Source of the DNA: Ancylobacter aquaticus
GTDB lineage: Bacteria; Pseudomonadota; Alphaproteobacteria; Rhizobiales; Xanthobacteraceae
Assembly: GCF_004339465.1 (NCBI RefSeq)
Contig: NZ_SMFY01000002.1
Span: forward strand, 186,001-250,000
DNA: 64,000 nucleotides
Direction: 5' to 3'
The notes below the pieces were generated by a model. That model was given only the letters and a program-made list of their open reading frames with translations, did no database searches and had not been told where the DNA came from. The translations under genes and the position numbers were made by a program. Numbering within the stretch: the first letter of the stretch is position 1; the number at the start of each line of letters is the position of its first letter. This document shows positions 1-64,000 of this stretch, piece by piece.

Positions 1-987
1 GATCAGCGTGCGCCGCCGGCCCCAGCGGTCGGCCCACGGGCCGGACAGCATGGTGAAGATGCCGAAGAACACCACGCCAATGATCATCATCAGCACGAAG
101 GTCGTGTAGTCGTAGCCGAGCCCGGGCAGGGCGGCGCCGGTGCCGGCGCGGCCATAGCTGAGCGAGAAGGTCGTCATCAGGTAGAACAGCACATAGGTCG
201 CCAGCATGTAGAAGGTGCCGAGCACCAGCTGGCGCCTATGGGTGCGGAACACCGAGGCCAGCGGCAGCTTGTGCACCTTGCCGTCCGACACCGTTTTCGT
301 GAAGGCCGTGCTTTCCACGAGATGGAGACGCACCCACAGGCCGACGGCCACCATGATGATGGAAAACAGGAAGGGAATGCGCCAGCCCCATTCAAGGAAG
401 GCGTCGGACGGGCGGGTCGGGTCTTCCGAGGGCAGGATCGCGGCGATGAGGAGGAACAGGCCGTTGGCGAGAATAAAGCCCAACGGCGCGCCGAGTTGCG
501 GGAAGGTGCCATAGACAGCGCGTTTGCCGGGCGGGGCGTTCTCGGTCGCCACCAGCGCCGCGCCGCTCCATTCGCCGCCGATGGCGAAACCCTGCGCAAG
601 GCGCATCACCACCAGAAGCGCCGGCGCCAGCCAGCCGACCTGATGGAACGTCGGCAGCAGGCCGATGAGGAAGGTGGCGACGCCCATGGTGAGCAAAGCG
701 CCGACCAGCGTTACCTTGCGCCCGCGCTTGTCGCCGAGATGGCCGAAGAAGATGGCGCCGAGCGGCCGGGCGACCATGGCCGCGCCGAAGATGGCGAAGG
801 AGGCCAGCAGCGCCGTCGTGTCATTGCCCGCCGGGAAGAACAGATGCGGGAACACCAGTACGGCGGCCGTGGCATACACGTAGAAATCGTAGAACTCGAT
901 GGTGGTGCCGATCAGGCTCGCCAGTATGACGCGCGAGCGGGGATTGGCGACGGCACCGGCATGCCCGGCGGCGAGGGTGGACGACAT
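1..987 (-). CDS. MFS metabolite:H+ symporter (MHS-type), 3' end outside the window
   Basis: The gene runs off the left edge: 329 codons from the ATG at 987 are present and the C-terminus is missing. The N-terminus reads MSSTLAAGHAGAVANPRSR and leads into TIEFYDFYVYATAA, the first-helix signature of the metabolite:H+ symporter branch (ShiA/ProP/KgtP-like). The loop-2/3 motif GHLGDKRGRK and a matching GPWADRWGRR at the truncated end are the MFS Gly-Asp-Arg-rich cytoplasmic loops. Several hydrophobic helices alternate between them. Proteins of this branch import organic acids or zwitterions by proton symport at the inner membrane. The substrate cannot be read from sequence. The amidohydrolase/ureohydrolase genes next door suggest an amide or guanidino compound, but this is inference only. 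Confidence 0.88.
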   Translation of the reverse strand, partial: MSSTLAAGHAGAVANPRSRVILASLIGTTIEFYDFYVYATAAVLVFPHLFFPAGNDTTALLASFAIFGAAMVARPLGAIFFGHLGDKRGRKVTLVGALLTMGVATFLIGLLPTFHQVGWLAPALLVVMRLAQGFAIGGEWSGAALVATENAPPGKRAVYGTFPQLGAPLGFILANGLFLLIAAILPSEDPTRPSDAFLEWGWRIPFLFSIIMVAVGLWVRLHLVESTAFTKTVSDGKVHKLPLASVFRTHRRQLVLGTFYMLATYVLFYLMTTFSLSYGRAGTGAALPGLGYDYTTFVLMMIIGVVFFGIFTMLSGPWADRWGRRRTLI

Positions 988-1136
988 GAAGGCGCTCCGC
1001 AACGGCAGCCGGATGCGCGCCCTCATGGCGCGGCCGGTTGGATGTCGGAGGCGGTTTTAAAGTATCGGGTCGGGAAAAGCAGCCGGGGGGCGCCGGATAT
1101 TCGTGCCGGCGGCATCCCCCGATCTGATGGCTGTGA

Positions 1137-1280
1137 TCAGCCCGGGGGATCGACCTTCACCCCTTCCGGCCCGACTTCGATCTGCAGCGAGTTCTGGTCC
1201 TGCTCATAGGCGCGATAGGCGAAGAATCCGGCCACGCAGGCGAGCACGATGACGGCGACGATCAGGACATTTCGATTCAT
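1137..1280 (-). CDS. small single-pass membrane protein, 47 aa
   Basis: A 47-residue product begins MNRNVLIVAVIVLACVAGFF, one membrane helix directly at the N-terminus, followed by a short charged tail ending VEGPGVKVDPPG-like (EVGPEGVKVDPPG). I chose the ATG at 1280 because the helix starts there; the open frame continues upstream into low-complexity Arg/Gly sequence that looks non-coding. Short proteins with one helix and a small periplasmic tail are common in Hyphomicrobiales and have no known role. It lies alone between the transporter and the nitrilase gene, on the same strand as both. I do not recognise a family. Confidence 0.6.
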   Translation of the reverse strand: MNRNVLIVAVIVLACVAGFFAYRAYEQDQNSLQIEVGPEGVKVDPPG

Positions 1281-1391
1281 GGTTTTCCCCGTTTGCCTCG
1301 GCCCGCCGCCACGCGCGGAAAGCCGAGCGGTAACAGAACGCGGCACGGGCGGATCGAGTTCCGCCCGTTTCGGTGCGGCTGTCTGGCGCGT

Positions 1392-2192
1392 TCAGGGGAT
1401 CAGGCGACGATACACTTCGGGGCGTCGGTCGGGGACATGGGTGTTGATCGCCCGCGCCGCCTTCAGACGCGCGGGATCGAGATCGGCGAAGAGAAGTTCC
1501 TCGCCATCGCCTCCCAGCATCAGGTTGGTGCCATGGGGATCGCCGACGCAGCTCAGGCCCATATAGTCGAGTTCGCCCTCCACACCGCAGCGATTGGCGT
1601 AGGCGACGAAGAGTTCGTTCTCGAAGGCGCGCGCCGGCACGACGACATGCGAGACCGCGTCATAGGGCTTCATGTTGGCGGTTGGCACCAGCACGAGGTC
1701 GGCGCCCGCCAGCGCCAGCGCGCGCACGGCTTCGGGGAACTCCACGTCGTAGCAGATGAGCATGCCGACCCTGTAGCCCTCGAAGCTCGCAAGCTCTGCC
1801 GAGCCCTCGCCGGGCGCGAACATCGCCCGGTCGAGATCGCCGAACAGATGGGTCTTGCGGAAATTGAGCAGCGGCGCCCCATCCTTGCCGATGAGCAGGC
1901 AGGAATTGTAGATCGCGCCGCCATCGCCCAGCTCGGGATAGCCGTAGCAAAGCCCGACGCCAAGGGTGCGGGCAATCTCGCCGGCACGCCAGGCGCTGGG
2001 GCCATCGGCCGGCTCGGCTTTCGCCAGCGCTGCCTCGCGGCCGATATTGTAGCCGGTGAGAAACATCTCGGGCGCCAGCAGAAGGTCGGCGCCACCGGCC
2101 ACCGCCTTGGCCGCTGCCGCGTCGAGAAGGTCGAGATTGGCGGTGGGCTCGTTCGACGGGTCGCCCGCCGTCTGCAACAGGGCAAGGCGCAT
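1392..2192 (-). CDS. nitrilase-superfamily carbon-nitrogen hydrolase
   Basis: The 266-aa protein has the full Glu-Lys-Cys catalytic set of the nitrilase superfamily: Glu42 in LLLAPEMFLTGY, Lys112 in NFRKTHLFGDLD and Cys146 in MLICYDVEFPE. Length and spacing fit the cytosolic amidase branch (N-carbamoylputrescine amidase, omega-amidase, deaminated-glutathione amidase) rather than true nitrilases. Its ATG at 2192 shares a base with the stop codon of the ureohydrolase gene upstream (TGATG), so translation is probably coupled. That pairing suggests it hydrolyses an amide or carbamoyl product linked to guanidino or polyamine catabolism. The exact substrate is not decided by sequence. Confidence 0.85.
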   Translation of the reverse strand: MRLALLQTAGDPSNEPTANLDLLDAAAAKAVAGGADLLLAPEMFLTGYNIGREAALAKAEPADGPSAWRAGEIARTLGVGLCYGYPELGDGGAIYNSCLLIGKDGAPLLNFRKTHLFGDLDRAMFAPGEGSAELASFEGYRVGMLICYDVEFPEAVRALALAGADLVLVPTANMKPYDAVSHVVVPARAFENELFVAYANRCGVEGELDYMGLSCVGDPHGTNLMLGGDGEELLFADLDPARLKAARAINTHVPDRRPEVYRRLIP

Positions 2193-3247
2193 CAGGAGCC
2201 CTTCCGCGCCTTCAGCGCCGTCACCGACATGCAGAAGATTTCAAACAGAACCTGCGCTGCCGCATGCGGGGTGTTCGAGGTGGGATCATATTGCGGCGCG
2301 ACCTCCACCACGTCGCCGCCGATCACGTCGAGGCCGTTCAGTCCGCGCAGGATTTCCAGCACCTCCCGCGACGTGAGGCCGCCGATTTCCGGTGTGCCAG
2401 TGCCCGGCGCGAAGGCGGGGTCGAGGCTGTCGACGTCGAAGGAGACATAGACCGGCCCGTCGCCCAGCACCTGCTTCGCCTTGGCGATGATGGCGGGCAC
2501 GCCCATGCCGGTGACGTCCTCGGCATGGATCACCGTCATGCCGCTCTCATAGGAGAACTCCCAGAGGAATTCCGCTCCGCCGCGAATGCCAATCTGGATG
2601 GTGCGGGTGGGGTCGAGCACCCCGTCCAGCACGGCGTTGCGGAAGGGGCCGCCATGGTGAAACTTGGCGCCCTCATAGGTGCCCGACGTGTCGCAATGGG
2701 CGTCGATGTGCAGCATGCCGACCGGGCGCGTCTCGCCCACCGCCTTGAGGATCGAGCCGGTGATGGAATGATCGCCGCCGACCGAAAGCGGGATGACGCC
2801 GGCCGCGACGATCTTCTTGTAAAACGCCTCTATGTCCTCATGGCAGGAATCGAGGCTGAAGCGCGAGCGGAACGGCACGTCGCCGATATCTGCCACCTTG
2901 GCCTCGGCGGCCGGCACCATGCCCAGCACATGCTCATAGGGGCCGATGCGCTCGATGGCGCGCACCGCGCGTGGGCCGAGGCGGGCACCGGCGCGGTTGG
3001 TAACGCCAAGGTCCATCGGCACGCCGATCAGCGCCACGTCGAGCCCACCGAAATCGGCGCGTTCCTGCGCCTCCGGGCGATAGGGCGCATCCAGCAGCGT
3101 GGCGGCACCGGCCCATGGCCAGACGCGCTTTTCGCCATCCTTGAACTGCAGTTCGGCGACGCGCTTGAAGGTCTCGTCATAGACCACGCCGCCACCGACG
3201 CCGGCATATTTGGCCCGCAGCTTGTCGAGCTTTTCCTGATCGGACAT
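2192..3247 (-). CDS. speB: agmatinase/ureohydrolase-family enzyme
   Basis: A 351-aa member of the arginase/agmatinase family, which hydrolyses guanidino groups to urea and an amine using two metal ions. The metal-ligand motifs are all present: GGDHSITGS, HIDAHCDTSG and SFDVDSLDPAFAPGTGTPE. The first 60 residues (with WPWAGAATLLDAPYRP) form an N-terminal extension absent from short E. coli-type SpeB and typical of the longer bacterial guanidinobutyrase/guanidinopropionase/agmatinase group. The symbol speB therefore marks the family and not a proven substrate. The gene starts at 3247 and is coupled to the nitrilase-family gene through a one-base overlap. A polyamine-type ABC transporter lies 20 kb away on the same strand, which is consistent with amine turnover. 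Confidence 0.85.
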   Translation of the reverse strand: MSDQEKLDKLRAKYAGVGGGVVYDETFKRVAELQFKDGEKRVWPWAGAATLLDAPYRPEAQERADFGGLDVALIGVPMDLGVTNRAGARLGPRAVRAIERIGPYEHVLGMVPAAEAKVADIGDVPFRSRFSLDSCHEDIEAFYKKIVAAGVIPLSVGGDHSITGSILKAVGETRPVGMLHIDAHCDTSGTYEGAKFHHGGPFRNAVLDGVLDPTRTIQIGIRGGAEFLWEFSYESGMTVIHAEDVTGMGVPAIIAKAKQVLGDGPVYVSFDVDSLDPAFAPGTGTPEIGGLTSREVLEILRGLNGLDVIGGDVVEVAPQYDPTSNTPHAAAQVLFEIFCMSVTALKARKGS

Positions 3248-3369
3248 TCGCGCCTCTTTGTGAGCCTTTGGCTTCTGGAAGTCCGGTCAGGCTAGCCTGT
3301 GCCGGCCGGGCCGGGGAGGGGGCACGGGCCTTTCCCCTGCCGGTTGCCGCGAGGTGTGGCGCGGCGGGC

Positions 3370-4113
3370 TCAGCGGATGTTCAATAAGATGTCCGCCACC
3401 TCCTCCGGCGCACTCAAGAAGGGCGAATGTCCGGTGTCGAGTTGGTGGACCGTTGCCCCCGGCACCGCCGCCTGCATGTCCCGCTGCACGGCGAGCGGCA
3501 GGCCCCGGTCCTGCAAGCACTCGATATAGTGCCGGCGCAGTTTGCCGAAGCGGTGAGGCGTGATGGCGGAGACGGTGGCGAACGGCGCGTGCGGGGTGAC
3601 GCGCACGAGGTTGGGCAAAGCGCGGTCGATGTCGTGCTCGGTGCAATCGGAATAGAGCGAGCGGGCGATGAGGTCGCGGCGCGCGAGGTCGAGCCCCAGC
3701 CCTTCCTTGCCGAGGCGCAGCATGCCCTGCGTCTCCACGATGGCCGGGTCCTTGAGATAGCTCGGCGTCATGACGAAATCGCGGGCCGACTTGCCGTTCG
3801 GCGCCATGAAGCCGGTGAGGTAGACCAGCGCCTCGACGCGCTCGGGCATTTCCTCGCCCAGCCAGGTGCACGTCGCCCCGCCGACGGAATGGCCGACAAG
3901 AATGGCCTTGCCCTCGATCTCTTCCAGCGCCGCGCGCACCGGGGCGGCATAGATCGCGATGTCGGTGACGGCGGCGGTCGGCGTTGTGTCGAAGCCGTGG
4001 CTGGCGAGGTCGGGGGCGATCACCGCATGCCCGGCGGCGCCAAGCATGTTCGCCACCTTCTGAAAGCAGCCGCCCCAGTGCCAGGAGCCGTGGATGAGAA
4101 TGAAGGTGGCCAT
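3370..4113 (-). CDS. alpha/beta hydrolase, esterase of the plant-methylesterase/EstC-like type
   Basis: The 247-aa protein starts MATFILIHGSWHWGG and has the nucleophile elbow GHSVGGATC (Ser near residue 96), the early Asp-containing HGFDTTP segment and a late Asp/His pair in LDTGHSPFLSAPEEV. The HGSWHWG start and the short lid are typical of the compact hydrolases related to plant salicylate methylesterase/hydroxynitrile lyase and bacterial EstC/pyrethroid hydrolase. I chose the ATG at 4113 because the preceding in-frame residues do not resemble the family and the beta-strand begins at residue 3. It is transcribed away from eutB, with 178 bases between the two starts. Substrate unknown. Confidence 0.82.
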   Translation of the reverse strand: MATFILIHGSWHWGGCFQKVANMLGAAGHAVIAPDLASHGFDTTPTAAVTDIAIYAAPVRAALEEIEGKAILVGHSVGGATCTWLGEEMPERVEALVYLTGFMAPNGKSARDFVMTPSYLKDPAIVETQGMLRLGKEGLGLDLARRDLIARSLYSDCTEHDIDRALPNLVRVTPHAPFATVSAITPHRFGKLRRHYIECLQDRGLPLAVQRDMQAAVPGATVHQLDTGHSPFLSAPEEVADILLNIR

Positions 4114-4291
4114 GGCTTTTCCTCCGAAAACGCGTGGCGCGTGGTAGCGGCCGGCGCGGGCTACGTCCAGCGTGGCATGCCAGGGGCGGCAGGAGACCCC
4201 GACCGAAGTTGCGCTTTGCCCCTTCGCGGCGGCAGGGTACATTTTGACCATGGCGCCGCGTTGAGCAGTGGGCGCCCCAGGGACCGCACAC

Positions 4292-5680
4292 ATGGCCTAT
4301 CGCACCGTCGCCGGATCGCAGACTTACGCCTTCGCCGATCTGAAGGACCTGATGGCGAAGGCGACGCCGCTGCGCTCCGGCGACATGCTGGCCGGCATCG
4401 CCGCCGCCACGGCGGAAGAGAATGTCGCCGCCCGCATGTGCCTCGCCGACGTACCGCTCACCGCCTTCCTCAACGAGGCGCTGGTGCCCTATGAGGAAGA
4501 CGAGGTCACCCGGCTCATCATCGACACGCATGACGCGCTCGCCTTCCGCACCCTCTCGCACATGACGGTCGGCGATTTCCGCGACTTCCTGCTGTCCGGC
4601 ATCGCCACCAGCGAGGTTCTGGCCGCCATTGCGCCCGGCGTGACGCCGGAAATGGCGGCGGCGGTGTCCAAGCTGATGCGCAACCAGGACCTGATCGCCG
4701 TCGCCAGGAAGTGCCGGGTGGTGACGAAGTTCCGCAACACCATCGGCCTGCCCGGCACCATGGCGGTGCGGCTTCAGCCCAACCACCCTACCGACGACCC
4801 GGCGGGCGTCACCGCCTCGATCCTCGACGGGTTGCTTTATGGCTGCGGCGACGCGGTGATCGGCATCAACCCAGCATCCGACAGCGTCCCGGTGCTCAGC
4901 GAATTGCTGAAGCTGATCGACGGCATCATCCAGCGCTTCGACATTCCGACGCAGGCCTGCGTGCTCACCCATGTGACGACCGCCACCGAGGTGATCAATC
5001 GCGGCGTGCCGGTCGATCTGGTGTTCCAGTCGGTGGCCGGCACGGAAGGGGCGAACGCCTCCTTTGGCATCAGCCTCGCCACGCTGAAAGAGGGGCGCGA
5101 GGCGGCGCTGTCGCTCAACCGCGGCACGCTCGGCGACAACGTGATGTATTTCGAGACCGGGCAAGGCTCGGCACTCTCCGCCAACGCCCATCACGGCGTC
5201 GACCAGCAGACGCTGGAGGCGCGCGCCTATGCGGTATGCCGGCCGTTCAAGCCACTGCTGGTGAACACGGTCGTCGGATTCATCGGGCCGGAATATCTCT
5301 ATGACGGCAAGCAGATCATCCGCGCCGGACTTGAGGACCATTTCTGCGGCAAGCTGATGGGCGTGCCGCTCGGCTGCGACGTCTGCTACACCAACCACGC
5401 CGAGGCCGACCAGGACGACATGGACACGCTGATGACGCTGCTCGGCGCGGCGGGCGTCACCTACATCATGGGCATTCCCGGCTCCGACGATGTGATGCTG
5501 AACTACCAGTCCACCTCGTTCCACGACCAGCTCTACCTGCGCCAGGTGCTGGGCCTGAAGCGGGCGCCGGAATTCGAGGCGTGGCTGCAGCGCATGGGCA
5601 TCACCGAGCCGGACGGCAGCTTGAGGAAGCAGCACGGCACGCACCCGCTGCTGGCCGCCGCACCGGGGCTGGCGGCATGA
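4292..5680 (+). CDS. eutB: ethanolamine ammonia-lyase large subunit EutB
   Basis: The 462-aa protein aligns by eye along its whole length with enterobacterial EutB. Matching segments include [97 protein letters not shown] and [15 protein letters not shown]. With EutC and adenosylcobalamin it converts ethanolamine to acetaldehyde and ammonia in the cytosol. I prefer the ATG at 4292; a GTG eight codons upstream (4268) is also open. The stop overlaps the eutC start (ATGA). No eutA reactivase, permease or microcompartment genes are visible nearby, so this is the short, shell-less form of the pathway. Confidence 0.97.
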
Positions 5681-6504
5681 GCGATCCGGCTGAGGATGGC
5701 GATCTTCCGGCAGATAAGGGGATCGGGAATGCGGTGATCGAGGATAGCTGGCGCCGGCTGGCCAGCATCACCCCGGCCCGCATCGCCCTGGGCCGGGCCG
5801 GCACCGGGCTTCCGACCCGCGAAGTGCTGCGGTTCGCTCTGGCGCATGCGCAGGCGCGCGATGCGGTTCATCTGCCCTTCGATTCCGCCCGCGTGGCGGC
5901 GGAGATTGCCGCGCTCGGCTTCGAGACCGTGGAGGTGAAATCTGCCGCCCCGGCGCGCGATTCCTATCTGCGCCGCCCCGATCTTGGCCGCCGGCTATCG
6001 GAGGAAAGCGTTGGATTGCTTGGCGAATTAGGCGGGGCGCCGGCAGATATCGCCATCGTGGTCGCCGATGGGCTGTCCTCCACCGCCATCCATGCGCAGG
6101 CGGTGCCGTTCCTTACCGCCTTCAAGGCGCGGATCGCCGAGGCGGGCTGGAGCGTCGGTCCGGTGTGCGTGGCGTCTCAGGCGCGTGTGGCTCTCGGTGA
6201 CGAGGTGGGCGAGCTACTGAAGGCGCAGGCCGTCATCGTCCTCATCGGCGAGCGGCCGGGCCTGTCCTCGCCGGACAGCCTCGGCCTTTACCTCACCTTC
6301 GCCCCCCGCGCCGGGCGCTCGGACGCCGAACGCAACTGCATCTCCAATGTGCGCGGTGAGGGCCTCTCGCACGACCACGCCGCCTTCAAGCTCTCCTGGC
6401 TGCTCAAGGAGGCGCTTGCGCGGCGGCTCACCGGCGTAGCGCTGAAGGACGAGAGCGACCTTTTGCTCATCGGCGGCCACCCGCCGCCCGCGCGGATCGG
6501 TTAG
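5677..6504 (+). CDS. eutC: ethanolamine ammonia-lyase small subunit EutC
   Basis: A 275-aa protein with family segments [85 protein letters not shown] and [18 protein letters not shown]. It forms the active lyase with EutB and carries most of the cobalamin-binding Rossmann-like domain. The ATG at 5677 overlaps the eutB stop by four bases, the normal coupling for this pair. The first 35 residues are acidic and poorly conserved in the family. After the stop at 6504 the strand changes, so eutBC appears to be a two-gene unit. Confidence 0.97.
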
Positions 6505-6560
6505 GCGTATCGTTCAAGCCGTTACGGGTGGTCCCTCACAGCCGGAGTGAACGACCGGCG

Positions 6561-6944
6561 CTATTTCTTGCGGCCGAACTCGTCGTCGAGCCAGTTGTCG
6601 GCCAGCGTCATCCGCTTGAAAATGAAGGGCACGGCCCGCAGGCGATTCACTACCGGCCCCTTCTCCCAGACGTCGCCATGCTCGAAGCCCATCATGATGG
6701 TGTAACGCGGCAAGGTGAGGAAGGGCAGGCGCATCCGCTCCCACTTCACCACAACGAACTCCATGTGGAGCGAGGGCGCGGCTAGGTAATAGAAGCCTTC
6801 CGAGGGCGCGTATTTGGCCGAAAGCTTTGGCGCCACATCCGGCGTGCCGGAGCGGATGAGGGCCAGGTCCGCTTCCGTGAAGGGCAGGCGCGGGAGATCG
6901 CGGGCGATGGCCAGCATCTCGTTCGGGGTCATTCGGGTCGCCAT
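6561..6944 (-). CDS. conserved hypothetical protein, 127 aa
   Basis: A 127-residue protein without signal peptide or membrane helix. It begins MATRMTPNEMLAIARDLPRL and ends with a basic EFGRKK. Aromatic and charged segments such as GFYYLAAPSLHMEFVVVKWER and YTIMMGFEHGDVWEKGP suggest a small compact cytosolic fold. I do not recognise a family. The start at 6944 is preceded by a short AT-containing stretch, and the gene sits convergent to eutC with 56 bases between stops. Codon use looks like that of its neighbours, and the frame is free of shadow-type low complexity, so I treat it as a real gene of unknown function. Confidence 0.62.
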   Translation of the reverse strand: MATRMTPNEMLAIARDLPRLPFTEADLALIRSGTPDVAPKLSAKYAPSEGFYYLAAPSLHMEFVVVKWERMRLPFLTLPRYTIMMGFEHGDVWEKGPVVNRLRAVPFIFKRMTLADNWLDDEFGRKK

Positions 6945-7016
6945 GTCGCCTCATACAATGGGATGAGACGCCTATCTGCCGCAAAGCGGCGGCAGGGGGA
7001 AGACCTCGCGGCCGCG

Positions 7017-8045
7017 CTAATTGGCGCTGTCGCCTTCCTCATAGTGCTGCTCAGCCCCCTTATAGGGGTCGGCAAGGGCGGCGGTGGGCTCGCTGACAGG
7101 GATCTTGCCGCCCGAGGTCATCGCCGCCAGCTTCTGCGGGCCGGAGCGGCGCAGAATGTCGCGGAAGCTGGGATGCATGCCGCCATCGACATAGGTCGCG
7201 TTGGCGGGCGGGCGGGTTGCCGCCAGCATCGCGATGCTGTGCTCATCCTGCATCTGCTTGTTCGTCGCCGCCATCAGCGCGGCGTCGGGCAGGGGCATCG
7301 GGCAGGGCGCCAGCGGATCGGCCATGGGCTGCGCCGGCTGGGTGCCCGGCGTGAAGCTGTAGCGTCCTCCGCAGGCCGAGACATTAGGCGGCACGCGGGT
7401 GACGGCGAACAGGTCGGTGCCTTCCTTGAGGTTGCGCCAATAGGGCATGTTCGGGTTGGCGCGGTGCTCGGCCATGTTGCCGGGGGTCATGCGGAAGGGC
7501 AGGGATTGCACCTGGAAGCCCGGCTGGCCGCCGGCCAGTGCCTCGCGCGCCAGCGCATAGACCTCGCCCACGCCGTCATTGGTCATGGCGTAGCAGCCGG
7601 CCGACGTGCAGGCGCCATGCACCATCAGCGCGCTGCCGCTGTAGCCGAGCGCCCGCTCCAGCGCATTGGGATAGCCGAGATTGAAGGAGAGGTAGTATTG
7701 CGAGCGCGGGTTCAGCTGGCCACGGGAGATCGTGTAGAAGCCTTCCGGCGCCTGGCGATCGCCCTCGCGGGTCTTGGGACCGAGCTTGCCCGACCAGCGG
7801 CAGAGCGGGTAGGTCTTGAGCAGGGCGTAGCGGCCGGACGTGGTGCGCTTCCACACCTCCAGCTCGCTCTCCTGCTTGTAGATCCTCACCATGATCGGGT
7901 CGTCCGGGCTCATGCCCTTGGCGGCCATCTCCTGCATCAGCTTCTGCGGAATCGGGATCGAGCCGCGATCGTCGCCATCCATGGACGCGCAACCCGCAAG
8001 GAAGGCGGCGAGGCAGAACATCAAGACGGTGCGCAACAGGTTCAT
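7017..8045 (-). CDS. YafK-type L,D-transpeptidase lipoprotein
   Basis: The 342-aa product starts with a lipoprotein signal, FCLAAFLAGC with the lipobox Cys at residue 19, so it should be anchored in the envelope. The catalytic motif of the L,D-transpeptidase (YkuD/YafK) family is at residues 143-151: HGACTSAGC, giving His143 and catalytic Cys151. Upstream blocks MVRIYKQESELEVW, YPLCRWSGKLGPKTREGD and PEGFYTI belong to the YafK/ErfK-like subgroup. Enzymes of this group act on murein, either forming 3-3 cross-links or cutting lipoprotein-peptidoglycan links. The C-terminal 100 residues are Pro/Ala-rich and probably extended. Monocistronic; no partner nearby. Confidence 0.87.
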   Translation of the reverse strand: MNLLRTVLMFCLAAFLAGCASMDGDDRGSIPIPQKLMQEMAAKGMSPDDPIMVRIYKQESELEVWKRTTSGRYALLKTYPLCRWSGKLGPKTREGDRQAPEGFYTISRGQLNPRSQYYLSFNLGYPNALERALGYSGSALMVHGACTSAGCYAMTNDGVGEVYALAREALAGGQPGFQVQSLPFRMTPGNMAEHRANPNMPYWRNLKEGTDLFAVTRVPPNVSACGGRYSFTPGTQPAQPMADPLAPCPMPLPDAALMAATNKQMQDEHSIAMLAATRPPANATYVDGGMHPSFRDILRRSGPQKLAAMTSGGKIPVSEPTAALADPYKGAEQHYEEGDSAN

Positions 8046-8206
8046 GTCAGCTCGGCTAGCGTCGCAACAAGGCGGATCGACGGCAGACGCACGGCGAGGG
8101 GCGTTCTACCCCACCGGCCACCCCCGATTAATGCCGCCATGGTTTCCAGATCGTTAGGATGAACCGCCTTCGCGAGGCTGTGATCGGCAAACCCTGGCCT
8201 CGCGGC

Positions 8207-9208
8207 TCAGGCGGCGTGGCGGCACTCGACGGTGATGTGCTTGAGCTCATGCACGGGCGCTAGCCGGGCGCGGATGGCGTCGCAGGTCAGGCCGAACGGC
8301 GCCACCACGCTGATGATGGCCGCGTGCGAATCGGGGCCGATCCGCCAGACGTGAAGATCAGCAATGCGGACATCGCCGGGCCCCTCGACCACCTGCGTGA
8401 CCTCCCCGGCGAGCTGGATGTCGGTCTGGTCGAGCAAGACGGAGGACGTGTCGCGCATCAGGCTCCAGGCCCAGCGGGCGATGACAAGGCCGCCCACGAT
8501 ACCCATAACCGGGTCGAGCCACACCCAGCCGAGCAGGCCACCGGCGATGAGGGCGACAATGGCCAGAACCGAGGTCAGCGCATCGGCGAGCACATGCAGA
8601 TAGGCGCCGCGGAGGTTGTTGTCGCGGGCATGCGCGCCGCCCCGGTGCGCGTGGTCAGTGTGCGGGTGTTCGTGATCGTGGGATGGGTGGTCGTGAGCGT
8701 GGGGCGCATGAGCGTGGGGCTTGTGCTCATGTCCATGCCCGTGCGAATGGCCGCCGCCCAGCAGGAAGGCGCTGACCAGGTTGACCCCGAGGCCGAGCAC
8801 GGCCACCAGCGTGGCGTCGCCAAACGCCACCTCGACGGGGTCATACAGGCGCAGCACGGACTCGAACGCCATGACGACTGCCACGATGGCGAGTATGGCC
8901 GCCGAGGCGAAGCCGGCAAGGTCGCCCACCTTTCCCGTGCCGAAGCTGAACCGGGCGTCCCCGGCGTGCCGGCGGGCATAGCCATAGGCGAGAGCGGCGA
9001 TGCCGAGGGCGCCGGCATGGGTGGCCATGTGGAAACCATCGGCCAGCAGCGCCATCGAGCCGGTGTAGAAGCCGGCGGCGATCTCGCCAACCATCATGAC
9101 CGCCGTCAGGATCGCAACAAGAAGGGTGCGCCGCGAACTCTCGTCATGGCTGGCACTGAGGAACTGGTGCGGGTGCGTGAAGGCCTGCGTATCCGGCAGC
9201 GGGTTCAT
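8207..9208 (-). CDS. dmeF: cation diffusion facilitator, DmeF-like Co(II)/Ni(II) exporter
   Basis: The 333-aa inner-membrane protein has six predicted helices and the CDF metal site in two places: LLADGFHM (Asp57, His60) in helix 2 and HVLADAL (His205, Asp209) in helix 5. Between helices 4 and 5 is a very His-rich loop at about residues 154-193 (repeats of HSHGHGH, HAHAPHAHDH, HPHTDHAH), typical of DmeF. CDF proteins export divalent metals in exchange for protons. The gene follows a CsoR/RcnR-type regulator by only 9 bases. That pair is the known dmeRF arrangement for Co/Ni resistance in rhizobia, and the sensor's ligand set supports Co/Ni rather than Zn. Confidence 0.93.
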   Translation of the reverse strand: MNPLPDTQAFTHPHQFLSASHDESSRRTLLVAILTAVMMVGEIAAGFYTGSMALLADGFHMATHAGALGIAALAYGYARRHAGDARFSFGTGKVGDLAGFASAAILAIVAVVMAFESVLRLYDPVEVAFGDATLVAVLGLGVNLVSAFLLGGGHSHGHGHEHKPHAHAPHAHDHPSHDHEHPHTDHAHRGGAHARDNNLRGAYLHVLADALTSVLAIVALIAGGLLGWVWLDPVMGIVGGLVIARWAWSLMRDTSSVLLDQTDIQLAGEVTQVVEGPGDVRIADLHVWRIGPDSHAAIISVVAPFGLTCDAIRARLAPVHELKHITVECRHAA

Positions 9209-9217
9209 GATCGTGAC

Positions 9218-9493
9218 CTATTTTGAGTAGCGGCGAATGGCTTCCATCAGCTCGCGCGCGCCCTCGGCCCGCGCGGCGGGCGAGAGGTCGGGATCGGCGA
9301 CATGGGAATGGAGGTGCTCCTCCACGATCTTCTCCATCAGGCCGCTGACGGCGCCCTTGGTGGCGGCAACCAGGTGGAGAAGGGCGGTGCAGTCCGCGCC
9401 AGCGGCGAGGCCGCGTTCGATCGCCGCCACCTGTCCGGCGATGCGCTGGACACGGGCAAGCAAAGCAGGATTGGGCGTTGAGAGATGCGACAT
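9218..9493 (-). CDS. dmeR: DmeR, CsoR/RcnR-family Co/Ni-responsive repressor
   Basis: A 91-aa all-helical repressor of the CsoR/RcnR family. Its residues reproduce the Ni/Co ligand set known from RcnR: His3, Cys35, His60 and His64 (MSH at the start, ADCTALL, EEHLHSH). That argues for cobalt/nickel rather than copper sensing. I set the start at the ATG at 9493 because His3 is then in place and helix 1 (NPALLARVQRIAGQ) follows normally. No Shine-Dalgarno precedes this ATG; the G-tract operator begins only three bases upstream, so the mRNA is probably leaderless or has a very short leader. Co-transcribed with dmeF. Confidence 0.93.
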   Translation of the reverse strand: MSHLSTPNPALLARVQRIAGQVAAIERGLAAGADCTALLHLVAATKGAVSGLMEKIVEEHLHSHVADPDLSPAARAEGARELMEAIRRYSK

Positions 9494-9496
9494 AGG

Positions 9497-9513
9497 ATAG
9501 GGGGGTACCCTAT
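9497..9513. promoter_or_regulatory. G-tract operator of dmeRF
   Basis: The sequence ATAGGGGGGTACCCTAT is a six-G tract inside an inverted repeat (ATAGGG / CCCTAT). RcnR/DmeR-type repressors bind G/C tracts flanked by AT-containing inverted repeats, and this one directly abuts the dmeR start codon. A TATA-like stretch on the minus strand (ATATAG, around 9510-9515) could be the -10 box, which would place the operator across the transcription start. Confidence 0.8.
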
Positions 9514-9681
9514 ATTTGGCGTGCCGGCAAGGGAACGCGTCGCCTCTCGGCGTCGAGGCGGGCGAGGGACGTGCCCGCGCTCGGTCGGCAGACCCTTGCA
9601 CGTGACAGGAAACAGCGGGATAGCGTAGCGCCGCGCGTTCGGCCCGGGTCGTCGGGCGCTGGAGCGGATGCCTTCAACCGG

Positions 9682-10500
9682 ATGAGCGCCATGTCACTGT
9701 CTCGCCTCAAGGCCGTCGTCTTCGACTGGGCCGGCACCGTCGTCGATTTCGGCTCGCTCGCACCGATGGGTGCTTTTGTCGACGCCTTCGCCGCGTTCGA
9801 TGTCGCGATCAGCATCGACGAGGCGCGCGTGCCGATGGGCATGGCCAAGCGCCCGCATGTGGCGGCCTTGCTCGCCATGCCGCGCATCGCCGGCGAATGG
9901 CAGCGGGTGCATGGCCACGCCCCGACCGAGGCCGATATCGATGCCGTCTATGCGGTGTTCGTGCCAAAGAACATCGCCGTGGCGGCAAGCTATGCCGATC
10001 TCATTCCCGGCGCGGCGGCGACGGCGGCGGCGGTGCGCGCGCAAGGGCTGAAGATCGGCAGCACCACTGGCTACACCCGCGAGATCATGGCGAAGATCAC
10101 CCCGATTGCCACCGCACAGGGTTTTACCGCCGACGCCATGGCCTGCACCGGCGACGTGCCGGACGGGCGCCCGACGCCGTTCCTGATGTGGAAGGTGCTG
10201 ACCGAGCTGGAAGTCTATCCGCCGTGGGCGGTGGTCAAGGTTGACGATACGGAAGTCGGCATCAGCGAGGGGCTCAATTGCGGCGCCTGGACCGTGGGCG
10301 TGGCCGTCACCGGCAATGTCTTCGGCCTCTCGCAGGCAGATACGGCGGCGCTTTCGGCGCAGGAATTTGCGCTTCGCCGCCGTCGCGCGGCGGAAAAGCT
10401 AGCGGCGGCCGGGGCGCATTATGTCATTGATGGCGTAGCCGACCTTTTGCCGGTGCTTGCCACCATCAATGGTCGTCTCGCGCGGGGCGAGCGACCCTGA
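9682..10500 (+). CDS. phnX: phosphonoacetaldehyde hydrolase (phosphonatase)
   Basis: A 272-aa HAD-superfamily enzyme that splits phosphonoacetaldehyde into acetaldehyde and phosphate. The nucleophilic Asp15 lies in VVFDWAGTVVDFGS, the phosphonatase form of HAD motif I. The Schiff-base lysine is in the cap segment VPMGMAKRPHV (Lys56). Motif II is GSTTGYTREIM and motif III with the Mg site is KVDDTEVGISEGLNCG. Length equals the family norm. The ATG at 9682 fits; another at 9691 would remove three residues. The expected partner, 2-aminoethylphosphonate transaminase (phnW), is not in the window. Ethanolamine and 2-aminoethylphosphonate both end in acetaldehyde, which fits the nearby eutBC. Confidence 0.95.
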   Translation: MSAMSLSRLKAVVFDWAGTVVDFGSLAPMGAFVDAFAAFDVAISIDEARVPMGMAKRPHVAALLAMPRIAGEWQRVHGHAPTEADIDAVYAVFVPKNIAVAASYADLIPGAAATAAAVRAQGLKIGSTTGYTREIMAKITPIATAQGFTADAMACTGDVPDGRPTPFLMWKVLTELEVYPPWAVVKVDDTEVGISEGLNCGAWTVGVAVTGNVFGLSQADTAALSAQEFALRRRRAAEKLAAAGAHYVIDGVADLLPVLATINGRLARGERP

Positions 10501-10589
10501 GCGCCGAAGCGCCGGGATTGTTCGGAAGAGGCAGATAACGGAACCGGAAGGCCGGCACGGGCGTTCGCGCTGTGCTTCAGAGGTCTCCC

Positions 10590-11837
10590 GTGTCCGCATC
10601 CCTTTCCCCGCCACGTCTCGGTTTCGCGAGCTTGCTCGAACGGCAGGCCGGCTTCTCGCGGTTTGCGCCACGCGTGGTCGTCGCCGTGCCCGCCCGCGAT
10701 GAAGAAGCGCGGATCGAGCGCTGCCTCACTGCACTTGTCGGGCAACGCCGGGCGGAGAGCGATGTCGGCGCCTTCGGGGTGCTGGTGCTCGCGAATAATT
10801 GCCGCGACGAGACAGTTCCCAAGGCCCGCCGGGTGCTCGCGGCCGCCGGCCTGCCGCACCGGGTTCTGCGGCTGGATGTTCCGCCGGCCTACGCCAATGC
10901 CGGTTTTGCACGCGGGCTGGCGCTCGACCTTGCCAGCACCTGGATCGAGCACGGCGGCGTGCATGGGGCGCTGCTGACGACCGATGCCGATACGGTGGTG
11001 GCGCCGGACTGGCTTGCGCGCAACCTTGCCGGGCTTTCGGCGGGATGCGGCGCGGTCGCGGGCCGTTTCGAGCTCGACCCGGTCGAAGCGGCGGCGCTGC
11101 CATCGGCGCTTCGGAGGCGTCGCCGGATCGAGGCCGCCTATGAGGCGGCGCTGCTGGCGCTGGCGGGCCGGCTTGACCCGGTGCCGCATGACCCCTGGCC
11201 GAACCATTGGACCGCCTCCGGCGCCAGCTTCGCCGTGAGCCTGGCCGCCTATCGTCAGATTGGCGGCCAGCCGAACGTGGAGGTCGGCGAAGACAGGGCG
11301 CTCGCAGCGGCGCTGGCGCGCCACGACATCCCGATTCGTCACGACCCCGCCATCGTCGTCACCACTTCGGCGCGGCTTGAGGGGCGGGCGAGCGGGGGCT
11401 GTGCCGCGACGCTGCGCCAGAGGCTGGAGAACCACGACCTTCCCGGCGATGAGAAGCTTGAAGCGCTGCCGGTTGCCCTGCGTCGCATGGTGCTGCGCCG
11501 TCGCCTGCGGCAGGCCTTCGACCGGGGTCTCGACGCGACCGCGTGGGAGCGCCGGCTGGGCGTGCCGGTGGGTGCACTGCAGGGTGTGGCGCGCGTTCGG
11601 TTCGGTGAGGTCTGGGCGACGGTGGAGCGGCTCAGCCCGCTGCTGGCGCCGCGCCCATTGCGGCCCTCGCAAATGGAGCGCCATCTCGTCGCCGCCCACC
11701 AGCTGCTGCGGGCGCTGGATCGCGCCTCACGCGGCAACGAGAAGGTCGAGCCGATAATCCTCGGTGCGCTGCTGCGTCACCAGCCTCAGGGTGTCGGCGG
11801 TGGCCGCGATGAAGAACTCGGCAGCCTCATTGCCTGA
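10590..11837 (+). CDS. family 2 glycosyltransferase
   Basis: The 415-aa protein begins its GT-A fold with RVVVAVPARDEEARIERCL, continues through VLANNCRDETV, and has the metal-binding DxD-like TTDADTVVAPDW and a later acceptor-side ASGASFAVSLAAYRQIGGQP with GEDRALAAAL. These are GT2 features; no membrane helices are obvious. I chose the GTG at 10590, which has AGAGG about seven bases upstream, over a GTG at 10572. The last 111 bases overlap the convergent methyltransferase gene, and the terminal residues (Gly/Arg-rich) may be a read-through tail. The opposing three-gene operon encodes a deacetylase, an N-methyltransferase-like protein and an acyl-CoA dehydrogenase homologue, so a shared glycoconjugate pathway is likely. 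Confidence 0.85.
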   Translation: MSASLSPPRLGFASLLERQAGFSRFAPRVVVAVPARDEEARIERCLTALVGQRRAESDVGAFGVLVLANNCRDETVPKARRVLAAAGLPHRVLRLDVPPAYANAGFARGLALDLASTWIEHGGVHGALLTTDADTVVAPDWLARNLAGLSAGCGAVAGRFELDPVEAAALPSALRRRRRIEAAYEAALLALAGRLDPVPHDPWPNHWTASGASFAVSLAAYRQIGGQPNVEVGEDRALAAALARHDIPIRHDPAIVVTTSARLEGRASGGCAATLRQRLENHDLPGDEKLEALPVALRRMVLRRRLRQAFDRGLDATAWERRLGVPVGALQGVARVRFGEVWATVERLSPLLAPRPLRPSQMERHLVAAHQLLRALDRASRGNEKVEPIILGALLRHQPQGVGGGRDEELGSLIA

Positions 11838-12302
11838 GAGCGGATAGTCCGTTTCCCGCACCCAATGGACCAGCTCGACATGCGCTCCGGGGCGGAGAGC
11901 CGCCGTCACCCGCGCGGCGAGGCGCGAGACGTCGGCCGGTGCGAGGTAATAGACGACTTCCGACAGCAGAATGAGGTCGAATGTTCCCTCCGGCCAGTCA
12001 TCGGGAACGCTGGCCTGCAGGAACTCGACCTGCGCGAGCCCCCGACAGTGCTCACGCGCCCGCTCCAGAGCCGCGGCGGCGGGTTCCATCGCGATCAGCG
12101 CATCGCAGCGGGGGGCCAGGCGCTCCGTCAGCACGCCGATGGAGCACCCGATCTCAAGCGCCCGCCCGTAGCGCGGACGGGGCAAGGCGGCGAGCGTCGC
12201 CGCGTATTTTGCCTGCTCGTATGGGCTGGACTCGAAGGACCAGGGATCGGGTGAGCGGGCATACAGCGTGTCGAAATAGGCCGTGGGGAGCGAGGGGCTC
12301 AT
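11727..12302 (-). CDS. NodS-like SAM-dependent methyltransferase
   Basis: The 191-aa protein begins MSPSLPTAYFDTLYARSPDPW, the start typical of NodS-type methyltransferases, followed by the SAM-binding motif ALEIGCSIGVLTERLA, an acidic motif MEPAAAALERAR and a later DLILLSEVVYYL. NodS methylates the free amino group of the deacetylated sugar in rhizobial Nod factors; homologues outside nod loci act on unknown substrates. Its ATG overlaps the stop of the PIG-L gene by four bases (ATGA, 12299-12302), so it is translationally coupled. It converges on and overlaps the glycosyltransferase gene. The expected substrate is an amine exposed by the deacetylase upstream (inference). Confidence 0.87.
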   Translation of the reverse strand: MSPSLPTAYFDTLYARSPDPWSFESSPYEQAKYAATLAALPRPRYGRALEIGCSIGVLTERLAPRCDALIAMEPAAAALERAREHCRGLAQVEFLQASVPDDWPEGTFDLILLSEVVYYLAPADVSRLAARVTAALRPGAHVELVHWVRETDYPLSGNEAAEFFIAATADTLRLVTQQRTEDYRLDLLVAA

Positions 12303-13036
12303 GGTGGGGACTCGATGAAGGTTTCCCAAGGCGTGTCGAAGCGGGCCAGCATGTCCGGCGTGAGGCGGAATCCCTTGGGATCGTCGACGATGAGCGCCGT
12401 GGTCTGCGAGGCATGGGCGGCGATGGCGCGCCGCTTCGCCGGCAGGTGATCGGAGACGCGGACCCGCACGCCGCGCGGGCGCTCGCCCGGAAGCGGCATG
12501 TGCGGCGGCAGGGTGAGGCCCCAGATCGGGTACTCCCAAAGTGTCGCGCCGGGGACGCGCCGCACCGCCGCCCGCGCCAGTGCGAAGCAGGCCTTGTGGT
12601 CGCCATGCGGGTCGTGCCGCCAGGTGACGGCCACCACGTCCGCAGTGGCGGCAAGAGCGGCGATGCGATCGCAGGCTCGTTCCGCCTCATAGCCCGATAT
12701 CGGCACGGAGCGGTCCGGCAGGCCGGCGAAATGGACATGCGATGGCCCGACACCGAGTGCCGCCGCTGCCAGGATCGCCTCCTGCTGGCGCAACGCCGCC
12801 AGAACCATGGGTGGAAAAAGCGTCGAGCCGGGGTGTGAGCCTGCCCCGTCGCTGACGATGAGAATGGAAACCGGAAGGCCGGCTGCCCGGCAGGTCGCGA
12901 TGAGTCCCCCACAGCCCAGGCTCTCGTCGTCGGGATGCGGCGCGATGACGAGCAGCCCACGCCGCACGAAATCCGCCGGTTCCACCTCGGGGAAGCCAGC
13001 CATGGCGTCCAATGCGTCGCCGAGAGTCACGGTCAT
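12299..13036 (-). CDS. PIG-L family N-deacetylase (LmbE-like)
   Basis: A 245-aa zinc deacetylase of the PIG-L/LmbE family, which removes acetyl groups from N-acetylglucosaminyl compounds. The metal motif is LLVIAPHPDDESLGCGG (His-Pro-Asp-Asp), and the third ligand is in TWRHDPHGDHKACF. Starts at the ATG at 13036, which overlaps the stop of the acyl-CoA dehydrogenase-like gene; its own stop overlaps the methyltransferase start. The first 25 residues precede the catalytic strand and look natural. Next to a GT2 enzyme and a NodS-like methyltransferase, the likely job is deacetylation of an amino-sugar intermediate. Confidence 0.92.
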   Translation of the reverse strand: MTVTLGDALDAMAGFPEVEPADFVRRGLLVIAPHPDDESLGCGGLIATCRAAGLPVSILIVSDGAGSHPGSTLFPPMVLAALRQQEAILAAAALGVGPSHVHFAGLPDRSVPISGYEAERACDRIAALAATADVVAVTWRHDPHGDHKACFALARAAVRRVPGATLWEYPIWGLTLPPHMPLPGERPRGVRVRVSDHLPAKRRAIAAHASQTTALIVDDPKGFRLTPDMLARFDTPWETFIESPP

Positions 13037-14163
13037 CGCCAGAGGTCCCCGGCGGCCTCGTCGCGGAAGGCATAGGCGCCTCCGGCGCACAGGGCACGAT
13101 CCGGCGCCGGCTGGCGCAGATAAGTCGCCAGATCGCGGCTCACGCGCTCCAGCGGATTGGGGCGCAAGAACCCCGCCAGGCCGACGGAGCGCTGCACCCG
13201 CTCAAGCGTCTCCAGCCCGCAGCGCTCCACCGCCGAGCGGGCCAGGTTCACATAGGCTATGGCGCGCTCTGCGGCTTCCGGCGTGTCGGCCACCCCTGCC
13301 GCCTCGGCCAGACGGGCGGCGCTGCCGACCCACAACCGGGCAGTCTCCGCTGCGATGAGCGTTTCCCCCATGCGCGCGAGCTGGTGGGGGTCCTCATGCC
13401 GCCCGCCGGCACGGAGGAAGTCCTTCGCCTCGTCGACCAGCCGCTCGATGCCGCCGAGTTGGACGGCGCAGAAGCGCCAGGCGCCGGCGGAGAAATGCGG
13501 CTGCCGGTGATAGTCGCCAGCGCCGCCCAGAAGATCCTCCGGCGCCACGGTAAGGCCAGTGAAACGGAAGCTGCCGGTAGCCGAGGCCCGCATGCCGTGG
13601 GCCCGCCAGTCGGAGAGGTCGGCACGCGCAGCGTCGTCAAGCTGCGGCAGCACCATCCGCCACGCACCGTCCACGTCGCGGGCGGTGATCAGCGGGCAAG
13701 CGACATGGCCGGCACCAGAGGCGAAGGTCTTGCTGCCGACGAGGCGCAGCGCCCCGCCTTCACGCATCAGCCGCACCCCGTCGCTGCCCTCGGTGTTCCA
13801 CACGCCGAACAGCGCACCCGCGGCCGCTTGCGTGCGGGCGCGCAGTACCTGATCGCGGGTGCCATAACGGAGGATCAGAGCCGCCGCGTTGACATGCCCC
13901 TCATAAAGCCGGCCGAGCGGCAGGCCGCCATGGCCGATGAGGCGGAGCACCTCCGCCAGTTCGTCTGGCGCACCGATGGCTATGCCCGCCGCGTCGTTGG
14001 TGCCGAAAGGCGCGGTAAGGGCACCGATGGCGGCGAGGCGGGCAATGTCCTGCGACGGGAAGCTGCCGTCCTCGTCGAGCGCCGCCGTATGGCGGACGAG
14101 GCGGCGCAGATCGCCGAGCAGCGACTCATGTCCCCGTGTGTGGTCGTCCGCGATGTCGAGCAT
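13033..14163 (-). CDS. acyl-CoA dehydrogenase-like flavoprotein
   Basis: The 376-aa protein has the acyl-CoA dehydrogenase fold order: helical N-domain (LLGDLRRLVRHTAAL), a middle beta-domain with GVWNTEGSDG and LRLVGSKTFASGAGHV, then the C-terminal helical domain. It belongs to the divergent group often found with glycosyltransferase/deacetylase sets rather than with beta-oxidation genes. The catalytic Glu of classical dehydrogenases is not obvious to me. It heads the coupled trio acyl-CoA dehydrogenase / PIG-L / methyltransferase, each joined by ATGA overlaps. In this setting it may oxidise or desaturate a sugar- or lipid-linked intermediate; this is inference. Confidence 0.83.
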   Translation of the reverse strand: MLDIADDHTRGHESLLGDLRRLVRHTAALDEDGSFPSQDIARLAAIGALTAPFGTNDAAGIAIGAPDELAEVLRLIGHGGLPLGRLYEGHVNAAALILRYGTRDQVLRARTQAAAGALFGVWNTEGSDGVRLMREGGALRLVGSKTFASGAGHVACPLITARDVDGAWRMVLPQLDDAARADLSDWRAHGMRASATGSFRFTGLTVAPEDLLGGAGDYHRQPHFSAGAWRFCAVQLGGIERLVDEAKDFLRAGGRHEDPHQLARMGETLIAAETARLWVGSAARLAEAAGVADTPEAAERAIAYVNLARSAVERCGLETLERVQRSVGLAGFLRPNPLERVSRDLATYLRQPAPDRALCAGGAYAFRDEAAGDLWR

Positions 14164-14259
14164 AGGAGAGTCCCCTTTTGGCCGGGGACAAGTAGCGGCA
14201 GCGACCCGAGGTTCCGGCGGATGTGCCGGAAGGCGCCGAAACCCGCTTGGGGAGCGAGA

Positions 14260-15198
14260 TCACGCGCTCACAGTGCCGGCGGTGGCCCGCTCACTCGCGT
14301 CCTGCTGCCGGAGGAAGTCGGAGACCGCCTTCAGGCAGGCTTCCTTTTCTTCGACATGCGGCATGTGGCTGGAGTCGGGAAACAGCACCCAGCGAATGTC
14401 CGGCACTTTCTCGACATAGGGCCGCACCACCTCGTGAGTGGCCTCGTCATAGGCACCGGAGATCAGCAGGGTCGGCACGGCGATCTGCGACAGCCGATCC
14501 TCGATGGTCCAGTCCTTCATCGTGCCGATGACGTGGAATTCGGTCGGCCCATTCATGTGGCTATAGACCGTGTTGTCCGCGTCCATCGCCGCGAAGGTAC
14601 GGGCGACCTCGGCCGGCCACGGGGTGACGCGGCAGACGTGCCTGTCGTAAAAGGCCATCGAGGCCTTGATGTAGTCCGGGTGGGTAAGCGTGCCGGCGGC
14701 CTCGTGCCGGTGCAGCGTCTCCTGCACCTCGACCGGCAGGTCACGGCGCAGCCTGATGGCCTCGCTGACCCAAGTGTGCATGTTGGCGGGGGAATTGGCG
14801 ATGACCAGCGCCTTGAGCCCCTGCGGCCGGCGCACCGCGTGCTCGGCGCCCAGCATGCCGCCCCAGGACTGTCCGAGAAAGGCGTAGCGTTCCGCTATTC
14901 CCAGATGTGCGAGCAGCGCGTCGAGTTCGGCGAGGAAGAGGTCGACGGTCCAGAACTCCGGCCCCTTCTCCGGCAGATGCGTGGAATGGCCATTGCCGAG
15001 CTGGTCGTAGTGGATGACGGCGCGGCCATCGAGCGCGCTGATGTCCTTGAAGGAATCGACATAATCATGGGTGCAGCCGGGCCCGCCATGCGCCACCACC
15101 AAAGGCAAACGGGGACCGGAGAGATCACCCGTCACGCGGTACCAGGTGCGATATCCCCGGAAGGGCATAAACCCTTCCACGCCGCCCGCTGCGCTCAT
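14260..15198 (-). CDS. pip: proline iminopeptidase-family hydrolase (copy 1)
   Basis: A 312-aa alpha/beta hydrolase of the S33 family. It has the oxyanion motif AHGGPGC (residues 37-42), nucleophile Ser111 in GQSWGGML, acid in [10 protein letters not shown] and His in [11 protein letters not shown]. Proline iminopeptidases release N-terminal proline from short peptides; in plant-associated bacteria they also respond to plant signals next to OryR/PipR-type LuxR solos. That is the context here: a luxR gene follows divergently upstream and a 20-bp palindromic element lies 62 bases before the start. An AGGAGG ribosome site precedes the ATG, and a TATTTT box (15234-15239) stands 35 bases after the element centre. 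Confidence 0.88.
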
Positions 15199-15260
15199 GC
15201 CCGATCCTCCTGCCGCCCATTTTGATGGGGAGGAAAATAGGCAGTCGGCACAGGGGGCGG

Positions 15261-15280
15261 CAGCTATCAGAAGTGATAGG
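15261..15280 (-). promoter_or_regulatory. lux-box-like element upstream of iminopeptidase copy 1
   Basis: Read on the minus strand it is CCTATCACTTCTGATAGCTG, built on the inverted repeat CTATCA-N4-TGATAG (15264-15279). The same 20 bases occur at 16093-16112. It ends 62 bases before the iminopeptidase start, and a -10-like TATTTT is 35 bases from its centre, so it would cover the -35 region, as expected for LuxR-type activation. Binding by the LuxR protein is inferred. Confidence 0.78.
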
Positions 15281-15300
15281 CGGGGGGCGATGAAACAGGT

Positions 15301-16062
15301 TCAATCGAGCAGGCGCAGCCGTGCTGCCCGCACGGCCGCCTGCGTGCGGTTCTTCGCCTGCAATTTGCGCATCGCGGCGTTGAGGTGCATCACCACGGTG
15401 GGCACGGAGCGACCGAGTGCGCGGGAGATTTCCTTGGCGGAAAGCCCCTCGGCCGCGTGTCGCAGGCATTCGCGCTCGCGGGCGGTCAGATGCGGCAGGC
15501 CGCTGAGACGGCGGTCCTCGCGCAACCCGCTGGCGGCGGCGTGCTGGAAGAGATGCGCCAGCAGCCCGAATTCGCCCAGGCAGTGCTTGGCCTCTCGTTC
15601 GGCGAAACGGCCGTCGCCGCAGCGTATGCCGGTAACGGTGGCGTAGTCGCCGCCGGGCATGTGCACCGGCACGGTGACGCCGGCACTCATGCCACGCGCG
15701 ACGAGGAAGTCGGCCACCGGCGCGCTGTCTTCGTTCATGAAGCCGCGGATCAGGGTTTCGGCGCGGGGATCATAGTTCCAGACGAAGGGCCTTGTGGTGC
15801 CCAGCGCCACCTTCTGCACCGGATCGAGGCGGAAATAGCCTTGGCCGAACCAGTAGTCGCGCATGGACTCGTCGACATTGCGCAGCTCCAGCACAGACGG
15901 CAGCATCTGCTCACCGTCGAGGTCGAAGCGTGCCGGGGTGTAGTCGTAAATCAGCGCGTCGAAGCCAAAATCGCGCATGGCCTCAAACAACAGATCGACC
16001 TGCGCGCCCAAAGTGGTGGCCGCGTCCAGCCGCTGTTCGATCAATCCGATGTCGGCACTCAT
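15301..16062 (-). CDS. pipR: LuxR solo of the OryR/PipR (plant-responsive) subfamily
   Basis: The 253-aa regulator has an N-terminal autoinducer-binding domain and a C-terminal LuxR helix-turn-helix (LTARERECLRHAAEGLSAKEISRALG, roughly residues 190-250). In the binding pocket, residues equivalent to TraR Trp57 and Tyr61 are Met67 and Trp71, whereas Asp80-Pro81 and Trp95 are kept. This W57M/Y61W exchange is the known hallmark of plant-associated solos (OryR, PsoR, XccR, PipR) that sense plant-derived compounds instead of acyl-homoserine lactones. No luxI is present. It is flanked by two iminopeptidase-like genes and a peptide ABC transporter, as in the Pseudomonas PipR system. A palindromic element starts 31 bases upstream of its ATG, suggesting autoregulation. 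Confidence 0.9.
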   Translation of the reverse strand: MSADIGLIEQRLDAATTLGAQVDLLFEAMRDFGFDALIYDYTPARFDLDGEQMLPSVLELRNVDESMRDYWFGQGYFRLDPVQKVALGTTRPFVWNYDPRAETLIRGFMNEDSAPVADFLVARGMSAGVTVPVHMPGGDYATVTGIRCGDGRFAEREAKHCLGEFGLLAHLFQHAAASGLREDRRLSGLPHLTARERECLRHAAEGLSAKEISRALGRSVPTVVMHLNAAMRKLQAKNRTQAAVRAARLRLLD

Positions 16063-16092
16063 CGCCGAGCGTCCCCCGCCTGTAGGGGCAAA

Positions 16093-16112
16093 CCTATCAC
16101 TTCTGATAGCTG
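16093..16112 (+). promoter_or_regulatory. lux-box-like element between luxR and iminopeptidase copy 2
   Basis: CCTATCACTTCTGATAGCTG, identical over 20 bases to the element at 15261-15280 but in opposite genome orientation, so that both point toward their iminopeptidase gene. Its core ends 68 bases before the ATG at 16178. It also lies 31 bases upstream of the divergent luxR start. A weak -10-like TACGAA (16133-16138) is 34 bases from its centre. Confidence 0.78.
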
Positions 16113-16177
16113 GTTTGGACTCCCGTTTTCTCTACGAATTAAGCATGCCTTTTTGTTGAGCAGGGACGGGCCGGACG

Positions 16178-17065
16178 ATGTGGCGGGAGATCGAGCCGCA
16201 TGAGCGGCATGAGGTGCAGGTCGGCGAACACCGGGTGGTGGCCTACTCCTTCGGCATGGGCACGGAAACCGTCTTCCTCCTTAATGGCGGGCCGGGGCTC
16301 CCCTGCGATTATCTGCGCGAGGCGCATTCTTGCCTGATCGACGAGGGCTACCGGGTCGTCGCTTTCGACCAGCTCGGCACCGGCGCCGCCGACCGGCCGA
16401 CGGACCCGGCACTTTGGACCATCGGCCGCTATGTCGAGGAGACCGAGACGGTGCGTACCGCGCTGGGCCTCGGCAAGGTGCATCTGCTCGGCCATAGCTG
16501 GGGCGGGTGGCTCGCCATCGACTACGCGCTGGCCTACCCGCAGGCGCTCAAAAGCCTGATCCTCGCCGACACGGTGGCCGACATGCCGCATCTGGTGAGC
16601 GAGCTTGAGAAGCTGCGCGCGGCACTGGGGCCGGAAACCGTGGCGATGATGCAGAAGCACGAGGCCGCCGGCACCTTCGATCATCCCGAATATCAGGCGG
16701 CGATCACGCTCCTGAATTACCGCCATGTCTGCCGCCTGCCGGAATGGCCGGCGCCGGTGCAGCGCTCGCTGTCGGACTGGAACATGGGCCCCTATGTCGC
16801 CATGCAGGGGCCGAACGAGTTTCTCTACACCGGCAATCTGAAGGACTGGAACCGCATCCCGGACCTGCCGAAGATCGGCGCGCCGACCCTAATCGTCGTG
16901 GGCGAGCGCGACGAACTCACCCCCGCCTGCGCCATGCGGATGAAGAATGCCCTGCCGCAGGCGCGGATCAATGTTGTCGCGAATGCCAGCCACATGCCGT
17001 TCTACGAGAACCCGGCGGGCTATTACCCGCCTCTGCTTGACTTCCTCGCCAGCGTATCGCGCTAG
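16178..17065 (+). CDS. pip: proline iminopeptidase-family hydrolase (copy 2)
   Basis: A 295-aa S33-type hydrolase similar in plan to copy 1 but clearly diverged. Nucleophile Ser107 is in LLGHSWGGWL, the acid in VVGERDELTP and His in NASHMPFYENP. The usual HGGPG oxyanion motif reads NGGPG (residues 36-40), a change that could alter specificity. Both copies share a cap segment with EAAGTxxHPxY and YxRHVCR, so they are paralogues. It is the first gene of what looks like a single transcript with the peptide ABC transporter: only two bases separate its stop from the first permease start. The product would act on peptides or amides brought in by that transporter. Confidence 0.87.
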   Translation: MWREIEPHERHEVQVGEHRVVAYSFGMGTETVFLLNGGPGLPCDYLREAHSCLIDEGYRVVAFDQLGTGAADRPTDPALWTIGRYVEETETVRTALGLGKVHLLGHSWGGWLAIDYALAYPQALKSLILADTVADMPHLVSELEKLRAALGPETVAMMQKHEAAGTFDHPEYQAAITLLNYRHVCRLPEWPAPVQRSLSDWNMGPYVAMQGPNEFLYTGNLKDWNRIPDLPKIGAPTLIVVGERDELTPACAMRMKNALPQARINVVANASHMPFYENPAGYYPPLLDFLASVSR

Positions 17066-17067
17066 AA

Positions 17068-18006
17068 ATGCACCGCTATTCCTTCATCCTGATGCGGCCG
17101 CTGCAGTTCGTGCCGGTCGTGTTCGGCGTCAGTCTCATCACCTTCATCCTGGTGCGGATGATCCCCGGCGATCCGGCGCGGGTGCTGCTGGGCGCCCGCG
17201 CGACGCCGACCGCCATTGCCAATATCCGCGCCCAGTTCGGTCTCGATGAGCCTTTGTGGCTGCAATATCTGTATTTTCTGCGCAACCTCGCCAATGGCGA
17301 GATGGGCATGTCGATCGTCTACCGGATCGACGTGCTGCGGCTGATCGGGACCCGCATCGAGCCGACCTTCGCGCTCATCCTATGCAGCGTGCTGCTCTCC
17401 ATCCTCATCGCCGTGCCGCTCGCCGCGCTCGCCGCCCGCAACCAAGGCCGGTCGATCGACCACGCGATCCGCTTCGCCTCGACCTTCGGCATCGGCTTTC
17501 CGCCTTTCTGGCTCGGGCTGATGCTGATGATGCTGCTGGCGGTGAAGTACCCCATCTTCCCCGTCTCGGGCTATGGCGAGACGCTGGGGGACAAGCTGGC
17601 GCATCTGGCGCTGCCCTCGCTCACCATCGCGCTCTCGCTTTCCACCGTGCTGCTCCGCTCACTTCGCGCCGCCATGGTGGACTGGCTGAAATCAGATGTG
17701 ACGACAGCCGCGCGCGCGCGCGGCATGCCCGAGTCCATCGTGTTCTGGCGCCATGTGCTGCCAAACTCCATCGCCCCCTCCATCAATCTTCTCGCGGTGA
17801 ATATCGGCTGGCTGATCGGCGGCACGGTGGTGATCGAGAGCATCTTCGCCCTGCCGGGGATGGGGCAACTGCTGGTGCGCGCCATTTTTTCGCGCGACTA
17901 CATGGTGGTGCAGGGCGTCGCCATGGTGTTCGCCTGCGCCACCGTGCTGGTCAATTTCCTCGCCGACATCGCCACCGTGGCAGTTGATCCGCGGGTGAAG
18001 CTGTGA
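17068..18006 (+). CDS. peptide/nickel-type ABC transporter permease (DppB-like)
   Basis: The 312-aa membrane protein has an N-terminal helix (LQFVPVVFGVSLITFILVRM), the PGDPARVLLG segment typical of DppB/OppB permeases, five further helices and the EAA-type coupling loop ARARGMPESIVFWRHVLPNS. It forms the import channel with the next permease. Starts at the ATG at 17068, two bases after the iminopeptidase stop, and ends overlapping the next gene by four bases (GTGA). Substrate class is di/oligopeptides or similar; in the PipR systems of plant-associated bacteria this transporter is needed for signal uptake. Confidence 0.95.
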   Translation: MHRYSFILMRPLQFVPVVFGVSLITFILVRMIPGDPARVLLGARATPTAIANIRAQFGLDEPLWLQYLYFLRNLANGEMGMSIVYRIDVLRLIGTRIEPTFALILCSVLLSILIAVPLAALAARNQGRSIDHAIRFASTFGIGFPPFWLGLMLMMLLAVKYPIFPVSGYGETLGDKLAHLALPSLTIALSLSTVLLRSLRAAMVDWLKSDVTTAARARGMPESIVFWRHVLPNSIAPSINLLAVNIGWLIGGTVVIESIFALPGMGQLLVRAIFSRDYMVVQGVAMVFACATVLVNFLADIATVAVDPRVKL

Positions 18007-18827
18007 GCGGGCGCGCGCGCGCCAAGCGGGTGAACCGCACGCTCATCGCCGGGCTCGTCCTTGTCGGCGGCTTTGCGCTGGCCGCGCTCGCCGCGCCGCT
18101 GATCGCCCCCTACGACCCCATTTTCCAAGATGGCACGGCCCGCATCCAGCCGCCCTCGCTGACCCACCCGTTTGGCACGGACAATTTCGGCCGGGACATC
18201 CTTTCGCGCATCATTTACGGCGCGCGGGTGGACCTGCAGATGGCGGTGATCGGGGTGTTCTTCCCGCTGGTGATCGGCACCGTGATCGGCGCGATTGCCG
18301 GCTTCTTCGGCGGCGTTGTCGATGCGGTACTCATGCGGCTGATCGACATCATCCTCGCCTTTCCCTTCCTCGTGTTGATGCTCTCCATCATCGCCATTCT
18401 CGGGCCGGGGCTTTCCAGCTTCTACATCGCCATGGCGTTGGTCGGCTGGGTATCCTATGCGCGGCTCATACGGGCGCAGATTCTCGTCCTGAAGAACGCC
18501 GACTATGCGGTGGCGGCGGTGAGCCTCGGTTTTTCGTGGAGGCGCGTGCTGTTCCGTCATCTGCTGCCCAATTCGGTGGCGGGATCGCTGGTGTTCTGCA
18601 TGTCGGACGCAGTGCTGGTGCTGCTGTCGGGGGCGGCGATCTCCTATCTCGGCCTCGGCGTCCAGCCTCCCACGGCCGAGTGGGGGATCATGGTGGCGGA
18701 AGGGCAGGCGTTCCTGTCGCAGGCATGGTGGATCACCCTGTTTCCCGGCCTGTCCATCGTGCTGCTGGCCTTCGGCTTTTCGATGATCGGCGATGCGCTG
18801 GGCGAAGCCATGGGGGTGCATGAATGA
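18003..18827 (+). CDS. peptide/nickel-type ABC transporter permease (DppC-like)
   Basis: A 274-aa permease with the DppC pattern: N-terminal helix, then PYDPIFQDGTARIQPPSLTHPFGTDNFGRDI in outline (key part HPFGTDNFGRDILSR), five more helices and the coupling loop AVSLGFSWRRVLFRHLLPNS. It pairs with the DppB-like protein. The start is a GTG at 18003 overlapping the previous stop, and the stop overlaps the ATPase gene by four bases, so all transporter genes are coupled. Confidence 0.95.
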   Translation: MSGRARAKRVNRTLIAGLVLVGGFALAALAAPLIAPYDPIFQDGTARIQPPSLTHPFGTDNFGRDILSRIIYGARVDLQMAVIGVFFPLVIGTVIGAIAGFFGGVVDAVLMRLIDIILAFPFLVLMLSIIAILGPGLSSFYIAMALVGWVSYARLIRAQILVLKNADYAVAAVSLGFSWRRVLFRHLLPNSVAGSLVFCMSDAVLVLLSGAAISYLGLGVQPPTAEWGIMVAEGQAFLSQAWWITLFPGLSIVLLAFGFSMIGDALGEAMGVHE

Positions 18828-20506
18828 GCGCCCCGCTGCTTTCTGTCCGCGACCTCTCCGTCGTCGTGCGCAATGGCGAGGGGGAGCAGACCCTGCTCGA
18901 CCGCGTATCGCTCGATCTCGCGCCGGGCGATATCCTCGGCCTCGTCGGCGAGAGCGGATCGGGCAAGAGCCTGCTCTGCCGCTCATTGGTGCAGCTTCTG
19001 CCGTCACGCGCCATTTCCGTCACCCGGGGCGAGGTGTGGATGGGCGGGCGCGACCTCCTCGCACTGGGCGACGCGCAGATACAGGCGGTGCGCGGCGCCG
19101 AGATAGGCATGATCTTCCAGAACCCGTCGAGCCATCTCGACCCGGTGATGCGGGTTGGCGACCAGATCGTCGAGGGGCTGCGCTTCCACCGCAAGCTGAA
19201 CCGGGCCGCGGCACAGGAAGAAGCAATCGCGCTGATGGGGCAGGTAGGTTTCACCGACCCGGCGCGTCAGTTCGCGGCCTACCCCCACGAATTCTCCGGC
19301 GGCATGCGACAGCGCGCGATGATCGCGGTGGCACTCTCCTGCGATCCCAAAGTGCTGATCGCCGACGAGCCCACCACTGCGCTCGATGTCACTATCCAGG
19401 CGCAGATCCTGCGTCTTCTCATGGAGCTACGCGAGCGTCGCGGTCTGTCCATCATCCTCATCACCCATGACCTCGGCGTGGTCGCCCAGACCTGCGACCG
19501 CATAGCGGTGATGCGGCAGGGGCGGGTGGTGGAGGTGGGGGACAAGCGCGACATCCTCGCCCGGCCCCAGCACCGCTACACGAAGGCGCTCATATCAAGC
19601 CATCCCTCCATGCCGACGGATGAGGCAAACGATGTGGTGGACGACAAGGTCGATGCGGCCCGCCTTCCCGCAGGCCCAGCCCGTCCGCTGGTGGAAATCG
19701 ACGATCTGCACATCCGCTACCCGCTCTCCGGCGGCGTGTTCGGGCGCCGCCGCAGCTTTAGCGCGGTCGCCGGCGTATCGCTGCAGATCCGGGCGGGCGA
19801 AACGGTGGGAATTGTCGGCGAGAGCGGCTCGGGCAAGTCGACCCTTGCACGGGCGATGCTCGGCCTCATCCCGATTTCCGACGGGCATGTCACCTTCGAC
19901 GGCGCCAGCCTTCGCCTTCAGCGCGAGGCAACGCTGACGAAGATGCGGCAGCAGGCCGCCATGGTGTTTCAGGACCCGTTCAATTCGCTCAATCCGCGCC
20001 TCACCATCGGCCAGACGCTGGCCGAGGTGCTGCGCGTGCAGGGCAAGGTGGCGCCCGCCGCCATCCCTAAACGGGTGGACGAGTTGCTGCGGCTGGTCGA
20101 ACTCGATCCCGACTATGCCGGACGCCGCCCGCGCCAGCTTTCCGGCGGCCAGTGCCAGCGCGCCGGCATCGCGCGGGCGCTGGCGGTCGATCCCCGCCTG
20201 ATCGTCGCCGATGAATGCGTCGCTGCGCTCGATGTCACCATCCAGGCGCAGATCGTCGCGCTGTTCCAGCGGCTGGTGAGAACCATGGACCTCACGCTGG
20301 TCTTCATCGCCCATGACCTCGCCATCGTCCGCAATCTCTGCGAACGGGTGGTGGTGATGCACCACGGCCGCATCGTCGAGGAGGGGCCCTGCGCCGAGGT
20401 CTTCGAGCGACCGCGCGAGGCCTACACCGCCGCGCTCATCGCCGCCATTCCCGATATCGACCCGGACCGGCGCCTGCTGGCGCCGCCTGGGCTGCTTGCA
20501 AGCTAA
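18824..20506 (+). CDS. fused dual ABC ATPase of the peptide transporter (DppD-DppF)
   Basis: The 560-aa protein carries two complete nucleotide-binding domains. Domain 1 (about 1-260): Walker [11 protein letters not shown], signature FSGGMRQRA, Walker [13 protein letters not shown]. Domain 2 (about 285-545): Walker [11 protein letters not shown], signature [15 protein letters not shown], Walker [13 protein letters not shown]. Each is followed by an oligopeptide-transporter C-terminal segment. It corresponds to DppD and DppF fused in one chain, common in alphaproteobacteria (YejF-like). It energises the two permeases just upstream. Confidence 0.95.
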
Positions 20507-20525
20507 CAACCAGAGGAAGAAACCC

Positions 20526-22040
20526 GTGAAAACCGCTCTCCGCAAATCCCGCCTCGCGGCTTTTGCCGCGCTTCTTTCGCTCTCAGCGAGCTACGCGCAC
20601 GCGGCCGGCGTGCTCACCATCGCCCGCAACGAGGATTCCACCACTTTCGACCCGATCAAGTCGGCGCAGAATGTCGATAACTGGGTGTTCTCGAACGTGT
20701 TCGACGTTCTGGTGCGGGTGGATGCCAGCGGCACCAAGTTGGTGCCCGGCCTTGCCGAGAGCTGGACCATTTCCGATGACGGGCTGACCTACACCTTCAA
20801 GCTGCGCGACGCGAAATTCTCCGATGGCGCCCCCGTCACCGCCGAGGATGCCGCCTTCTCGCTGATCCGAATCCGCGACGACAAGGGTTCGCTCTGGTCC
20901 GACAGCTTCAAGGTCATCGACACCGCGACCGCCGCCGACCCCAAGACGCTGGTAGTGAAGCTGACGGGCAAGTCGGTGCCGTTCCTGTCGATGATGGCGC
21001 TGCCCAACGCCTCGGTGCTGCCGAAGAAGCTGGTGGAAGGCGCGGCTGCCGACAGCTTCGCCGAGAAGCCGGTGGGCTCGGGCGCCTTCAGCCTGGTCGA
21101 GTGGCGGCGCGGCGACCGGGTCATCCTCAAGAAAAACCCGAATTACTGGGACGCCGGCAAGGTCAGCCTCGACGGCGTGGAATGGCTGGTCATTCCCGAC
21201 GATAACACCCGCATGCTGAAGATCCAGGCCGGGGAGGTCGATGCCGCCATCACCGTGCCGTTCTCGCGCGTCGCCGAGCTGAAGACGAACCCCGATCTCA
21301 AGGTCATGAGCGACCCCTCGACCCGCGAGGACCATATGCTCATCAACCATGAGCACGGCCCGCTGGCGAAGAAGGAGGTCCGCGAGGCGCTGGACATGGC
21401 GATCGACAAGCAGGCGATCGTGGAGGCGGCGACCTTCGGGCTCGGCGAGGTCGCCTATTCCTATGTGCCGAAGGGCGCACTCCATCACTACGCCGAAAAT
21501 CTTCAGCGCCCCTATGACCCGGCAAAGGCCAAGAAGATGCTGGCCGACGCCGGCGCTTCCGACCTCACGCTGAACTACATCGTCAATGCCGGCAAGGAGA
21601 CGGACGAGCAGATCGCCGTGCTCGTGCAGCAGCAGCTGGCCAAGGCCGGCGTGGGTGTGACGCTGCAGAAGGTCGACCCCAGCCAGAGCTGGGACATGCT
21701 GGTGAACGGCGATTACGACATTTCGGTCATGTACTGGACCAACGACATTCTCGACGTCGACCAGAAGACCACTTTCGTCCTCGGCCACGACACCAACATG
21801 AACTACATGACCCGCTACAAGAACGACGAGGTCAAGGCGCTGGTGGAAGCCGCGCGGCTCGAAACCGACCCGGCCAAGCGCGAGGCAATGTATGTGATGC
21901 TTCAAAAGCTGGCCAAGGGCGACGTCAACTGGATCGACCTCTACTACAGCCCCTATATCAACGTCACCGGCAAGAACATCGACAAATTCCACCAGAACCC
22001 GCTCGGCCGCTTCTCCCTTGAGGAGACGGTGAAGAACTGA
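20526..22040 (+). CDS. periplasmic peptide-type substrate-binding protein (SBP family 5)
   Basis: A 504-aa exported protein with a signal peptide (basic KTALRKSR, then AAFAALLSLSASYAHAAG). The family-5 signature follows: ARNEDSTTFDPIKSAQN, ESWTISDDGLTYTFKLRDAKFSDGAPVTAEDA and KKNPNYWDAGK. It captures peptides or related solutes for the DppBC-like channel. I chose the GTG at 20526, which has AGAGGAAG upstream; an upstream TTG at 20496 would add ten residues and overlap the ATPase gene. It ends the operon; a palindromic repeat and a terminator for the opposite strand follow. Confidence 0.93.
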   Translation: MKTALRKSRLAAFAALLSLSASYAHAAGVLTIARNEDSTTFDPIKSAQNVDNWVFSNVFDVLVRVDASGTKLVPGLAESWTISDDGLTYTFKLRDAKFSDGAPVTAEDAAFSLIRIRDDKGSLWSDSFKVIDTATAADPKTLVVKLTGKSVPFLSMMALPNASVLPKKLVEGAAADSFAEKPVGSGAFSLVEWRRGDRVILKKNPNYWDAGKVSLDGVEWLVIPDDNTRMLKIQAGEVDAAITVPFSRVAELKTNPDLKVMSDPSTREDHMLINHEHGPLAKKEVREALDMAIDKQAIVEAATFGLGEVAYSYVPKGALHHYAENLQRPYDPAKAKKMLADAGASDLTLNYIVNAGKETDEQIAVLVQQQLAKAGVGVTLQKVDPSQSWDMLVNGDYDISVMYWTNDILDVDQKTTFVLGHDTNMNYMTRYKNDEVKALVEAARLETDPAKREAMYVMLQKLAKGDVNWIDLYYSPYINVTGKNIDKFHQNPLGRFSLEETVKN

Positions 22041-22070
22041 AGGCCTGTTTGACACTCTTCCGTCGGCGTC

Positions 22071-22101
22071 ATCCTGGATTGGCCGCAGGCCATTCCGGGA
22101 T
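22071..22101. repeat. intergenic palindromic repeat (REP-like)
   Basis: ATCCTGGATTGGCC and GGCCATTCCGGGAT form a 14-bp stem with two mismatches and loop GCA. Stems of this GTCATCCCGGA...TCCGGGATC type are dispersed in many Hyphomicrobiales intergenic regions. It lies 30 bases after the substrate-binding-protein gene and may act as its 3' hairpin. Confidence 0.55.
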
Positions 22102-22200
22102 CGCGTCGCCCGCCTGCTGGACGATCCCGCAAGCGATTTTCCAAGCAGGCTCTAAGGGCACGAGGACCCTCAGGCTTCTGCACGACCTGGCGCGCCGCGC

Positions 22201-22230
22201 AAAAAAGGGGAGGGCCGTTTGGCCCTCCCC
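22201..22230 (-). terminator. rho-independent terminator of the polyamine transporter operon
   Basis: GGGGAGGGCC, loop gttt and GGCCCTCCCC form a perfect 10-bp stem at 22207-22230. On the minus strand it is followed by six T (complement of AAAAAA at 22201-22206). It lies 20 bases after the stop of the substrate-binding gene at 22251. Confidence 0.9.
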
Positions 22231-22250
22231 TCATGCGAGGACAGCCGCCA

Positions 22251-23285
22251 TCACTTGTTGATGTCGGTCCAGATGCGGGCATAGAGCTGGGAAACTTCCG
22301 GCGAGCAGGTTTCCAGGAACTGGCCGGCCTTCTCGAATTCCGCCGGCACGTTCAGCTCGGGGGCGCCCTTCATGTCGGCGGGGAAGAAGGCTTCCGAGCC
22401 CTTGATGCCGTTGGCATATTTGGCGAAAGCCGAAATCAGCGCCGCGTTCTCCGGCTCCATGATGAAGTTCATGAACGCCTTGGCATTCTCGACATTCTTG
22501 GCGTCTTTCAGGATGGTCACGCTGTCCATGAACACCGGATAACCCTCTTTCGGGTAGCCGAAGGCGATGTCCGGGTTCTTCAGCCGCGCGCGCAGGATGG
22601 CGCCGTTCCAGTAATATACCGCCGCATAGTCGCCCGAGGGCAGCTTCTCGGTGACGGAATAATCCATGGCCAGCCATTTCGGCTTGGCCTCCAGCAGCTT
22701 GTCGCGCACCTGCTTCAGCAGCGCCTTATCCGTGGTGCACCACTCGCCGCCGAGATAGCGGATGGTGGCGAACAGCACGTCGTTCATTTCCGGCTCGACA
22801 TTGATCTTGCCGACCAGTTCCTTCGGCGGGTCCAGGAAGATCGCCGAGGTGTTGATGTCGCCGCTGTACACCTTCGTGTTGATGCCGATGCCGCTCACGC
22901 CCCACTGCCACGGCACCGAATAGTGCCGGCCCGGGTCCCAGGGGACGTTCACCCAGCGCTCGTCCATATTCTTGAAGTTGGGCATCTGGTCGGGCCGGGC
23001 CTCCAGAAGTAGGCCTTCCTTGATCCAGATCGGGATGTAGTTGGCGGACGGCACCACGATGTCGAAGCCATGGCCGCCGGCCCGCACCTTGGCGAGCGCG
23101 GTGTCGTTGGAATCATAGTCGGTGACCGTCACCTTGACCTTGTGCGTCTCCTCGAACTTCTTGATCAACTCAGGGCTCGTGTAGTCGCCCCAATTGTAAA
23201 TGTTGAGCTGCCCCTCGGCGCAGGCCGCGCCCGCGCTTACGAACAGGGCAAGCGCCGCCCCGAGCGTCGTCGATTTCAAAGTCAT
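22251..23285 (-). CDS. polyamine-type periplasmic substrate-binding protein (PotD/PotF family)
   Basis: The 344-aa exported protein has a signal peptide (TLGAALALFVSAGAACAEG) and then the PotD/PotF opening LNIYNWGDYTSPELIKKFEE, with VRAGGHGFDIVVPS and PWQWGVSGIGINT. These are the ligand-cleft strands of spermidine/putrescine-binding proteins. ATG at 23285 is the start of the signal peptide; the open frame upstream belongs to antisense sequence of the permease gene. It is the last gene of the operon ATPase / permease / permease / binding protein. Substrate could be putrescine, spermidine or another cationic amine. Confidence 0.93.
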   Translation of the reverse strand: MTLKSTTLGAALALFVSAGAACAEGQLNIYNWGDYTSPELIKKFEETHKVKVTVTDYDSNDTALAKVRAGGHGFDIVVPSANYIPIWIKEGLLLEARPDQMPNFKNMDERWVNVPWDPGRHYSVPWQWGVSGIGINTKVYSGDINTSAIFLDPPKELVGKINVEPEMNDVLFATIRYLGGEWCTTDKALLKQVRDKLLEAKPKWLAMDYSVTEKLPSGDYAAVYYWNGAILRARLKNPDIAFGYPKEGYPVFMDSVTILKDAKNVENAKAFMNFIMEPENAALISAFAKYANGIKGSEAFFPADMKGAPELNVPAEFEKAGQFLETCSPEVSQLYARIWTDINK

Positions 23286-23311
23286 GGTCCCACTCCGTCC
23301 GGTCTGTTGGT

Positions 23312-24115
23312 TCAGGCTTCTTTGCGGTTGATGAAGAAGAATATCGTCACCAGCACCACCGAAAGCGCCAGGAAGGCGGCGGCGATGGCGTTGATCTCGG
23401 GGGTCACGGCGCGGCGCAACTGGCCCAGCATGTAGGTCGGCAGGGTGTCCTGCCCGCCCGACTTTACGAATTCGGAGATCACCACGTCGTCCAGCGAGAT
23501 GACGAAGGCCAGCATGAAGCCGGCGATGATGCCCGGCCGCAGCAGCGGCAGCGTCACCCGGCGGAACACCTGCCAGGGCGGGGCGTAGAGGTCCGCCGCC
23601 GCGCGCTCCAGCGACTGGTCCATCCCCTCCAGCCGGGCGCGGATCGGCAGATAGGCGAAGGGGATGCAGAATGCGGTGTGCGCCAGAATGAGGTAGCCGA
23701 GGCCCGAATAGCCGGTCCACACCTTCACCCGCGCGAACACGATCAGCAGCGCCACGGCGGTGACGATTTCCGGCACCATCAGGGGCAGGTTGATGAAGGC
23801 GTATTTGAAGCCGAGGCCGGGATAGGGTGGGGTGCGAGTGGTGGCGATCGCCGCCATGGTCGCGGCAATAGTCGCCATGGTGGCCGCGCTCGCCGCTATG
23901 ATGAGCGAGCGCCACGCCGCGTCCTGCACCGCCTGATTCTGTGCGGCGGCGGCGAACCAGTGCAGCGAGAACCCGCCCCAGGAAGACAGCGAGTCGCTGG
24001 CGTTGAAGGCGTAGACGACCAGAGTGACTATCGGCAGATAGAGCAGCGCGAAGGTGAACAGCGCGATGGTGCCAAATCCAGGCTGGGAGCGGATATCGAA
24101 GCGCGCTCTAGCCAT
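23312..24115 (-). CDS. polyamine-type ABC transporter permease (PotC/PotI-like)
   Basis: A 267-aa permease with six helices, the first ALFTFALLYLPIVTLVVYAFNAS, and the EAA coupling loop RAAADLYAPPWQVFRRVTLPLLRPG. FVISLDDVVISEFV is a conserved PotC/PotI segment. Starts at the ATG at 24115 and overlaps the preceding permease gene by eight bases. It forms the channel with the PotB/H-like protein. Confidence 0.94.
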   Translation of the reverse strand: MARARFDIRSQPGFGTIALFTFALLYLPIVTLVVYAFNASDSLSSWGGFSLHWFAAAAQNQAVQDAAWRSLIIAASAATMATIAATMAAIATTRTPPYPGLGFKYAFINLPLMVPEIVTAVALLIVFARVKVWTGYSGLGYLILAHTAFCIPFAYLPIRARLEGMDQSLERAAADLYAPPWQVFRRVTLPLLRPGIIAGFMLAFVISLDDVVISEFVKSGGQDTLPTYMLGQLRRAVTPEINAIAAAFLALSVVLVTIFFFINRKEA

Positions 24116-25031
24116 GGCCACCTCCCGCGCGCGACGCATTGCGGACGTAGAACAGCATGGCCACCATCACCAGCGCCATTAGCGTGATTGACAGCGCCGC
24201 ACCCAGCGGCCAGTTGCGACCGGCGCCGAATTGCAACTCGATGAGGTTGCCAAGCATCAGATTCTTACCGCCGCCCAGCACGCGCGGAATGACATAGGCG
24301 CCAAGCGAGGGGATGAAGACGAGGATCGAGCCGGCGACGATGCCCGGCTTCACCAGCGGAATGATGATGCGCCGCAGAACGGCGAGCCGGCCGGCATAGA
24401 GGTCGTACCCCGCCTCGACCAGCCGGAAGTCCAGTTTTTCCAAGCTGGCATAGAGCGGCAGCACCATCAGCGGCAGATAGACATAGACCATGCCGAACAG
24501 GATCGCCCAGTCGGTGTACATGATCGGCAGCGGCTCGTTGATGACCCCAAGCCACATCAGCAGGGTGTTGAGCACGCCTTCATTGCGGATCACCTGCTGC
24601 ATCGCGAAGGTGCGGATCAGCAGGTTGGTCCAGAACGGAATCGTCACCAGGAACACCCAGACCTCGCGGGTGTGGCGCGGCCGCGTGGCGATGAAATAGG
24701 CGGTCGGGAAACCCAGCGCCAAGGTCAGCACCGTCGTGATCACCGACAGGCGCAGCGAGCGCCAGAGGATCGACAGATGGGCGTCGGCGAGGGTGAGTGT
24801 GTCGTCGAAGATGTCGCGCTGGAGAAAGACCGAGAACCAGCCGTCGAGCGAGAACTCGCCCGGCTTCACGTCGCCATAATCGCCCTTGGCCATGAAGGAA
24901 TAGGCCAGCATCACCAGGAGCGGCCCGATGGCGGCGATGAAGATGATGAGCAGCGCCGGCGTCGACAGCAGCCAGCGCGCGCGGATCTTCCCCTGTTGAT
25001 CCCGGCGTGCGTTCTCGGCAGCGCTGGCCAT
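24108..25031 (-). CDS. polyamine-type ABC transporter permease (PotB/PotH-like)
   Basis: The 307-aa permease begins with a hydrophilic N-tail and the helix LLSTPALLIIFIAAIGPLLV, has the PotB/H periplasmic loop (SLDGWFSVFLQRDIFDDTL), further helices and the coupling loop EAGYDLYAGRLAVLRRIIIPLVKPG. LIRTFAMQQVIRNEGVLN is typical of the family. It is three bases from the ATPase gene upstream and overlaps the second permease gene downstream. Confidence 0.94.
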   Translation of the reverse strand: MASAAENARRDQQGKIRARWLLSTPALLIIFIAAIGPLLVMLAYSFMAKGDYGDVKPGEFSLDGWFSVFLQRDIFDDTLTLADAHLSILWRSLRLSVITTVLTLALGFPTAYFIATRPRHTREVWVFLVTIPFWTNLLIRTFAMQQVIRNEGVLNTLLMWLGVINEPLPIMYTDWAILFGMVYVYLPLMVLPLYASLEKLDFRLVEAGYDLYAGRLAVLRRIIIPLVKPGIVAGSILVFIPSLGAYVIPRVLGGGKNLMLGNLIELQFGAGRNWPLGAALSITLMALVMVAMLFYVRNASRAGGGHG

Positions 25032-25034
25032 GGG

Positions 25035-26165
25035 TCAATCCCGCAGCACTTGCGCGGCATCTGGCGCAATCACGATGCCGACACGCTCGCCAACGGTAAC
25101 GCCACAGGACTGGCTGCGCGAATTCTGCTGGCGCACCATGAAGGTAAAGCCTTCGTCCAGTCGCACATGGATGTGGGTGTCGGTGCCGAAATAGACCACA
25201 TTCTCGACGGTGCCGGACAGTTGGCCGGACGGTTGATCCGCCGTCGGCCCGCCCGCCGGAACCACCCGTGCGTGCTCGGGCCGCACGACCAGCGTCGCCG
25301 CACCTGAAGGCACATAGCCTTCGGCGAGGGTAGCGGACATCTCGACCCCCGAGGGTAGCCGCACCCGCGCGATGCCGGCCTCGATGCCGAGCAAGGTCGT
25401 GGCAAGGAAATTGGTCTCGCCGATAAAGTCGGCGACGAAACGCTCGGCCGGCTTGTCGTAAATGTCCCAGGGCGTGCCGATCTGCAGCACCTTGCCCTTC
25501 GACATCACGGCGATGCGGTCGGACATCGTCAGGGCTTCTTCCTGGTCGTGGGTGACGAAGATGAAGGTGATGCCGGTCTCGCTCTGCATGCGCTTGAGCT
25601 CGATCTGCATTTCCTTGCGCAGCTTGTAGTCGAGCGCCGACAGCGGCTCGTCCAGCAGCAGCACCTTGGGGGCCGGGGCGAGGGCGCGGGCGAGCGCGAC
25701 GCGCTGGCCCTGCCCGCCGGAAATCTGGTCGGTGCGCCGCTGCGCCAACTCCTCCATATGGACGAGCTTCAGCATCTCGGCGACACGCGCGGCGATCTCC
25801 GCTTTCGGCCGGCCCAGCATCTGAAGGCCGAACGCCACGTTCTCCCAGACGGTGAGGTGCGGGAACAGCGCATAGCTCTGGAAGACGGTGTTGATGGGTC
25901 GCTTGAAGGGCGGCAGGCCGGCGATGTCCTCGCCATGCAGCCGAATGGAGCCCTCGGTGGGATACTCAAATCCCGCGATCATCCGCAGCAGCGTGGTCTT
26001 TCCGCAACCGGAAGGCCCCAGCAACGTGAAGAATTCCTTCTCGCGAATGGCAACGGAGACATCGTCGAGCGCGCGCAAGGCATTGGGACCCTCACCAAAC
26101 TGCTTGACGATACCCCTGCATTCGACAGCGATGCGGGTGTCCGGTACAGCGGCAGGCTCCGGCAT
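25035..26165 (-). CDS. polyamine-type ABC transporter ATPase (PotA/PotG-like)
   Basis: The 376-aa ATPase has Walker [12 protein letters not shown], signature [15 protein letters not shown], Walker [13 protein letters not shown] and H-loop [10 protein letters not shown], followed by a C-terminal TOBE domain (about 280-370). The order and length fit PotA/PotG. It is the first transporter gene; a perfect 10-bp inverted repeat lies 42-66 bases upstream of its start at 26165. The amidase gene further upstream may belong to the same transcript. Confidence 0.95.
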
Positions 26166-26206
26166 TATTCACCCGTTGCTAGATCCGTACGCCTACGAAG
26201 GCGGCG

Positions 26207-26231
26207 AACACAACGCTTGCGGCGTTGTGTT
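26207..26231. promoter_or_regulatory. perfect inverted repeat upstream of the polyamine ATPase gene
   Basis: AACACAACGC, loop TTGCG and GCGTTGTGTT form a perfect 10-bp dyad. No T-run follows on either strand, so it is more likely an operator than a terminator. It sits between the amidase gene and the transporter operon. The binding protein is unknown. Confidence 0.5.
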
Positions 26232-26286
26232 TCAGTAGCCTATGTGAGCCCCCATCATCCGGCAAGCCGGGCGGCGCCGAATGTGA

Positions 26287-27753
26287 TCAAATTTTTGGCC
26301 GGTCCGGATTGCGGGCAATCGGCGGGCGGCGCCCGGCCCAGGGCGCGGCTTCCTCGATGCGCGCACACAGCCCGAGAAGCGCCTCGTCACGGCCGAAGGC
26401 GGCAGCGAGATGGATGCCGACGGGAAGGCCATCCGGCGTCCAGTGCAGCGGCAGCGAGGCGGCCGGCTGCCCGGAGGCGTTGAAGGCGGCGGTGAAGGGC
26501 GAATAGGCGAACACCCCGTCCGGTCCCATCCGGTAGTCGAGGTAGTCGCGGCCGACATGGTCGAAGCGCCCCAGAAGCGCCGGCGGCTCGGCGAGCGTGG
26601 CGGTGAGAAGGATATCGGCACGCTCGAAGAACGCCGCCATCTCCCGCCCATAGGCATGCATCTTGTTGACGGCTTCCAGATAGTCGGCACCGCTGACCGT
26701 GCGGGCATAGTCGAGGGCGGAGCGGGCGACGCTCTCGATTTCGCCGTCGCCCAGCGGCCGGCCGCGCCGGCGCACCGCGGTCTCGATGGTCAAAGCCGTG
26801 CCGCAGCCGACAATCTTCGTCCAGGCAGCCATCATGCCTGCCGTGTCGGCGTCCGGGCGCGCCTCCACCAAGCGGTGGCCGAGACCCTCCAGCAGCCGCG
26901 CCGCCGATTCCACCGCCGCCCGGCATTCGGGCGCGATCGGCTCTCCGGTGAGAGTGGTCGTGGTGAAGGCGATGGTGAGCGGGCCGTCCCGCCGGGCCAG
27001 CGCTGCGCCGAACGAGGCCTCCAGCGGCGGGGCGGCATAGGGGGCGCCGAGGTCAGGGCCTTGCGTCGCGTCGAGCAGAACGGCCGTGTCGCGCACCGAA
27101 CGGGTCAGAAAGCCGTCAATCGCCATGCCGGCCCAGCCCTCGCCGACATAAGGCCCGTCGGGGGTGCGGGCGCGGGTGGCCTTGAAGCCGAACAGGCCGC
27201 AGGACGAGGCCGGAATCCGCACCGAGCCACCGCCATCCGAGCCGTGCGCGGCCGGCAGGATGCCCGCTGCGACGGCCGCTGCGGCGCCACCGGACGAGCC
27301 GCCGGGCGTGTGGGCGAGGCTCCAGGGGTTGCGCGTCGGCCCGCCATAGACCGCCGCCTCGGTGGTCGGGCCGACGCCGCCCTCCGGCGAGGTGGTGCGG
27401 CCGAAAGTGACGAGGCCCGCCGCCTTGAGCCGGGCATAGATCGCCGAATCCTTGGCGTAGTGGGTGTTGGCGAACAGGCGCGAGCCATTATTGGTGGGAA
27501 AGTCGATGGCCTCGGCGCCGAGGTCCTTGAGGAGGAAGGGCACACCCTTCAGCGGCCCGTCGGGCAGGCCCTGCGCGATCAGACGGCGCGCTACATCCTC
27601 CTGCAGCATGGTTACGGCGTTGATCTCAGGATTGAGTGCCGCGACGCGCCGCAGCGCCTCGTCGAGCAATTCTCCGGGGCTCACGTCCCCCTTCGCCACA
27701 TGGCCGGCAAGGGCGACGGCGTCGCTCACGTCGTAAAGCTCGCTGAGACTCAT
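26287..27753 (-). CDS. amidase-signature family amidohydrolase
   Basis: The 488-aa protein has the complete amidase-signature triad. The Lys is in VPFLLKDLG, the cis-Ser and nucleophile Ser are in GGSSGGAAAAVAAG and GSDGGGSVRIPAS, and GLFGFKATR follows. Family members split amides ranging from acetamide to amino-acid amides and 6-aminohexanoate oligomers; the substrate is not fixed by these motifs. Start at 27753. It precedes the polyamine-type transporter genes on the same strand with a 121-base gap containing a dyad, so it may act on an amide imported by that system (inference). Confidence 0.9.
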   Translation of the reverse strand: MSLSELYDVSDAVALAGHVAKGDVSPGELLDEALRRVAALNPEINAVTMLQEDVARRLIAQGLPDGPLKGVPFLLKDLGAEAIDFPTNNGSRLFANTHYAKDSAIYARLKAAGLVTFGRTTSPEGGVGPTTEAAVYGGPTRNPWSLAHTPGGSSGGAAAAVAAGILPAAHGSDGGGSVRIPASSCGLFGFKATRARTPDGPYVGEGWAGMAIDGFLTRSVRDTAVLLDATQGPDLGAPYAAPPLEASFGAALARRDGPLTIAFTTTTLTGEPIAPECRAAVESAARLLEGLGHRLVEARPDADTAGMMAAWTKIVGCGTALTIETAVRRRGRPLGDGEIESVARSALDYARTVSGADYLEAVNKMHAYGREMAAFFERADILLTATLAEPPALLGRFDHVGRDYLDYRMGPDGVFAYSPFTAAFNASGQPAASLPLHWTPDGLPVGIHLAAAFGRDEALLGLCARIEEAAPWAGRRPPIARNPDRPKI

Positions 27754-27832
27754 GAGGCGCTGTCCGCTACCACGGGGGCAGGAATGTATCGCCTCCTAGC
27801 CGCACGGGATGCAAGGGCCGCCTGGCGGCCGG

Positions 27833-28285
27833 CTACTTGTAATAGCCGACGCCGCAGACCAGATCGCCGATCCGCGTCACATAGCTCTCTTTTGGCACCG
27901 GCTGGCCACCGCCGGGGCGTGGCACGGCGTAGGAGACGGCATGAACCTCTCCTTCCCTGGCATGGCTGAGCATTTCCTTGCCGAACTCCTTGCCGCTGGG
28001 GTCCTTCTCGTCGTTGAGATTGGCGCCCAGCATACCGGGACGGGCATGGGCAACGGTGACGCCGTCGAGCTTGTTGCAGAACACATAGAGGTCGCGGTCG
28101 CGAAAGCCGTCCAGCCCGGCGTTGAAGGCCGCCAGCGCGCGGGCTTGGTCGGCCTTCACGGCAATGACGGCGCGCTCCAGCATCGACCGGGCTTCATCAG
28201 CCGTCCCCGAGGCCTTGGCCATCGTGCCATGGGCACCGAGCAGGGCGAAGGACAGCATTATCGCCGGAAATGAGGTGCGAAACAT
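27833..28285 (-). CDS. exported single-Cache-domain protein
   Basis: The 150-aa protein starts MFRTSFPAIMLSFALLGAHG, a signal peptide, and then reads like a soluble single Cache domain: MLERAVIAVKADQARALAAF, DRDLYVFCNKLDG, VAHARPGMLG and VSYAVPRPGG, ending YVTRIGDLVCGVGYYK. Such small periplasmic Cache proteins are common in Hyphomicrobiales and probably bind small organic ligands. I chose the ATG at 28285 because the signal peptide starts there. A GC-rich dyad (27816-27830) just after the stop has no T-tract. Confidence 0.78.
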   Translation of the reverse strand: MFRTSFPAIMLSFALLGAHGTMAKASGTADEARSMLERAVIAVKADQARALAAFNAGLDGFRDRDLYVFCNKLDGVTVAHARPGMLGANLNDEKDPSGKEFGKEMLSHAREGEVHAVSYAVPRPGGGQPVPKESYVTRIGDLVCGVGYYK

Positions 28286-28378
28286 CGGTGGATCCCCTGC
28301 GTCACACCTCAAGTCTAAACCACCTTCCACCGGGTTTCATCACTCTTCGACGAGGGAAAATGCCGTCAGAAAATTCGA

Positions 28379-28702
28379 CTAAAGGCGATTTGTTACCGGC
28401 TTCGGCACGCGGTCATCGCTGAAGGCGCGCCCCGGCGCCTCAGCCAATGGTGGCGGGGAGGGTCTGGCAAGCCGCTCGCGATAGGCCGGCAGCACCTGCA
28501 GGGCGAACGCAACCAGCCGCCCCTCGTCCCTCTCGCCAAGACTGATCGCCTCCATCAGGGCGGAGGCGAGTCGCGTCCGCATGGCCTCGTCGACCCCGTC
28601 GCGATTCAGCCTTGCGGCGGCCTCCTGGGCCTGGGCGATACATCGGTCGAGGAGACGAACGGTTTCCGGATCAAGGCGAACGTAACGCGACGACATACTC
28701 AT
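28379..28702 (-). CDS. hypothetical cytosolic protein, 107 aa
   Basis: Begins MSMSSRYVRLDPETVRLLDRC and is helical and charged (AQEAAARLNRDGVDEAMRTRLASALMEAI), with a proline-rich tail. There is no signal peptide or recognised domain. The YVRLDPETVRLLDRCI start resembles a short helix-strand module. The ATG at 28702 was chosen over the longer upstream frame, which is Ser/Arg-rich and lacks a ribosome site. Function unknown. Confidence 0.55.
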   Translation of the reverse strand: MSMSSRYVRLDPETVRLLDRCIAQAQEAAARLNRDGVDEAMRTRLASALMEAISLGERDEGRLVAFALQVLPAYRERLARPSPPPLAEAPGRAFSDDRVPKPVTNRL

Positions 28703-28789
28703 TCCCCATGCGGCCAATTTCGGCCCGCGCCGGAGATGTAGGAACGTGCGACTCCGAGGCAAGGGGGAGAGAAGGCGTCGCACGCGCGA

Positions 28790-28819
28790 AGGGGCGCGGA
28801 CCTTGCGTCCCGCGCCCCT
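28790..28819 (-). terminator. possible hairpin terminator after the small exported protein gene
   Basis: AGGGGCGCGG and CCGCGCCCCT form a perfect 10-bp stem with a 10-base loop, located 23 bases after the stop at 28842. No T-run follows on the minus strand, so it may be a rho-dependent or mRNA-stabilising hairpin. Confidence 0.4.
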
Positions 28820-28841
28820 GCTCTCACAGGCGAGGAAGCTC

Positions 28842-29117
28842 TCAGCGCGTGGAGCGCGCATTCTGCTCGATCTGGCGCTGGATGTAGGGCTCGACATTCT
28901 GGGTCGAGGGCTGCTGGATATAGGTGTTGCGGCCCTCGATCACCGGCGCGCCGGCACCGCCATTGGCCCGCGCCTCGCTGGCGCTGCGGACGGCGGCGTC
29001 ATAGCCGGCCTTCTCCACCGGGTCCCGTCCTTCGGCCAGCGCGGTGTTGACGAGGCCAGCGGCGGAAAGGGAAAGGACGGCGGCGGTGAGGGTCATCTTC
29101 CAGTTGATCGCGGTCAT
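28842..29117 (-). CDS. small exported protein of unknown function, 91 aa
   Basis: MTAINWKMTLTAAVLSLSAAG opens a clear signal peptide cleaved near TALAEG. The mature part is about 60 residues, polar, with Gln/Asn-rich helices (QPSTQNVEPYIQRQIEQNAR). AGGAGA lies a few bases before the ATG at 29117. The upstream region is AT-rich with a TATATA stretch (29174-29179) suitable as a -10 box. It is divergent from the two-component system with 280 bases between the starts, so it is a candidate target of that regulator. No family recognised. Confidence 0.7.
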   Translation of the reverse strand: MTAINWKMTLTAAVLSLSAAGLVNTALAEGRDPVEKAGYDAAVRSASEARANGGAGAPVIEGRNTYIQQPSTQNVEPYIQRQIEQNARSTR

Positions 29118-29397
29118 AATGGTCTCTCCTGTTGGGTAATCTCCTGTTCCGACAATTCGGTGCGCAGGAGAATGTATATAGATTGAACGAGTATTTGCGG
29201 TTACTCGGGTGTCTGACGCGGCGTCGGCTTGCCGTCGTCCGATGGAGCCAACATAGGGGGGAGTTGTCGCAAAACTTCTTCGAGAAAGGGCGGCAATTGT
29301 CTCTGCCTGTCGCAGCAGATTGGCCCAATACGCTTTGTTACAATTTTTCCCAGCGCGAAAAGGGTGATGGCGGTATGTAAAAGGCGGGAGCTTTCGC
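29118..29397. other. divergent promoter region between the exported protein and the response regulator
   Basis: This 280-base stretch is less GC-rich than the genes beside it and carries TATATA at 29174-29179 on the side of the small exported protein. I found no clear direct repeat for an OmpR-type regulator and no small ORF. Confidence 0.4.
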
Positions 29398-30117
29398 ATG
29401 GACGCCGTACCGCACATCGCCATCGTCGACGACCATCGCGACATTCGCGATCTGGTCGGCAAATATCTGCATCGGCACGGCTACCGCACGTCGCTGGCCG
29501 AGAGCGCCGCCGCCTTCCGTCGCCTGCTGGAGCGCAACGCCTTCGATCTCGTGGTGCTCGACGTGATGATGCCGGGCGAGGACGGACTCTCGCTCTGCCG
29601 GTACCTGCGCGAATCCACCAGCCTGCCCGTCATCATGCTCACTGCGATGGCGGAGGAGACGGACCGCATCGTCGGGCTGGAACTGGGCGCCGACGACTAT
29701 CTCTCCAAGCCGTTCAACCCGCGCGAACTGCTCGCCCGCATCAAGGCGGTGCTGCGGCGGGTGCAGAGCCTGCCGCCGCAGCGCGGCCAGCTTAAGGCCA
29801 AGGAACTGCGCTTCGACCGCTGGGCGCTCAATGTCGGGCGGCGCGAGCTGATCGACCAGGACGGGCTGACCGTGCCGCTAAGCACGGCCGAGTTCCGGCT
29901 GCTGAGCGTGTTCCTCGACCATGCCGGGCTGGTGCTGAGCCGCGACCAGTTGCTCGACCTCACGGTAGGGCGCAGCGCCGAGCCGTTCGACCGCGCGATC
30001 GACAACCAAGTGAGCCGGTTGCGCAAGAAGATCGAAACCGACCCCAAATCGCCGGCATTGATCAAGACGCATTGGGGCGGCGGCTACAGCTTCTCGTCGG
30101 AGGTGGAAGGCCAATGA
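29398..30117 (+). CDS. OmpR-family response regulator
   Basis: The 239-aa regulator has a receiver domain with acidic pair Asp11-Asp12, phosphorylated Asp55 in VVLDVMMPGEDG and Lys104 in YLSKPF, and then a winged-helix DNA-binding domain (from about residue 135, ending IKTHWGGGYSF). This is the OmpR layout. Its stop overlaps the start of the histidine kinase gene by four bases (ATGA), so the pair is one unit. The signal and targets are not evident; the Sox/molybdenum operon converges on this pair from the other side. Confidence 0.95.
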   Translation: MDAVPHIAIVDDHRDIRDLVGKYLHRHGYRTSLAESAAAFRRLLERNAFDLVVLDVMMPGEDGLSLCRYLRESTSLPVIMLTAMAEETDRIVGLELGADDYLSKPFNPRELLARIKAVLRRVQSLPPQRGQLKAKELRFDRWALNVGRRELIDQDGLTVPLSTAEFRLLSVFLDHAGLVLSRDQLLDLTVGRSAEPFDRAIDNQVSRLRKKIETDPKSPALIKTHWGGGYSFSSEVEGQ

Positions 30118-31646
30118 TCGGGGTATGGAACCGCAGCCTGACGGCTCGCTTCGTCGCCGTGATGCTTCTGGCGCTCGCGGTGTCGCAGGGCATCAGCTTC
30201 CTGCTGTTCACCGACGAGATGGGCGGCGTGCTGCTGCGCGCGGCCAAGGTCGAGTTCCTCAGCCGGAGCGCATCGGTCGCGCAGGTGCTCGAAACCACCC
30301 CGCCCAACGTGCAGCACGACATCCTGCAAGCCAGCGGCACCAGCTATACGCGCTTCTGGGTGACGCCGAATTTCCCCGGCGACGTCGAGAGCTGGCGGCA
30401 GGACGCCAAGGGCCGGCTCGCCGAGCCCCTGCCGACTCTGGCCAATCTGGCGGGTACCGAACAGGGGGTGAGGGAGACGACGGCAGACCCGGTGCCCGCA
30501 CCGCAGCCGGCGAGCATCACCGTCGCCGCGCCGGTGCCCTCGAGCGGCGCGCCCTATTCCACATGGCTCGACCTGCCGGCGCATGCCTGGCCGCTCTCGC
30601 GGGCAGCCAAGTTCATGTATTGGGGCGATGCCACCGGCATGGGTCTCGCCGTGCAGCTGAAGGACGGGTCCTGGCTGAACAGCGCCTTCTCCAAGAAGAT
30701 GGCGAACAGCATGCTCTCCGCCCGCTCGTTGATTTCGCTGGGGGTGACGGCCTTCATCTTGTCGCTATGCGCGGCCTTCATCGCCCGCACCATGACCAAG
30801 CCGATGCGGCGCCTCGCGGCGGCGGCCGAGGCGCTGGGCCGGGGCGAGAGCGTCGCGCCTTTGCTGGAAAAGGGGCCCGACGACCTCCGCCACACGGCAG
30901 CGGCATTCAACCTCATGCAGTCGCGGCTGCAGCGCTTTGTCGAGGACCGCACCCGCATGCTGGCGGCGATCGGGCATGACCTGCGCACGCCGATCACCTC
31001 GCTGCGGCTGCGAGCGGAGTTCGTCTCCGACGACGAGACCCGCGAGAAGATGTTCGACACGCTGGACGAGCTGCGCGCCATGACTGAGGCGACGCTGGCC
31101 TTCTCGCGCGAGCAGGCGACCGAGGAGGTCACGCGCAATGTCGACCTCACCGCGCTGGTGGGCAGCCTGTGCGACGACCTCGTCGAGCTGGGCTACGAGA
31201 TCTCCTGCGTCGAGGGGCCGAAGATCAGCTATCGCTGCCGGCCGGACGCGCTGAAGCGCGCGGTGCGCAATCTGGTGGAGAACGCGGTGCGCTATGGCGA
31301 GCGTGCCCGTGTCGCGTTGCGCGCGACACCTCAGGCGATCGAGATCGTGATCGAGGACGACGGGCCGGGGATCCCCTCCGACATCGCCGAGAAGGTCTTC
31401 GAGCCGTTCTTCCGCATGGAGCGCTCGCGCAACCGCGAGACGGGGGGCATCGGCCTCGGCTTGTCGATCTCGCGCAACATGGTGCGCCATCATGGCGGCG
31501 ACATCACCCTCACCAATACCGGGCAGGGGCTGCGCGCCACCATCAGCCTGCCGCATGCCCAGAGTCCCGGCCCGGAAGCGAAAGGGCCGGTGCGCGCCCG
31601 GCGCCGGGCCGGTCTTCCCATCGGCGCTCGGACTCCGGCGGAGTGA
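30114..31646 (+). CDS. membrane sensor histidine kinase (EnvZ-like)
   Basis: The 510-aa kinase has helix 1 (FVAVMLLALAVSQGISFLLF), a periplasmic region of about 165 residues with a Pro/Ala-rich stretch, helix 2 (LISLGVTAFILSLCAAFIA) and a HAMP domain (RTMTKPMRRLAAAAEAL). The phosphoacceptor His288 is in AAIGHDLRTPITSLR, and the ATPase domain contains NLVENAVRYG, EDDGPGIP and GGIGLGLSISR. The HDLRTPITSLRLR variant is typical of EnvZ-type kinases in alphaproteobacteria. It pairs with the regulator just upstream. It ends 33 bases from the convergent soxA gene. Confidence 0.95.
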   Translation: MIGVWNRSLTARFVAVMLLALAVSQGISFLLFTDEMGGVLLRAAKVEFLSRSASVAQVLETTPPNVQHDILQASGTSYTRFWVTPNFPGDVESWRQDAKGRLAEPLPTLANLAGTEQGVRETTADPVPAPQPASITVAAPVPSSGAPYSTWLDLPAHAWPLSRAAKFMYWGDATGMGLAVQLKDGSWLNSAFSKKMANSMLSARSLISLGVTAFILSLCAAFIARTMTKPMRRLAAAAEALGRGESVAPLLEKGPDDLRHTAAAFNLMQSRLQRFVEDRTRMLAAIGHDLRTPITSLRLRAEFVSDDETREKMFDTLDELRAMTEATLAFSREQATEEVTRNVDLTALVGSLCDDLVELGYEISCVEGPKISYRCRPDALKRAVRNLVENAVRYGERARVALRATPQAIEIVIEDDGPGIPSDIAEKVFEPFFRMERSRNRETGGIGLGLSISRNMVRHHGGDITLTNTGQGLRATISLPHAQSPGPEAKGPVRARRRAGLPIGARTPAE

Positions 31647-31678
31647 GCTGCACCTGCACCTGAGCCTGTGGCGGGCGT

Positions 31679-32455
31679 TTACGGGCGCACGCCCGGCGTC
31701 TCGATTGCCATGCCGGCGGCGCGTTGCATGAGGTAGAGCTCCAGCGCGATGAACTCCTCGGAGCCCGAGGCAAAGGGTTCCGCGCGCACCCCGATCATGC
31801 AGTTGCGCATGCGGCGCTGGAGAGAGCCGATGCTCTGCCATTCCAGACGATACAGGGGATAGCCGGTCGGGTGCGCCTGCGTGACCGCGCTGCCGGCGAG
31901 ACGCTGGTTCCAGTTGTCGTCGTGACAGTTGGCGCAGGAAAGGTCGAGCTGGCCCATGCGGGTGGTGAAGAGCTGCCGGCCGGTCTCGCGATAGGGGTCG
32001 AGGCGGGGCTCCTCCGGCGGCGCGACCGGCAGGCCGCGTGACTGGTGCGCCACGAAGGTGGTGATCGCCAGCAGCGCGTCGCTCTCGCGCGCCAGTGCCG
32101 GTGCCCCCTGCCGCTCCGTGCGGCACTGACTGATGCGTCCCGTGAGGTCGATGGGTTTTCCGGAAGCGGCATCGAGCGCGGGATAGCGCGCGGCGGTACC
32201 ACGCATGCTTGCCACCGCCTCTCCATGGCAGCCGGCGCAGGACCGGCCGGACCGACCCGCCTTCTCGCCCCATAGGCCGGCGCCCTGAAGCACCCAGAGC
32301 ATGCCGGGATTGCTGGTATCGTCCGCCTGCATCGCCTGCGTCTCCGGCGCCATGAAGGCGCTTCCCGAACGCCGCTCGCCGGGGGCGATGTCGCCCGCCG
32401 ACGCGGCGCCGGCCAGCAGCGCCAGGGCGATCAGGCTCGCGGCCGGCCGGCGCAT
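31679..32455 (-). CDS. soxA: SoxA, dihaem c-type cytochrome subunit of SoxAX
   Basis: The 258-aa periplasmic protein has a signal peptide (LIALALLAGAASAG) and two haem sites, CAGCH (73-77) and CANCH (174-178). Cys219 in RRMRNCMIG corresponds to the haem-ligating cysteine persulfide of SoxA. SoxAX joins a sulfur substrate to the SoxY cysteine in the periplasm. It is the last gene of a long operon; its ATG at 32455 shares a base with the soxZ stop. Length and haem spacing fit dihaem SoxA. Confidence 0.92.
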   Translation of the reverse strand: MRRPAASLIALALLAGAASAGDIAPGERRSGSAFMAPETQAMQADDTSNPGMLWVLQGAGLWGEKAGRSGRSCAGCHGEAVASMRGTAARYPALDAASGKPIDLTGRISQCRTERQGAPALARESDALLAITTFVAHQSRGLPVAPPEEPRLDPYRETGRQLFTTRMGQLDLSCANCHDDNWNQRLAGSAVTQAHPTGYPLYRLEWQSIGSLQRRMRNCMIGVRAEPFASGSEEFIALELYLMQRAAGMAIETPGVRP

Positions 32456-32775
32456 CAGCTCACCACGATCTCGGCGCTTGCGGTCTCGGTCTGCCCCGTG
32501 TCATCGGTCCACGCGAAACTGACCGTCCCGCTCTCCGCCGCGATGAGGCTGAACGACACGAAGGGATTGGCGGACATAGCCGGGAAGAACTCGGCCGCGA
32601 ACACCTCATCGCCGCCATAGGTGCATACGAGGCGGGTGATGATGTGCCGGGGAATTTCGGCGCCGTTGGGACCCATGCGGTACCCGGTTTCCATCGGATG
32701 GGCGATCATCGCCCTTATGTCGACGATCTCGCCACGACGGGCGGTCTTGGGCACGCTGACGAGGGCGCGGGTCAT
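32455..32775 (-). CDS. soxZ: SoxZ, partner of the SoxY sulfur carrier
   Basis: A 106-aa immunoglobulin-like protein with family segments VDIRAMIAHPMETGYR, IITRLVCTYGGDEVFAAEFFPAMSANPF and TVSFAWTDDTGQ. SoxZ binds SoxY to form the carrier of the Sox pathway. It has no signal peptide, as usual, because it is exported together with Tat-targeted SoxY. The start overlaps the soxY stop by four bases. The motifs are ordinary, in contrast to SoxY here. Confidence 0.95.
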   Translation of the reverse strand: MTRALVSVPKTARRGEIVDIRAMIAHPMETGYRMGPNGAEIPRHIITRLVCTYGGDEVFAAEFFPAMSANPFVSFSLIAAESGTVSFAWTDDTGQTETASAEIVVS

Positions 32776-33269
32776 GACAGGTCCTCGATGCAGGCGGCCA
32801 GGGTGACGATGACATTCGCCTCACTCGACCAGTAGGTGCCGTCGCTGAACTCGGCGACGGCGAGCACGGTCTGCGAGGTCGCCAGCCTGATGCGGGTGGC
32901 GATGCGCGCCCGGCCATTGTATGGGCCGAGTTGGAAGATCGCCACATCCGCCTGCGGATTCTTCTCGTTGAACAGCCCGATGCGGCGCACGTGAGAGGCC
33001 TCGCTCATCGGGCTCTCGACATCGACGGTGACGCCGACCGCATTGCCATTCTCCACCAGTGGCGGCACGGTGAGCTTGACGCGTCCTGCCTGCACAGGCA
33101 CGGCGCCGGTGAAGCCCGCGACCGCCTCCTCAAGCGAAGGACGCGCCAGCGCCCGAAAAGGCAGCGCCATCACGAGAATGCCGACGCCCCCGGCCAGCAC
33201 GGCGCGCCGGCCGAGAGAGGGGCTGACGGCGGGTTCGCGTCTGGCGGAAAATCCGGTGGGCTCCGTCAT
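32772..33269 (-). CDS. soxY: SoxY-like sulfur carrier with an atypical C-terminus
   Basis: The 165-aa protein has a Tat-like signal (LGRRAVLAGGVGILVMALPF) and the SoxY body (LTVPPLVENGNAVGVTVDVESPM, VRRIGLFNEKNPQADVAIFQLGP). Canonical SoxY ends in a flexible GGCGG that holds the sulfur adduct on Cys. Here the end reads VTLAACIEDLS: a Cys is kept, but glycines are missing and five residues follow it. I read the DNA on both sides and see no frameshift that would restore GGCGG. It may be a carrier variant with another partner. The start at 33269 sets the RR motif about 20 residues in. Confidence 0.9.
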   Translation of the reverse strand: MTEPTGFSARREPAVSPSLGRRAVLAGGVGILVMALPFRALARPSLEEAVAGFTGAVPVQAGRVKLTVPPLVENGNAVGVTVDVESPMSEASHVRRIGLFNEKNPQADVAIFQLGPYNGRARIATRIRLATSQTVLAVAEFSDGTYWSSEANVIVTLAACIEDLS

Positions 33270-33289
33270 GGGCTCACTCCTTCCATGGC

Positions 33290-33778
33290 TTATTCCTTCA
33301 ACGTCACGAGATAGGCGACCAGATGCTCGATCTCGGCCGCGCCGAGCACCGGCTTGCCCTGCCAGCCAGGCGCAATCCGCGCGCTGGCGGGCAGCGCATG
33401 ATAGGTGGGCATGATGCTCTCCGGGTTGAGCCGCTTCATGTCGACGATGCGCAGCCGGATTTGCCCCTCGCTGAGCCGCGAGCCGATGCCTGCCAAGCTC
33501 GGCGCCAGTGTGCCCTGCAGCCGTTCCACGCCGGAGGGGAGGGCGTGGCACAGGATGCACAGACTGCGGTGACGCTCGCCGATCAGCGCCTCCCCGAGGG
33601 CAGGGTCGCCGCGCTGCACGGCAAGCGGTTCTGTGATCGCGTCGTCCGTGACGACATAGGGCACGACTTGTCGATTGGTTGCGGATTCTTGGCCCAAACC
33701 CTCTTGCGCCCGCGCATGGCCCGATACCCCCGCGACCAGCGCCAGTGTGCTCCAGGCGAGCGCCAGAGCCGTGCTCAC
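33290..33778 (-). CDS. soxX: SoxX, monohaem c-type cytochrome
   Basis: A 162-aa exported cytochrome with haem motif CILCH (74-78) and family segments GDPALGEALI, LAPSLAGIGSRLSEGQIRLRIVDMKRLNPESIMPTYH, where the Met of MPTYH is the expected axial ligand. It should pair with SoxA. The start is a GTG at 33778 that overlaps the flavoprotein stop (GTGA), which explains why the longer upstream frame is not needed. Signal peptide STALALAWSTLALVAGVSG. Confidence 0.92.
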   Translation of the reverse strand: MSTALALAWSTLALVAGVSGHARAQEGLGQESATNRQVVPYVVTDDAITEPLAVQRGDPALGEALIGERHRSLCILCHALPSGVERLQGTLAPSLAGIGSRLSEGQIRLRIVDMKRLNPESIMPTYHALPASARIAPGWQGKPVLGAAEIEHLVAYLVTLKE

Positions 33779-35046
33779 CCGAACGCCTCGGTGGTGATCG
33801 TGCCGAACCACGCCTCGCCATAGGCTGCCTCCTCGGCGCGCACGGCCTGCGGGGCGTCGAGCGGCGAGGTGCCGCCGGCGCCTTCGACCTCGGCGAGCAG
33901 GCCGTTCTGCGGGCTGTACACGCCGGCGATGGAGATGCCGTAGTCCGGTGCCAGCAGGCTGTAGCAGGTGTTGATCAGCTTCGGCTCGGCCGGCATGCGG
34001 CCGCGCAGCAGCGCGATGACGGCGCTGGCGCAGGCCTTGGCCTGGGCGTTGGCCGTGAAGGCGGATTTCGGCATGGCCCCGCCAATGGCGGCGTCGCCGA
34101 TGACATGAACGCCAGGCACAAGGCGGGACTCAAACGTGACGGGGTCGATGGGGCACCAGCCGGTCTGGTCGGCGACGCCGGCAATGGAGGCAATGGCGCC
34201 GGCGCGCTGCGGGGGGATGACATTCGCCACCGCCGCGCGATGCTCTCCGAATTCCGTGCGCAGGGTCCAGGTCGCAGCGTCCACCTCGGTCACGCGGCCG
34301 CCGAAGGACAGCCCGACCCATTCGATCATGCCTGGATAAAGCGTAGCCCAGCCGGCCTGGAACAAGCGCTGCTTGGAGAAGGCGTCCTTGGCGTCGAGGA
34401 TGAGGATCTTGGAGCGCGGCTTGTGCGTCTTGAGGTAGCTAGCAACCAGGCTCGCCCGCTCATAGGGGCCAGGCGGGCAGCGAAACGGATTGGGCGGCGC
34501 GGAAATGACAACGAGCCCACCATCGGGCATCACCTCCAGTTGCCGGCGCAGCAGCAGGGTTTGCTCACCCGCCTTCCAGGCATGGGGCATCAGCTCTGCC
34601 GCAGCGGCGTCATAACCGGGGATGGCGTCGAACCGCATGTCGATGCCAGGCGCCACGACGAGTCGGTCATAGCCGAGCCGTACCTCGTCGGCGAGCACGA
34701 CGCGACGCTGGTCCGCCTCCACCCGCACCGCTTTTTGCGGCACATGAATGATGCCGTCCGCCTCGATCCCGGCATAGCCGAAATGCTGGGCGTTCATGTC
34801 GCGCAACCCGGCGATCACCGAATTGCTGAGCGGGCAGGCGGTGTAGTGCGCATTGGGCTCGATCAGGGCCACCGCGATGCCGGGGTCTTCGCGCTTGAGG
34901 GTACGGGCAACACTCGCCCCGCCGAACCCGCCGCCAATCACCACCACTCTTGGTGGAGCCTGCGCCAGCACGGAAGGGCTGGCCAAGGCGACACACGCCC
35001 CCGCTGCCAGCCCGCCGAGAACGCGCCTACGGCTGAGCGGGAGCAT
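33775..35046 (-). CDS. soxF: flavocytochrome c sulfide dehydrogenase flavoprotein (FccB/SoxF)
   Basis: The 423-aa protein has a Tat signal (LSRRRVLGGLAAGACVALAS), FAD-binding VVVIGGGFGGASVA, redox Cys71 in CPLSNSVIAG, VVISAPPNPFRCPPGPYERA and a late second Cys in INTCYSLLAPDYG. These are the features of FccB/SoxF, which oxidise sulfide to sulfur and pass electrons to a cytochrome subunit. The ATG at 35046 lies 20 bases inside the upstream cytochrome gene; an earlier ATG at 35109 would put extra residues before the signal. The adjacent monohaem cytochrome is the likely partner. Confidence 0.93.
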   Translation of the reverse strand: MLPLSRRRVLGGLAAGACVALASPSVLAQAPPRVVVIGGGFGGASVARTLKREDPGIAVALIEPNAHYTACPLSNSVIAGLRDMNAQHFGYAGIEADGIIHVPQKAVRVEADQRRVVLADEVRLGYDRLVVAPGIDMRFDAIPGYDAAAAELMPHAWKAGEQTLLLRRQLEVMPDGGLVVISAPPNPFRCPPGPYERASLVASYLKTHKPRSKILILDAKDAFSKQRLFQAGWATLYPGMIEWVGLSFGGRVTEVDAATWTLRTEFGEHRAAVANVIPPQRAGAIASIAGVADQTGWCPIDPVTFESRLVPGVHVIGDAAIGGAMPKSAFTANAQAKACASAVIALLRGRMPAEPKLINTCYSLLAPDYGISIAGVYSPQNGLLAEVEGAGGTSPLDAPQAVRAEEAAYGEAWFGTITTEAFG

Positions 35047-35332
35047 TGCCTCCAGCGGCGAAGTACTCGGCGATGGCCTGTGTTTCCTCATCGGTGAAAC
35101 CCTTGGCAATGCGCGCCATCACGGTCGAGCGGCGTTCGCCCGAGCGGAACGCCGCCATCTGCGCCGCGATCTGCTCGGCCGGCTGCCCGTTGAGGCTTGG
35201 CACCGGCCCATTGGTTGCGGTGCGCGGATGACAGCCGGAGCACGAGGCCGCCCCGCGCGGGGGCGCGGCCTCCGCCGGCGCAGCGGAGATGAAAAGCCAC
35301 AGCGCCGGCAGCATGAAATGAAACAGGCGCAT
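35027..35332 (-). CDS. small monohaem cytochrome c
   Basis: The 101-aa product has a signal peptide (FMLPALWLFISAAPAEAA) and one haem site CSGCH (31-35). The segments SLNGQPAEQIAAQMAAFRSGERR and MARIAKGFTDEETQAIAEYF match FccA-type class I cytochromes. It lies between the molybdenum hydroxylase and the sulfide dehydrogenase flavoprotein, sharing bases with both genes, so it could carry electrons from either. Its resemblance to FccA suggests the flavoprotein; hydroxylases of this type also use a c-type cytochrome. Confidence 0.9.
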   Translation of the reverse strand: MRLFHFMLPALWLFISAAPAEAAPPRGAASCSGCHPRTATNGPVPSLNGQPAEQIAAQMAAFRSGERRSTVMARIAKGFTDEETQAIAEYFAAGGNAPAQP

Positions 35333-37524
35333 CACGCAAGCTCGTGGTTCTTCAGCGGCATGGTGCGGTAGCGCTTGCCGGTGGCGGCAAACAGCGCGTT
35401 GAGCACCGCCGGGGCGGCGACGGCAATGGTGGGCTCGCCCACCCCGCCCCAGAAGCCGCCGGAGGGCAGCATGATGGTTTCCACGGCGGGCATCTGCGCC
35501 ATGCGCAGCACCTCGTAGGTGTCGAAGTTCTCCTCCTCCATCCGTCCGCCGGCCAGCGTGCATTCGCCATAGAGGCAGGCCGAGAGGCCGTAGACGAAGG
35601 ACCCCTCGACCTGCCGCTCGACCTGCGCCGGGTTTACCACATGGCCGGGATCGGTGGCGGCGACGATGCGGTGGATCTTCAGCTCGCCGTTCTCCACCGA
35701 CACTTCGGCGGCGGCAGCGACATAGGAGCCGAAACCCATGATCTGGCCGAGACCGCGAAAGCGCCCTTCAGCCGGCGGCGTGTCCCAGCCGATTCCGTTC
35801 GCCGCGGCTTCCAGCACCGCGAGATGCTTGGGATGGTTCGCCATCAGCTTGCGGCGGAAAGCGAGCGGCTCGGCGCCTGCGGCATGGGCCAGTTCGTCGA
35901 TGAAGCATTCGACATAGATTGCGTTCTGGTTGAGGTTCACCCCGCGCCAGAAGCCGGGCGGCACCGGCGGGTTGCGCATGGCGTGGTCGATCAGGAGGTT
36001 CGGCACGGTATAGGCGAGGTGACCCTCCGGCAGCTTCGCCGTCAGCCCCTGGAACACCACCGGGTCCATGCCGCCCTGCATACCTTCCGGCCGCACTGCC
36101 GCGAGTATCGACTGGCCGGAAATACGCAGGTGCAGCGCCGTGAGATTTCCCTCTGCGTCCAGCGCCCCGGTGAGCTTGGCCTGTGTGGTCGGGTGATAGG
36201 CGCCGTGCAGCATGTCCTCCTCACGCGTCCACAGCAGCTTGACCGGGGTGCCCGGCATCTGCTTGGCGATGCTGACCGACTGGCGGACATAGTCCTGGAA
36301 ATTGCCGCGCCGCCCGAAGCCACCGCCGAGATGGATCTTGTACACTTCGCACTGGCCGACCGGCAGGCCGGCCGCCTCGGCGACGGCGGCGAGGCTGGCT
36401 TCGCCGTTTTGGGTGGGCACCCACACCTCGCATTTGTCAGCGGTATAGAGCGCGGTGGAATTCATCGGCTCCATGGTGGCGTGGTTCTGGTAGGGATAGG
36501 CATAGGTGGCGGTGATCACCTTGCCGCCGGCGGCCGACACGCGGGCAAACTCGGCCTTGGCATCGCCCTGGCTGTTGCCGATGAACGCCTCTTCGGCCTC
36601 AAGCCCTTCCGCCAGCATCGCCCGGATATCCGCGCTGCTCAGGTCCTTGTTGGGACCCTCGTCCCAAATGATCGGCAGCGCGTCGAGCGCGGTCTTGGCG
36701 CGCCACCAAGTGTCGGCGACAACGGCGACGGAGCGATCGTCGACCTTCACCACCTTCTTCACGCCCGGCATTTTTTCAACCGCCGACGCATCGAAGCTAG
36801 TGAGCGTGCCGCCGAAGACGGGGCAGGCCTTGATCGCCGCGTTCAGCATGCCGGGAAGCTGAAGGTCGGCGCCGTAAACCTGCTTGCCGGTGAGCTTCTC
36901 CACCGTGTCGAGGCGCGGCAGCGGCTTGCCGGCGATCTTCCAGTCCTTCGGGTCCTTGAGCGTCACCTCGGCCGGCGGCGTCTGGCGCCCGGCAGCTTCC
37001 GACACCTCGCCGAAGCGCAGGGTGCGCCCGCTGGGGCCATGGGTGATGACGCTGTTGGCTGCCGTGCACTCACTGGGGGGCACGCCCCACTGCTCAGCCG
37101 CCGCAGCCACCAGCATGTGGCGGGCCGCGGCGCCACCCTTGCGGACATAGTCATGCGAATCGCGGATGCCCCGGCTGCCGCCGGTGGAGTAGCTGCCCCA
37201 GACGCGGTCGCGCTTCAGGTTCTCTCCCGGCGTCGGGTATTCGGTCGTGACCTTCGACCAATCGCCTTCGAGCTCTTCGACGACCAACTGGGCGAGGCCG
37301 GTGAGCGTGCCCTGCCCCATTTCCGAGCGGGCGATGCGGATAACGATCGTGTCGTCCGGCTTAACCACCACCCAGGCATTGATCTCGGGCGGCAGCGTCG
37401 CGGCAGTGTCCTGCGCCAGTGCCGGCGCTATGAACGGGATATGGAAGCCGAGCGACAGGCCGCCGAGCGAGGCGGCCGAGCCGACGATGAAATTCCGGCG
37501 CGAGACCGACTGAACAATGCTCAT
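35332..37524 (-). CDS. molybdopterin-binding subunit of an isoquinoline/aldehyde-type periplasmic oxidoreductase (IorB-like, copy 1)
   Basis: The 730-aa protein carries a Tat signal (VSRRNFIVGSAASLGG) and belongs to the xanthine-dehydrogenase-family molybdenum hydroxylases of the IorB type. Family blocks seen are RSEMGQGTLTGLAQLVVEEL, YQNHATMEPMNSTA, HLGGGFGRRGNFQDY and, near the end, WGGVGEPTIAVAAPAV, whose Glu is the catalytic base. It forms an enzyme with the 2Fe-2S subunit twelve bases upstream and acts in the periplasm on aldehydes or N-heterocycles. Unusually, its stop overlaps a cytochrome gene that leads into FCSD and sox genes in one operon. Confidence 0.93.
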   Translation of the reverse strand: MSIVQSVSRRNFIVGSAASLGGLSLGFHIPFIAPALAQDTAATLPPEINAWVVVKPDDTIVIRIARSEMGQGTLTGLAQLVVEELEGDWSKVTTEYPTPGENLKRDRVWGSYSTGGSRGIRDSHDYVRKGGAAARHMLVAAAAEQWGVPPSECTAANSVITHGPSGRTLRFGEVSEAAGRQTPPAEVTLKDPKDWKIAGKPLPRLDTVEKLTGKQVYGADLQLPGMLNAAIKACPVFGGTLTSFDASAVEKMPGVKKVVKVDDRSVAVVADTWWRAKTALDALPIIWDEGPNKDLSSADIRAMLAEGLEAEEAFIGNSQGDAKAEFARVSAAGGKVITATYAYPYQNHATMEPMNSTALYTADKCEVWVPTQNGEASLAAVAEAAGLPVGQCEVYKIHLGGGFGRRGNFQDYVRQSVSIAKQMPGTPVKLLWTREEDMLHGAYHPTTQAKLTGALDAEGNLTALHLRISGQSILAAVRPEGMQGGMDPVVFQGLTAKLPEGHLAYTVPNLLIDHAMRNPPVPPGFWRGVNLNQNAIYVECFIDELAHAAGAEPLAFRRKLMANHPKHLAVLEAAANGIGWDTPPAEGRFRGLGQIMGFGSYVAAAAEVSVENGELKIHRIVAATDPGHVVNPAQVERQVEGSFVYGLSACLYGECTLAGGRMEEENFDTYEVLRMAQMPAVETIMLPSGGFWGGVGEPTIAVAAPAVLNALFAATGKRYRTMPLKNHELA

Positions 37525-37535
37525 GGCGCTCTCCC

Positions 37536-37994
37536 TCAGCCGGCTTTGCCGTCGGCTGCCATATGGATGGCAGCGCGGACGCGGTTATAGGTGCCGCAGC
37601 GGCAGATATTGGTGATCTCGGCGTTGACGTCGTCGTCGCTCGGCTTGGGGTTGGTCTCAAGCAGGCTCGCCACCGCCATGATCATGCCGGTCTGGCAGTA
37701 GCCGCACTGGGGAACCTCGAGCGCGAGCCACGCCTTCTGCACCGGGTGCGAGCCATCGGGCGACAGGCCCTCGATGGTGACGATCTTCTGGGTGGGCTCG
37801 ATGGCCGAGAGCGGCATCACGCAGGAACGTGTCGCTACCCCGTCAATATGCACGGTGCAGGCGCCGCATATGGCAATGCCGCAGCCGAACTTGGTGCCGG
37901 TAAGGCCAACCTGCTCGCGAAGCACCCAGAGAAGCGGCGTATCGGGCTCGGCCTCGATGTTGTGCGTCTGCCCGTTGACGGTGAGCTGGACCAT
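37536..37994 (-). CDS. 2Fe-2S subunit of the same molybdenum hydroxylase (IorA-like, copy 1)
   Basis: The 152-aa protein holds both 2Fe-2S clusters of this family: the ferredoxin-type [18 protein letters not shown] and the helical [11 protein letters not shown] with [12 protein letters not shown]. It transfers electrons from the molybdenum centre. No signal peptide is seen, so it should be co-exported with the Tat-targeted large subunit. ATG at 37994 is the start; the open frame continues upstream only through Arg-rich sequence. First gene of the eight-gene operon that ends with soxA. Confidence 0.95.
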
Positions 37995-38215
37995 GGTGGA
38001 CTCCCGGCTGGAGAAACGGTGCATGCCGCGCGGGCCGCAAGCATGAGAACTCCCGGCGACAGGGCGGCTGGCGTTGTTCGACCGATGAACGCTAGGGAAG
38101 CGCTGTCGCAGAAGCGTGCCGCGCGCGGGTCTTATTGTCGCGAGCTGTCGCAGGGGCAGCCCTTGATAAGAATTGATACAAAGTGGGGCGCCAAGCGACG
38201 AGCGCCCCACCGCTC
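37995..38215. other. promoter region of the molybdenum hydroxylase/sox operon
   Basis: A 221-base gap before the first operon gene and after the convergent-strand end of the epimerase-like gene. The sequence near 38160-38185 (CCTTGATAAGAATTGATACAAAG in outline) is AT-richer than the surroundings and could hold the promoter of the operon or the 3' end of the neighbour. No repeat or small gene seen. Confidence 0.3.
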
Positions 38216-39121
38216 TCAATGCGCGCCGACCGGGAAATAACCCGCTTGCCCGATGTCGGTCAGAAGGTCCGGCCCGGTTGGCTGCCACCCCAGAAGGCGC
38301 CGGGTCCGTTCACTGGCGGCCGGCTCGTCGAGCGCTGTGAAGCGGGCGAACCAGCCGAAATGCTCGCGCGCTTCGTCCGGGCTCAGCGACACGCAGGGGA
38401 GGTCGAGTCCGGCCGCGATGGCCTGCGCGATCTCCCGGAAGGGGATGCCCAGTTCGCCCGCCGCATGGAAGGTCTCGGCGCTCGGGCCGCGCTCGATGGC
38501 GAGGCGGAAGGCGCGGGCGGCGTCGGCGACATGCACGGCCGGCCAGGCGTTGGTGCCCTGGCCGATATAGGCGGAGCGGCCCTTTTCCCGCGCCATGTCG
38601 ATCAGCATGGGCACGAATCCGTGGTCGCCCCTTCCGTGAACGGATGGCGGCAGGCGCATGATTGCGGTGGGGATACCACGGGCAGAAAGCGTGCGTGCCG
38701 CCATGTCGGACGCGCGCGGATAGAGATCGGACGGCGGCGGGGCGACGTCGTTTTCCGTCACGGGGTTTCCGGCGACTGCCAGACCGGCTAGCCCGGCGGT
38801 GACGATGAACGCCTTGCCCGTCCCCTCGATCGCAGCGCCGACCGCCTCGATGGCCGCGCGATCAATCGCACAGGCCTGCGCATAGCGCGCGAAATCGTGG
38901 ATGAAGCCGGTGTGGATGATCGCATCGCAGCTCCGCGCGCCCTCGCGCAGCGTTTCCGGTGCCTCCAGTTCGCCACGAAGAACCTCCGCACCCGCTTGCC
39001 GGAGTCCGTCCGCGCTCCGGTCGGAGCGGGCCAGCCCCAAAACCCCGTGCCCGTTCGCCAGAAGTTCCGCCGTCACGGCCGAGCCGACAAAGCCGGTCGC
39101 GCCGGTCACAAATACTTGCAT
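38216..39121 (-). CDS. NAD-dependent epimerase/dehydratase-family (extended SDR) oxidoreductase
   Basis: A 301-aa protein with the atypical extended-SDR nucleotide motif [19 protein letters not shown] and [14 protein letters not shown]. Late segments [19 protein letters not shown] and [17 protein letters not shown] are typical of the group often annotated as NAD(P)-dependent oxidoreductases next to MmyB-type regulators. The catalytic Tyr-x-x-x-Lys is not classical: the area reads [12 protein letters not shown]. It is transcribed divergently from the XRE-family regulator at 39200, which probably controls it. Confidence 0.88.
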
Positions 39122-39199
39122 GACTATTCTCCTTCTTGTCGGCGAGGAGAATAAGAGCCAAACTATATCCAGTTAAATGAGTGACTTTATACAGGTATA

Positions 39200-40036
39200 A
39201 TGTCTAACATGCTGCACGATGATGGTGCCACGCACCGGCTTGGCGCGTTCCTCAGGGACCGTCGACAGCGGCTCGACGCGGCCGCGCTCGGTTTTGGCGG
39301 TCGCCGGCGGACACCGGGCCTGCGGCGCGAGGAAGTGGCGCAGCGCGCCCATATCAGCACCACCTGGTACACATGGCTGGAGCAGGGGCGCGGCGGGGCT
39401 CCCTCGCCGCGCGTGCTGGATAGTCTTGCCCGTGCGCTGATGATGACCGAGGCGGAGCGGGAGCACCTGTTTCTGGTGGGCATCGGTCATCGTCCCAAGG
39501 CGCACGCCCCCGCGCAGGAGGGCATTTCGGGGCGGCTGCAGCGCTTTCTCGACGCCATGCCGACGATCCCGGCCACCGTTGCGACCGCCACCTGGGACAT
39601 CATCGGCTGGAACCGCGCGGCGCGGCTCGCTCTCGCCGACTACGAGGCGATGGCGCCGGAGGAGCGCAACATCCTGCGGCGGATGTTCCTCGACCCTGTC
39701 ACCCGCGCGGCCCAGACCGACTGGGAGGCCGTGGCCCGCTTCCTGGTCGCGACGTTTCGCGCCGAGACCGCGCGGGCCGGCGCCGACGAGCGCGCGGGGG
39801 AACTCGTCACCGAACTCTCAGCCGGAAGCGCCGATTTCGCCCGCCTGTGGGGCGAGAACGACGTGCAGATGACCGGGGAGGGCGCGAAGACGCTACGCCA
39901 CGCGCTGGTGGGTGAGATCACCTTCGAGTTCTCGTCCTTCGCCATTGATGGCAGGCCGGACCTTCGGCTGATGGCCTATGTGCCCGCAACGGCCGTCGAC
40001 ATTGAGAAAATGAGCCGACTTTGCTGCGTCTCTTAG
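39200..40036 (+). CDS. XRE-family regulator with MmyB-like ligand-binding domain
   Basis: The 278-aa protein has an N-terminal helix-turn-helix (TPGLRREEVAQRAHISTTWYTWLEQGR, key Leu-Arg-Arg-Glu-Glu-Val) and a C-terminal MmyB-type PAS-like domain that includes TWDIIGWNRAARLALADY and NILRRMFLDP. Such regulators usually repress a divergent oxidoreductase gene and respond to a small lipid-like ligand. The 78-base divergent gap to the epimerase-like gene is AT-rich, with TATATCC and TATACAGGTATAAT segments suited to a promoter and operator. Confidence 0.92.
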   Translation: MSNMLHDDGATHRLGAFLRDRRQRLDAAALGFGGRRRTPGLRREEVAQRAHISTTWYTWLEQGRGGAPSPRVLDSLARALMMTEAEREHLFLVGIGHRPKAHAPAQEGISGRLQRFLDAMPTIPATVATATWDIIGWNRAARLALADYEAMAPEERNILRRMFLDPVTRAAQTDWEAVARFLVATFRAETARAGADERAGELVTELSAGSADFARLWGENDVQMTGEGAKTLRHALVGEITFEFSSFAIDGRPDLRLMAYVPATAVDIEKMSRLCCVS

Positions 40037-40116
40037 TTGCGTTTCGTCAATCCCGTCTGCATCACTAGAGAACTCATTTGCCGGCTCTCTATCAACAGGA
40101 CCAGCTCTGGAACGCC

Positions 40117-41043
40117 ATGGATCCGCTCTCTGACGTCCTCTCTCTGCTGAAGCCCCATGCCTATGTTTCCTCCGGTTTCGAGGCCGGGGGCGACTGGGCG
40201 GTGCAGTTCGGCGACCAGAGTGCGCTGATCAAGTGTTACGCCGTCGTCTCCGGCGGCGGCTGGCTCACCGTCGAGGGGGTGAGCGAGCCGGTGCGGCTTG
40301 AGACCGGCGAGTGTTTCGTGCTGCCGAGAGGCCGCCCGTTCCGAATGGGCAGCTGCCTCACTCTGGCGGCCACACCCTCTCGCGAGATATTCCCGCCTGC
40401 CCGGAATGGCGGAGTGGTGAAGCTGAATGGCGGCGGCGGATTCGCCCTTGTCGGCAGCCGTTTCGGCGTCAGTGGCCACCATGCCGACATGCTGCTCGGG
40501 TTGCTGCCGCCGATTGTCCATATCACCGGGCAGGCGGGACAGACGGCGCTGCGCTGGTCGGTTGAGGAAATGATGAAGGAGTTGCGCGAGCGCCAGGCCG
40601 GCAACGCGCTGGTGCTCCAGCATCTCGCCCATATGATGCTGGTGCAGGCGCTTCGCGTGCATCTGGAGGCCGGCGCCGGCGTCGGCTGGCTGTCCGCGCT
40701 GGCGGACCGGCAGCTTGGGGCGGCGATCCGGGCGATCCACGCCGATCCCGCCCATGGCTGGACCCTGCAGGATCTGGCTGAGCGGTCCGGCATGTCACGC
40801 ACGACCTTCGCGCTGCGGTTCCGGGAGAACGTGGGCGAGCCACCGATGCAATATGTCGCCCGCTGGCGCATGCTGCTCGCCGGAGATCGGCTGGAGAATA
40901 GCGGCGATCCCATCGGGGTGATCGCGCTGGCGCTGGGCTATGAATCGGAAAGCGCCTTCAGCACCGCGTTCAAGCGGGTCATGGGCTGTTCGCCACGCCA
41001 TTATGGGCGCATGTCCCGGGCCGTTACCCGAGCGGCGGAATAG
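40117..41043 (+). CDS. AraC-family transcriptional regulator with cupin domain
   Basis: The 308-aa regulator has an N-terminal cupin-type sensor (AraC_binding_2-like; LETGECFVLPRGRPFRMGS) and a C-terminal double helix-turn-helix (DLAERSGMSRTTFALRFRENVGEPPMQYVARWRM and IALALGYESESAFSTAFKRVMGCSPRHYG). I chose the ATG at 40117; a TTG at 40078 is also in frame. The 3' end overlaps the convergent xdhC-like gene by 43 bases. Regulators of this class often control nearby oxidoreductase genes; the second molybdenum hydroxylase set is the nearest candidate. Confidence 0.92.
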   Translation: MDPLSDVLSLLKPHAYVSSGFEAGGDWAVQFGDQSALIKCYAVVSGGGWLTVEGVSEPVRLETGECFVLPRGRPFRMGSCLTLAATPSREIFPPARNGGVVKLNGGGGFALVGSRFGVSGHHADMLLGLLPPIVHITGQAGQTALRWSVEEMMKELRERQAGNALVLQHLAHMMLVQALRVHLEAGAGVGWLSALADRQLGAAIRAIHADPAHGWTLQDLAERSGMSRTTFALRFRENVGEPPMQYVARWRMLLAGDRLENSGDPIGVIALALGYESESAFSTAFKRVMGCSPRHYGRMSRAVTRAAE

Positions 41044-41999
41044 CGGCGCGCAACCGGTGGAGGATCAAGCGAGACGAGAGACGGAAACTGCCTCTGCTCG
41101 GCTTCCATGATTTCCGCGAGGATCGACACCGCAATGGCATGGGCGCTCTTCGTGCCATGGAACAACCCGGCCGGTCCGCGTATGCGCGCCACCTCCGCCG
41201 CGCTGAATCCCGCGTTGAGCAGGCGTTGGCGGCGCGCCGCATGCACCATCCGGCTGCCCTGCGCGCCAATGTAGAAGGCTTCGCTCGCCAATGCGGCCGC
41301 GAGGAACTCGTATTCCCATTCGTGATCGTGGAACATCAGGACAAAAGCGGTGCGCGCATCCGCTGCGAACTCCTCGGCATGGCCGGTACTGTGGATGGGC
41401 CGGGCGAGCACCCCGTCCCGGGCGCAGGCCGCGCGCGTCGGCGCGTCTGGCGAGAGCAACTCGGTCTCGAAGCCACTGACCTTGCCTAACAGCAGGAGTT
41501 GAGCCGCTGCGGGGCCGACCCCGGCCACAATAAGCCGCCGGTTCGGGCGGTAGTGCCGCGTCAGCATCAGGCCCTGCTCGCCCGGGGCCGGACCGATTTC
41601 AACCGTGCTCTCCTCGCGAGCCAGATACGCCTGTTCCAGTTTCTCCAGCCGGGCGATGGTCGCCGTGACGTCGAAATAAAGCGCGATCGCGCTGCCACAG
41701 GGCAACTGGATATCGAGATATTGCGAGTCCTTGCCATACCGGACGAGACGGTTGGCGCCGGCTTCCATCGCCTCGATCGCCTCGGTTATCACGGCACGTT
41801 CAAGGCAGCCCCCCGAGAGATAGCCGACGGCTTCGCCGGCTTCGGTGACGGCCATCTGGGCGCCGAGCTGGCGCGGGGCGGCGCCATCGATTGAGAAGAG
41901 CGTGACAATCGCGACACGCTTGCCCTCGCGCAGGCGCGCAAGGGCGAAGTCGATGACTTGATCGGCGAAGGGGTCCCAGCTACCATCGGGCCTCTGCAT
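41001..41999 (-). CDS. XdhC-family molybdenum cofactor maturation protein
   Basis: A 332-aa XdhC/CoxI-family protein: N-terminal RVAIVTLFSIDGAAPRQLGAQMAV, YLSGGCLERAVI with the conserved Cys, LPCGSAIALYF, and a C-terminal Rossmann domain with LIVAGVGPAAAQLLLLG and FVLMFHDHEWEYEFL. Family members insert the sulfurated molybdenum cofactor into xanthine-dehydrogenase-type enzymes. It follows the second molybdopterin subunit on the same strand with a 42-base gap, so it should serve that enzyme and possibly copy 1. Confidence 0.93.
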   Translation of the reverse strand: MQRPDGSWDPFADQVIDFALARLREGKRVAIVTLFSIDGAAPRQLGAQMAVTEAGEAVGYLSGGCLERAVITEAIEAMEAGANRLVRYGKDSQYLDIQLPCGSAIALYFDVTATIARLEKLEQAYLAREESTVEIGPAPGEQGLMLTRHYRPNRRLIVAGVGPAAAQLLLLGKVSGFETELLSPDAPTRAACARDGVLARPIHSTGHAEEFAADARTAFVLMFHDHEWEYEFLAAALASEAFYIGAQGSRMVHAARRQRLLNAGFSAAEVARIRGPAGLFHGTKSAHAIAVSILAEIMEAEQRQFPSLVSLDPPPVARRYSAARVTARDMRP

Positions 42000-42041
42000 G
42001 GATTGGTTCCCTGAATATGTAAGAAAGGGTCGCCGGTCTTC

Positions 42042-44261
42042 TCATCCAGCGAGCGCCGCCTTCACCCGTTCCGGCAGGAACGGGTAGTGGCGCAGCCGCA
42101 CCCCGCCAGTGAGGCGGGCCACGGCATTGGCGATGGCCGGCCCGATTGGCGGCAGGCCGACTTCGCCGATGCCGGCCGGCTTGTTCTCCGGCGTCGGCGT
42201 CACCTCGACATGGATGCGCGGCATCTCCGACATGCGCAGGAGGCGGTAGGTGTCGAAGTTGGTTTCCTGCACCTCGCCCGCCACGATGTTGATCTGCTCA
42301 TAGAGCGCGTGGCTGATGCCGAAGAGGATGGCGCCGGCGACCTGCGCCTCGATGTTGCGCGGCTGGATGGCGACGCCGGGATCGACCACGCACCACACCT
42401 CGTGCAGGCGGATCTCTCCGCTTTCGCGGTCGAGTGAGACTTCCGCGACCTCGGCGCAATGCCCGCCGAAGGCGTCGGTATAGGCAAGGCCCAGCGCGCG
42501 GTCTTCACGCGGCCGCTTCCAGTCCGCCATAGCGGCCACCGCCTCAATCACCTTCTGCGCGCGCGGCTGGCCGTTCAGAAGCTCAAGTCGTAGCGCCACG
42601 GGGTCGACGCCCCGCGCGGCCGCCACCTCGTCGATCATGCACTCCACGCCGAAATTGTTCTGGCCATAGCCGACGGCACGCCAGAAGCCGACATCGCGCC
42701 CGCTGTCCTGCCGGATGTATTCCACCAGATGCGCGGGGACGCGATAATTGAAGGTCGTCCCGTCCGTGACGACAGTGTCGAGCCCGCCATCACCCTTGAA
42801 CATCTCCGGCATGGTGCGCGCGAAGATCGAGTCCGCGACCACGCGGTGACGCCATCCGACGATGTTGCCCGCGCCATCGACGCCCACCTCGACATGCTGC
42901 GCCGCAAGCGGCCTGTACTTGCCGTGCCGGACGTCGTCCTCGCGGCTCCAGACCACCTTCACCGGCTGGCCCTCGACCTCTTTGGCGAGCAGCACCGCGT
43001 CGGTGATGAAATCGTCCTCGGCCCGGCGGCCGAAACCACCGCCGATAAGGGTCGTGTGGACCTTCACCTTGTCTGGGCTCGTGCCCGCCGCCTCGGCGGC
43101 GAAGCGCTGCGTCGCCGTCGGCCCCTGCGTCGGTGCCCACACTTCTACCGTGTCGCCCGTCACCAGCGCCGTCGCGTTCATCGGTTCCAGGGTGGCATGG
43201 TGGACGAGATCGGTCAGGTAGTCAGCGACGATCACCCGCGTGGCGCCGGCGATGGCGGCCGGCGCAATTCCCTCCGCGCGCGCCGGCACGCCGGGCTGGG
43301 CGAGGTCGCGGCCGACTTCGCGGTAGGCCTGTGCCAACGACGCGCTGTCATAGGTACGGACCCGCGAAGAATTGCTCCAGCTGACGACCAGCGCCTCCCT
43401 GGCCCGCCGGACGGCATCGGTGCTCTCGCCGATGATCCCGACGCCATAGGCCAGCGTGACGATGCGCGTGACGCCCTTAACCGCCTTCGCGGCCGCATCG
43501 TCGATGCGCTCGGGACGCTCGCCGGGCACAGGCGGACGGAGCACGACGCCGTGCAGCATGTCCGGCAGATCCACATCGATGCCGAACTGCGCCGTGCCGT
43601 TGACCTTGGAGGGCACATCGACACGATCCACGTCGTGGCGGCCGATATAGCGCCATTGGCTCGCGGGCTTGAGATCCGCCTCGGTCGCCTGCGGCAGCGG
43701 ATCGGGCAGCGACCCCGTTGCCGCGATCTCGCCATAGGAAAGCGCGCGCCCGCTGCCGGCATGCACAACGCGGCCGGGCTCGGTCGTGAGTTCGCCCACC
43801 GGCACGCCAAGCTGCGCGGCGGCGATGGCGAGAAGAACCTTGCGGGTCTGCGCGCCTGCAAGGCGCAGCAATTGGTAATAGCCGCGCACCGTTTCGCTGC
43901 CGCCGGTCAACTGGATGCCGTAGAATCCCGGATTGCCGTACCTCTCGGCATCGGAAGGGGCCTGCACGACCCGAACCTTCGACCAGTCGGCGTCCATGTC
44001 CTCGGCGATCAGCAGGGGCAGGGCGGTCTTCACCCCCTGACCCATCTCGGCTGCGGGAGATACGAGGCTAATCGTGCCGTCCGGGGCGATCGTCACCCAC
44101 GCATTGGGCACTAGGCCCCCGGCCGCTGCCTGAGCGACCTCCGGCGCCAGCAGAAGCGCAGGGGCGCTGGCAAAGGCCACGGCGATGCCGGCGCCACCCA
44201 GGGTGACGAGGAAGCTGCGCCGTGACAGGGCGGTCGTGCGGGGCTGGAGATGTGGCGTCAT
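42042..44261 (-). CDS. molybdopterin-binding subunit of an isoquinoline/aldehyde-type oxidoreductase (IorB-like, copy 2)
   Basis: The 739-aa protein begins with a Tat signal (LSRRSFLVTLGGAGIAVAFA) and has the same blocks as copy 1 in diverged form: SPAAEMGQGVKTALPLLIAED, HHATLEPMNATALVTGD, LIGGGFGRRAEDDF and the catalytic-Glu motif AGIGEVGLPPIGPAIANAV. It differs enough from copy 1 to be an old paralogue with its own substrate. It pairs with the 2Fe-2S gene three bases upstream and is followed by xdhC, the standard iorA-iorB-xdhC order. Confidence 0.93.
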   Translation of the reverse strand: MTPHLQPRTTALSRRSFLVTLGGAGIAVAFASAPALLLAPEVAQAAAGGLVPNAWVTIAPDGTISLVSPAAEMGQGVKTALPLLIAEDMDADWSKVRVVQAPSDAERYGNPGFYGIQLTGGSETVRGYYQLLRLAGAQTRKVLLAIAAAQLGVPVGELTTEPGRVVHAGSGRALSYGEIAATGSLPDPLPQATEADLKPASQWRYIGRHDVDRVDVPSKVNGTAQFGIDVDLPDMLHGVVLRPPVPGERPERIDDAAAKAVKGVTRIVTLAYGVGIIGESTDAVRRAREALVVSWSNSSRVRTYDSASLAQAYREVGRDLAQPGVPARAEGIAPAAIAGATRVIVADYLTDLVHHATLEPMNATALVTGDTVEVWAPTQGPTATQRFAAEAAGTSPDKVKVHTTLIGGGFGRRAEDDFITDAVLLAKEVEGQPVKVVWSREDDVRHGKYRPLAAQHVEVGVDGAGNIVGWRHRVVADSIFARTMPEMFKGDGGLDTVVTDGTTFNYRVPAHLVEYIRQDSGRDVGFWRAVGYGQNNFGVECMIDEVAAARGVDPVALRLELLNGQPRAQKVIEAVAAMADWKRPREDRALGLAYTDAFGGHCAEVAEVSLDRESGEIRLHEVWCVVDPGVAIQPRNIEAQVAGAILFGISHALYEQINIVAGEVQETNFDTYRLLRMSEMPRIHVEVTPTPENKPAGIGEVGLPPIGPAIANAVARLTGGVRLRHYPFLPERVKAALAG

Positions 44262-44264
44262 GGT

Positions 44265-44717
44265 TCAGCTCTCCTGCGCGGCGCGTTCGACGGCGCGGAT
44301 GATGCGGTCATAGGTGCCGCAGCGGCAGAGATTGCCGTCCATATGCGCGACGATCTCCTCGCGGCTTGGGCGCGGATTGCTGGCCAGAAGCCCCGCCGCC
44401 TGCATGATCTGGCCGGACTGGCAGTAGCCGCATTGAGGCACCTGCTCCGCGATCCACGCCTTCTGGAGGGGATGGCTGGAATCGGCGGAGAGGCCCTCTA
44501 TGGTCGTCACCTGTCGGCCGGCGACCATGTCCAGCGGCGTCTGGCAGGCGCGCATGGGCTCGCCATCGATATGGACGGTGCAGGCACCGCAGAGCGCGAT
44601 GCCGCAGCCATATTTGGTGCCGGTCAATTTGAGTTCGTCACGGATGACCCAGAGAAGCGGCGTGTCGGGCTCGGCGGCGACCTGAACGGCACGCCCGTTG
44701 ATACTGAAAGCTGTCAT
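44265..44717 (-). CDS. 2Fe-2S subunit of the second molybdenum hydroxylase (IorA-like, copy 2)
   Basis: The 150-aa protein has the plant-ferredoxin-type motif [18 protein letters not shown] and the second cluster motif [11 protein letters not shown] with [11 protein letters not shown]. The ATG at 44717 starts [18 protein letters not shown]. It is the first gene of the iorA-iorB-xdhC transcript; the upstream 277 bases hold its promoter region. Electron transfer role as for copy 1. Confidence 0.95.
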
Positions 44718-44994
44718 GACGGCATCTCCCTTTCCCGGCCAAAGGTTTTCTGAAGGATGATGCCTGCCGCGCCAGGCGTAGGTGACACCGGCGCGGCCTG
44801 AACCCAGTCGCTCACTCTCATGGATAGCGCGACGACACGTGTCATCCCGATATTTCACAAGTAACGTCCGCGTGAAGCATCATTCATGCTCAGGATAGGG
44901 CGCTGCCTACAAGCTGACTATGCGGAAACGTCCGTCATTTATGTGAGATCGTGCGGGCCTCATCTGTCCTGCAATGTCGGATACACTGCCGGTC
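44718..44994. other. intergenic region before the second molybdenum hydroxylase operon
   Basis: 277 bases. The stretch 44840-44960 is AT-richer than average and probably holds the promoter of the iorA-like gene and the 3' end of the NTF2-like gene. I see no strong dyad, repeat or ORF. Confidence 0.35.
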
Positions 44995-45525
44995 TCATTG
45001 AGGAGAAGGAGCGGGGATGCGCCGCAAAACGTCGTCATAAGGGGCGAGATCGAGAAATGCCGTCACCTCCACCGCCTGCCCGTCCTGCATGCGCAGGATC
45101 CAGGCGTAGCTGTTGGCATAGGCCTGACCGTCCTTGGCCGTTCCGACGCCATCCCAGTTTACGATTACATGGTCGCCATCCGCCCACACCGTCTTGTTCG
45201 TGGGCCGGATGGGGGTGGACAGGCGCGAGACGAACGGGCGAACGGCACGTTCGATAAAGGGCTCGCGTCCCTCGAAGCGGCCGGCGCTCGGCCCGGAGCC
45301 CTCGATCGTCCAGACAACGTCCGGGGAAAGGAGGTCAGTGAAGAAAGTCGTGCCCCCCGCCTGCCAGCGATCGAAAGCCTCGGTGACAATCTGGCGGTTG
45401 CGGGCCTCGGCCTCCGGCTCGGGCTGGGGCGACGCCATGGCGACAAGCGGTAACACGGCAGCGCTGGAGGCAAGGGCTACCGCCATCAGGGCGGCACGGA
45501 AGGGGGATGTGGGTGGCGATACCAT
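44995..45525 (-). CDS. exported NTF2-like (SnoaL-type) protein, 176 aa
   Basis: MVSPPTSPFRAALMAVALAS begins a signal peptide; the mature part has the NTF2-like cone fold pattern EARNRQIVTEAFDRWQAGG, DLLSPDVVWTIEGSGPSAGRFEGRE and VTAFLDLAPYDDVL. Cytosolic relatives are ketosteroid-isomerase-like or SnoaL-like proteins with varied activities; exported ones are mostly uncharacterised. A second NTF2-like gene lies 53 bases upstream on the same strand, so the two are probably co-transcribed. Confidence 0.8.
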   Translation of the reverse strand: MVSPPTSPFRAALMAVALASSAAVLPLVAMASPQPEPEAEARNRQIVTEAFDRWQAGGTTFFTDLLSPDVVWTIEGSGPSAGRFEGREPFIERAVRPFVSRLSTPIRPTNKTVWADGDHVIVNWDGVGTAKDGQAYANSYAWILRMQDGQAVEVTAFLDLAPYDDVLRRIPAPSPQ

Positions 45526-45578
45526 CGCTTCGTTCCTTTATTGCTGAGATTTCGGGAAGGGCGCCTCGTCGGCCGGGC

Positions 45579-46151
45579 TCAATTGGCCGGGCGCGGCAAG
45601 ATCGCGTCGATCTCCTCCTGGGTGACGCGACGCGACGAGTTGTGCTCGCGAACGATCTTCCAACCCTCCGGCGTGCACTGCCAGACGAGCGTCGAGCGGG
45701 TCCGGATGCCGACGATTTCGCCATTGCCGGCTTCGAGGGCGGCCGCGAATTCCAGTGTGGAGGTGGCGAGATCGCTGCCGATGATCGCCTCCGGGCCGTC
45801 TATGACGCGATGGCGGGCAGACTTCAGCGCGGTGAAGGGGGCGACCCAGAACGAGCCATATTCACCCGGGCTTCGCGCGACGCGGTATTGCGGATCGAAG
45901 TCGTCATAGAAGATGCCGTCACCGGACTCCCAGTGATAGTAGTCACCGAGCTTGGCGCGGAAGTCGAAGGGACCATCACCGGGGTGCTTTTCCCAGCCGA
46001 CCAGAATCCATTCGCTGTGGCGTGCGGGCACGCTCGCCGGTCCTTCGGTCGCGCAGATGGGCGCGGCCGGGCGTTCAGCCGGCGTCTGGGCGATTGCCGG
46101 CGCGGCGAGAGCCGCTGCGGAAAAAAGGAGGCCGGCACAGAAGCGGCGCAT
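45579..46151 (-). CDS. exported NTF2-like protein, 190 aa
   Basis: The protein starts MRRFCAGLLFSAAALAAPAIA, a signal peptide, and contains FRAKLGDYYHWESGDGIFYDDFDPQYRVARSPGEYGSFW in outline (visible marker YHWESGDGIFYDDFDP), with a C-terminal DUF4440-like stretch STLVWQCTPEGWKIVREHNSSR. The last stretch is the beta-sheet motif of SnoaL/DUF4440 proteins acting on small molecules. I chose the ATG at 46151 because the upstream frame is Arg-rich and lacks a ribosome site. Cotranscribed with the shorter NTF2-like gene downstream. Confidence 0.78.
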   Translation of the reverse strand: MRRFCAGLLFSAAALAAPAIAQTPAERPAAPICATEGPASVPARHSEWILVGWEKHPGDGPFDFRAKLGDYYHWESGDGIFYDDFDPQYRVARSPGEYGSFWVAPFTALKSARHRVIDGPEAIIGSDLATSTLEFAAALEAGNGEIVGIRTRSTLVWQCTPEGWKIVREHNSSRRVTQEEIDAILPRPAN

Positions 46152-46546
46152 GTCGTTTTCCTCATGTCCCGCACCGTTTGGGGGGCATCCTCCGCACGAA
46201 AACCTGAGCGGGATGGCAGCGGCGCGGATGTTTTTCGGACGTGCCAACACGGTTCGTTGGCAGTGAACGCGATGAACGGTCAAAATTCCGAATAAGTACC
46301 TTTATCCAGTGGGTTAATTGGGCCAAACCATAGTCGAAACGACCAAAAAACTCGGTGTTCATCTTCCACAACGATAAGTCCGCACGAGCGAGACGACAAT
46401 TTACTGATTCATGACCAGCCTGTTAAAGGCGTCTAACCAATATCCCGCGATAGAGAGTGCGATCTGTACGGAATACCTCTACGGAAACGACAGAAAACGC
46501 GGCCGGCCACATCGCCGGCTGCGCCTTCGACGCCGCATTCGCGCGG
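46152..46546. other. AT-richer intergenic region
   Basis: This 395-base gap has the lowest GC I noticed in the window (around 46280-46440). It separates the NTF2-like pair, whose promoter it should contain, from the 3' end of the SDR gene. Short open frames here have no ribosome site or family-like sequence. I see no tRNA, repeat or IS end. Confidence 0.4.
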
Positions 46547-47464
46547 CTATTCAAACCTCACCCCGGCCAATTTCTCGGACACCTCCCAAAGGCGCTTCGC
46601 CACATCCCTGTCCAGCGCCTGCGGCGGCGGGGGTTCCTCGGTAGGATGGCCGCGAGTCCCTGAGAGCCGGTCCGGACCATAATGGGCACCGTCCCGCGCT
46701 TCCGGATCGGTGGCGGCAAAGAGCGTCGGCAGCGCGCCCTGCGCTGCCGGCTGGAACATCAGCCGGAAGACGCGGCGCAGAAAATAGATGGTGGGGGTGG
46801 GCCCGCCGGGGGTGTTGAACAGAAGATCGGTCCGCGAGAGGCCGGGATGCGCCGCCAGGCTCTGCACGCCCCACCCTGCCGCGCTGCTGCGCCGGCTCAA
46901 CTCGAAGGCGAACATGATGCAGGCGAGTTTCGACTGGGCGTAGACATGAAAGGCGCGATAGCTGCGCTCGGCCTGAAGATCGCTGAAATCAACGGCGCCC
47001 CGGCGTGCCGCAATGCTGCCTACGGTTACGACGCGCGGATCGCGACCCTTCTTCAGCAGCGGCATCAGCTGCGCGGTGAGTGCGAAATGGCTGAGATAAT
47101 TGGTGCCGAACTGCAGCTCGAACCCGTCGCGCGTCTCGCGTCGCTGCGGCGGGGTCATGACGCCGGCATTGTTGATCAGCAGGTCGAGGCTCTCCTGTTC
47201 GCCGGCGAGACGCTCGGCGAAGGCGGCGACCGAGGCGAGGCTGGCAAGGTCGACCTCGCCGAACCGTATCCGCGCACCCGGAACGGCCTGCCGGATTGTG
47301 GCCAAGGCGGCGGCTCCCTTGCCGGGATTGCGTCCGGCGATCACGACGCTGGCGCCGGCGCGGGCCAGCGCGAGCGCGTCCTCATAGCCGAGGCCGCCGG
47401 TGCCGGTGACGAGTGCCGAGCGGCCATGTTGGGCGGGAATGTCCCGCGTGGTCCATCGTGTCAT
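46547..47464 (-). CDS. short-chain dehydrogenase/reductase (retinol-dehydrogenase-like)
   Basis: A 305-aa SDR with the nucleotide-binding motif ALVTGTGGLGYEDALALARAGA, LLINNAGVM, a catalytic Ser-Tyr-Lys set with YAQSKLACIMFAFEL, and AAHPGLSRTDL. The Gly motif is TGTGGLG instead of the common TGAxxGIG. The layout is that of the protochlorophyllide-reductase/retinol-dehydrogenase-like group. A copy of the AGGAATAGGCAG motif shared with the AraC and DUF2147 promoters stands 113 bases before its start, so it is a likely member of the AraC regulon. Confidence 0.92.
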   Translation of the reverse strand: MTRWTTRDIPAQHGRSALVTGTGGLGYEDALALARAGASVVIAGRNPGKGAAALATIRQAVPGARIRFGEVDLASLASVAAFAERLAGEQESLDLLINNAGVMTPPQRRETRDGFELQFGTNYLSHFALTAQLMPLLKKGRDPRVVTVGSIAARRGAVDFSDLQAERSYRAFHVYAQSKLACIMFAFELSRRSSAAGWGVQSLAAHPGLSRTDLLFNTPGGPTPTIYFLRRVFRLMFQPAAQGALPTLFAATDPEARDGAHYGPDRLSGTRGHPTEEPPPPQALDRDVAKRLWEVSEKLAGVRFE

Positions 47465-47569
47465 GATTGTTCCTTGCTTCGGGAGGGCCGGGGAAGCGGC
47501 GGCATCCGGCCGGTTTCACCTCGGCGCAAGAGTGACGGCCGCGCGGCGAACCGCCATGCCGAAACGCGG

Positions 47570-47592
47570 AGAAAACCTGCCTATTCCTCCAA
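47570..47592 (-). promoter_or_regulatory. repeated AGGAATAGGCAG motif, copy 1 (upstream of the SDR gene)
   Basis: Core AGGAATAGGCAG (complement of 47577-47588) followed by a T-rich stretch, reading in the direction of the SDR gene. The same core is found before DUF2147 (49250-49261, one change) and between the AraC and MFS genes (51515-51526). Candidate operator for the AraC-family regulator at 50486-51442. Confidence 0.6.
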
Positions 47593-47629
47593 TTCTGCCG
47601 AATGAGGAAGCGGCGGCGCGTGGCGGCGT

Positions 47630-48493
47630 TCAGGCGAGGGCGTCGAGGATCCGTGGCGCCCAGGCGCGGGCGGTGAAGGTTGCCGTCATCACCGCGATCA
47701 GGACGGCCGAGACCAGAAAAAGCGCGGTGATTGCCAGATTGGCCGGCATTCCCCGTGGAGCCGCGCCCATGCGGATGGCGACCTCGGCTACGAGAAGATT
47801 GGGGATGTAGAAGAAGAACACCATGACCGCGTCGAACCAGCCGCTGAAATCCGCGGCGCGGCCAAGGCTACCGAACAGGAGGAACCAGAGGCCGTATTCC
47901 ATGCGGTAGAGCCACGATCCGATCGTCAGCGCGAACAGCCGGATCGCCCAAGCACGGTGTTGCTCGAAGCGGCGAGCGCGCGCGTGGCTGTACGCCAGGG
48001 CGGCGCACAGCACCATCAGCGCGCCATAAAGGCCGAAGCCGACATCCATCAGAGGCCCGCCAATCGTGCCGCGCCCAAGGATGAAGCCGAGGCCCCCCAG
48101 CCCCGCCGCGCCGGCCGAAATAACGTAGAGCCGGCCGAGCCAGCGGTGAAGCGCCGGGGCGGCACGCCGCACGGGGCCGATGAGTTGGATCGGCCCCAGG
48201 AGCAGCAATATCCCGCCGGCGAGGAAATGGGCGCCGATGGCAAGTGTCGCCAGCGGCGCGTCGACCTCGTAGAGGCCTGGCAGGGCCTGGTTCCAGCGCT
48301 CGCCGGCGCCGCCGGCAATGGCGCCGCCGAAAAAGACGATGATGTAGGCGGCGAAGATGGCGCCGCTGATCCAGCTCACCGCGACGAGCGCACCTGCGCT
48401 CCAGCGCCGCGCAGTACCAAGAGCGTGCGGCGCTAGGTCATTACGCGTGAACGGGGCGGTGCCAGCGGACGGGCTCCGGTGGGTCGGGATCAT
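47630..48493 (-). CDS. DUF2306 membrane protein
   Basis: The 287-aa protein has about seven membrane helices (SWISGAIFAAYIIVFFGGAIAG, LATLAIGAHFLAGGILLLLGPIQLI and so on) and the DUF2306 pattern of conserved histidines, such as APALHRWLGRLYVISAGAAGLGG and EQHRAWAIRLFALTIGSWLYRMEYG. Members of this family are uncharacterised inner-membrane proteins that may bind haem or quinone-like cofactors through those His residues (inference). The start is the ATG at 48493. It lies between DUF2147 and SDR genes on the same strand. Confidence 0.85.
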   Translation of the reverse strand: MIPTHRSPSAGTAPFTRNDLAPHALGTARRWSAGALVAVSWISGAIFAAYIIVFFGGAIAGGAGERWNQALPGLYEVDAPLATLAIGAHFLAGGILLLLGPIQLIGPVRRAAPALHRWLGRLYVISAGAAGLGGLGFILGRGTIGGPLMDVGFGLYGALMVLCAALAYSHARARRFEQHRAWAIRLFALTIGSWLYRMEYGLWFLLFGSLGRAADFSGWFDAVMVFFFYIPNLLVAEVAIRMGAAPRGMPANLAITALFLVSAVLIAVMTATFTARAWAPRILDALA

Positions 48494-48568
48494 CGGCGCT
48501 CCTTCCTCTGAGGGTTGCGGAGGCGGCGTGGAGCCCTGCCAATACCCAAGCCGAGCCACACACCCGCG

Positions 48569-49036
48569 TCACGGCACGCGGCGGAACACAATGGTCTGGC
48601 CAAGTAGCGGTGCGCCCATATAGGCGCGCACCTGCATCTTCTCGCCGACCAGTTCAGCCTGAACCGACATGGTGCGTCCCGTCATGCCGCTGTAGAAATT
48701 GCCGTCTTCCCAGCGGCGGTCGCGCGCGTCCCAGGTTAGGTTGGAGACGAAGACGATGCCTTCCAGCGATCGTCCGCGCAGGGCCGGATCAGGATTGAGC
48801 GTATCCTTCTTGAAGGTCGTGCCGTCGGCTTCCATCAACTGCTTGCCGTAGAGCATGCGGGCCGCGTAACTGCCGCCGGCATCGAACATTTCCAGCTTGA
48901 TGTTACCGTTCTCGGCCTCCCAGACTCCAATGATCTGGTCCGGTGAGGTGGCCTGCGCAGCGGCTTCAATGGCGGTGAGGGAAAGCGCCGCAGCGGCGGT
49001 CGCGGCCAGAAGGCGTCCCTTGAGGGAGTTGGACAT
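48569..49036 (-). CDS. exported DUF2147 protein
   Basis: The 155-aa protein has a signal peptide (LLAATAAAALSLTAIEAAAQA) and the DUF2147 core DQIIGVWEAENGNIKLEMFDAGGSYAARMLYG, with LEGIVFVSNLTWDARDRRWEDGNFYS and MSVQAELVGEKMQVRAYMG. Such lipocalin-like periplasmic proteins have no known function. AGGAG lies just before the ATG at 49036. The second motif copy is 214 bases upstream. Likely first gene of a unit with DUF2306. Confidence 0.88.
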   Translation of the reverse strand: MSNSLKGRLLAATAAAALSLTAIEAAAQATSPDQIIGVWEAENGNIKLEMFDAGGSYAARMLYGKQLMEADGTTFKKDTLNPDPALRGRSLEGIVFVSNLTWDARDRRWEDGNFYSGMTGRTMSVQAELVGEKMQVRAYMGAPLLGQTIVFRRVP

Positions 49037-49242
49037 GACTGTCTCCTAAGGAGAATGGGAGGGGGCGAGGGATGTTCGACGTCCCGTCGCCTCGGTGCTG
49101 AGATGGCCGGGCTTGGCGCCTGCATCCGAGCGTGCCGCTTGGGACGAGCGCCGTTGGCCTCAGCGAGAGACCGCTCGGGACTGGCGGCCATCGAGGCGGG
49201 ACGTTACCCCCCGGCGGTGCGGTGGCGAATGCCGGAATGCGC

Positions 49243-49267
49243 AAAAAATCTGCCTGTTCCTACAACC
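49243..49267 (-). promoter_or_regulatory. repeated AGGAACAGGCAG motif, copy 2 (upstream of DUF2147)
   Basis: Complement of 49250-49261 reads AGGAACAGGCAG followed by ATTTTTT, one base different from the other two copies, with the same T-rich flank and orientation toward its gene. It also borders the 3' end of the pRiA4b ORF-3-like gene. Confidence 0.55.
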
Positions 49268-49997
49268 GCGTCGCGGGGGAGGGTCCCGGAGCGGCGGCGC
49301 CCGGGTGGGCGTGGCCCGCGTGCGGGCGGAGCCCAGGCAGTCGCCGGACTGGAATCAAAACGCCCCGCCGGCAGACCGCTTGTAACCCTCCGGTTCGGGC
49401 CACTACCGTTATGATCAGATCAGTTAATCTGGCCACGGCTTTTAGCGAACGCGGCTTTGCCGATGGCGCAGCGTCCGGCGAGCTTTTCGATGCGGGCGCA
49501 CCGTACCAGCGCATGAGTTCGTCATGCTCCTCATGGCTGGGATCAGCGATGGCTTCGAGGAGGAGTTCAAAGCCCGGGATGCGGCCGACATCCTCGGGCG
49601 GCGCGCGGCGCTTATCATTGATGTCGCGCAGATAATCCATGGTGGGATCGGCCGCGGCGGTTGCCTCGATCGTGATCGTGTGCCGCCAGTCGTCGCCGAA
49701 GTCATAGGTGTAGCTGAGTTCGGTGACGCCGCGGTCGACGAGGACGCCGAGCTTGGTGGTCTTGGCGGAATAGGTCCTGTCGCGCAGGCTGTCCCATTCT
49801 GGATCGGGGATGGCAAAGCGCTGCTCTCCAGCGCGGAACTCGAACAGGTGAGTGTCCTCGAACGACATCACGGCCTCGATAACGTCGTGCACGGTTCTGA
49901 GCGAGGCGGTGAGCGGCACATCGACACGGCGCCAGATGGAGGGCTGCCAGTCATCCATCTCGATCTTCAGGCGAGCGATCCGATCGACATCGCTCAC
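49260..49997 (-). CDS. plasmid pRiA4b ORF-3-family protein, C-terminus probably frameshifted
   Basis: Residues 1-165 match the family well: RIARLKIEMDDWQPSIWRRV, HDVIEAVMSFEDTHLFEF, LSYTYDFGDDWRHTITIE, RRAPPEDVGRIPGFELLLEAIADPSHEEHDELMRWYG. The protein then continues as low-complexity ASKSSPDAAPSAKPRS and Arg/Pro-rich residues that do not look like the family. In the +1 frame a sensible tail (IEKLAGRCAIGKAAFAKSRG) follows and stops at 49420, which suggests a single-base indel near 49500. Family function is unknown; genes of this type are common on rhizobial plasmids and beside IS elements, and an IS66 remnant is directly next to it. Confidence 0.65.
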   Translation of the reverse strand: MSDVDRIARLKIEMDDWQPSIWRRVDVPLTASLRTVHDVIEAVMSFEDTHLFEFRAGEQRFAIPDPEWDSLRDRTYSAKTTKLGVLVDRGVTELSYTYDFGDDWRHTITIEATAAADPTMDYLRDINDKRRAPPEDVGRIPGFELLLEAIADPSHEEHDELMRWYGAPASKSSPDAAPSAKPRSLKAVARLTDLIITVVARTGGLQAVCRRGVLIPVRRLPGLRPHAGHAHPGAAAPGPSPATRL

Positions 49998-50009
49998 GCC
50001 GCGAGACCC

Positions 50010-50400
50010 CTAAGCTCTCGCGCCGCATGCCCGTGCGAGGGCAAGTTCGGAGCGCCGGCTTTGCGGTGTGTCGGCGATGCGAGCGAGCACGTCGGCAAAC
50101 TCACAGCCTATCGGCACATGCTCGCATGTGCCGATAGGCCAGGCCTGCGGATCGATATCGTTGAGCCGGGCGGTGCCAATCAGCCCGTGCATGACGGCAC
50201 CGCGCCCGGACCCGGCGGACAGCCATGCCTTGCGGCCAAGGGCGATGCCGCGCTCAAGCTCTCCAGAACAATCCGTTCCTTCGCCGCCTCGCTCCAGCGG
50301 CTCCGACGTCCCGTCTCGACAATCTCAAGCCGCTCGAGAGCGCTGTCTGTATGTCTGTCCATACGTCCAGTACCCAACCATCCAGGCGTTCCATCGCAAG
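50010..50400 (-). mobile_element. IS66-family remnant (tnpA N-part and tnpC C-end, interior deleted)
   Basis: At 50227-50362 the minus strand encodes ERLEIVETGRRSRWSEAAKERIVLESLS, the start of IS66 OrfA (TnpA). At 50045-50192 it encodes LIGTARLNDIDPQAW and ADVLARIADTPQSR, the end of the IS66 transposase TnpC. OrfB and nearly all of TnpC are missing, so the element is dead. The TnpC end is interrupted by a 42-base insertion containing a perfect hairpin. I cannot identify terminal inverted repeats. Confidence 0.8.
50106..50139. repeat. perfect 15-bp inverted repeat inside the tnpC remnant
   Basis: GCCTATCGGCACATG, loop CTCG and CATGTGCCGATAGGC form a flawless 15-bp stem. In the TnpC frame it stands exactly between QAW and ADVLARIAD, which are adjacent in intact IS66 transposases, so it is an inserted sequence and not part of the transposase. 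It may be a small palindromic repeat element. Confidence 0.75.
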
Positions 50401-50485
50401 GCGGCTCTCGCCGGACGGATACCGAACGCTTAGGGCTTAATGCGGGCGCGTTCGGCGCGATGAAAACGAGCGTTGAGGGCAGGCG

Positions 50486-51442
50486 TCAGGCGGGCGGAGC
50501 GGCCGGTCCCATCGAGGCTGTGGAGTGGGCCGGCATGTCGCGGCCGGTCAGCGACCGATACAGCCGATGCTGGTTCATGACGTCCCGCTTGGGGGCCACG
50601 CCGAACATGCGGGAGTATTCGCGGCTGAATTGCGAAGCGCTTTCATAGCCGACTTTGTAGGAGGCATCCGCCACGCTGGCTGCGTTTGCCACCATCAGCC
50701 GCCGCGCCTCAAGCAGGCGCAGTTGCTTCTGGTATTGCAGCGGCGTCATTGAGGTGAGCGCCTTGAAATGCTGGTGGAAGGAGGAGGGACTCATGCGCGC
50801 CGCCTCGGCGAGTTGCTCCACCCGCATGGGCTGGGCGATGTTGTCGCGCAGCAGGTGAATGGCCTTGGCGACCCGCTCGGTGTTCGACGCCGGCAAGGAC
50901 AGCCGGCATATCTCAGCACCCTGCGGCCCGCTGAGCAGCCAGTAGCAGATGTCACGCATGACCGAGGGATAGAGGATGGGAATCGCCTTCGGATTGTCGG
51001 ACATCCTCATGAGGCGGTGGATACAGTCCGCAAGAGCCTCGTCCACCTGAGTAACGAAGGCGCACGGGCCGCCACCCGGCGACGACGGCAGCTCTTCCAG
51101 TTGCTCGACCATGCCACGGACGACGGCGACGTCGAGGTCGACGGTCATGCCCACAAAAGGCTCATCGGCGCTGGCCTTGATGATTCGCCCGGAACCCGGC
51201 AGTTCGATACTCACCACCAGGCACTCCATGGCGCCATAGTCGAGCGTCTCGCTGCCGAAGAGAATCTGCTTGGCGCCCTGCAGAACGATGCAGAGCGAAG
51301 GCTGGTAGATCTTTCGGTTGGGCATCACTTCCTGAAAGGAACGTATGATATTCACCCCCGGCATCGGCGTCGGGAACAGACCCTGCCCACCGCCCTGGCT
51401 TTCGACATACGCGGTGATGGCATCAAAGAGCGATGACGGCAC
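50486..51442 (-). CDS. AraC-family regulator (AraC_N type)
   Basis: The 318-aa regulator begins with the AraC_N sensor (SSLFDAITAYVES, TPMPGVNIIRSFQEVMPNRKIYQPSLCIVLQGAKQILFG) and ends with the AraC helix-turn-helix pair (LAEAARMSPSSFHQHFKALTSMTPLQYQKQLRL and VADASYKVGYESASQFSREYSRMFG). I set the start at the GTG at 51442, where CGGAGG sits at the right distance; a start at 51556 would place the repeated AGGAATAGGCAG motif inside the coding region. It is divergent from an MFS transporter gene. The motif between them and in two other nearby promoters is the probable binding site. Confidence 0.9.
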   Translation of the reverse strand: MPSSLFDAITAYVESQGGGQGLFPTPMPGVNIIRSFQEVMPNRKIYQPSLCIVLQGAKQILFGSETLDYGAMECLVVSIELPGSGRIIKASADEPFVGMTVDLDVAVVRGMVEQLEELPSSPGGGPCAFVTQVDEALADCIHRLMRMSDNPKAIPILYPSVMRDICYWLLSGPQGAEICRLSLPASNTERVAKAIHLLRDNIAQPMRVEQLAEAARMSPSSFHQHFKALTSMTPLQYQKQLRLLEARRLMVANAASVADASYKVGYESASQFSREYSRMFGVAPKRDVMNQHRLYRSLTGRDMPAHSTASMGPAAPPA

Positions 51443-51507
51443 ACAGGCCTCCGGTTCTTTTTTCCGCAACCCGCGCACCCGGCCCTGCCTCACGGAAGGG
51501 TTATGAG

Positions 51508-51535
51508 GGGCTGCAGGAATAGGCAGATTTATTGA
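51508..51535 (+). promoter_or_regulatory. repeated AGGAATAGGCAG motif, copy 3 (between AraC and MFS genes)
   Basis: TGCAGGAATAGGCAGATTTA with core at 51515-51526. It lies 73 bases before the AraC start and 85 bases before the MFS start, reading toward the MFS gene as the other copies read toward theirs. Suits joint control of the divergent pair. Confidence 0.62.
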
Positions 51536-51610
51536 GGTTTCGGGCATTCTGATCACACGGCACTCCTTCTAGCTTATTGGTGCGACCCAAAGCTGAGGAG
51601 CTTGCTTAGG

Positions 51611-52927
51611 ATGACGGAAACTGCCGTGAGATCAATAGATGGATTAAAGGATATCCCTTATCCATCCGCCGAATCCGGTAGCGAATACGTGAGCGGCTGG
51701 CGTGTTTACGCAACACTTTTGACACTTTTCCTCGTGAGCACCATCTCGCAGGTGGATCGGATTTTGCCGTTCATTATGGCGGAGGCGATCAAGCTTGACC
51801 TTTCGCTGAGTGACACGCAGGTCGGCCTGCTCACCGGCATCCCTTTCGCAGTCTGTTACACCCTCCTCTCCATGCCACTCGGCCGCGCGGCCGATCGGGG
51901 CTCGCCGCGCTTCGTCCTGGTGATCTGCATACTGGGCTGGAGCGCAATGACGGCACTGGGCGGCGTGGCGGCAAGCTTCCTGTTGCTGGCGCTCACGCGC
52001 TTTGGCGTGGCCTCGGGCGAGGCCGGCGCCTTCCCGGCCGGCCATGCCATCATCGCCCGCAAAATCCGGCCCGAACGTCGCGGGCTCGCCATCGGGCTTT
52101 TCGCCATGGGCATGCCGATCGGCGCCATGGTGGGGTTCGCGGCCGGCGGCGCAATCGCCGACCAGCTGGGCTGGCGGGTCGCGCTGATCGGCGCGGGCGC
52201 CATCGGCGGACTTGTTGCCGTGCTGGTCCTTCTTGTCATTGGGCGGACGCCGACACTGCGACAGACCAGCACCACCGGCGAGAGCTTCTTGCGCTCCAGC
52301 GCCCGGCTGGTGGCGACGCCGGCCTTCCGCTGGCTTTTTATCGGCGCGATTGCGGTCGGTTTCGCCTCCGCGCCCTTCTATGCCTTCGCCGGGCCGTTCC
52401 TCATCCGCATCCATGGCTTCACCGCCGGAGAAGCGGGGCTCGCCTTTGGTCTGCTGCAGGGGCTGATGGGCATCATTGGAACCGTTGTCGGCGGGCGGAT
52501 GTTCGATCGCGCGGTCCAGTCCGGTACGGGCCGAGTGCTGGGCCCGCCTGCCTACCTGTTCCTCATCGCCAGCGTGACCACCACAGCCGCGCTGTTCGCG
52601 CCCATAGGCTGGCTGTCCGTCGTCCTGCTGGTGCCGGGCATGCTGTCCTTCGCCTTCCTGCTGCCCTGGGCTTTCGGCGCCGCCCATCTCGTTGCCGGCA
52701 AGGGTAGGGAGGCCCAGGCCACCAGCATCGTGATGGTCGGCTCTGGCCTCATGGGCCCCGCGTTGGGACCTCTCCTCGTCGGCCTGATTAGCGACGCCGC
52801 GAGCGCGGCGCAGATTCCCAACGGCCTAGCGTTTGGCATGCTGGCCGTTCCGGTGGCGAGTGTCGCCACCGCCCTCGCCATGCTGACAGCCAATCGTCGC
52901 ATCGCCGCCCTCTTCGCGAGCCGCTGA
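51611..52927 (+). CDS. MFS transporter (12-TM, ACS/aromatic-acid-like)
   Basis: The 438-aa protein has twelve predicted helices and the loop motif MPLGRAADRGSPR between helices 2 and 3, plus GEAGAFPAGHAIIARKIRPERRGLAIGLF, the helix-4/5 signature of anion:cation symporter-type MFS proteins (Spinster/hexuronate-like). The ATG at 51611 is used; a TTG at 51602 has a closer GAGGAG and would add three residues. It is divergent from the AraC regulator and shares its motif. Substrate unknown, possibly an aromatic or organic acid. Confidence 0.9.
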   Translation: MTETAVRSIDGLKDIPYPSAESGSEYVSGWRVYATLLTLFLVSTISQVDRILPFIMAEAIKLDLSLSDTQVGLLTGIPFAVCYTLLSMPLGRAADRGSPRFVLVICILGWSAMTALGGVAASFLLLALTRFGVASGEAGAFPAGHAIIARKIRPERRGLAIGLFAMGMPIGAMVGFAAGGAIADQLGWRVALIGAGAIGGLVAVLVLLVIGRTPTLRQTSTTGESFLRSSARLVATPAFRWLFIGAIAVGFASAPFYAFAGPFLIRIHGFTAGEAGLAFGLLQGLMGIIGTVVGGRMFDRAVQSGTGRVLGPPAYLFLIASVTTTAALFAPIGWLSVVLLVPGMLSFAFLLPWAFGAAHLVAGKGREAQATSIVMVGSGLMGPALGPLLVGLISDAASAAQIPNGLAFGMLAVPVASVATALAMLTANRRIAALFASR

Positions 52928-53039
52928 CCGCCTCCACCCGATCCGATCCCTGAGGCCCGCGCCCGCTCGTGCGGGCCATGAACCCGCGCGCGCCCCCCGC
53001 GTGCTGGCGGCTCCACCCTTCGATAGAAAGATACCATCA

Positions 53040-53681
53040 ATGGACTTCGACCCGGTTAGCACCGTCATGGTGTGGATCAGCACGTTTGGCCTGCTGGGAC
53101 TCTTCACCGTTGCACTGACCGAGCGCTTCGTGCCGGTCATGCCCTCTTACGGCCTGCTGCTGGCGGTCGGCATCGCAGCGGCGGAGGGTACCTGGTCGCT
53201 GCCCGGGGCGCTGCTGGCGAGCGGTGCCGGCAGCCTGGTCGGCTGCGCGGCCTGCTTCTATGCGGTTCGTGTGCTGGGCGAGACGCGCTCCCGCCGCCTC
53301 GTCTTCGGCGCCGGCCGGCTCTTCGGCATGTCGACGGAACGCACCGATCGCTGGATCGGCACATTCCGCCGCAACCAGACGGTACTGGCGTTCTCGCTGC
53401 AGCTGCTGCCGACCGTCCGGCTGTTCGCCCCGGCCTTCGCCGCGCTGCTGCGCGGCCCTTCCGGCAGATTTCTGGCGGCGACCGCCGCTGGAATCGCGGT
53501 GTGGAACGGCGTGTTCGTCACGGCCGGCTATATCGCGGCGCACACCATCGATACGGCCAATGCGACTGTGCTGGCGCTGGGGGTGCTTGGAGGTGTGCTT
53601 GCCGTAGAAGCCGCCGTGATCGGCATCGGCCACAGCCTTCGCGCCCGCTGCGCGCCGAAGGTCGCGCTGCACCGGAACTGA
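53040..53681 (+). CDS. DedA-family (SNARE-associated/VTT) membrane protein
   Basis: A 213-aa DedA-family protein with LGLFTVALTERFVPVMPSYGLLLAVG, GALLASGAGSLVGCAACFYAVRVLGE, the re-entrant loop region and NQTVLAFSLQLLPTVRLFAPAFA, where the conserved Arg of the family stands in LPTVRLFAPAFA. DedA proteins are inner-membrane phospholipid scramblase-like transporters. The Pro-x-x-Pro-like PVMPSYG segment replaces the common PxPGE. Start at the ATG at 53040. It precedes a phospholipid-methyltransferase-like gene by 76 bases, and both probably act on membrane lipids. Confidence 0.87.
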   Translation: MDFDPVSTVMVWISTFGLLGLFTVALTERFVPVMPSYGLLLAVGIAAAEGTWSLPGALLASGAGSLVGCAACFYAVRVLGETRSRRLVFGAGRLFGMSTERTDRWIGTFRRNQTVLAFSLQLLPTVRLFAPAFAALLRGPSGRFLAATAAGIAVWNGVFVTAGYIAAHTIDTANATVLALGVLGGVLAVEAAVIGIGHSLRARCAPKVALHRN

Positions 53682-53757
53682 CAACCCTACTTTGCTCCAT
53701 CTGCCGGCGCCCTGCATGGGCGTCGTCCCTCACACACCCAGGTTCGGAACTTCTGCA

Positions 53758-54384
53758 ATGTCCTCACAATGTACGGGCGAGACGTTCGGCTTCTTCCAGG
53801 CATGGCTGCGCAGCCCGCTGCGCGTCGCCGCCATCGCTCCCTCGGGCCGCGCGCTCGCGCGCCTGATCACGAGCGAAATCTCGCGCGACACCGGGCCGGT
53901 CATCGAGCTCGGGCCGGGCACCGGGGCGTTCACGCGGGCGCTGATCACGCGCGGGGTGCGGCTGATGGACCTTGCCCTGATCGAGTTCGGTTCGGAATTC
54001 GCCGTCGCGCTGCAAGCCAGCTACCCCGCGGCGCGCACATTATGGATGGATGCCGCGCAACTCGATTCCGTCGAGCTGTTCGACGGCGAGCCGGCCGGAG
54101 CCACCGTCAGCGGCCTTCCGCTGTTGTCCATCGCCCCGCGCAAGGTGAGGGCGATCCTGATGGGCGCCTTCGACAAGATGCGGCCGGACGGCGCCTTCTA
54201 CCAGTTCACCTACGGCCCGCGATGCCCGGTGCCGGCCCATGTACTGGGCTCGCTGGGGCTGGAAGCCGAGCGCATTGGCGGAACGCTCGCCAACCTTCCG
54301 CCCGCCGCCGTTTACCGCTTCCGCCGGATAAATCCGCACGCGCCGCGCCGGCCAGCCCCCGCACCGCACGATGCCGTTAGCTAG
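53758..54384 (+). CDS. phospholipid N-methyltransferase-like protein (PmtA type)
   Basis: The 208-aa SAM-dependent methyltransferase has FFQAWLRSPLRVAAIAPSGRALAR, the start typical of PmtA-like enzymes, then the SAM motif VIELGPGTGAFTRAL and SGLPLLSIAPRKVRAILMGAF in which SGLPLL is conserved. PmtA methylates phosphatidylethanolamine to phosphatidylcholine. The second half lines up only loosely, so the product might instead be a related lipid. ATG at 53758; the ORF upstream is not protein-like. It overlaps the convergent small gene by eight bases. Confidence 0.85.
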   Translation: MSSQCTGETFGFFQAWLRSPLRVAAIAPSGRALARLITSEISRDTGPVIELGPGTGAFTRALITRGVRLMDLALIEFGSEFAVALQASYPAARTLWMDAAQLDSVELFDGEPAGATVSGLPLLSIAPRKVRAILMGAFDKMRPDGAFYQFTYGPRCPVPAHVLGSLGLEAERIGGTLANLPPAAVYRFRRINPHAPRRPAPAPHDAVS

Positions 54385-54625
54385 GGTCGAGCACACCGTC
54401 CGGCACTTGTCCGAAACGAGCAATCAGCACCGGCGGATCGGCGTCCCCGCTTTCCGGCTCGACATCGGCCGAGAAGGCGATGGCCCCGATCTGCACCAGA
54501 CTCATTCGCTGGGCGATGCGTTCGGCATCGGCGGCGTTGCGGACCTCCATCGGTATGCCGGCCTTTATCGCCCCGCGCTTGCCCGCCACGAAGGGTTGGA
54601 CGACGTAGAAGGTTTTCTTGGTCAT
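54377..54625 (-). CDS. conserved hypothetical protein, 82 aa
   Basis: MTKKTFYVVQPFVAGKRGAI begins a compact protein that continues with AADAERIAQRMSLVQIGAIAFSADVEPESGDADPPVLIARFG. It has no signal or membrane helix and is of a size and style common in Hyphomicrobiales. The alternating basic and hydrophobic pattern suggests a small alpha/beta fold. Start at 54625. It overlaps the methyltransferase gene by eight bases at the 3' end. Function unknown. Confidence 0.65.
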   Translation of the reverse strand: MTKKTFYVVQPFVAGKRGAIKAGIPMEVRNAADAERIAQRMSLVQIGAIAFSADVEPESGDADPPVLIARFGQVPDGVLDPS

Positions 54626-54731
54626 GCGCGACTCCCGAGTTGTCGCACTCTGGCGTCAGGAGCTTGAACAAATCAAGAACAATCGAACCGTGCCAGCGCG
54701 TCGTTTCGCCGAAAGGCGACCGGAGACGTGA

Positions 54732-56156
54732 TCAGATGCTTATGCGCCCGGTCGCCAGGCCGAAGATGGCGAGCACCGCGCCGGCGGCGACCGCCGCGAA
54801 CAGCAGCCGTTCGACGGGCGTGAAAATGCGATGCCCGCGCTCGCGCTGCGCAAGGATGAAGAGCGCGGTGCCGGGTGCATAGATCACCAGCGACAGCAGC
54901 AGGAACTTCAATCCGCCCGCATAGATCAGTCCGACGGTGTAGAGCGTGGCGAGACCGGCGCGCACCACATCGCCCACGCGGCCCTCGGGCTTCTCGACAT
55001 AGGTCTCGCCGCTCCACGCCAGTTTCAGCGCATAGGCCGCGACCAGCAGATAGGGCAGCAGGATCATCGACGAGGTGAGCTTGAGCGCCAGCAGAAAGGC
55101 CTGCTCGGCGAACAAGGTCATGATGAGAAAAAACTGCACCAGAAGATTGGTCAGCCACAGGGCGGCGAAGGGCACCTTGTTGCGGTTCTCGGCCCCGAGG
55201 AAGGCCGGCATGGTTTCCATTCGTGCGGCCGAGAACAGCACCTCGGCGGCCAGAAGCGACCATGAGAGATAGGCGCCGAGCACCGAGACGATGAGCCCGA
55301 CGGATATGAACACCGCGCCCCAGGGCCCGACTACAGCCTGCAGCACGCCGGCCATGGAAGGGTTGCGCAGGCCCGCGAGATCGGGACGCAGCAGCACGCC
55401 ATAGGACAGCATCGTCACCAGAACGAGGAGGCACAGCACGCCGGCAAAGCCCAGCAGCGTGGCGACGCCGACATCCGAGCGTTTTCGCGCATACCGCGAA
55501 TAGACGCTGGCGCCCTCGATCCCGACGAAGACGAACACTGTGACCAGCATCGTGCCGCGCACCTGGTCGAACAGCCCGCCGGCATCCGCGCCACCCCAGA
55601 AATTCGCGGCGAAAATGTCAGCCTTGAAGCCGAAGCCGACGAAGACCAGGAACATCAGGATCGGGATGATCTTGGCGACGGTGACGATGGTGTTGAGCGC
55701 CGCCGCCTCCCGCACGCCGCGCAGGATAAGGAAATGAACGGTCCACACGCCGACCGAGGACACCGCGACAGCGATGACGGTATTGCCGTCGCCGAAGACC
55801 GGGAACAGTGCACCGAGCGTCGACTTGATCAGCACCCAGTAGGAGACATTGCCGAGACAGCAGACGGTCCAGTAGCCCAGCGCCGAGGCGAAGCCGAGAT
55901 AATTGCCGAACCCATCCTTGGCATAGGCGAACACGCCGGCGTCGAGGGCGGGCTTGCGGCGCGACAGGGTCTGGAACACGAAGGCGAGCATCAACATGCC
56001 GCCGCCCGCTATTCCCCAGGCGATGAGCGCGCCGAGCCCCCCGGTGACGCGGCCGAAGGTCTGCGGCAGCGAGAAGATGCCGGCACCGACCATGGAGCCG
56101 ACGACCATGGCGGTAAGGGTCGGCAGCGCGAATGTCTGTTGGCTGGGTTGGGTCAT
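54732..56156 (-). CDS. arcD: APC-family arginine/ornithine-type antiporter (copy 2)
   Basis: The 474-aa protein has twelve helices and the basic-amino-acid antiporter pattern: [74 protein letters not shown] and SVLGAYLSWSLLAAEVLF. It is a paralogue of the antiporter at 57553-58989 (many segments differ by a few residues). These proteins exchange arginine for ornithine across the inner membrane. I chose the ATG at 56156; upstream frame is Arg-rich. It follows arcA on the same strand with a 132-base gap that holds a hairpin. Confidence 0.9.
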   Translation of the reverse strand: MTQPSQQTFALPTLTAMVVGSMVGAGIFSLPQTFGRVTGGLGALIAWGIAGGGMLMLAFVFQTLSRRKPALDAGVFAYAKDGFGNYLGFASALGYWTVCCLGNVSYWVLIKSTLGALFPVFGDGNTVIAVAVSSVGVWTVHFLILRGVREAAALNTIVTVAKIIPILMFLVFVGFGFKADIFAANFWGGADAGGLFDQVRGTMLVTVFVFVGIEGASVYSRYARKRSDVGVATLLGFAGVLCLLVLVTMLSYGVLLRPDLAGLRNPSMAGVLQAVVGPWGAVFISVGLIVSVLGAYLSWSLLAAEVLFSAARMETMPAFLGAENRNKVPFAALWLTNLLVQFFLIMTLFAEQAFLLALKLTSSMILLPYLLVAAYALKLAWSGETYVEKPEGRVGDVVRAGLATLYTVGLIYAGGLKFLLLSLVIYAPGTALFILAQRERGHRIFTPVERLLFAAVAAGAVLAIFGLATGRISI

Positions 56157-56252
56157 CAGGCGCCTGCAGCAACGGGATCGGCGCGCCGTTTCTCTCACCG
56201 ATGTGAGAGCTATGGCGCGAGCGGGTGGCGAGGCGCGCGTGCGGGGCGCCAA

Positions 56253-56283
56253 GTCCCCCTCTCTCCAGTGGGGAGAGGGGGAC
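56253..56283 (-). terminator. hairpin after arcA
   Basis: GTCCCCCTCTCTCC and GGGGAGAGGGGGAC form a 14-bp stem with one mismatch and loop AGT, starting 6 bases after the arcA stop. It has no T-run. CCCCTCTCC-type hairpins of this kind recur in Hyphomicrobiales intergenic DNA, so it may be a dispersed repeat. Confidence 0.5.
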
Positions 56284-56288
56284 GGCGA

Positions 56289-57530
56289 TCAGTAATCCAC
56301 CGCGTCCCGGATGATCGGGCAGGTCATGCAATGGCCGCCACCACGTCCACGACCGAGTTCGGAGCCGTCAATGGTGATGACCTCGATGCCGGCCTTGCGC
56401 AGCAGCGTGTTAGCGTAGGTGTTGCGGTCATACGCGAAGACGACGCCCGGCGAGGCGCAGACCAGATTGGCACCGGAATCCCATTGGGTGCGCTCGCGCA
56501 TATAGTCGTTGCCGCCGGTGTGGACGACACGCATTTCCTTGAGGCCCAGCGCCTCGCGCACGGTCTCGACCAGGCCCCCCTTGTCCTTGTGCAGTTCGAT
56601 CCCGCCCTTGCCGTTCGGGCGGTAGGAGAAGCACTCGATCTTGTCGACGATGTCGGGGTAGAGCAGCACGCAGTCCCGGTCGGCGAAGGTGAACACCGTA
56701 TCGAGATGCATCGCCGCGCGCAGCTTCGGCATGGCGGCGATGATGACGCGCTCGGCGGCGCCCTGCTCGAACAGCGCGGCGGCAAGCTGACTTATGGCCT
56801 GGCGCGAGGTCCGCTCGCTCATGCCGATCAGCACGTTGCCCTTACCGATCGGCATCACGTCGCCACCTTCAAGCGTGGCGAGGCCCCAATCCTTGGTGGG
56901 GTCGCCCCACCACACCTTCACCTTGCCGGCGAAGTCCGGGTGGAATTTGTAGATCGAGGTGGTGAGGATGGTCTCTTCATGCCGCGCCGGCCAATAGAGC
57001 GGGTTCTGTGTCACCCCGCCATAGATCCAGCAGGTGGTGTCGCGGGTGTAGAGCGTGTTGGGCAGCGGCGGCAGCAGATACTCGTTGACGCCGGCGGCGT
57101 CGCGGATCAGCGCCAGCGTCTCGCCGCCGATGGTCTCGGGGAATTCATAGGTCGAGAGACCGCCGATAAGCGTCTCCGCCAGCTGGCGATTCGGCAGCCC
57201 GTCGAGATAGGAGCGCACTTCGTCAACGAAGCCGACGCCGATCGTGTTCGGCACCACCTGATGGTCGAGAATCCAGGCCTTTGCCTCGGGGATGGCGACC
57301 GTCTCGGTCAGCAGATTGTGCATCTCGACGACGTCGATGCCGCGGTCACGCATCTTGGTGATGAAGTCGAAATGGTCGCGCTTGGCGACATCGACCCACA
57401 GCACGTCGTCGAACAGGAGCTGGTCGCAATTGCTGGGCGTCAGGCGCTGATGGGCGCGGCCGGGCGCGCAGACCATGACCTTGCGCAGCTGGCCAACCTC
57501 GGAGTGAACGCCGAAGGGGGTTTCCATCAT
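56289..57530 (-). CDS. arcA: arginine deiminase
   Basis: The 413-aa enzyme hydrolyses arginine to citrulline and ammonia. Family motifs are present from [41 protein letters not shown] and [23 protein letters not shown] to [18 protein letters not shown]. The catalytic Cys401 is in GGGHCMTCP near the C-terminus, at the same distance from the end as in the Pseudomonas enzyme. The ATG at 57530 has AGGAG just upstream. It is placed between two antiporter genes, all on the same strand; ornithine carbamoyltransferase and carbamate kinase genes are not in the window. Confidence 0.97.
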
Positions 57531-57552
57531 GGGGCTCCTATGCGTGATCTGA

Positions 57553-58989
57553 TCAGGGTGTGATGGTGCCGGTGACAAGCCCGTACACGCCAATGGCGGC
57601 CGCCACTCCGGTGATGCCGAAAATGACCAGTTCGACCCGCGTGAACACGCGGGCCTTCTGTTCGCGGCGGGCCCAGAAATAGAGAAGGATCGTGCCCGGC
57701 ACGAACAGCACCGCCACCAGCAGCACATACTTCAGGCCGGCGGCGACGAACATGAACAGCGTGTAGACCACCGCGATCCACGCGAAGATCTGGTCGCGGG
57801 TGCGCTCATGCGGCGCCGCCTCATATCCGACGCCGCTGCGGGCCAACAGCACGCCATAGCCGGCGACCAGCAGATAGGGCAGCAGCGCGGTAACGCTGGT
57901 CATGTCGAGCATGAAATTGAAGGCGTCGCGCGACCAGTAGGTCGAGACGACGAACAGCGAGACCACGATGTTGGTCAGCCACAGCGCATTTGCGGGCACG
58001 CGATTGCCGTTCTGCGCGGCGAACAGCTTCGGCATGTCCTGCGATTTGGCGGCGGCGAACAGCACTTCCGCGCAGATCAGCGACCATGCCAGATAGGCGC
58101 CAAGCACCGAGACCAGCACGCCGATCGAGATGAAGATCGCGCCCCAATGGCCGACCACCAGTTCGAGCGCACCGGCGAGCGAAGGGTTAGCCACTCCAGC
58201 GATCTCCGCGCGCGGCGCGGTTGCATAGGGCAGCATGGTCACGGCGACCATCAGGCCGGTGACGGCGACGAAGCCGAGGATGGTGGCGGTGCCGACATCC
58301 GAGCGCTTCTTGGCGAAGCGGGAATAGACGCTCGCGCCCTCGATACCGAGGAACACGAAGACGGTGATCAGCATCGTGTCGCGCACCTGCGCCAGCAGCG
58401 TCTTTTCCGGCATGTTCACGCCGCCGAAGAAGTTCTCCGAGAACTGCGCGTAATTGAAGAAGAACACGAAGGCCAGGATCGCAACGATCAGCGGCACGAT
58501 CTTGGCGATGGTGACGATGGTGTTGATGACGGTCGCCTGCTCGACGCCGCGCAGGATCATGAAATGAAAGGCCCAGATGCCGCAGAGCGAGACGAGGATC
58601 GCGGTGGCGCTGGAGCCGTCGCCGAACAGATCGGGGAAGAAGCGCCCGAGCGTCGAGCCGATCAGCACCCAGTAGAACACGTTGCCGAGGCAGCTTCCCA
58701 GCCAGTAGCCGAAGGCCGAAAGGAAGCCCATATAGTCGCCGAAGCCGGCCTTGGCGTAGGCGAACACGCCGGAATCGATGTCCGGCCGCTTTTCCGCCAG
58801 CGCCTGGAACACCCGTGCCAGCATGTACATGCCGGTGCCCGCGATCGCCCAGGCGATGATCGCGCCAAATGGCCCCGTCGCCGTGGCAAAGCGCCCGGGC
58901 AAATTGAAGATGCCGGCGCCGACCATGGAGCCAACCACCATGGCGGTGAGGGTGGGAAGCGAGAGCTTGCCAGCGGAGGTGTCAGCCAT
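57553..58989 (-). CDS. arcD: arginine/ornithine antiporter ArcD-like (copy 1)
   Basis: A 478-aa twelve-helix APC-superfamily antiporter with [73 protein letters not shown] and [18 protein letters not shown]. It is the first gene of the arcD-arcA-arcD unit, with 22 bases to arcA. ATG at 58989 was chosen; the frame upstream is not antiporter-like. Together the two antiporters and arginine deiminase suggest arginine import with ornithine or citrulline export. Confidence 0.93.
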
Positions 58990-59310
58990 TGCGCGCCTCT
59001 TGGAGAAAGGGGGAAGCGTGGCTCGCTCAACCCTAAAGTCAGCACTCATTCCAAGAAATGGGCGGGCCCTCCCAAATGGTGTCGTGCGACTCCAATCTTA
59101 CCGCTTTTGCGGCAAAGGGCCACCTCCCGGGCATGCTGCGAAAGCGAAGGGCGCCTGAGCTTGGCCGGCAAGGAAAGCAGGGAGTTTCTTCGCGAATGCA
59201 ATATAACTTCTGCCTCACCCGGGTTGTGGCAATGAACGGATGATCCGTAACAAACGTCCGCACTTCTTGCGCCCGGCGAATACCCTGCGCCGGTGAGGGC
59301 GCGGCCATCG
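58990..59310. other. intergenic region between the arc operon and the thiocyanate-dehydrogenase operon end
   Basis: 321 bases that should contain the arc promoter (near 59040-59240, with an AT-rich patch around 59200) and the 3' end of the neighbouring operon. I see no Anr/FNR-type TTGAT-N4-ATCAA box by eye, although arginine deiminase is often under such control, and no small gene. Confidence 0.35.
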
Positions 59311-60180
59311 CTAATGGGGAGGCATCGGAATGAAGGCGGGCGGGACGCCACGGAAGCCTGCCCGTTGCCGTATCGCCGCATCATCGGCATCGTGCGGCTT
59401 CAGGTAGAAATAGAAGCGGTTGTTGCGATCCGCGATGTCGTCGCCCGGCTCACTCGACAGGCTTATCAGCTGGTCGAACTGGAGCTGCACATGCATGTAG
59501 CCGGGAATAAGTTCGCTCCACCCCTCGATGTCGGCATCGAACAACACGTCGACATCGGTCCCGCCATCGAGCTTGAGCAGGCCCCATGGGGTGCCGTCAG
59601 GCGACCGAGAAGCCACCTCCTGCCAGGTCAGCCCGGTCTGAATGAAGACGCGGGGAGGGTTCTGCAGGATGTAGAGGGTCGATCCGCCGCCAACCCGCTC
59701 GATCCGCAATGTTGCCCGATAGGCGGCTTTCCCGGGATCGTAGCCGGCGCGCACGAGTTCCATGAACAGCCCTCCGGACGCCGCCTGTTCAGTGCGTTGG
59801 ACCTCTGCCCGCCGCGCGGCCATCTGCGCCTGCTGATACCGGCCGATCGCAAAATCGGCGAGGAAGGCGAGGGCGATCACGACCACGAAGATCTGCAGGG
59901 GGCGATAGTCAAGAAGGCGCGATATCCCGCCTGCGCGGGTCGCGAACGACTGGTTGCGGCTTGACCGGGAGGTGGTGCGGATGCGCTCGCGCAACGCCTG
60001 CACCCGGCTGTCATCGAGCGAGCGGCCGGCGGCAGGCTCTTCGACCGGAAGCGGCGCCTGCGCCTCTCCCGCGTCGGCGTCTTTGTCTAGCGCCTGCACC
60101 GTCTCCCACAGGCTGAGGATCAGCGCGTCCTTCTCGGACGGCGTAAGGCGATCGAGGTCCGGCAGGCGCGGCGTTTTCAT
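59311..60180 (-). CDS. membrane-anchored protein of unknown function in the thiocyanate-dehydrogenase operon
   Basis: The 289-aa protein has a cytosolic N-terminal part (about 1-95: TPSEKDALILSLWETVQALD, then a Pro/Ala/Glu-rich stretch), one membrane helix (IFVVVIALAFLADFAI), and a periplasmic part of about 165 residues (GLTWQEVASRSPDGTPWGLLKLDGGTDVDVLFDADIEGW in outline; marker GTDVDVLFDADIEGW). I recognise no family. Its start overlaps the stop of the ABC ATPase gene by four bases, so it is translationally coupled and probably a structural or substrate-handling part of the ABC exporter. Confidence 0.7.
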   Translation of the reverse strand: MKTPRLPDLDRLTPSEKDALILSLWETVQALDKDADAGEAQAPLPVEEPAAGRSLDDSRVQALRERIRTTSRSSRNQSFATRAGGISRLLDYRPLQIFVVVIALAFLADFAIGRYQQAQMAARRAEVQRTEQAASGGLFMELVRAGYDPGKAAYRATLRIERVGGGSTLYILQNPPRVFIQTGLTWQEVASRSPDGTPWGLLKLDGGTDVDVLFDADIEGWSELIPGYMHVQLQFDQLISLSSEPGDDIADRNNRFYFYLKPHDADDAAIRQRAGFRGVPPAFIPMPPH

Positions 60181-60845
60181 GGAACGACCACGCCGTCCGC
60201 GATGTGGACGATCCGCTGCGCCTGCGCCGCCAGAGCGAGGTTGTGCGTGACCAGCACGAGAGTCGTGCCGCGCGAGCGACTGATATCGCGCAGCAGTGCC
60301 ATGATCTCCCGCTCGGTCTGCTCGTCGAGGTCGGAGGTCGGCTCGTCGCCGAGCAGCAAAGCGGGATCGTTCATCAGCGCGCGGGCAATGGCCACCCGCC
60401 GCTGCTCACCGGAGGAAAGCTCGAACGGGAAGGCCTCGGCGTGGCTGTCCAGCCCGACATCGGCGAGCCGCTCCAAAGCCCGTTCCAATATGGCGCGGCG
60501 CGACATCGTGCCGGCCAGTCGCGCGGGCAGGGCGACATTGTCGAGCGCCCTAAGGTTCGGCAGCAGGCTGGCGAATTGGAAGACGAAGCCGATCCGGGCG
60601 TTGCGGAACGCCGCCGCTCCGGCCTCGGACAAGGCCCAGATATCGGTGCCGCCAATGAGCACGCGCCCGCCCGTGGGACGGCTCAGCCCGCCGATCATGC
60701 CCAGCAGCGATGATTTGCCGGAACCGGAGCGCCCGACAATGGCGGCGTAGCAGCCGCTCTCGATGTCGAGGTCGACGCTGCGCACCGCCGCCACCGGCCC
60801 CCGGTCGGTCTCGTACTGCTTTGTCAGGCCACGGCAGGCGAGCAT
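60177..60845 (-). CDS. LolD/MacB-type ABC transporter ATPase
   Basis: A 222-aa ATPase with Walker A VGRSGSGKSSLL, signature LSSGEQRRVAIARAL (Ser in place of the first Gly of LSGGE), Walker B LLLGDEPTSDLD and His in VLVTHNLA. The DEPTSDLD form and size fit the LolD/MacB group that works with FtsX-like permeases. The ATG at 60845 is two bases from the permease stop; the stop overlaps the downstream membrane protein gene. It energises the permease just upstream and not an importer, as no binding protein is near. Confidence 0.9.
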   Translation of the reverse strand: MLACRGLTKQYETDRGPVAAVRSVDLDIESGCYAAIVGRSGSGKSSLLGMIGGLSRPTGGRVLIGGTDIWALSEAGAAAFRNARIGFVFQFASLLPNLRALDNVALPARLAGTMSRRAILERALERLADVGLDSHAEAFPFELSSGEQRRVAIARALMNDPALLLGDEPTSDLDEQTEREIMALLRDISRSRGTTLVLVTHNLALAAQAQRIVHIADGVVVP

Positions 60846-60847
60846 GC

Positions 60848-62077
60848 TCAGCCCTCCTTCCACAGCAGGTCGTGCGTGTCCCGGCGGCCCATGCGCCAGG
60901 CTGGAAACCATGCGCCGGCCATGCCGACGAGGGCTGCGCCAGCGACGCACAGCGCGGCGATGGCGGCCGTGCCGGCGCCGTCCAGCCATAGGAACGGAAT
61001 GCCCATCTCACTGAGGTGATGCACCAGGGCGCGCTCGAACAGGCGCAAGAGGAGCAGGCCAAGCACCACGCCCAGCGCTCCGCCGGCGGCGGTGGCAAAC
61101 GCGGCTTCCGCCACGGCGATAGCCACGATCTGGCCGGGGCGCGCGCCGATTGCCTTGAGCAGCCCCATTTCACGGCGGCGCTCCGCCATGATGGCGGAGA
61201 ACAGCACCATGACCATGACGGCAGTGCTGGCGGATAACGCCACGACAAGCAGCACGAGCCCGCCGAGCAGCGCCACCAGCCCTTGCCGGATTCCGGTCAG
61301 CAGCGAGCCGCCGACGATCACCTTGATGCCGGCGACATTGGACAGCAGCGCGAAGCGCAGCTGAAGCTCGGAAACGCCGGGCGCCAGCTGAACGAGAAAT
61401 CCGGTGACGTTGGCGGGCTCCAGCATCGGCGGCACCGCGCCCGTGCGCGCCTGCACGTCGTCACCCAGGCCAATCAGGCTGGCCATGTGAAGGAATACCC
61501 CGCGCTCCTGCGTGCCGGACCCGGTGCGCGCCAACTTCCCATAAACGCGGAAGGGCTGCCCGAAAAGCACGACCTGCGTGCCGAGCGGCAGGTTGCGTGC
61601 TGCGCCGAGGATGACGTCGCCGGGCTGCATAGGCCCGGTGAGCCGTTCCGACAGCCAGGGTAGAATGGTGAAATCGGTCGCCGGGTCGAAGCCGATCAAA
61701 TCGACCAGTTCCCCCGCTCCGCCAAGGCCGGACTGGTCGGTTCGCAGGATGCGCTGGGCGGCGAGCCGGGCGATGCCGGCCACGTCGGCACGCGCCAGTG
61801 CATCGGCGGGCAGGGTGCTGTCGGTCGGTTCGACGGTGAGCAGTGCGTCAGTCAGGTTGGTCAGCGCTGCCTGGTTCACCACCATGAGGTCGGCGCCAAC
61901 CCGGCTGAGGCCGATCTGCATGCTCGCGACCACGCTGCGCATGGCGACCACGCCGCCAAAGGTGACGGCGCTGGCCACGGCGATGGCGGCAACAAGCAGC
62001 AAGGTGCGTGACTGGCGGCGGCCAAGATTTTGAACCGCCAGCGCCAGCACGAGCCGGCACGAGGAGGCCGCGGACAT
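60848..62077 (-). CDS. FtsX/MacB-like ABC transporter permease
   Basis: The 409-aa protein has one N-terminal helix (LLLVAAIAVASAVTFGGVVAM), a periplasmic domain of roughly 200 residues, and three C-terminal helices (LVALLGGLVLLVVALSASTAVMV, AAFATAAGGALGVVLGLLLL, AAIAALCVAGAALVGMAGAW), the MacB/LolE-like layout. AERRREMGLLKAIGARPGQI is the coupling loop. It follows the copper-oxidase gene by 31 bases, pointing to a role in its maturation or export. Similar ABC systems accompany nosZ-type enzymes. Confidence 0.9.
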   Translation of the reverse strand: MSAASSCRLVLALAVQNLGRRQSRTLLLVAAIAVASAVTFGGVVAMRSVVASMQIGLSRVGADLMVVNQAALTNLTDALLTVEPTDSTLPADALARADVAGIARLAAQRILRTDQSGLGGAGELVDLIGFDPATDFTILPWLSERLTGPMQPGDVILGAARNLPLGTQVVLFGQPFRVYGKLARTGSGTQERGVFLHMASLIGLGDDVQARTGAVPPMLEPANVTGFLVQLAPGVSELQLRFALLSNVAGIKVIVGGSLLTGIRQGLVALLGGLVLLVVALSASTAVMVMVLFSAIMAERRREMGLLKAIGARPGQIVAIAVAEAAFATAAGGALGVVLGLLLLRLFERALVHHLSEMGIPFLWLDGAGTAAIAALCVAGAALVGMAGAWFPAWRMGRRDTHDLLWKEG

Positions 62078-62108
62078 CAGCCTGAATATCCGTGCCGGAT
62101 GCGCGTGC

Positions 62109-63935
62109 TTACAGAGTGCATGAACGGGTGTGCTTCATGTGCTCCATCTCGGTCGGGACGATCACGCAGTCATGGTGCCCGCCCGAGCTTGGCAGGATGC
62201 CGATCAGATTGTCGGTCGCGGTCTCGATCACGGCGATGCCGCTCGACAGCCGTTGGAAACCGCTGAACGGCACCAGTACGAACTTGCCGTCATAGGTGAT
62301 GGCCGGTGTCTGCAGATCGGGGCCGATGCCCTGAATCTCCTTTTTGATCGTCCATGTGTCGGTATCCACCACCATCACCCCGCTGGCGGCGGGTGCGGGG
62401 TGCAACACGGAAAGGTAGAGTTTTTTCGAATCGAGCGAGAACACCATGTGGAACGGGTTGGGATACTTGCCCCGCCACAGCGGGTCCTCGACATGGGCGA
62501 TCTTCTTCCAGTTGCGCGGGTCGGGATCGGAGGAATCGAACACCGAGCAGTTGTTCTCGCGCAGATTGTTCATCATGCACAGGAAGCGCCCGTCGGGGGA
62601 AAAACCGATCTCGTGGCCGGGCGAGTGGATCTTGTCGAACGTCACCTCCCAGCGGTCCTCGGCAACCTCGACGACGTCGTACTGGTCCTGTGACGCGGTG
62701 TTGAACTGGAGGAAGGCGGCGGGGGCGAAGTTGTTCTCGGCATCGAGAATGGCGATGCCGCCGCACAGGCGCACCACCGTCGCAGCCCAGCGCCCGCTCG
62801 GGTGCCAGATGGTGCCGTCCGCGCCGGTGAGACCCATCGGGTCGTCGCCGGGCAGCGTGCCTTCCTCGACGAAGAGTTCGCCCATGGGAACCATTTCCCA
62901 GTCGATCTTCTGGCCCTTCGTGCCGAGATAGTCGTATTTGCCGGTAACCGAATCCGGATAGATGCGGTAGATCGTCAGCACGCCGCCATCTTGCCAGGCG
63001 CGCGCGAGCTGGCTGGAATTGGCCTTCCAGTCGAATTTCAGCGCCGCCTTCACCTGCGACGTCGTGCGGTCGAAGCAGGCGGCGATGTCCTTCTGGCCGT
63101 CGGTGACGAAATAGGACTGCGCGTCCTTGGGGTTGATCGTCACATGCACGCCCAGCCCGAGGCCGGTGGTCTCCGAGACGTTCTCCATCAGCTGCATCTG
63201 CGCGCCGTCATAGCGCACGCGGTAGATGTTGAAGCCTGGCGCCGGCTCGGTGATGTTGGTCGGGATGCCGTAGATGAGCGCGTTCTTGCCGCCCTGGGTG
63301 GAGTTGACGAACTCGAACGAGTGATAGGGATCGGCGCTGGGAAAGGCGCAGAGATGGTGGGCGATCGGGTTGAAGTCGCCATAGTTCCAGTACCAGATCG
63401 ACGCCAGTACGCGGTTGGTGTTGAGATCGAGCGCGTAGCAGCCGCCACCGAGCTTGGTCGGCAACACCGCCACCCATTTGCCGAGGCCCTTGCCGTCGAA
63501 GCTGGCCCGTGAATCGATCAGCTCGCGGGTGATCGGGGCCGCTTGCGGCCCGGGCGTCGCGGCGCCGGCGGGCGTGGTGCCGAGGCCGACGGCGTCAAGC
63601 GCGCCGCTTTGCACCGCGTGATAGCCGAGCACGCCGGTTTCGGCGATGAGCGCGGTGGCGGCGGCGGCCTTGAACACGTTGCGCCGCGTCAGCCGCGTCG
63701 GAGCGGGCGCTTCCTCCGGGAGCGGCGCGAGCGGCAGCAGCGGCTGGGCGGCGAGGGCGCGGGCCTGCTTTTCGCGCAGATAGTCCTGGAACTCTTCGTG
63801 ATCCGAGCGCACGACCTCGTTCCGCCGTGTGAGATAGGCGTCGATCTGGGCGCGCGTCGCGTCGAGTGGTTCGAGATTTAGATCGGTCGGCGCCTTCCGG
63901 CCGCTCGTCGCCTCGGTCTTGTCCAGCTCGCTCAT
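62109..63935 (-). CDS. tcDH: thiocyanate-dehydrogenase-like Tat-exported copper beta-propeller oxidase
   Basis: The 608-aa protein has a twin-arginine signal at residues 84-85 (LTRRNVFKAAAATALIAETG), after an unusually long 80-residue cytosolic stretch, then a beta-propeller with many conserved His: NPIAHHLCAFPS (193-194), GLGVHVTINPK (264), IWHPSGRW, KIHSPGHEIGFSPDG, NPFHMVFSLD, LHPAPAASG and a C-terminal SSGGHHDCVIVPTEMEH. This His-rich pattern is the one I know from thiocyanate dehydrogenase, a copper enzyme distantly related to nitrous oxide reductase that oxidises thiocyanate to cyanate and sulfur in the periplasm. No NosZ CuA domain is present. Assignment is by recall of the family; the substrate is inferred. 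Confidence 0.75.
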   Translation of the reverse strand: MSELDKTEATSGRKAPTDLNLEPLDATRAQIDAYLTRRNEVVRSDHEEFQDYLREKQARALAAQPLLPLAPLPEEAPAPTRLTRRNVFKAAAATALIAETGVLGYHAVQSGALDAVGLGTTPAGAATPGPQAAPITRELIDSRASFDGKGLGKWVAVLPTKLGGGCYALDLNTNRVLASIWYWNYGDFNPIAHHLCAFPSADPYHSFEFVNSTQGGKNALIYGIPTNITEPAPGFNIYRVRYDGAQMQLMENVSETTGLGLGVHVTINPKDAQSYFVTDGQKDIAACFDRTTSQVKAALKFDWKANSSQLARAWQDGGVLTIYRIYPDSVTGKYDYLGTKGQKIDWEMVPMGELFVEEGTLPGDDPMGLTGADGTIWHPSGRWAATVVRLCGGIAILDAENNFAPAAFLQFNTASQDQYDVVEVAEDRWEVTFDKIHSPGHEIGFSPDGRFLCMMNNLRENNCSVFDSSDPDPRNWKKIAHVEDPLWRGKYPNPFHMVFSLDSKKLYLSVLHPAPAASGVMVVDTDTWTIKKEIQGIGPDLQTPAITYDGKFVLVPFSGFQRLSSGIAVIETATDNLIGILPSSGGHHDCVIVPTEMEHMKHTRSCTL

Positions 63936-64000
63936 CTTTCGTTCCCCTGCCTGTCGTACCGGCGTCGTTCACCGGCCTTCCTGCCTGTATTCAACTCTGT

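Follow-up and report, generated by a model that had tools for sequence, protein, structure and literature searches.

The question raised by this locus is whether the exported protein encoded at the edge of the window, the 64,000-nucleotide stretch of Ancylobacter aquaticus DNA that was analysed, is a thiocyanate dehydrogenase (TcDH), and what the ABC transporter genes that follow it contribute. A preliminary description had proposed a Tat-exported TcDH-like protein in an operon with ABC genes, suggested that copper chaperone genes may lie past position 64000 and tied the enzyme to a Sox/FCSD operon. The family and the operon partners stood, one active-site histidine, the copper genes and the Sox link did not. 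Features are collected in Table 1; published work given by PMC number is cited from excerpts.

Table 1. Features of the TcDH-family operon and of the region upstream of it, in window positions.
Feature	Position	Strand	Basis
Membrane-anchored protein	59311..60180	-	helices, one membrane helix, beta-sandwich, C-terminal Met-Pro-Pro-His
ABC ATPase, LolD/MacB-like	60177..about 60845	-	ABC_tran 2.8e-30
FtsX/MacB-type ABC permease with periplasmic core domain	60848..62077	-	FtsX 3.2e-17, MacB_PCD 5e-7
TcDH-family enzyme, Gln482-type, 608 aa	62109..63935	-	homology, fold and active-site residues
Gln542, codon CAG, at the TcDH His482/His447 place	62310..62312	-	alignment
His512, codon CAC, gained in the Gln group	62400..62402	-	alignment
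Predicted twin-arginine motif TRRNVFK, residues 83-89	63669..63689	-	by eye
Gap upstream of the enzyme gene	63936..64000	-	
Membrane J-domain-like protein, 258 aa	equivalent of 64008-64784 (L004 6009-6785)	same as enzyme	

Comparison with Thioalkalivibrio TcDH, as had been suggested, was extended to the solved structures of the Thioalkalivibrio paradoxus and Pelomicrobium methylotrophicum enzymes (PDB 5F75, 5OEX, 8Q9X). The window enzyme shares 49-51% identity with these chains (E 7.8e-146 to 7.5e-155, about residues 150-607), and its structure model superimposed on them with a TM(target) of 0.93-0.96 and an rmsd of 1.4-1.5. The mean pLDDT of the model was 78, and near 90 in most blocks of the catalytic domain. 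The homology spans the entire catalytic domain, which has the propeller fold of TcDH. As in TcDH, a Tat-type signal could be identified by eye; its twin Arg are residues 84-85, and the motif is preceded by an N-region of approximately 80 residues, within which the model places a helix at 25-62 with low confidence. The enzyme is a full-length, Tat-type member of the TcDH family with the TcDH fold. The dN/dS was 0.06-0.12 against five near relatives and 0.16-0.17 against two more distant ones; at about 0.1, these values indicate that the gene is under purifying selection and rule out a relic.

The active site of TcDH has been described by 13 residues, namely Lys103, His135, His136, Gln156, His206, Glu288, Asp314, His381, His437, His482, His528, Asp529 and Arg544 (PMC6504805, excerpt). 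Twelve of these are present in the window enzyme. The histidine pattern proposed earlier therefore holds except at His482 (Thioalkalivibrio numbering; His447 of Pelomicrobium), which is Gln542 here, and non-conservation of the copper ligands, named beforehand as an argument against the assignment, was found at one of the 13 positions, with the other 12 kept. Since one active-site His is Gln, thiocyanate turnover is not to be assumed. Gln can coordinate copper in certain other proteins, so the change could be mild.

Gln542 does not stand by itself. Residue 512 is Trp in the Thioalkalivibrio/Pelomicrobium type and His in the Gln group, where it was present in 64 of 69 loci (among the named loci listed, 80 of 101), and residues 511-512 are Leu-His in the window enzyme compared with Trp-Trp in the Thioalkalivibrio and Pelomicrobium TcDHs. 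His512 lies two strands earlier in the chain than Gln542, as placed by strand register and not by distance. Residue 351 is Met in the Gln group and Gly in His-type enzymes. Positions that split between the groups in the same way as 482 are 160, 211, 351, 440, 500, 511, 512, 518 and 562. The equivalents of Lys103, Glu288 and Asp314 and the other active-site residues are kept in all readable Gln-group loci among those named, the sole exception being the partial locus L071, which has Ser in place of Gln156. The active-site alignment left out L001, L004, L005, L018 and L022 (self or fragments); the 78-row position comparisons left out L069, L070, L071, L077 and L097 (broken or partial). In these comparisons some genomes have two locus names and so are entered twice, which the named-locus counts avoid. 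According to PDB titles and aligned letters, 6SJI (H482Q), 8YU5 and 8YU6 (both H447Q) are engineered His-to-Gln mutants at exactly the position of Gln542. The residue and its place are identical, but the laboratory mutants start from His-type enzymes, in which residue 512 is Trp and residue 351 is Gly.

The substitution is not confined to Ancylobacter. Named relatives, 80 of 101, were compared, and the named loci sum to 79 by type. Among these named loci, Gln occupies the 482 place in 67 of 69 Gln-group loci, the other two being broken or cut (52/54 window-type, 14/14 methanotroph-type and 1/1 Tautonia), while all 4 type II loci and 5/6 type I loci (one being broken) have His, as do the wild-type PDB chains shown. 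The same residue recurs in 67 of the 69 named loci, which rules out an error of sequencing or assembly. Hosts of the Gln group among the named loci are Xanthobacteraceae, Reyranella, methanotrophs and one planctomycete. TcDH had been described as best known from haloalkaliphilic gammaproteobacteria; the family is wider than that, and the named loci of the window enzyme's subfamily are mostly alphaproteobacterial. In a tree built without the four trait columns and without Tautonia, a single His-to-Gln change was obtained with support of 98/86. When Tautonia was included, in the first tree, support for the Gln group was only 33-34, and Gln may have had a second origin in Tautonia. A search of the open-licence literature gave no paper on a Gln-type TcDH.

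Gene order, identities and coordinates of the minus-strand operon of four genes, overlapping or within 31 bases, were found as described earlier. The enzyme and permease genes are separated by 31 bases, the permease stop and the ATPase ATG by 2 bases, and the ATPase and anchored-protein genes overlap by 4 bases. The ATPase carries the motifs GRSGSGKS (Walker A) and LSSGE. In NCBIfam the ATPase matched LolD best and the permease ADOP, LolC/E and MacB, with every score under its cut-off; PADLOC gave two matches only, in each case between the permease and a CARF/LolE model. The anchored protein has a single strongly hydrophobic stretch (residues 95-113) and matches nothing in Pfam or NCBIfam at E values up to 0.1; a fold search gave a best TM-score of 0.38, to Kir-channel and pilin beta-sandwiches, and no reliable match.

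The arrangement is conserved beside the enzyme. A scripted count covered the 46 window-type loci (among the named loci listed) whose downstream sequence reaches 3.3 kb or more; the anchored protein, separate or fused, was found in all of them, the ATPase in 45 and the permease in 44. When the two exceptions were read individually (in L060 the permease ORF begins upstream of the enzyme, in L070 the genes precede it), the three-gene set was present in 46 of 46. Among the methanotroph-type loci listed, the operon was present in 11 of 12, and ATPase and anchored protein were fused into one protein in 10 of 12. All 61 Gln-group anchored proteins identified end in Met-Pro-Pro-His; of the 8 type II copies, 4 do so, a single copy in each locus. 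Within the genus, the anchored protein occurs in 5/5 enzyme carriers, and the single match among the 25 non-carriers is a broken remnant accompanied by a permease fragment. Two Gln-type enzymes, those of Tautonia and of the Methylococcaceae locus L081, have no ABC genes nearby, and ABC or anchor genes were near 0 of 5 type I loci (Guyparkeria, Thiohalobacter, Paracoccus thiocyanatus).

Upstream of position 64000, copper chaperone genes had been considered possible. Among the 14 ORFs of at least 120 aa in approximately 13 kb, no match to CopC, CopD, SCO or cyanase was obtained at E 0.001, and the gene found there instead encodes the J-domain-like protein (P0005). It has HPD at 198-200 and a J-domain score of 25.2 bits against a cut-off of 27.8. 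The HPD is DPD or unclear in many relatives, 9 of 49 staying unclassified by the rough regular expression used, and one carrier (L025/G1012) is without the gene. Its membrane part scored 19.2 bits against CopD (cut-off 32.1, E 0.0016), a match that was not used. A promoter/terminator scan gave fewer sites than in shuffles, and a viral-contig scan gave nothing.

In Thioalkalivibrio, an ABC permease and ATPase and a single-helix anchored protein are likewise encoded downstream of TcDH (PMC5328954, PMC5744179, excerpts). According to these excerpts, ABC genes at the corresponding position are up-regulated on thiocyanate and have been proposed to take part in copper acquisition, although in that of PMC5744179 the transporter is described as lacking both a predicted metal-binding domain and the copper-transport motifs known from P1B ATPases. 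The window operon differs in having one ABC pair and one anchored protein, not two, and a J-domain-like gene upstream; copCD, tatA and fccAB were not recognised beside the enzyme (Pfam, 14 upstream ORFs and neighbouring window genes). His-type (II) loci have two ABC pairs and two anchored proteins, and Gln-type loci one of each. With type II loci of other bacteria as stand-ins for Thioalkalivibrio's own genes, the window operon appears by gene content to be a reduced form of the double set in Thioalkalivibrio.

The homologues of Guyparkeria sp. SCN-R1, Thiohalobacter thiocyanaticus and Paracoccus thiocyanatus, the last of which uses thiocyanate, belong to the same family at about 31-34% identity and have the other active-site residues in common, but keep the His that is Gln in the window enzyme. 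Cus-type genes are reported beside the Guyparkeria and Thiohalobacter homologues (PMC6504805, excerpt). In NosDFY-NosL, an ABC ATPase, a permease and an accessory protein are also encoded beside an exported copper propeller enzyme (PMC7558416, excerpt); in the window, however, the permease is of the FtsX/MacB type, no NosD or NosL homologue was recognised, and a copper role would rest on analogy. With MacB and LolCDE the operon shares the FtsX domain, the periplasmic MacB-like core domain and the LolD-like ATPase, but it stays below the NCBIfam cut-offs, and its permease and ATPase are encoded by separate genes associated with a single enzyme.

The sulfur context gave less than had been expected. 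A SoxY domain and an FCSD flavoprotein, the latter about 27 kb from the enzyme gene, exist in the window, but SoxB had no match in the whole A. aquaticus genome. Within the genus, SoxB was over the cut-off in 1/5 enzyme carriers and 7/25 non-carriers, and no link to Sox is therefore seen; linkage to a Sox system was rejected on both counts. The search for cyanase that had been recommended gave none upstream of 64000, none in the genome and 0/30 in the genus. In 27 genomes hand-picked from the 79 named loci, cyanase was found in nine (type I 3/4, type II 0/4, window-type 6/10, methanotroph-type 0/8, Tautonia 0/1). This mixed pattern does not separate the groups, and cyanase was rejected as a function marker. 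The built-in control gave a match in Synechococcus only, and Guyparkeria and Thiohalobacter, reported cyanase carriers (PMC6504805, excerpt), were found.

The reading favoured here, held as somewhat probable, is that the operon encodes a TcDH-family propeller enzyme that carries copper in a rebuilt site and is exported by Tat, plus a dedicated ABC assembly machine. The putative scheme, which covers copper content, substrate and electron acceptor as well as the roles of the ABC, anchored and J-domain-like proteins, is as follows. The precursor, which has a long N-region, would be kept by the J-domain-like protein until Tat export. In the periplasm, the enzyme would oxidise a small S- or N-containing anion, thiocyanate or a relative, with a cytochrome c as electron acceptor. 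The change of His482 to Gln and the gain of His512 would rebuild the copper site, so that one copper may be held differently, or fewer coppers be bound. Permease and ATPase would form an ATP-driven mechanical engine acting on the periplasmic side which, together with the Met/His-ended anchored protein, may load or renew the enzyme copper, by analogy with NosFY, NosD and NosL.

It is somewhat unlikely that the enzyme is instead an ordinary TcDH which converts thiocyanate to cyanate and sulfur, with Gln as a ligand or second-shell residue of little effect. The twelve retained residues, the thiocyanate-induced layout of ABC and anchor genes shared with Thioalkalivibrio (PMC5744179, excerpt), the FCSD flavoprotein and SoxY domain in the same window, and two Gln-type carriers (L044, L066) whose record titles read like thiocyanate-reactor samples speak for it. 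However, the enzymes shown or reported (PMC6504805, excerpt) to be active on thiocyanate, from Thioalkalivibrio, Pelomicrobium, Guyparkeria and Thiohalobacter, have His, the nine other positions from 160 to 562 split along the same groups, and the genome has neither SoxB nor cyanase, although Thioalkalivibrio is also said, in that excerpt, to be without cyanase. A tentative possibility of the opposite kind is that the Gln group, in methanotrophs and other alphaproteobacteria, is a separate TcDH-derived copper oxidoreductase with another substrate, the trinuclear site of TcDH having become another kind of copper centre, in which His482 is lost and His512 and perhaps Met351 may be recruited, and that the loading kit shrank with the site. 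The two ABC pairs and anchored proteins of type II loci against the one of each in Gln-type loci suggest that ABC modules may be matched in number to how many coppers, or which kind, are to be inserted.

That the ABC pair and the anchored protein load no copper and instead, like LolCDE/MacB, clear the product sulfur or shift a lipoprotein away from the enzyme is regarded as unlikely. Such a role would agree with the sub-cut-off LolD, ADOP, LolC/E and MacB matches and with the Thioalkalivibrio transporter described, in the excerpt of PMC5744179, without a copper-transport motif. Yet none of the five type I loci has such genes, though sulfur is the reported product in Guyparkeria and Thiohalobacter (PMC6504805, excerpt), and Met-Pro-Pro-His ends every Gln-group anchored protein found. 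That catalysis was lost and the protein is a copper store or sensor is highly improbable: one active-site His is indeed gone, but the remaining residues are kept, with Ser in L071 as the one exception, and dN/dS is low.

The natural fixed state of a large group equals the crystallographers' His-to-Gln mutants, and the published mutant structures therefore model living enzymes. The natural enzymes show in addition the co-changes Trp to His at 512 and Gly to Met at 351, with selection on the gene maintained. With one permease, one ATPase and one anchored protein here, the role of the ABC transporters beside TcDH becomes testable. The range of the TcDH family is extended to methanotrophs and to alphaproteobacteria of soil and water, and caution is advised against labelling Gln-type genes thiocyanate dehydrogenase; in a Methylocella plasmid record, the gene is annotated as hypothetical.

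Four genes encoding the enzyme, the permease, the ATPase and the membrane-anchored protein (anchor) were found on the minus strand at 59311-63935, as in the preliminary description. Permease and ATPase were named by Pfam (FtsX, MacB_PCD and ABC_tran), while the enzyme had no Pfam or NCBIfam match above cut-off and the anchor none up to an E-value of 0.1. The assignment of the enzyme to the thiocyanate dehydrogenase (TcDH) family was right, as judged by PDB sequence matches and model overlay. Its catalytic part (about residues 150-607) matched the PDB TcDH chains with E-values of 7.5e-155 to 7.8e-146, and a structure model based on an alignment of 23 sequences (mean pLDDT 78) could be superposed on these chains with an rmsd of 1.4-1.5 and an identity of 49-51%. 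Nitrous oxide reductase and cd1 nitrite reductase matched far more weakly (E about 1e-10), and therefore no closer N2OR-like family exists among solved structures.

In the mechanism proposed for TcDH, Cu1 binds N and Cu2 and Cu3 bind S, and a two-electron oxidation yields cyanate and sulfur (PMC9456337). The 13 active-site residues given in PMC6504805 were located by alignment at Lys161, His193, His194, Gln214, His264, Glu347, Asp373, His441, His496, Gln542, His588, Asp589 and Arg604 of the window protein. The check for conserved copper ligands thus failed at one of these 13 active-site positions: His482 is replaced by Gln542, the sole difference. The protein gave slightly higher scores with 8YU5 than with 8Q9X, and with 6SJI than with 5OEX; the better-scoring chain of each pair carries Gln for His447/His482, as their PDB titles state ('H447Q substitution' and 'His 482 replaced by Gln'). 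The family placement stands, but the label 'thiocyanate dehydrogenase' fails on one defining feature that was tested. The protein is best classed as a TcDH-family enzyme of the Gln482 type, encoded in a conserved operon with a single ABC system.

Relatives were collected by a 14-row profile scan of genome contigs; 80 of the 101 relatives are listed, representing 79 named loci. On the basis of tree position and identity, the loci were grouped into 54 window-type, 14 methanotroph-type (Methylocystis/Methylocystaceae, Methylocapsa, a Beijerinckiaceae MAG labelled USCa, Methylococcaceae and one Hyphomicrobiales), Tautonia alone, 4 type II (Pelomicrobium/Thioalkalivibrio-like) and 6 type I loci (Guyparkeria, Thiohalobacter, Paracoccus thiocyanatus, and Thiobacillus and Hydrogenophilales MAGs). 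Among these listed loci, Gln occupies the His482 place in 52/54 window-type (the other two, L070 and L077, are broken or cut), 14/14 methanotroph-type and 1/1 Tautonia sequences, and His in 4/4 type II and 5/6 type I sequences (L097 is broken). As far as sequence comparison goes, the Gln is no local accident of the window's genome. In a careful 45-row tree that left out Tautonia, and from which columns 351, 511, 512 and 542 were removed, the Gln rows were set apart from the rest by a branch supported at 98/86, and a single His/Gln change was obtained in 96% of 200 bootstrap trees. When Tautonia was included in a quick tree, support for the Gln-group branch was only 33-34, and its His-to-Gln change is possibly independent. 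For the catalytic part, dN/dS was 0.06-0.12 in comparisons with five near relatives and 0.16-0.17 with two more distant ones.

Further positions splitting with the Gln are Thr160, Asn211, Met351, Gly440, Ser500, Leu511, Ser518 and Arg562. His512 splits likewise, being present in 52/54 window-type and 12/14 methanotroph-type sequences among the loci listed; the other two methanotroph-type enzymes, from the Methylococcaceae MAGs L080 and L081, have the Gln but Tyr at 512. Outside these groups the residue is Asp (Tautonia), Trp (type II) or Ala (type I). In the model, His512 comes after strand two of its blade, roughly at the place taken in another blade by the active-site residue Gln156 (Gln214 here), in terms of strand register, not distance. 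The Gln-type enzyme of the planctomycete Tautonia (L076) lies on a long branch, with Trp and Asp at positions 511 and 512, respectively.

The neighbourhood of the enzyme was searched by phmmer, with five proteins as queries and every ORF of the loci as a target. Where at least 3.3 kb of downstream sequence was available (46 window-type loci), a script counted the permease in 44, the ATPase in 45 and the anchor in 46; in the exceptions, L060 and L070, the genes are present in an earlier-starting ORF or in another order. All three accompany the enzyme in 11/12 methanotroph-type loci. ATPase and anchor are fused into one protein in 10 of these 12, which is good evidence that the two act together. 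Fusions were seen in L017, L063, L068, L070, L082, L083, L085-L090, L092 and L095, a set of methanotroph-type loci with a few of window type. All four type II loci carry ATPase and anchor in duplicate, and in them the permease matched a second time, weakly; this is the arrangement reported for Thioalkalivibrio (PMC5328954, PMC5744179). By score, the Gln-group ABC pair is most like the enzyme-nearest pair of type II. Permease, ATPase and anchor were found neither in any of five type I loci nor in Tautonia, and the 8 kb downstream of the enzyme in L081 contained no ABC genes.

Met-Pro-Pro-His forms the C-terminus of every one of the 61 anchors found in the Gln group (one per locus) and of half the type II anchors (4/8, one in each locus); further in, a Tyr-Met-His hardly varies across 27 aligned rows. 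The anchor was modelled as a long helix, including the membrane stretch, plus a beta-sandwich, for which a PDB search gave no trustworthy relatives. By analogy, the ABC/anchor set may resemble NosDFY/NosL, a comparison of which PMC7558416 backs the Nos side alone.

Just past the window end, 72 bases upstream of the enzyme, lies a further gene (J gene), whose 258-aa product has hydrophobic helices and carries a J-like domain at its C-terminus. Of 45 window-type loci that extend at least 0.9 kb upstream, 42 have a relative near the enzyme, 6 of them with it on the same strand. Within the genus, the full-length protein occurs in 4/5 enzyme carriers and 0/25 non-carriers; 29 of the 30 genomes show a match that is shorter and weaker and probably belongs to a housekeeping J protein. 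The N-region before the Tat motif is longer in window-type enzymes than in others (17 rows compared). Copper-chaperone genes had been suggested as a possibility past 64000, but by Pfam none of 14 upstream ORFs is a copper or cyanate gene; the region encodes a racemase, an amidohydrolase, an amino-acid ABC set, a GntR regulator and a glyoxalase, as well as Sir2, cold-shock, DUF192 and PCC proteins. The suggested link to a Sox/FCSD operon was not borne out: SoxY and FCSD are present but SoxB had no match anywhere in the window's genome, and the pair is, from its predicted domains, a partial sulfur module and not a full Sox system.

Features in and around the window, and the operon remnant of a same-genus genome
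Feature	Position	Strand	Remarks
SoxY-domain protein adjoining FCSD flavoprotein	32772-35109	-	domain matches
Molybdopterin-binding subunit, 2Fe-2S subunit, XdhC-like gene	35332-41999	-	xanthine-dehydrogenase/CO-dehydrogenase-type set
Arginine deiminase and amino-acid permease	56289-59049	-	ADI, 2.3e-129; adjoining the operon
Phage-type integrase	L004 (window's own locus beyond the edge) 17153-18385; window equivalent about 75152-76384		Pfam; about 12 kb upstream of enzyme
Operon scar (permease fragment, broken anchor gene)	L103 8374-9640		same-genus genome, enzyme absent

Counting the window's own genome, the enzyme is carried by 5/30 genomes of the genus, 13/391 of the family sample (three of them type I, 35-36% identity), 3/385 of the class sample and 2/398 of the phylum sample. 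The enzyme-less genome G802, of the same genus, keeps a permease fragment and a broken anchor, which looks as if the set had been lost as a whole. In Methylocella tundrae, two plasmid records contain the enzyme, and the one examined has the whole block and the J gene; this plasmid copy and the patchy distribution fit a mobile block.
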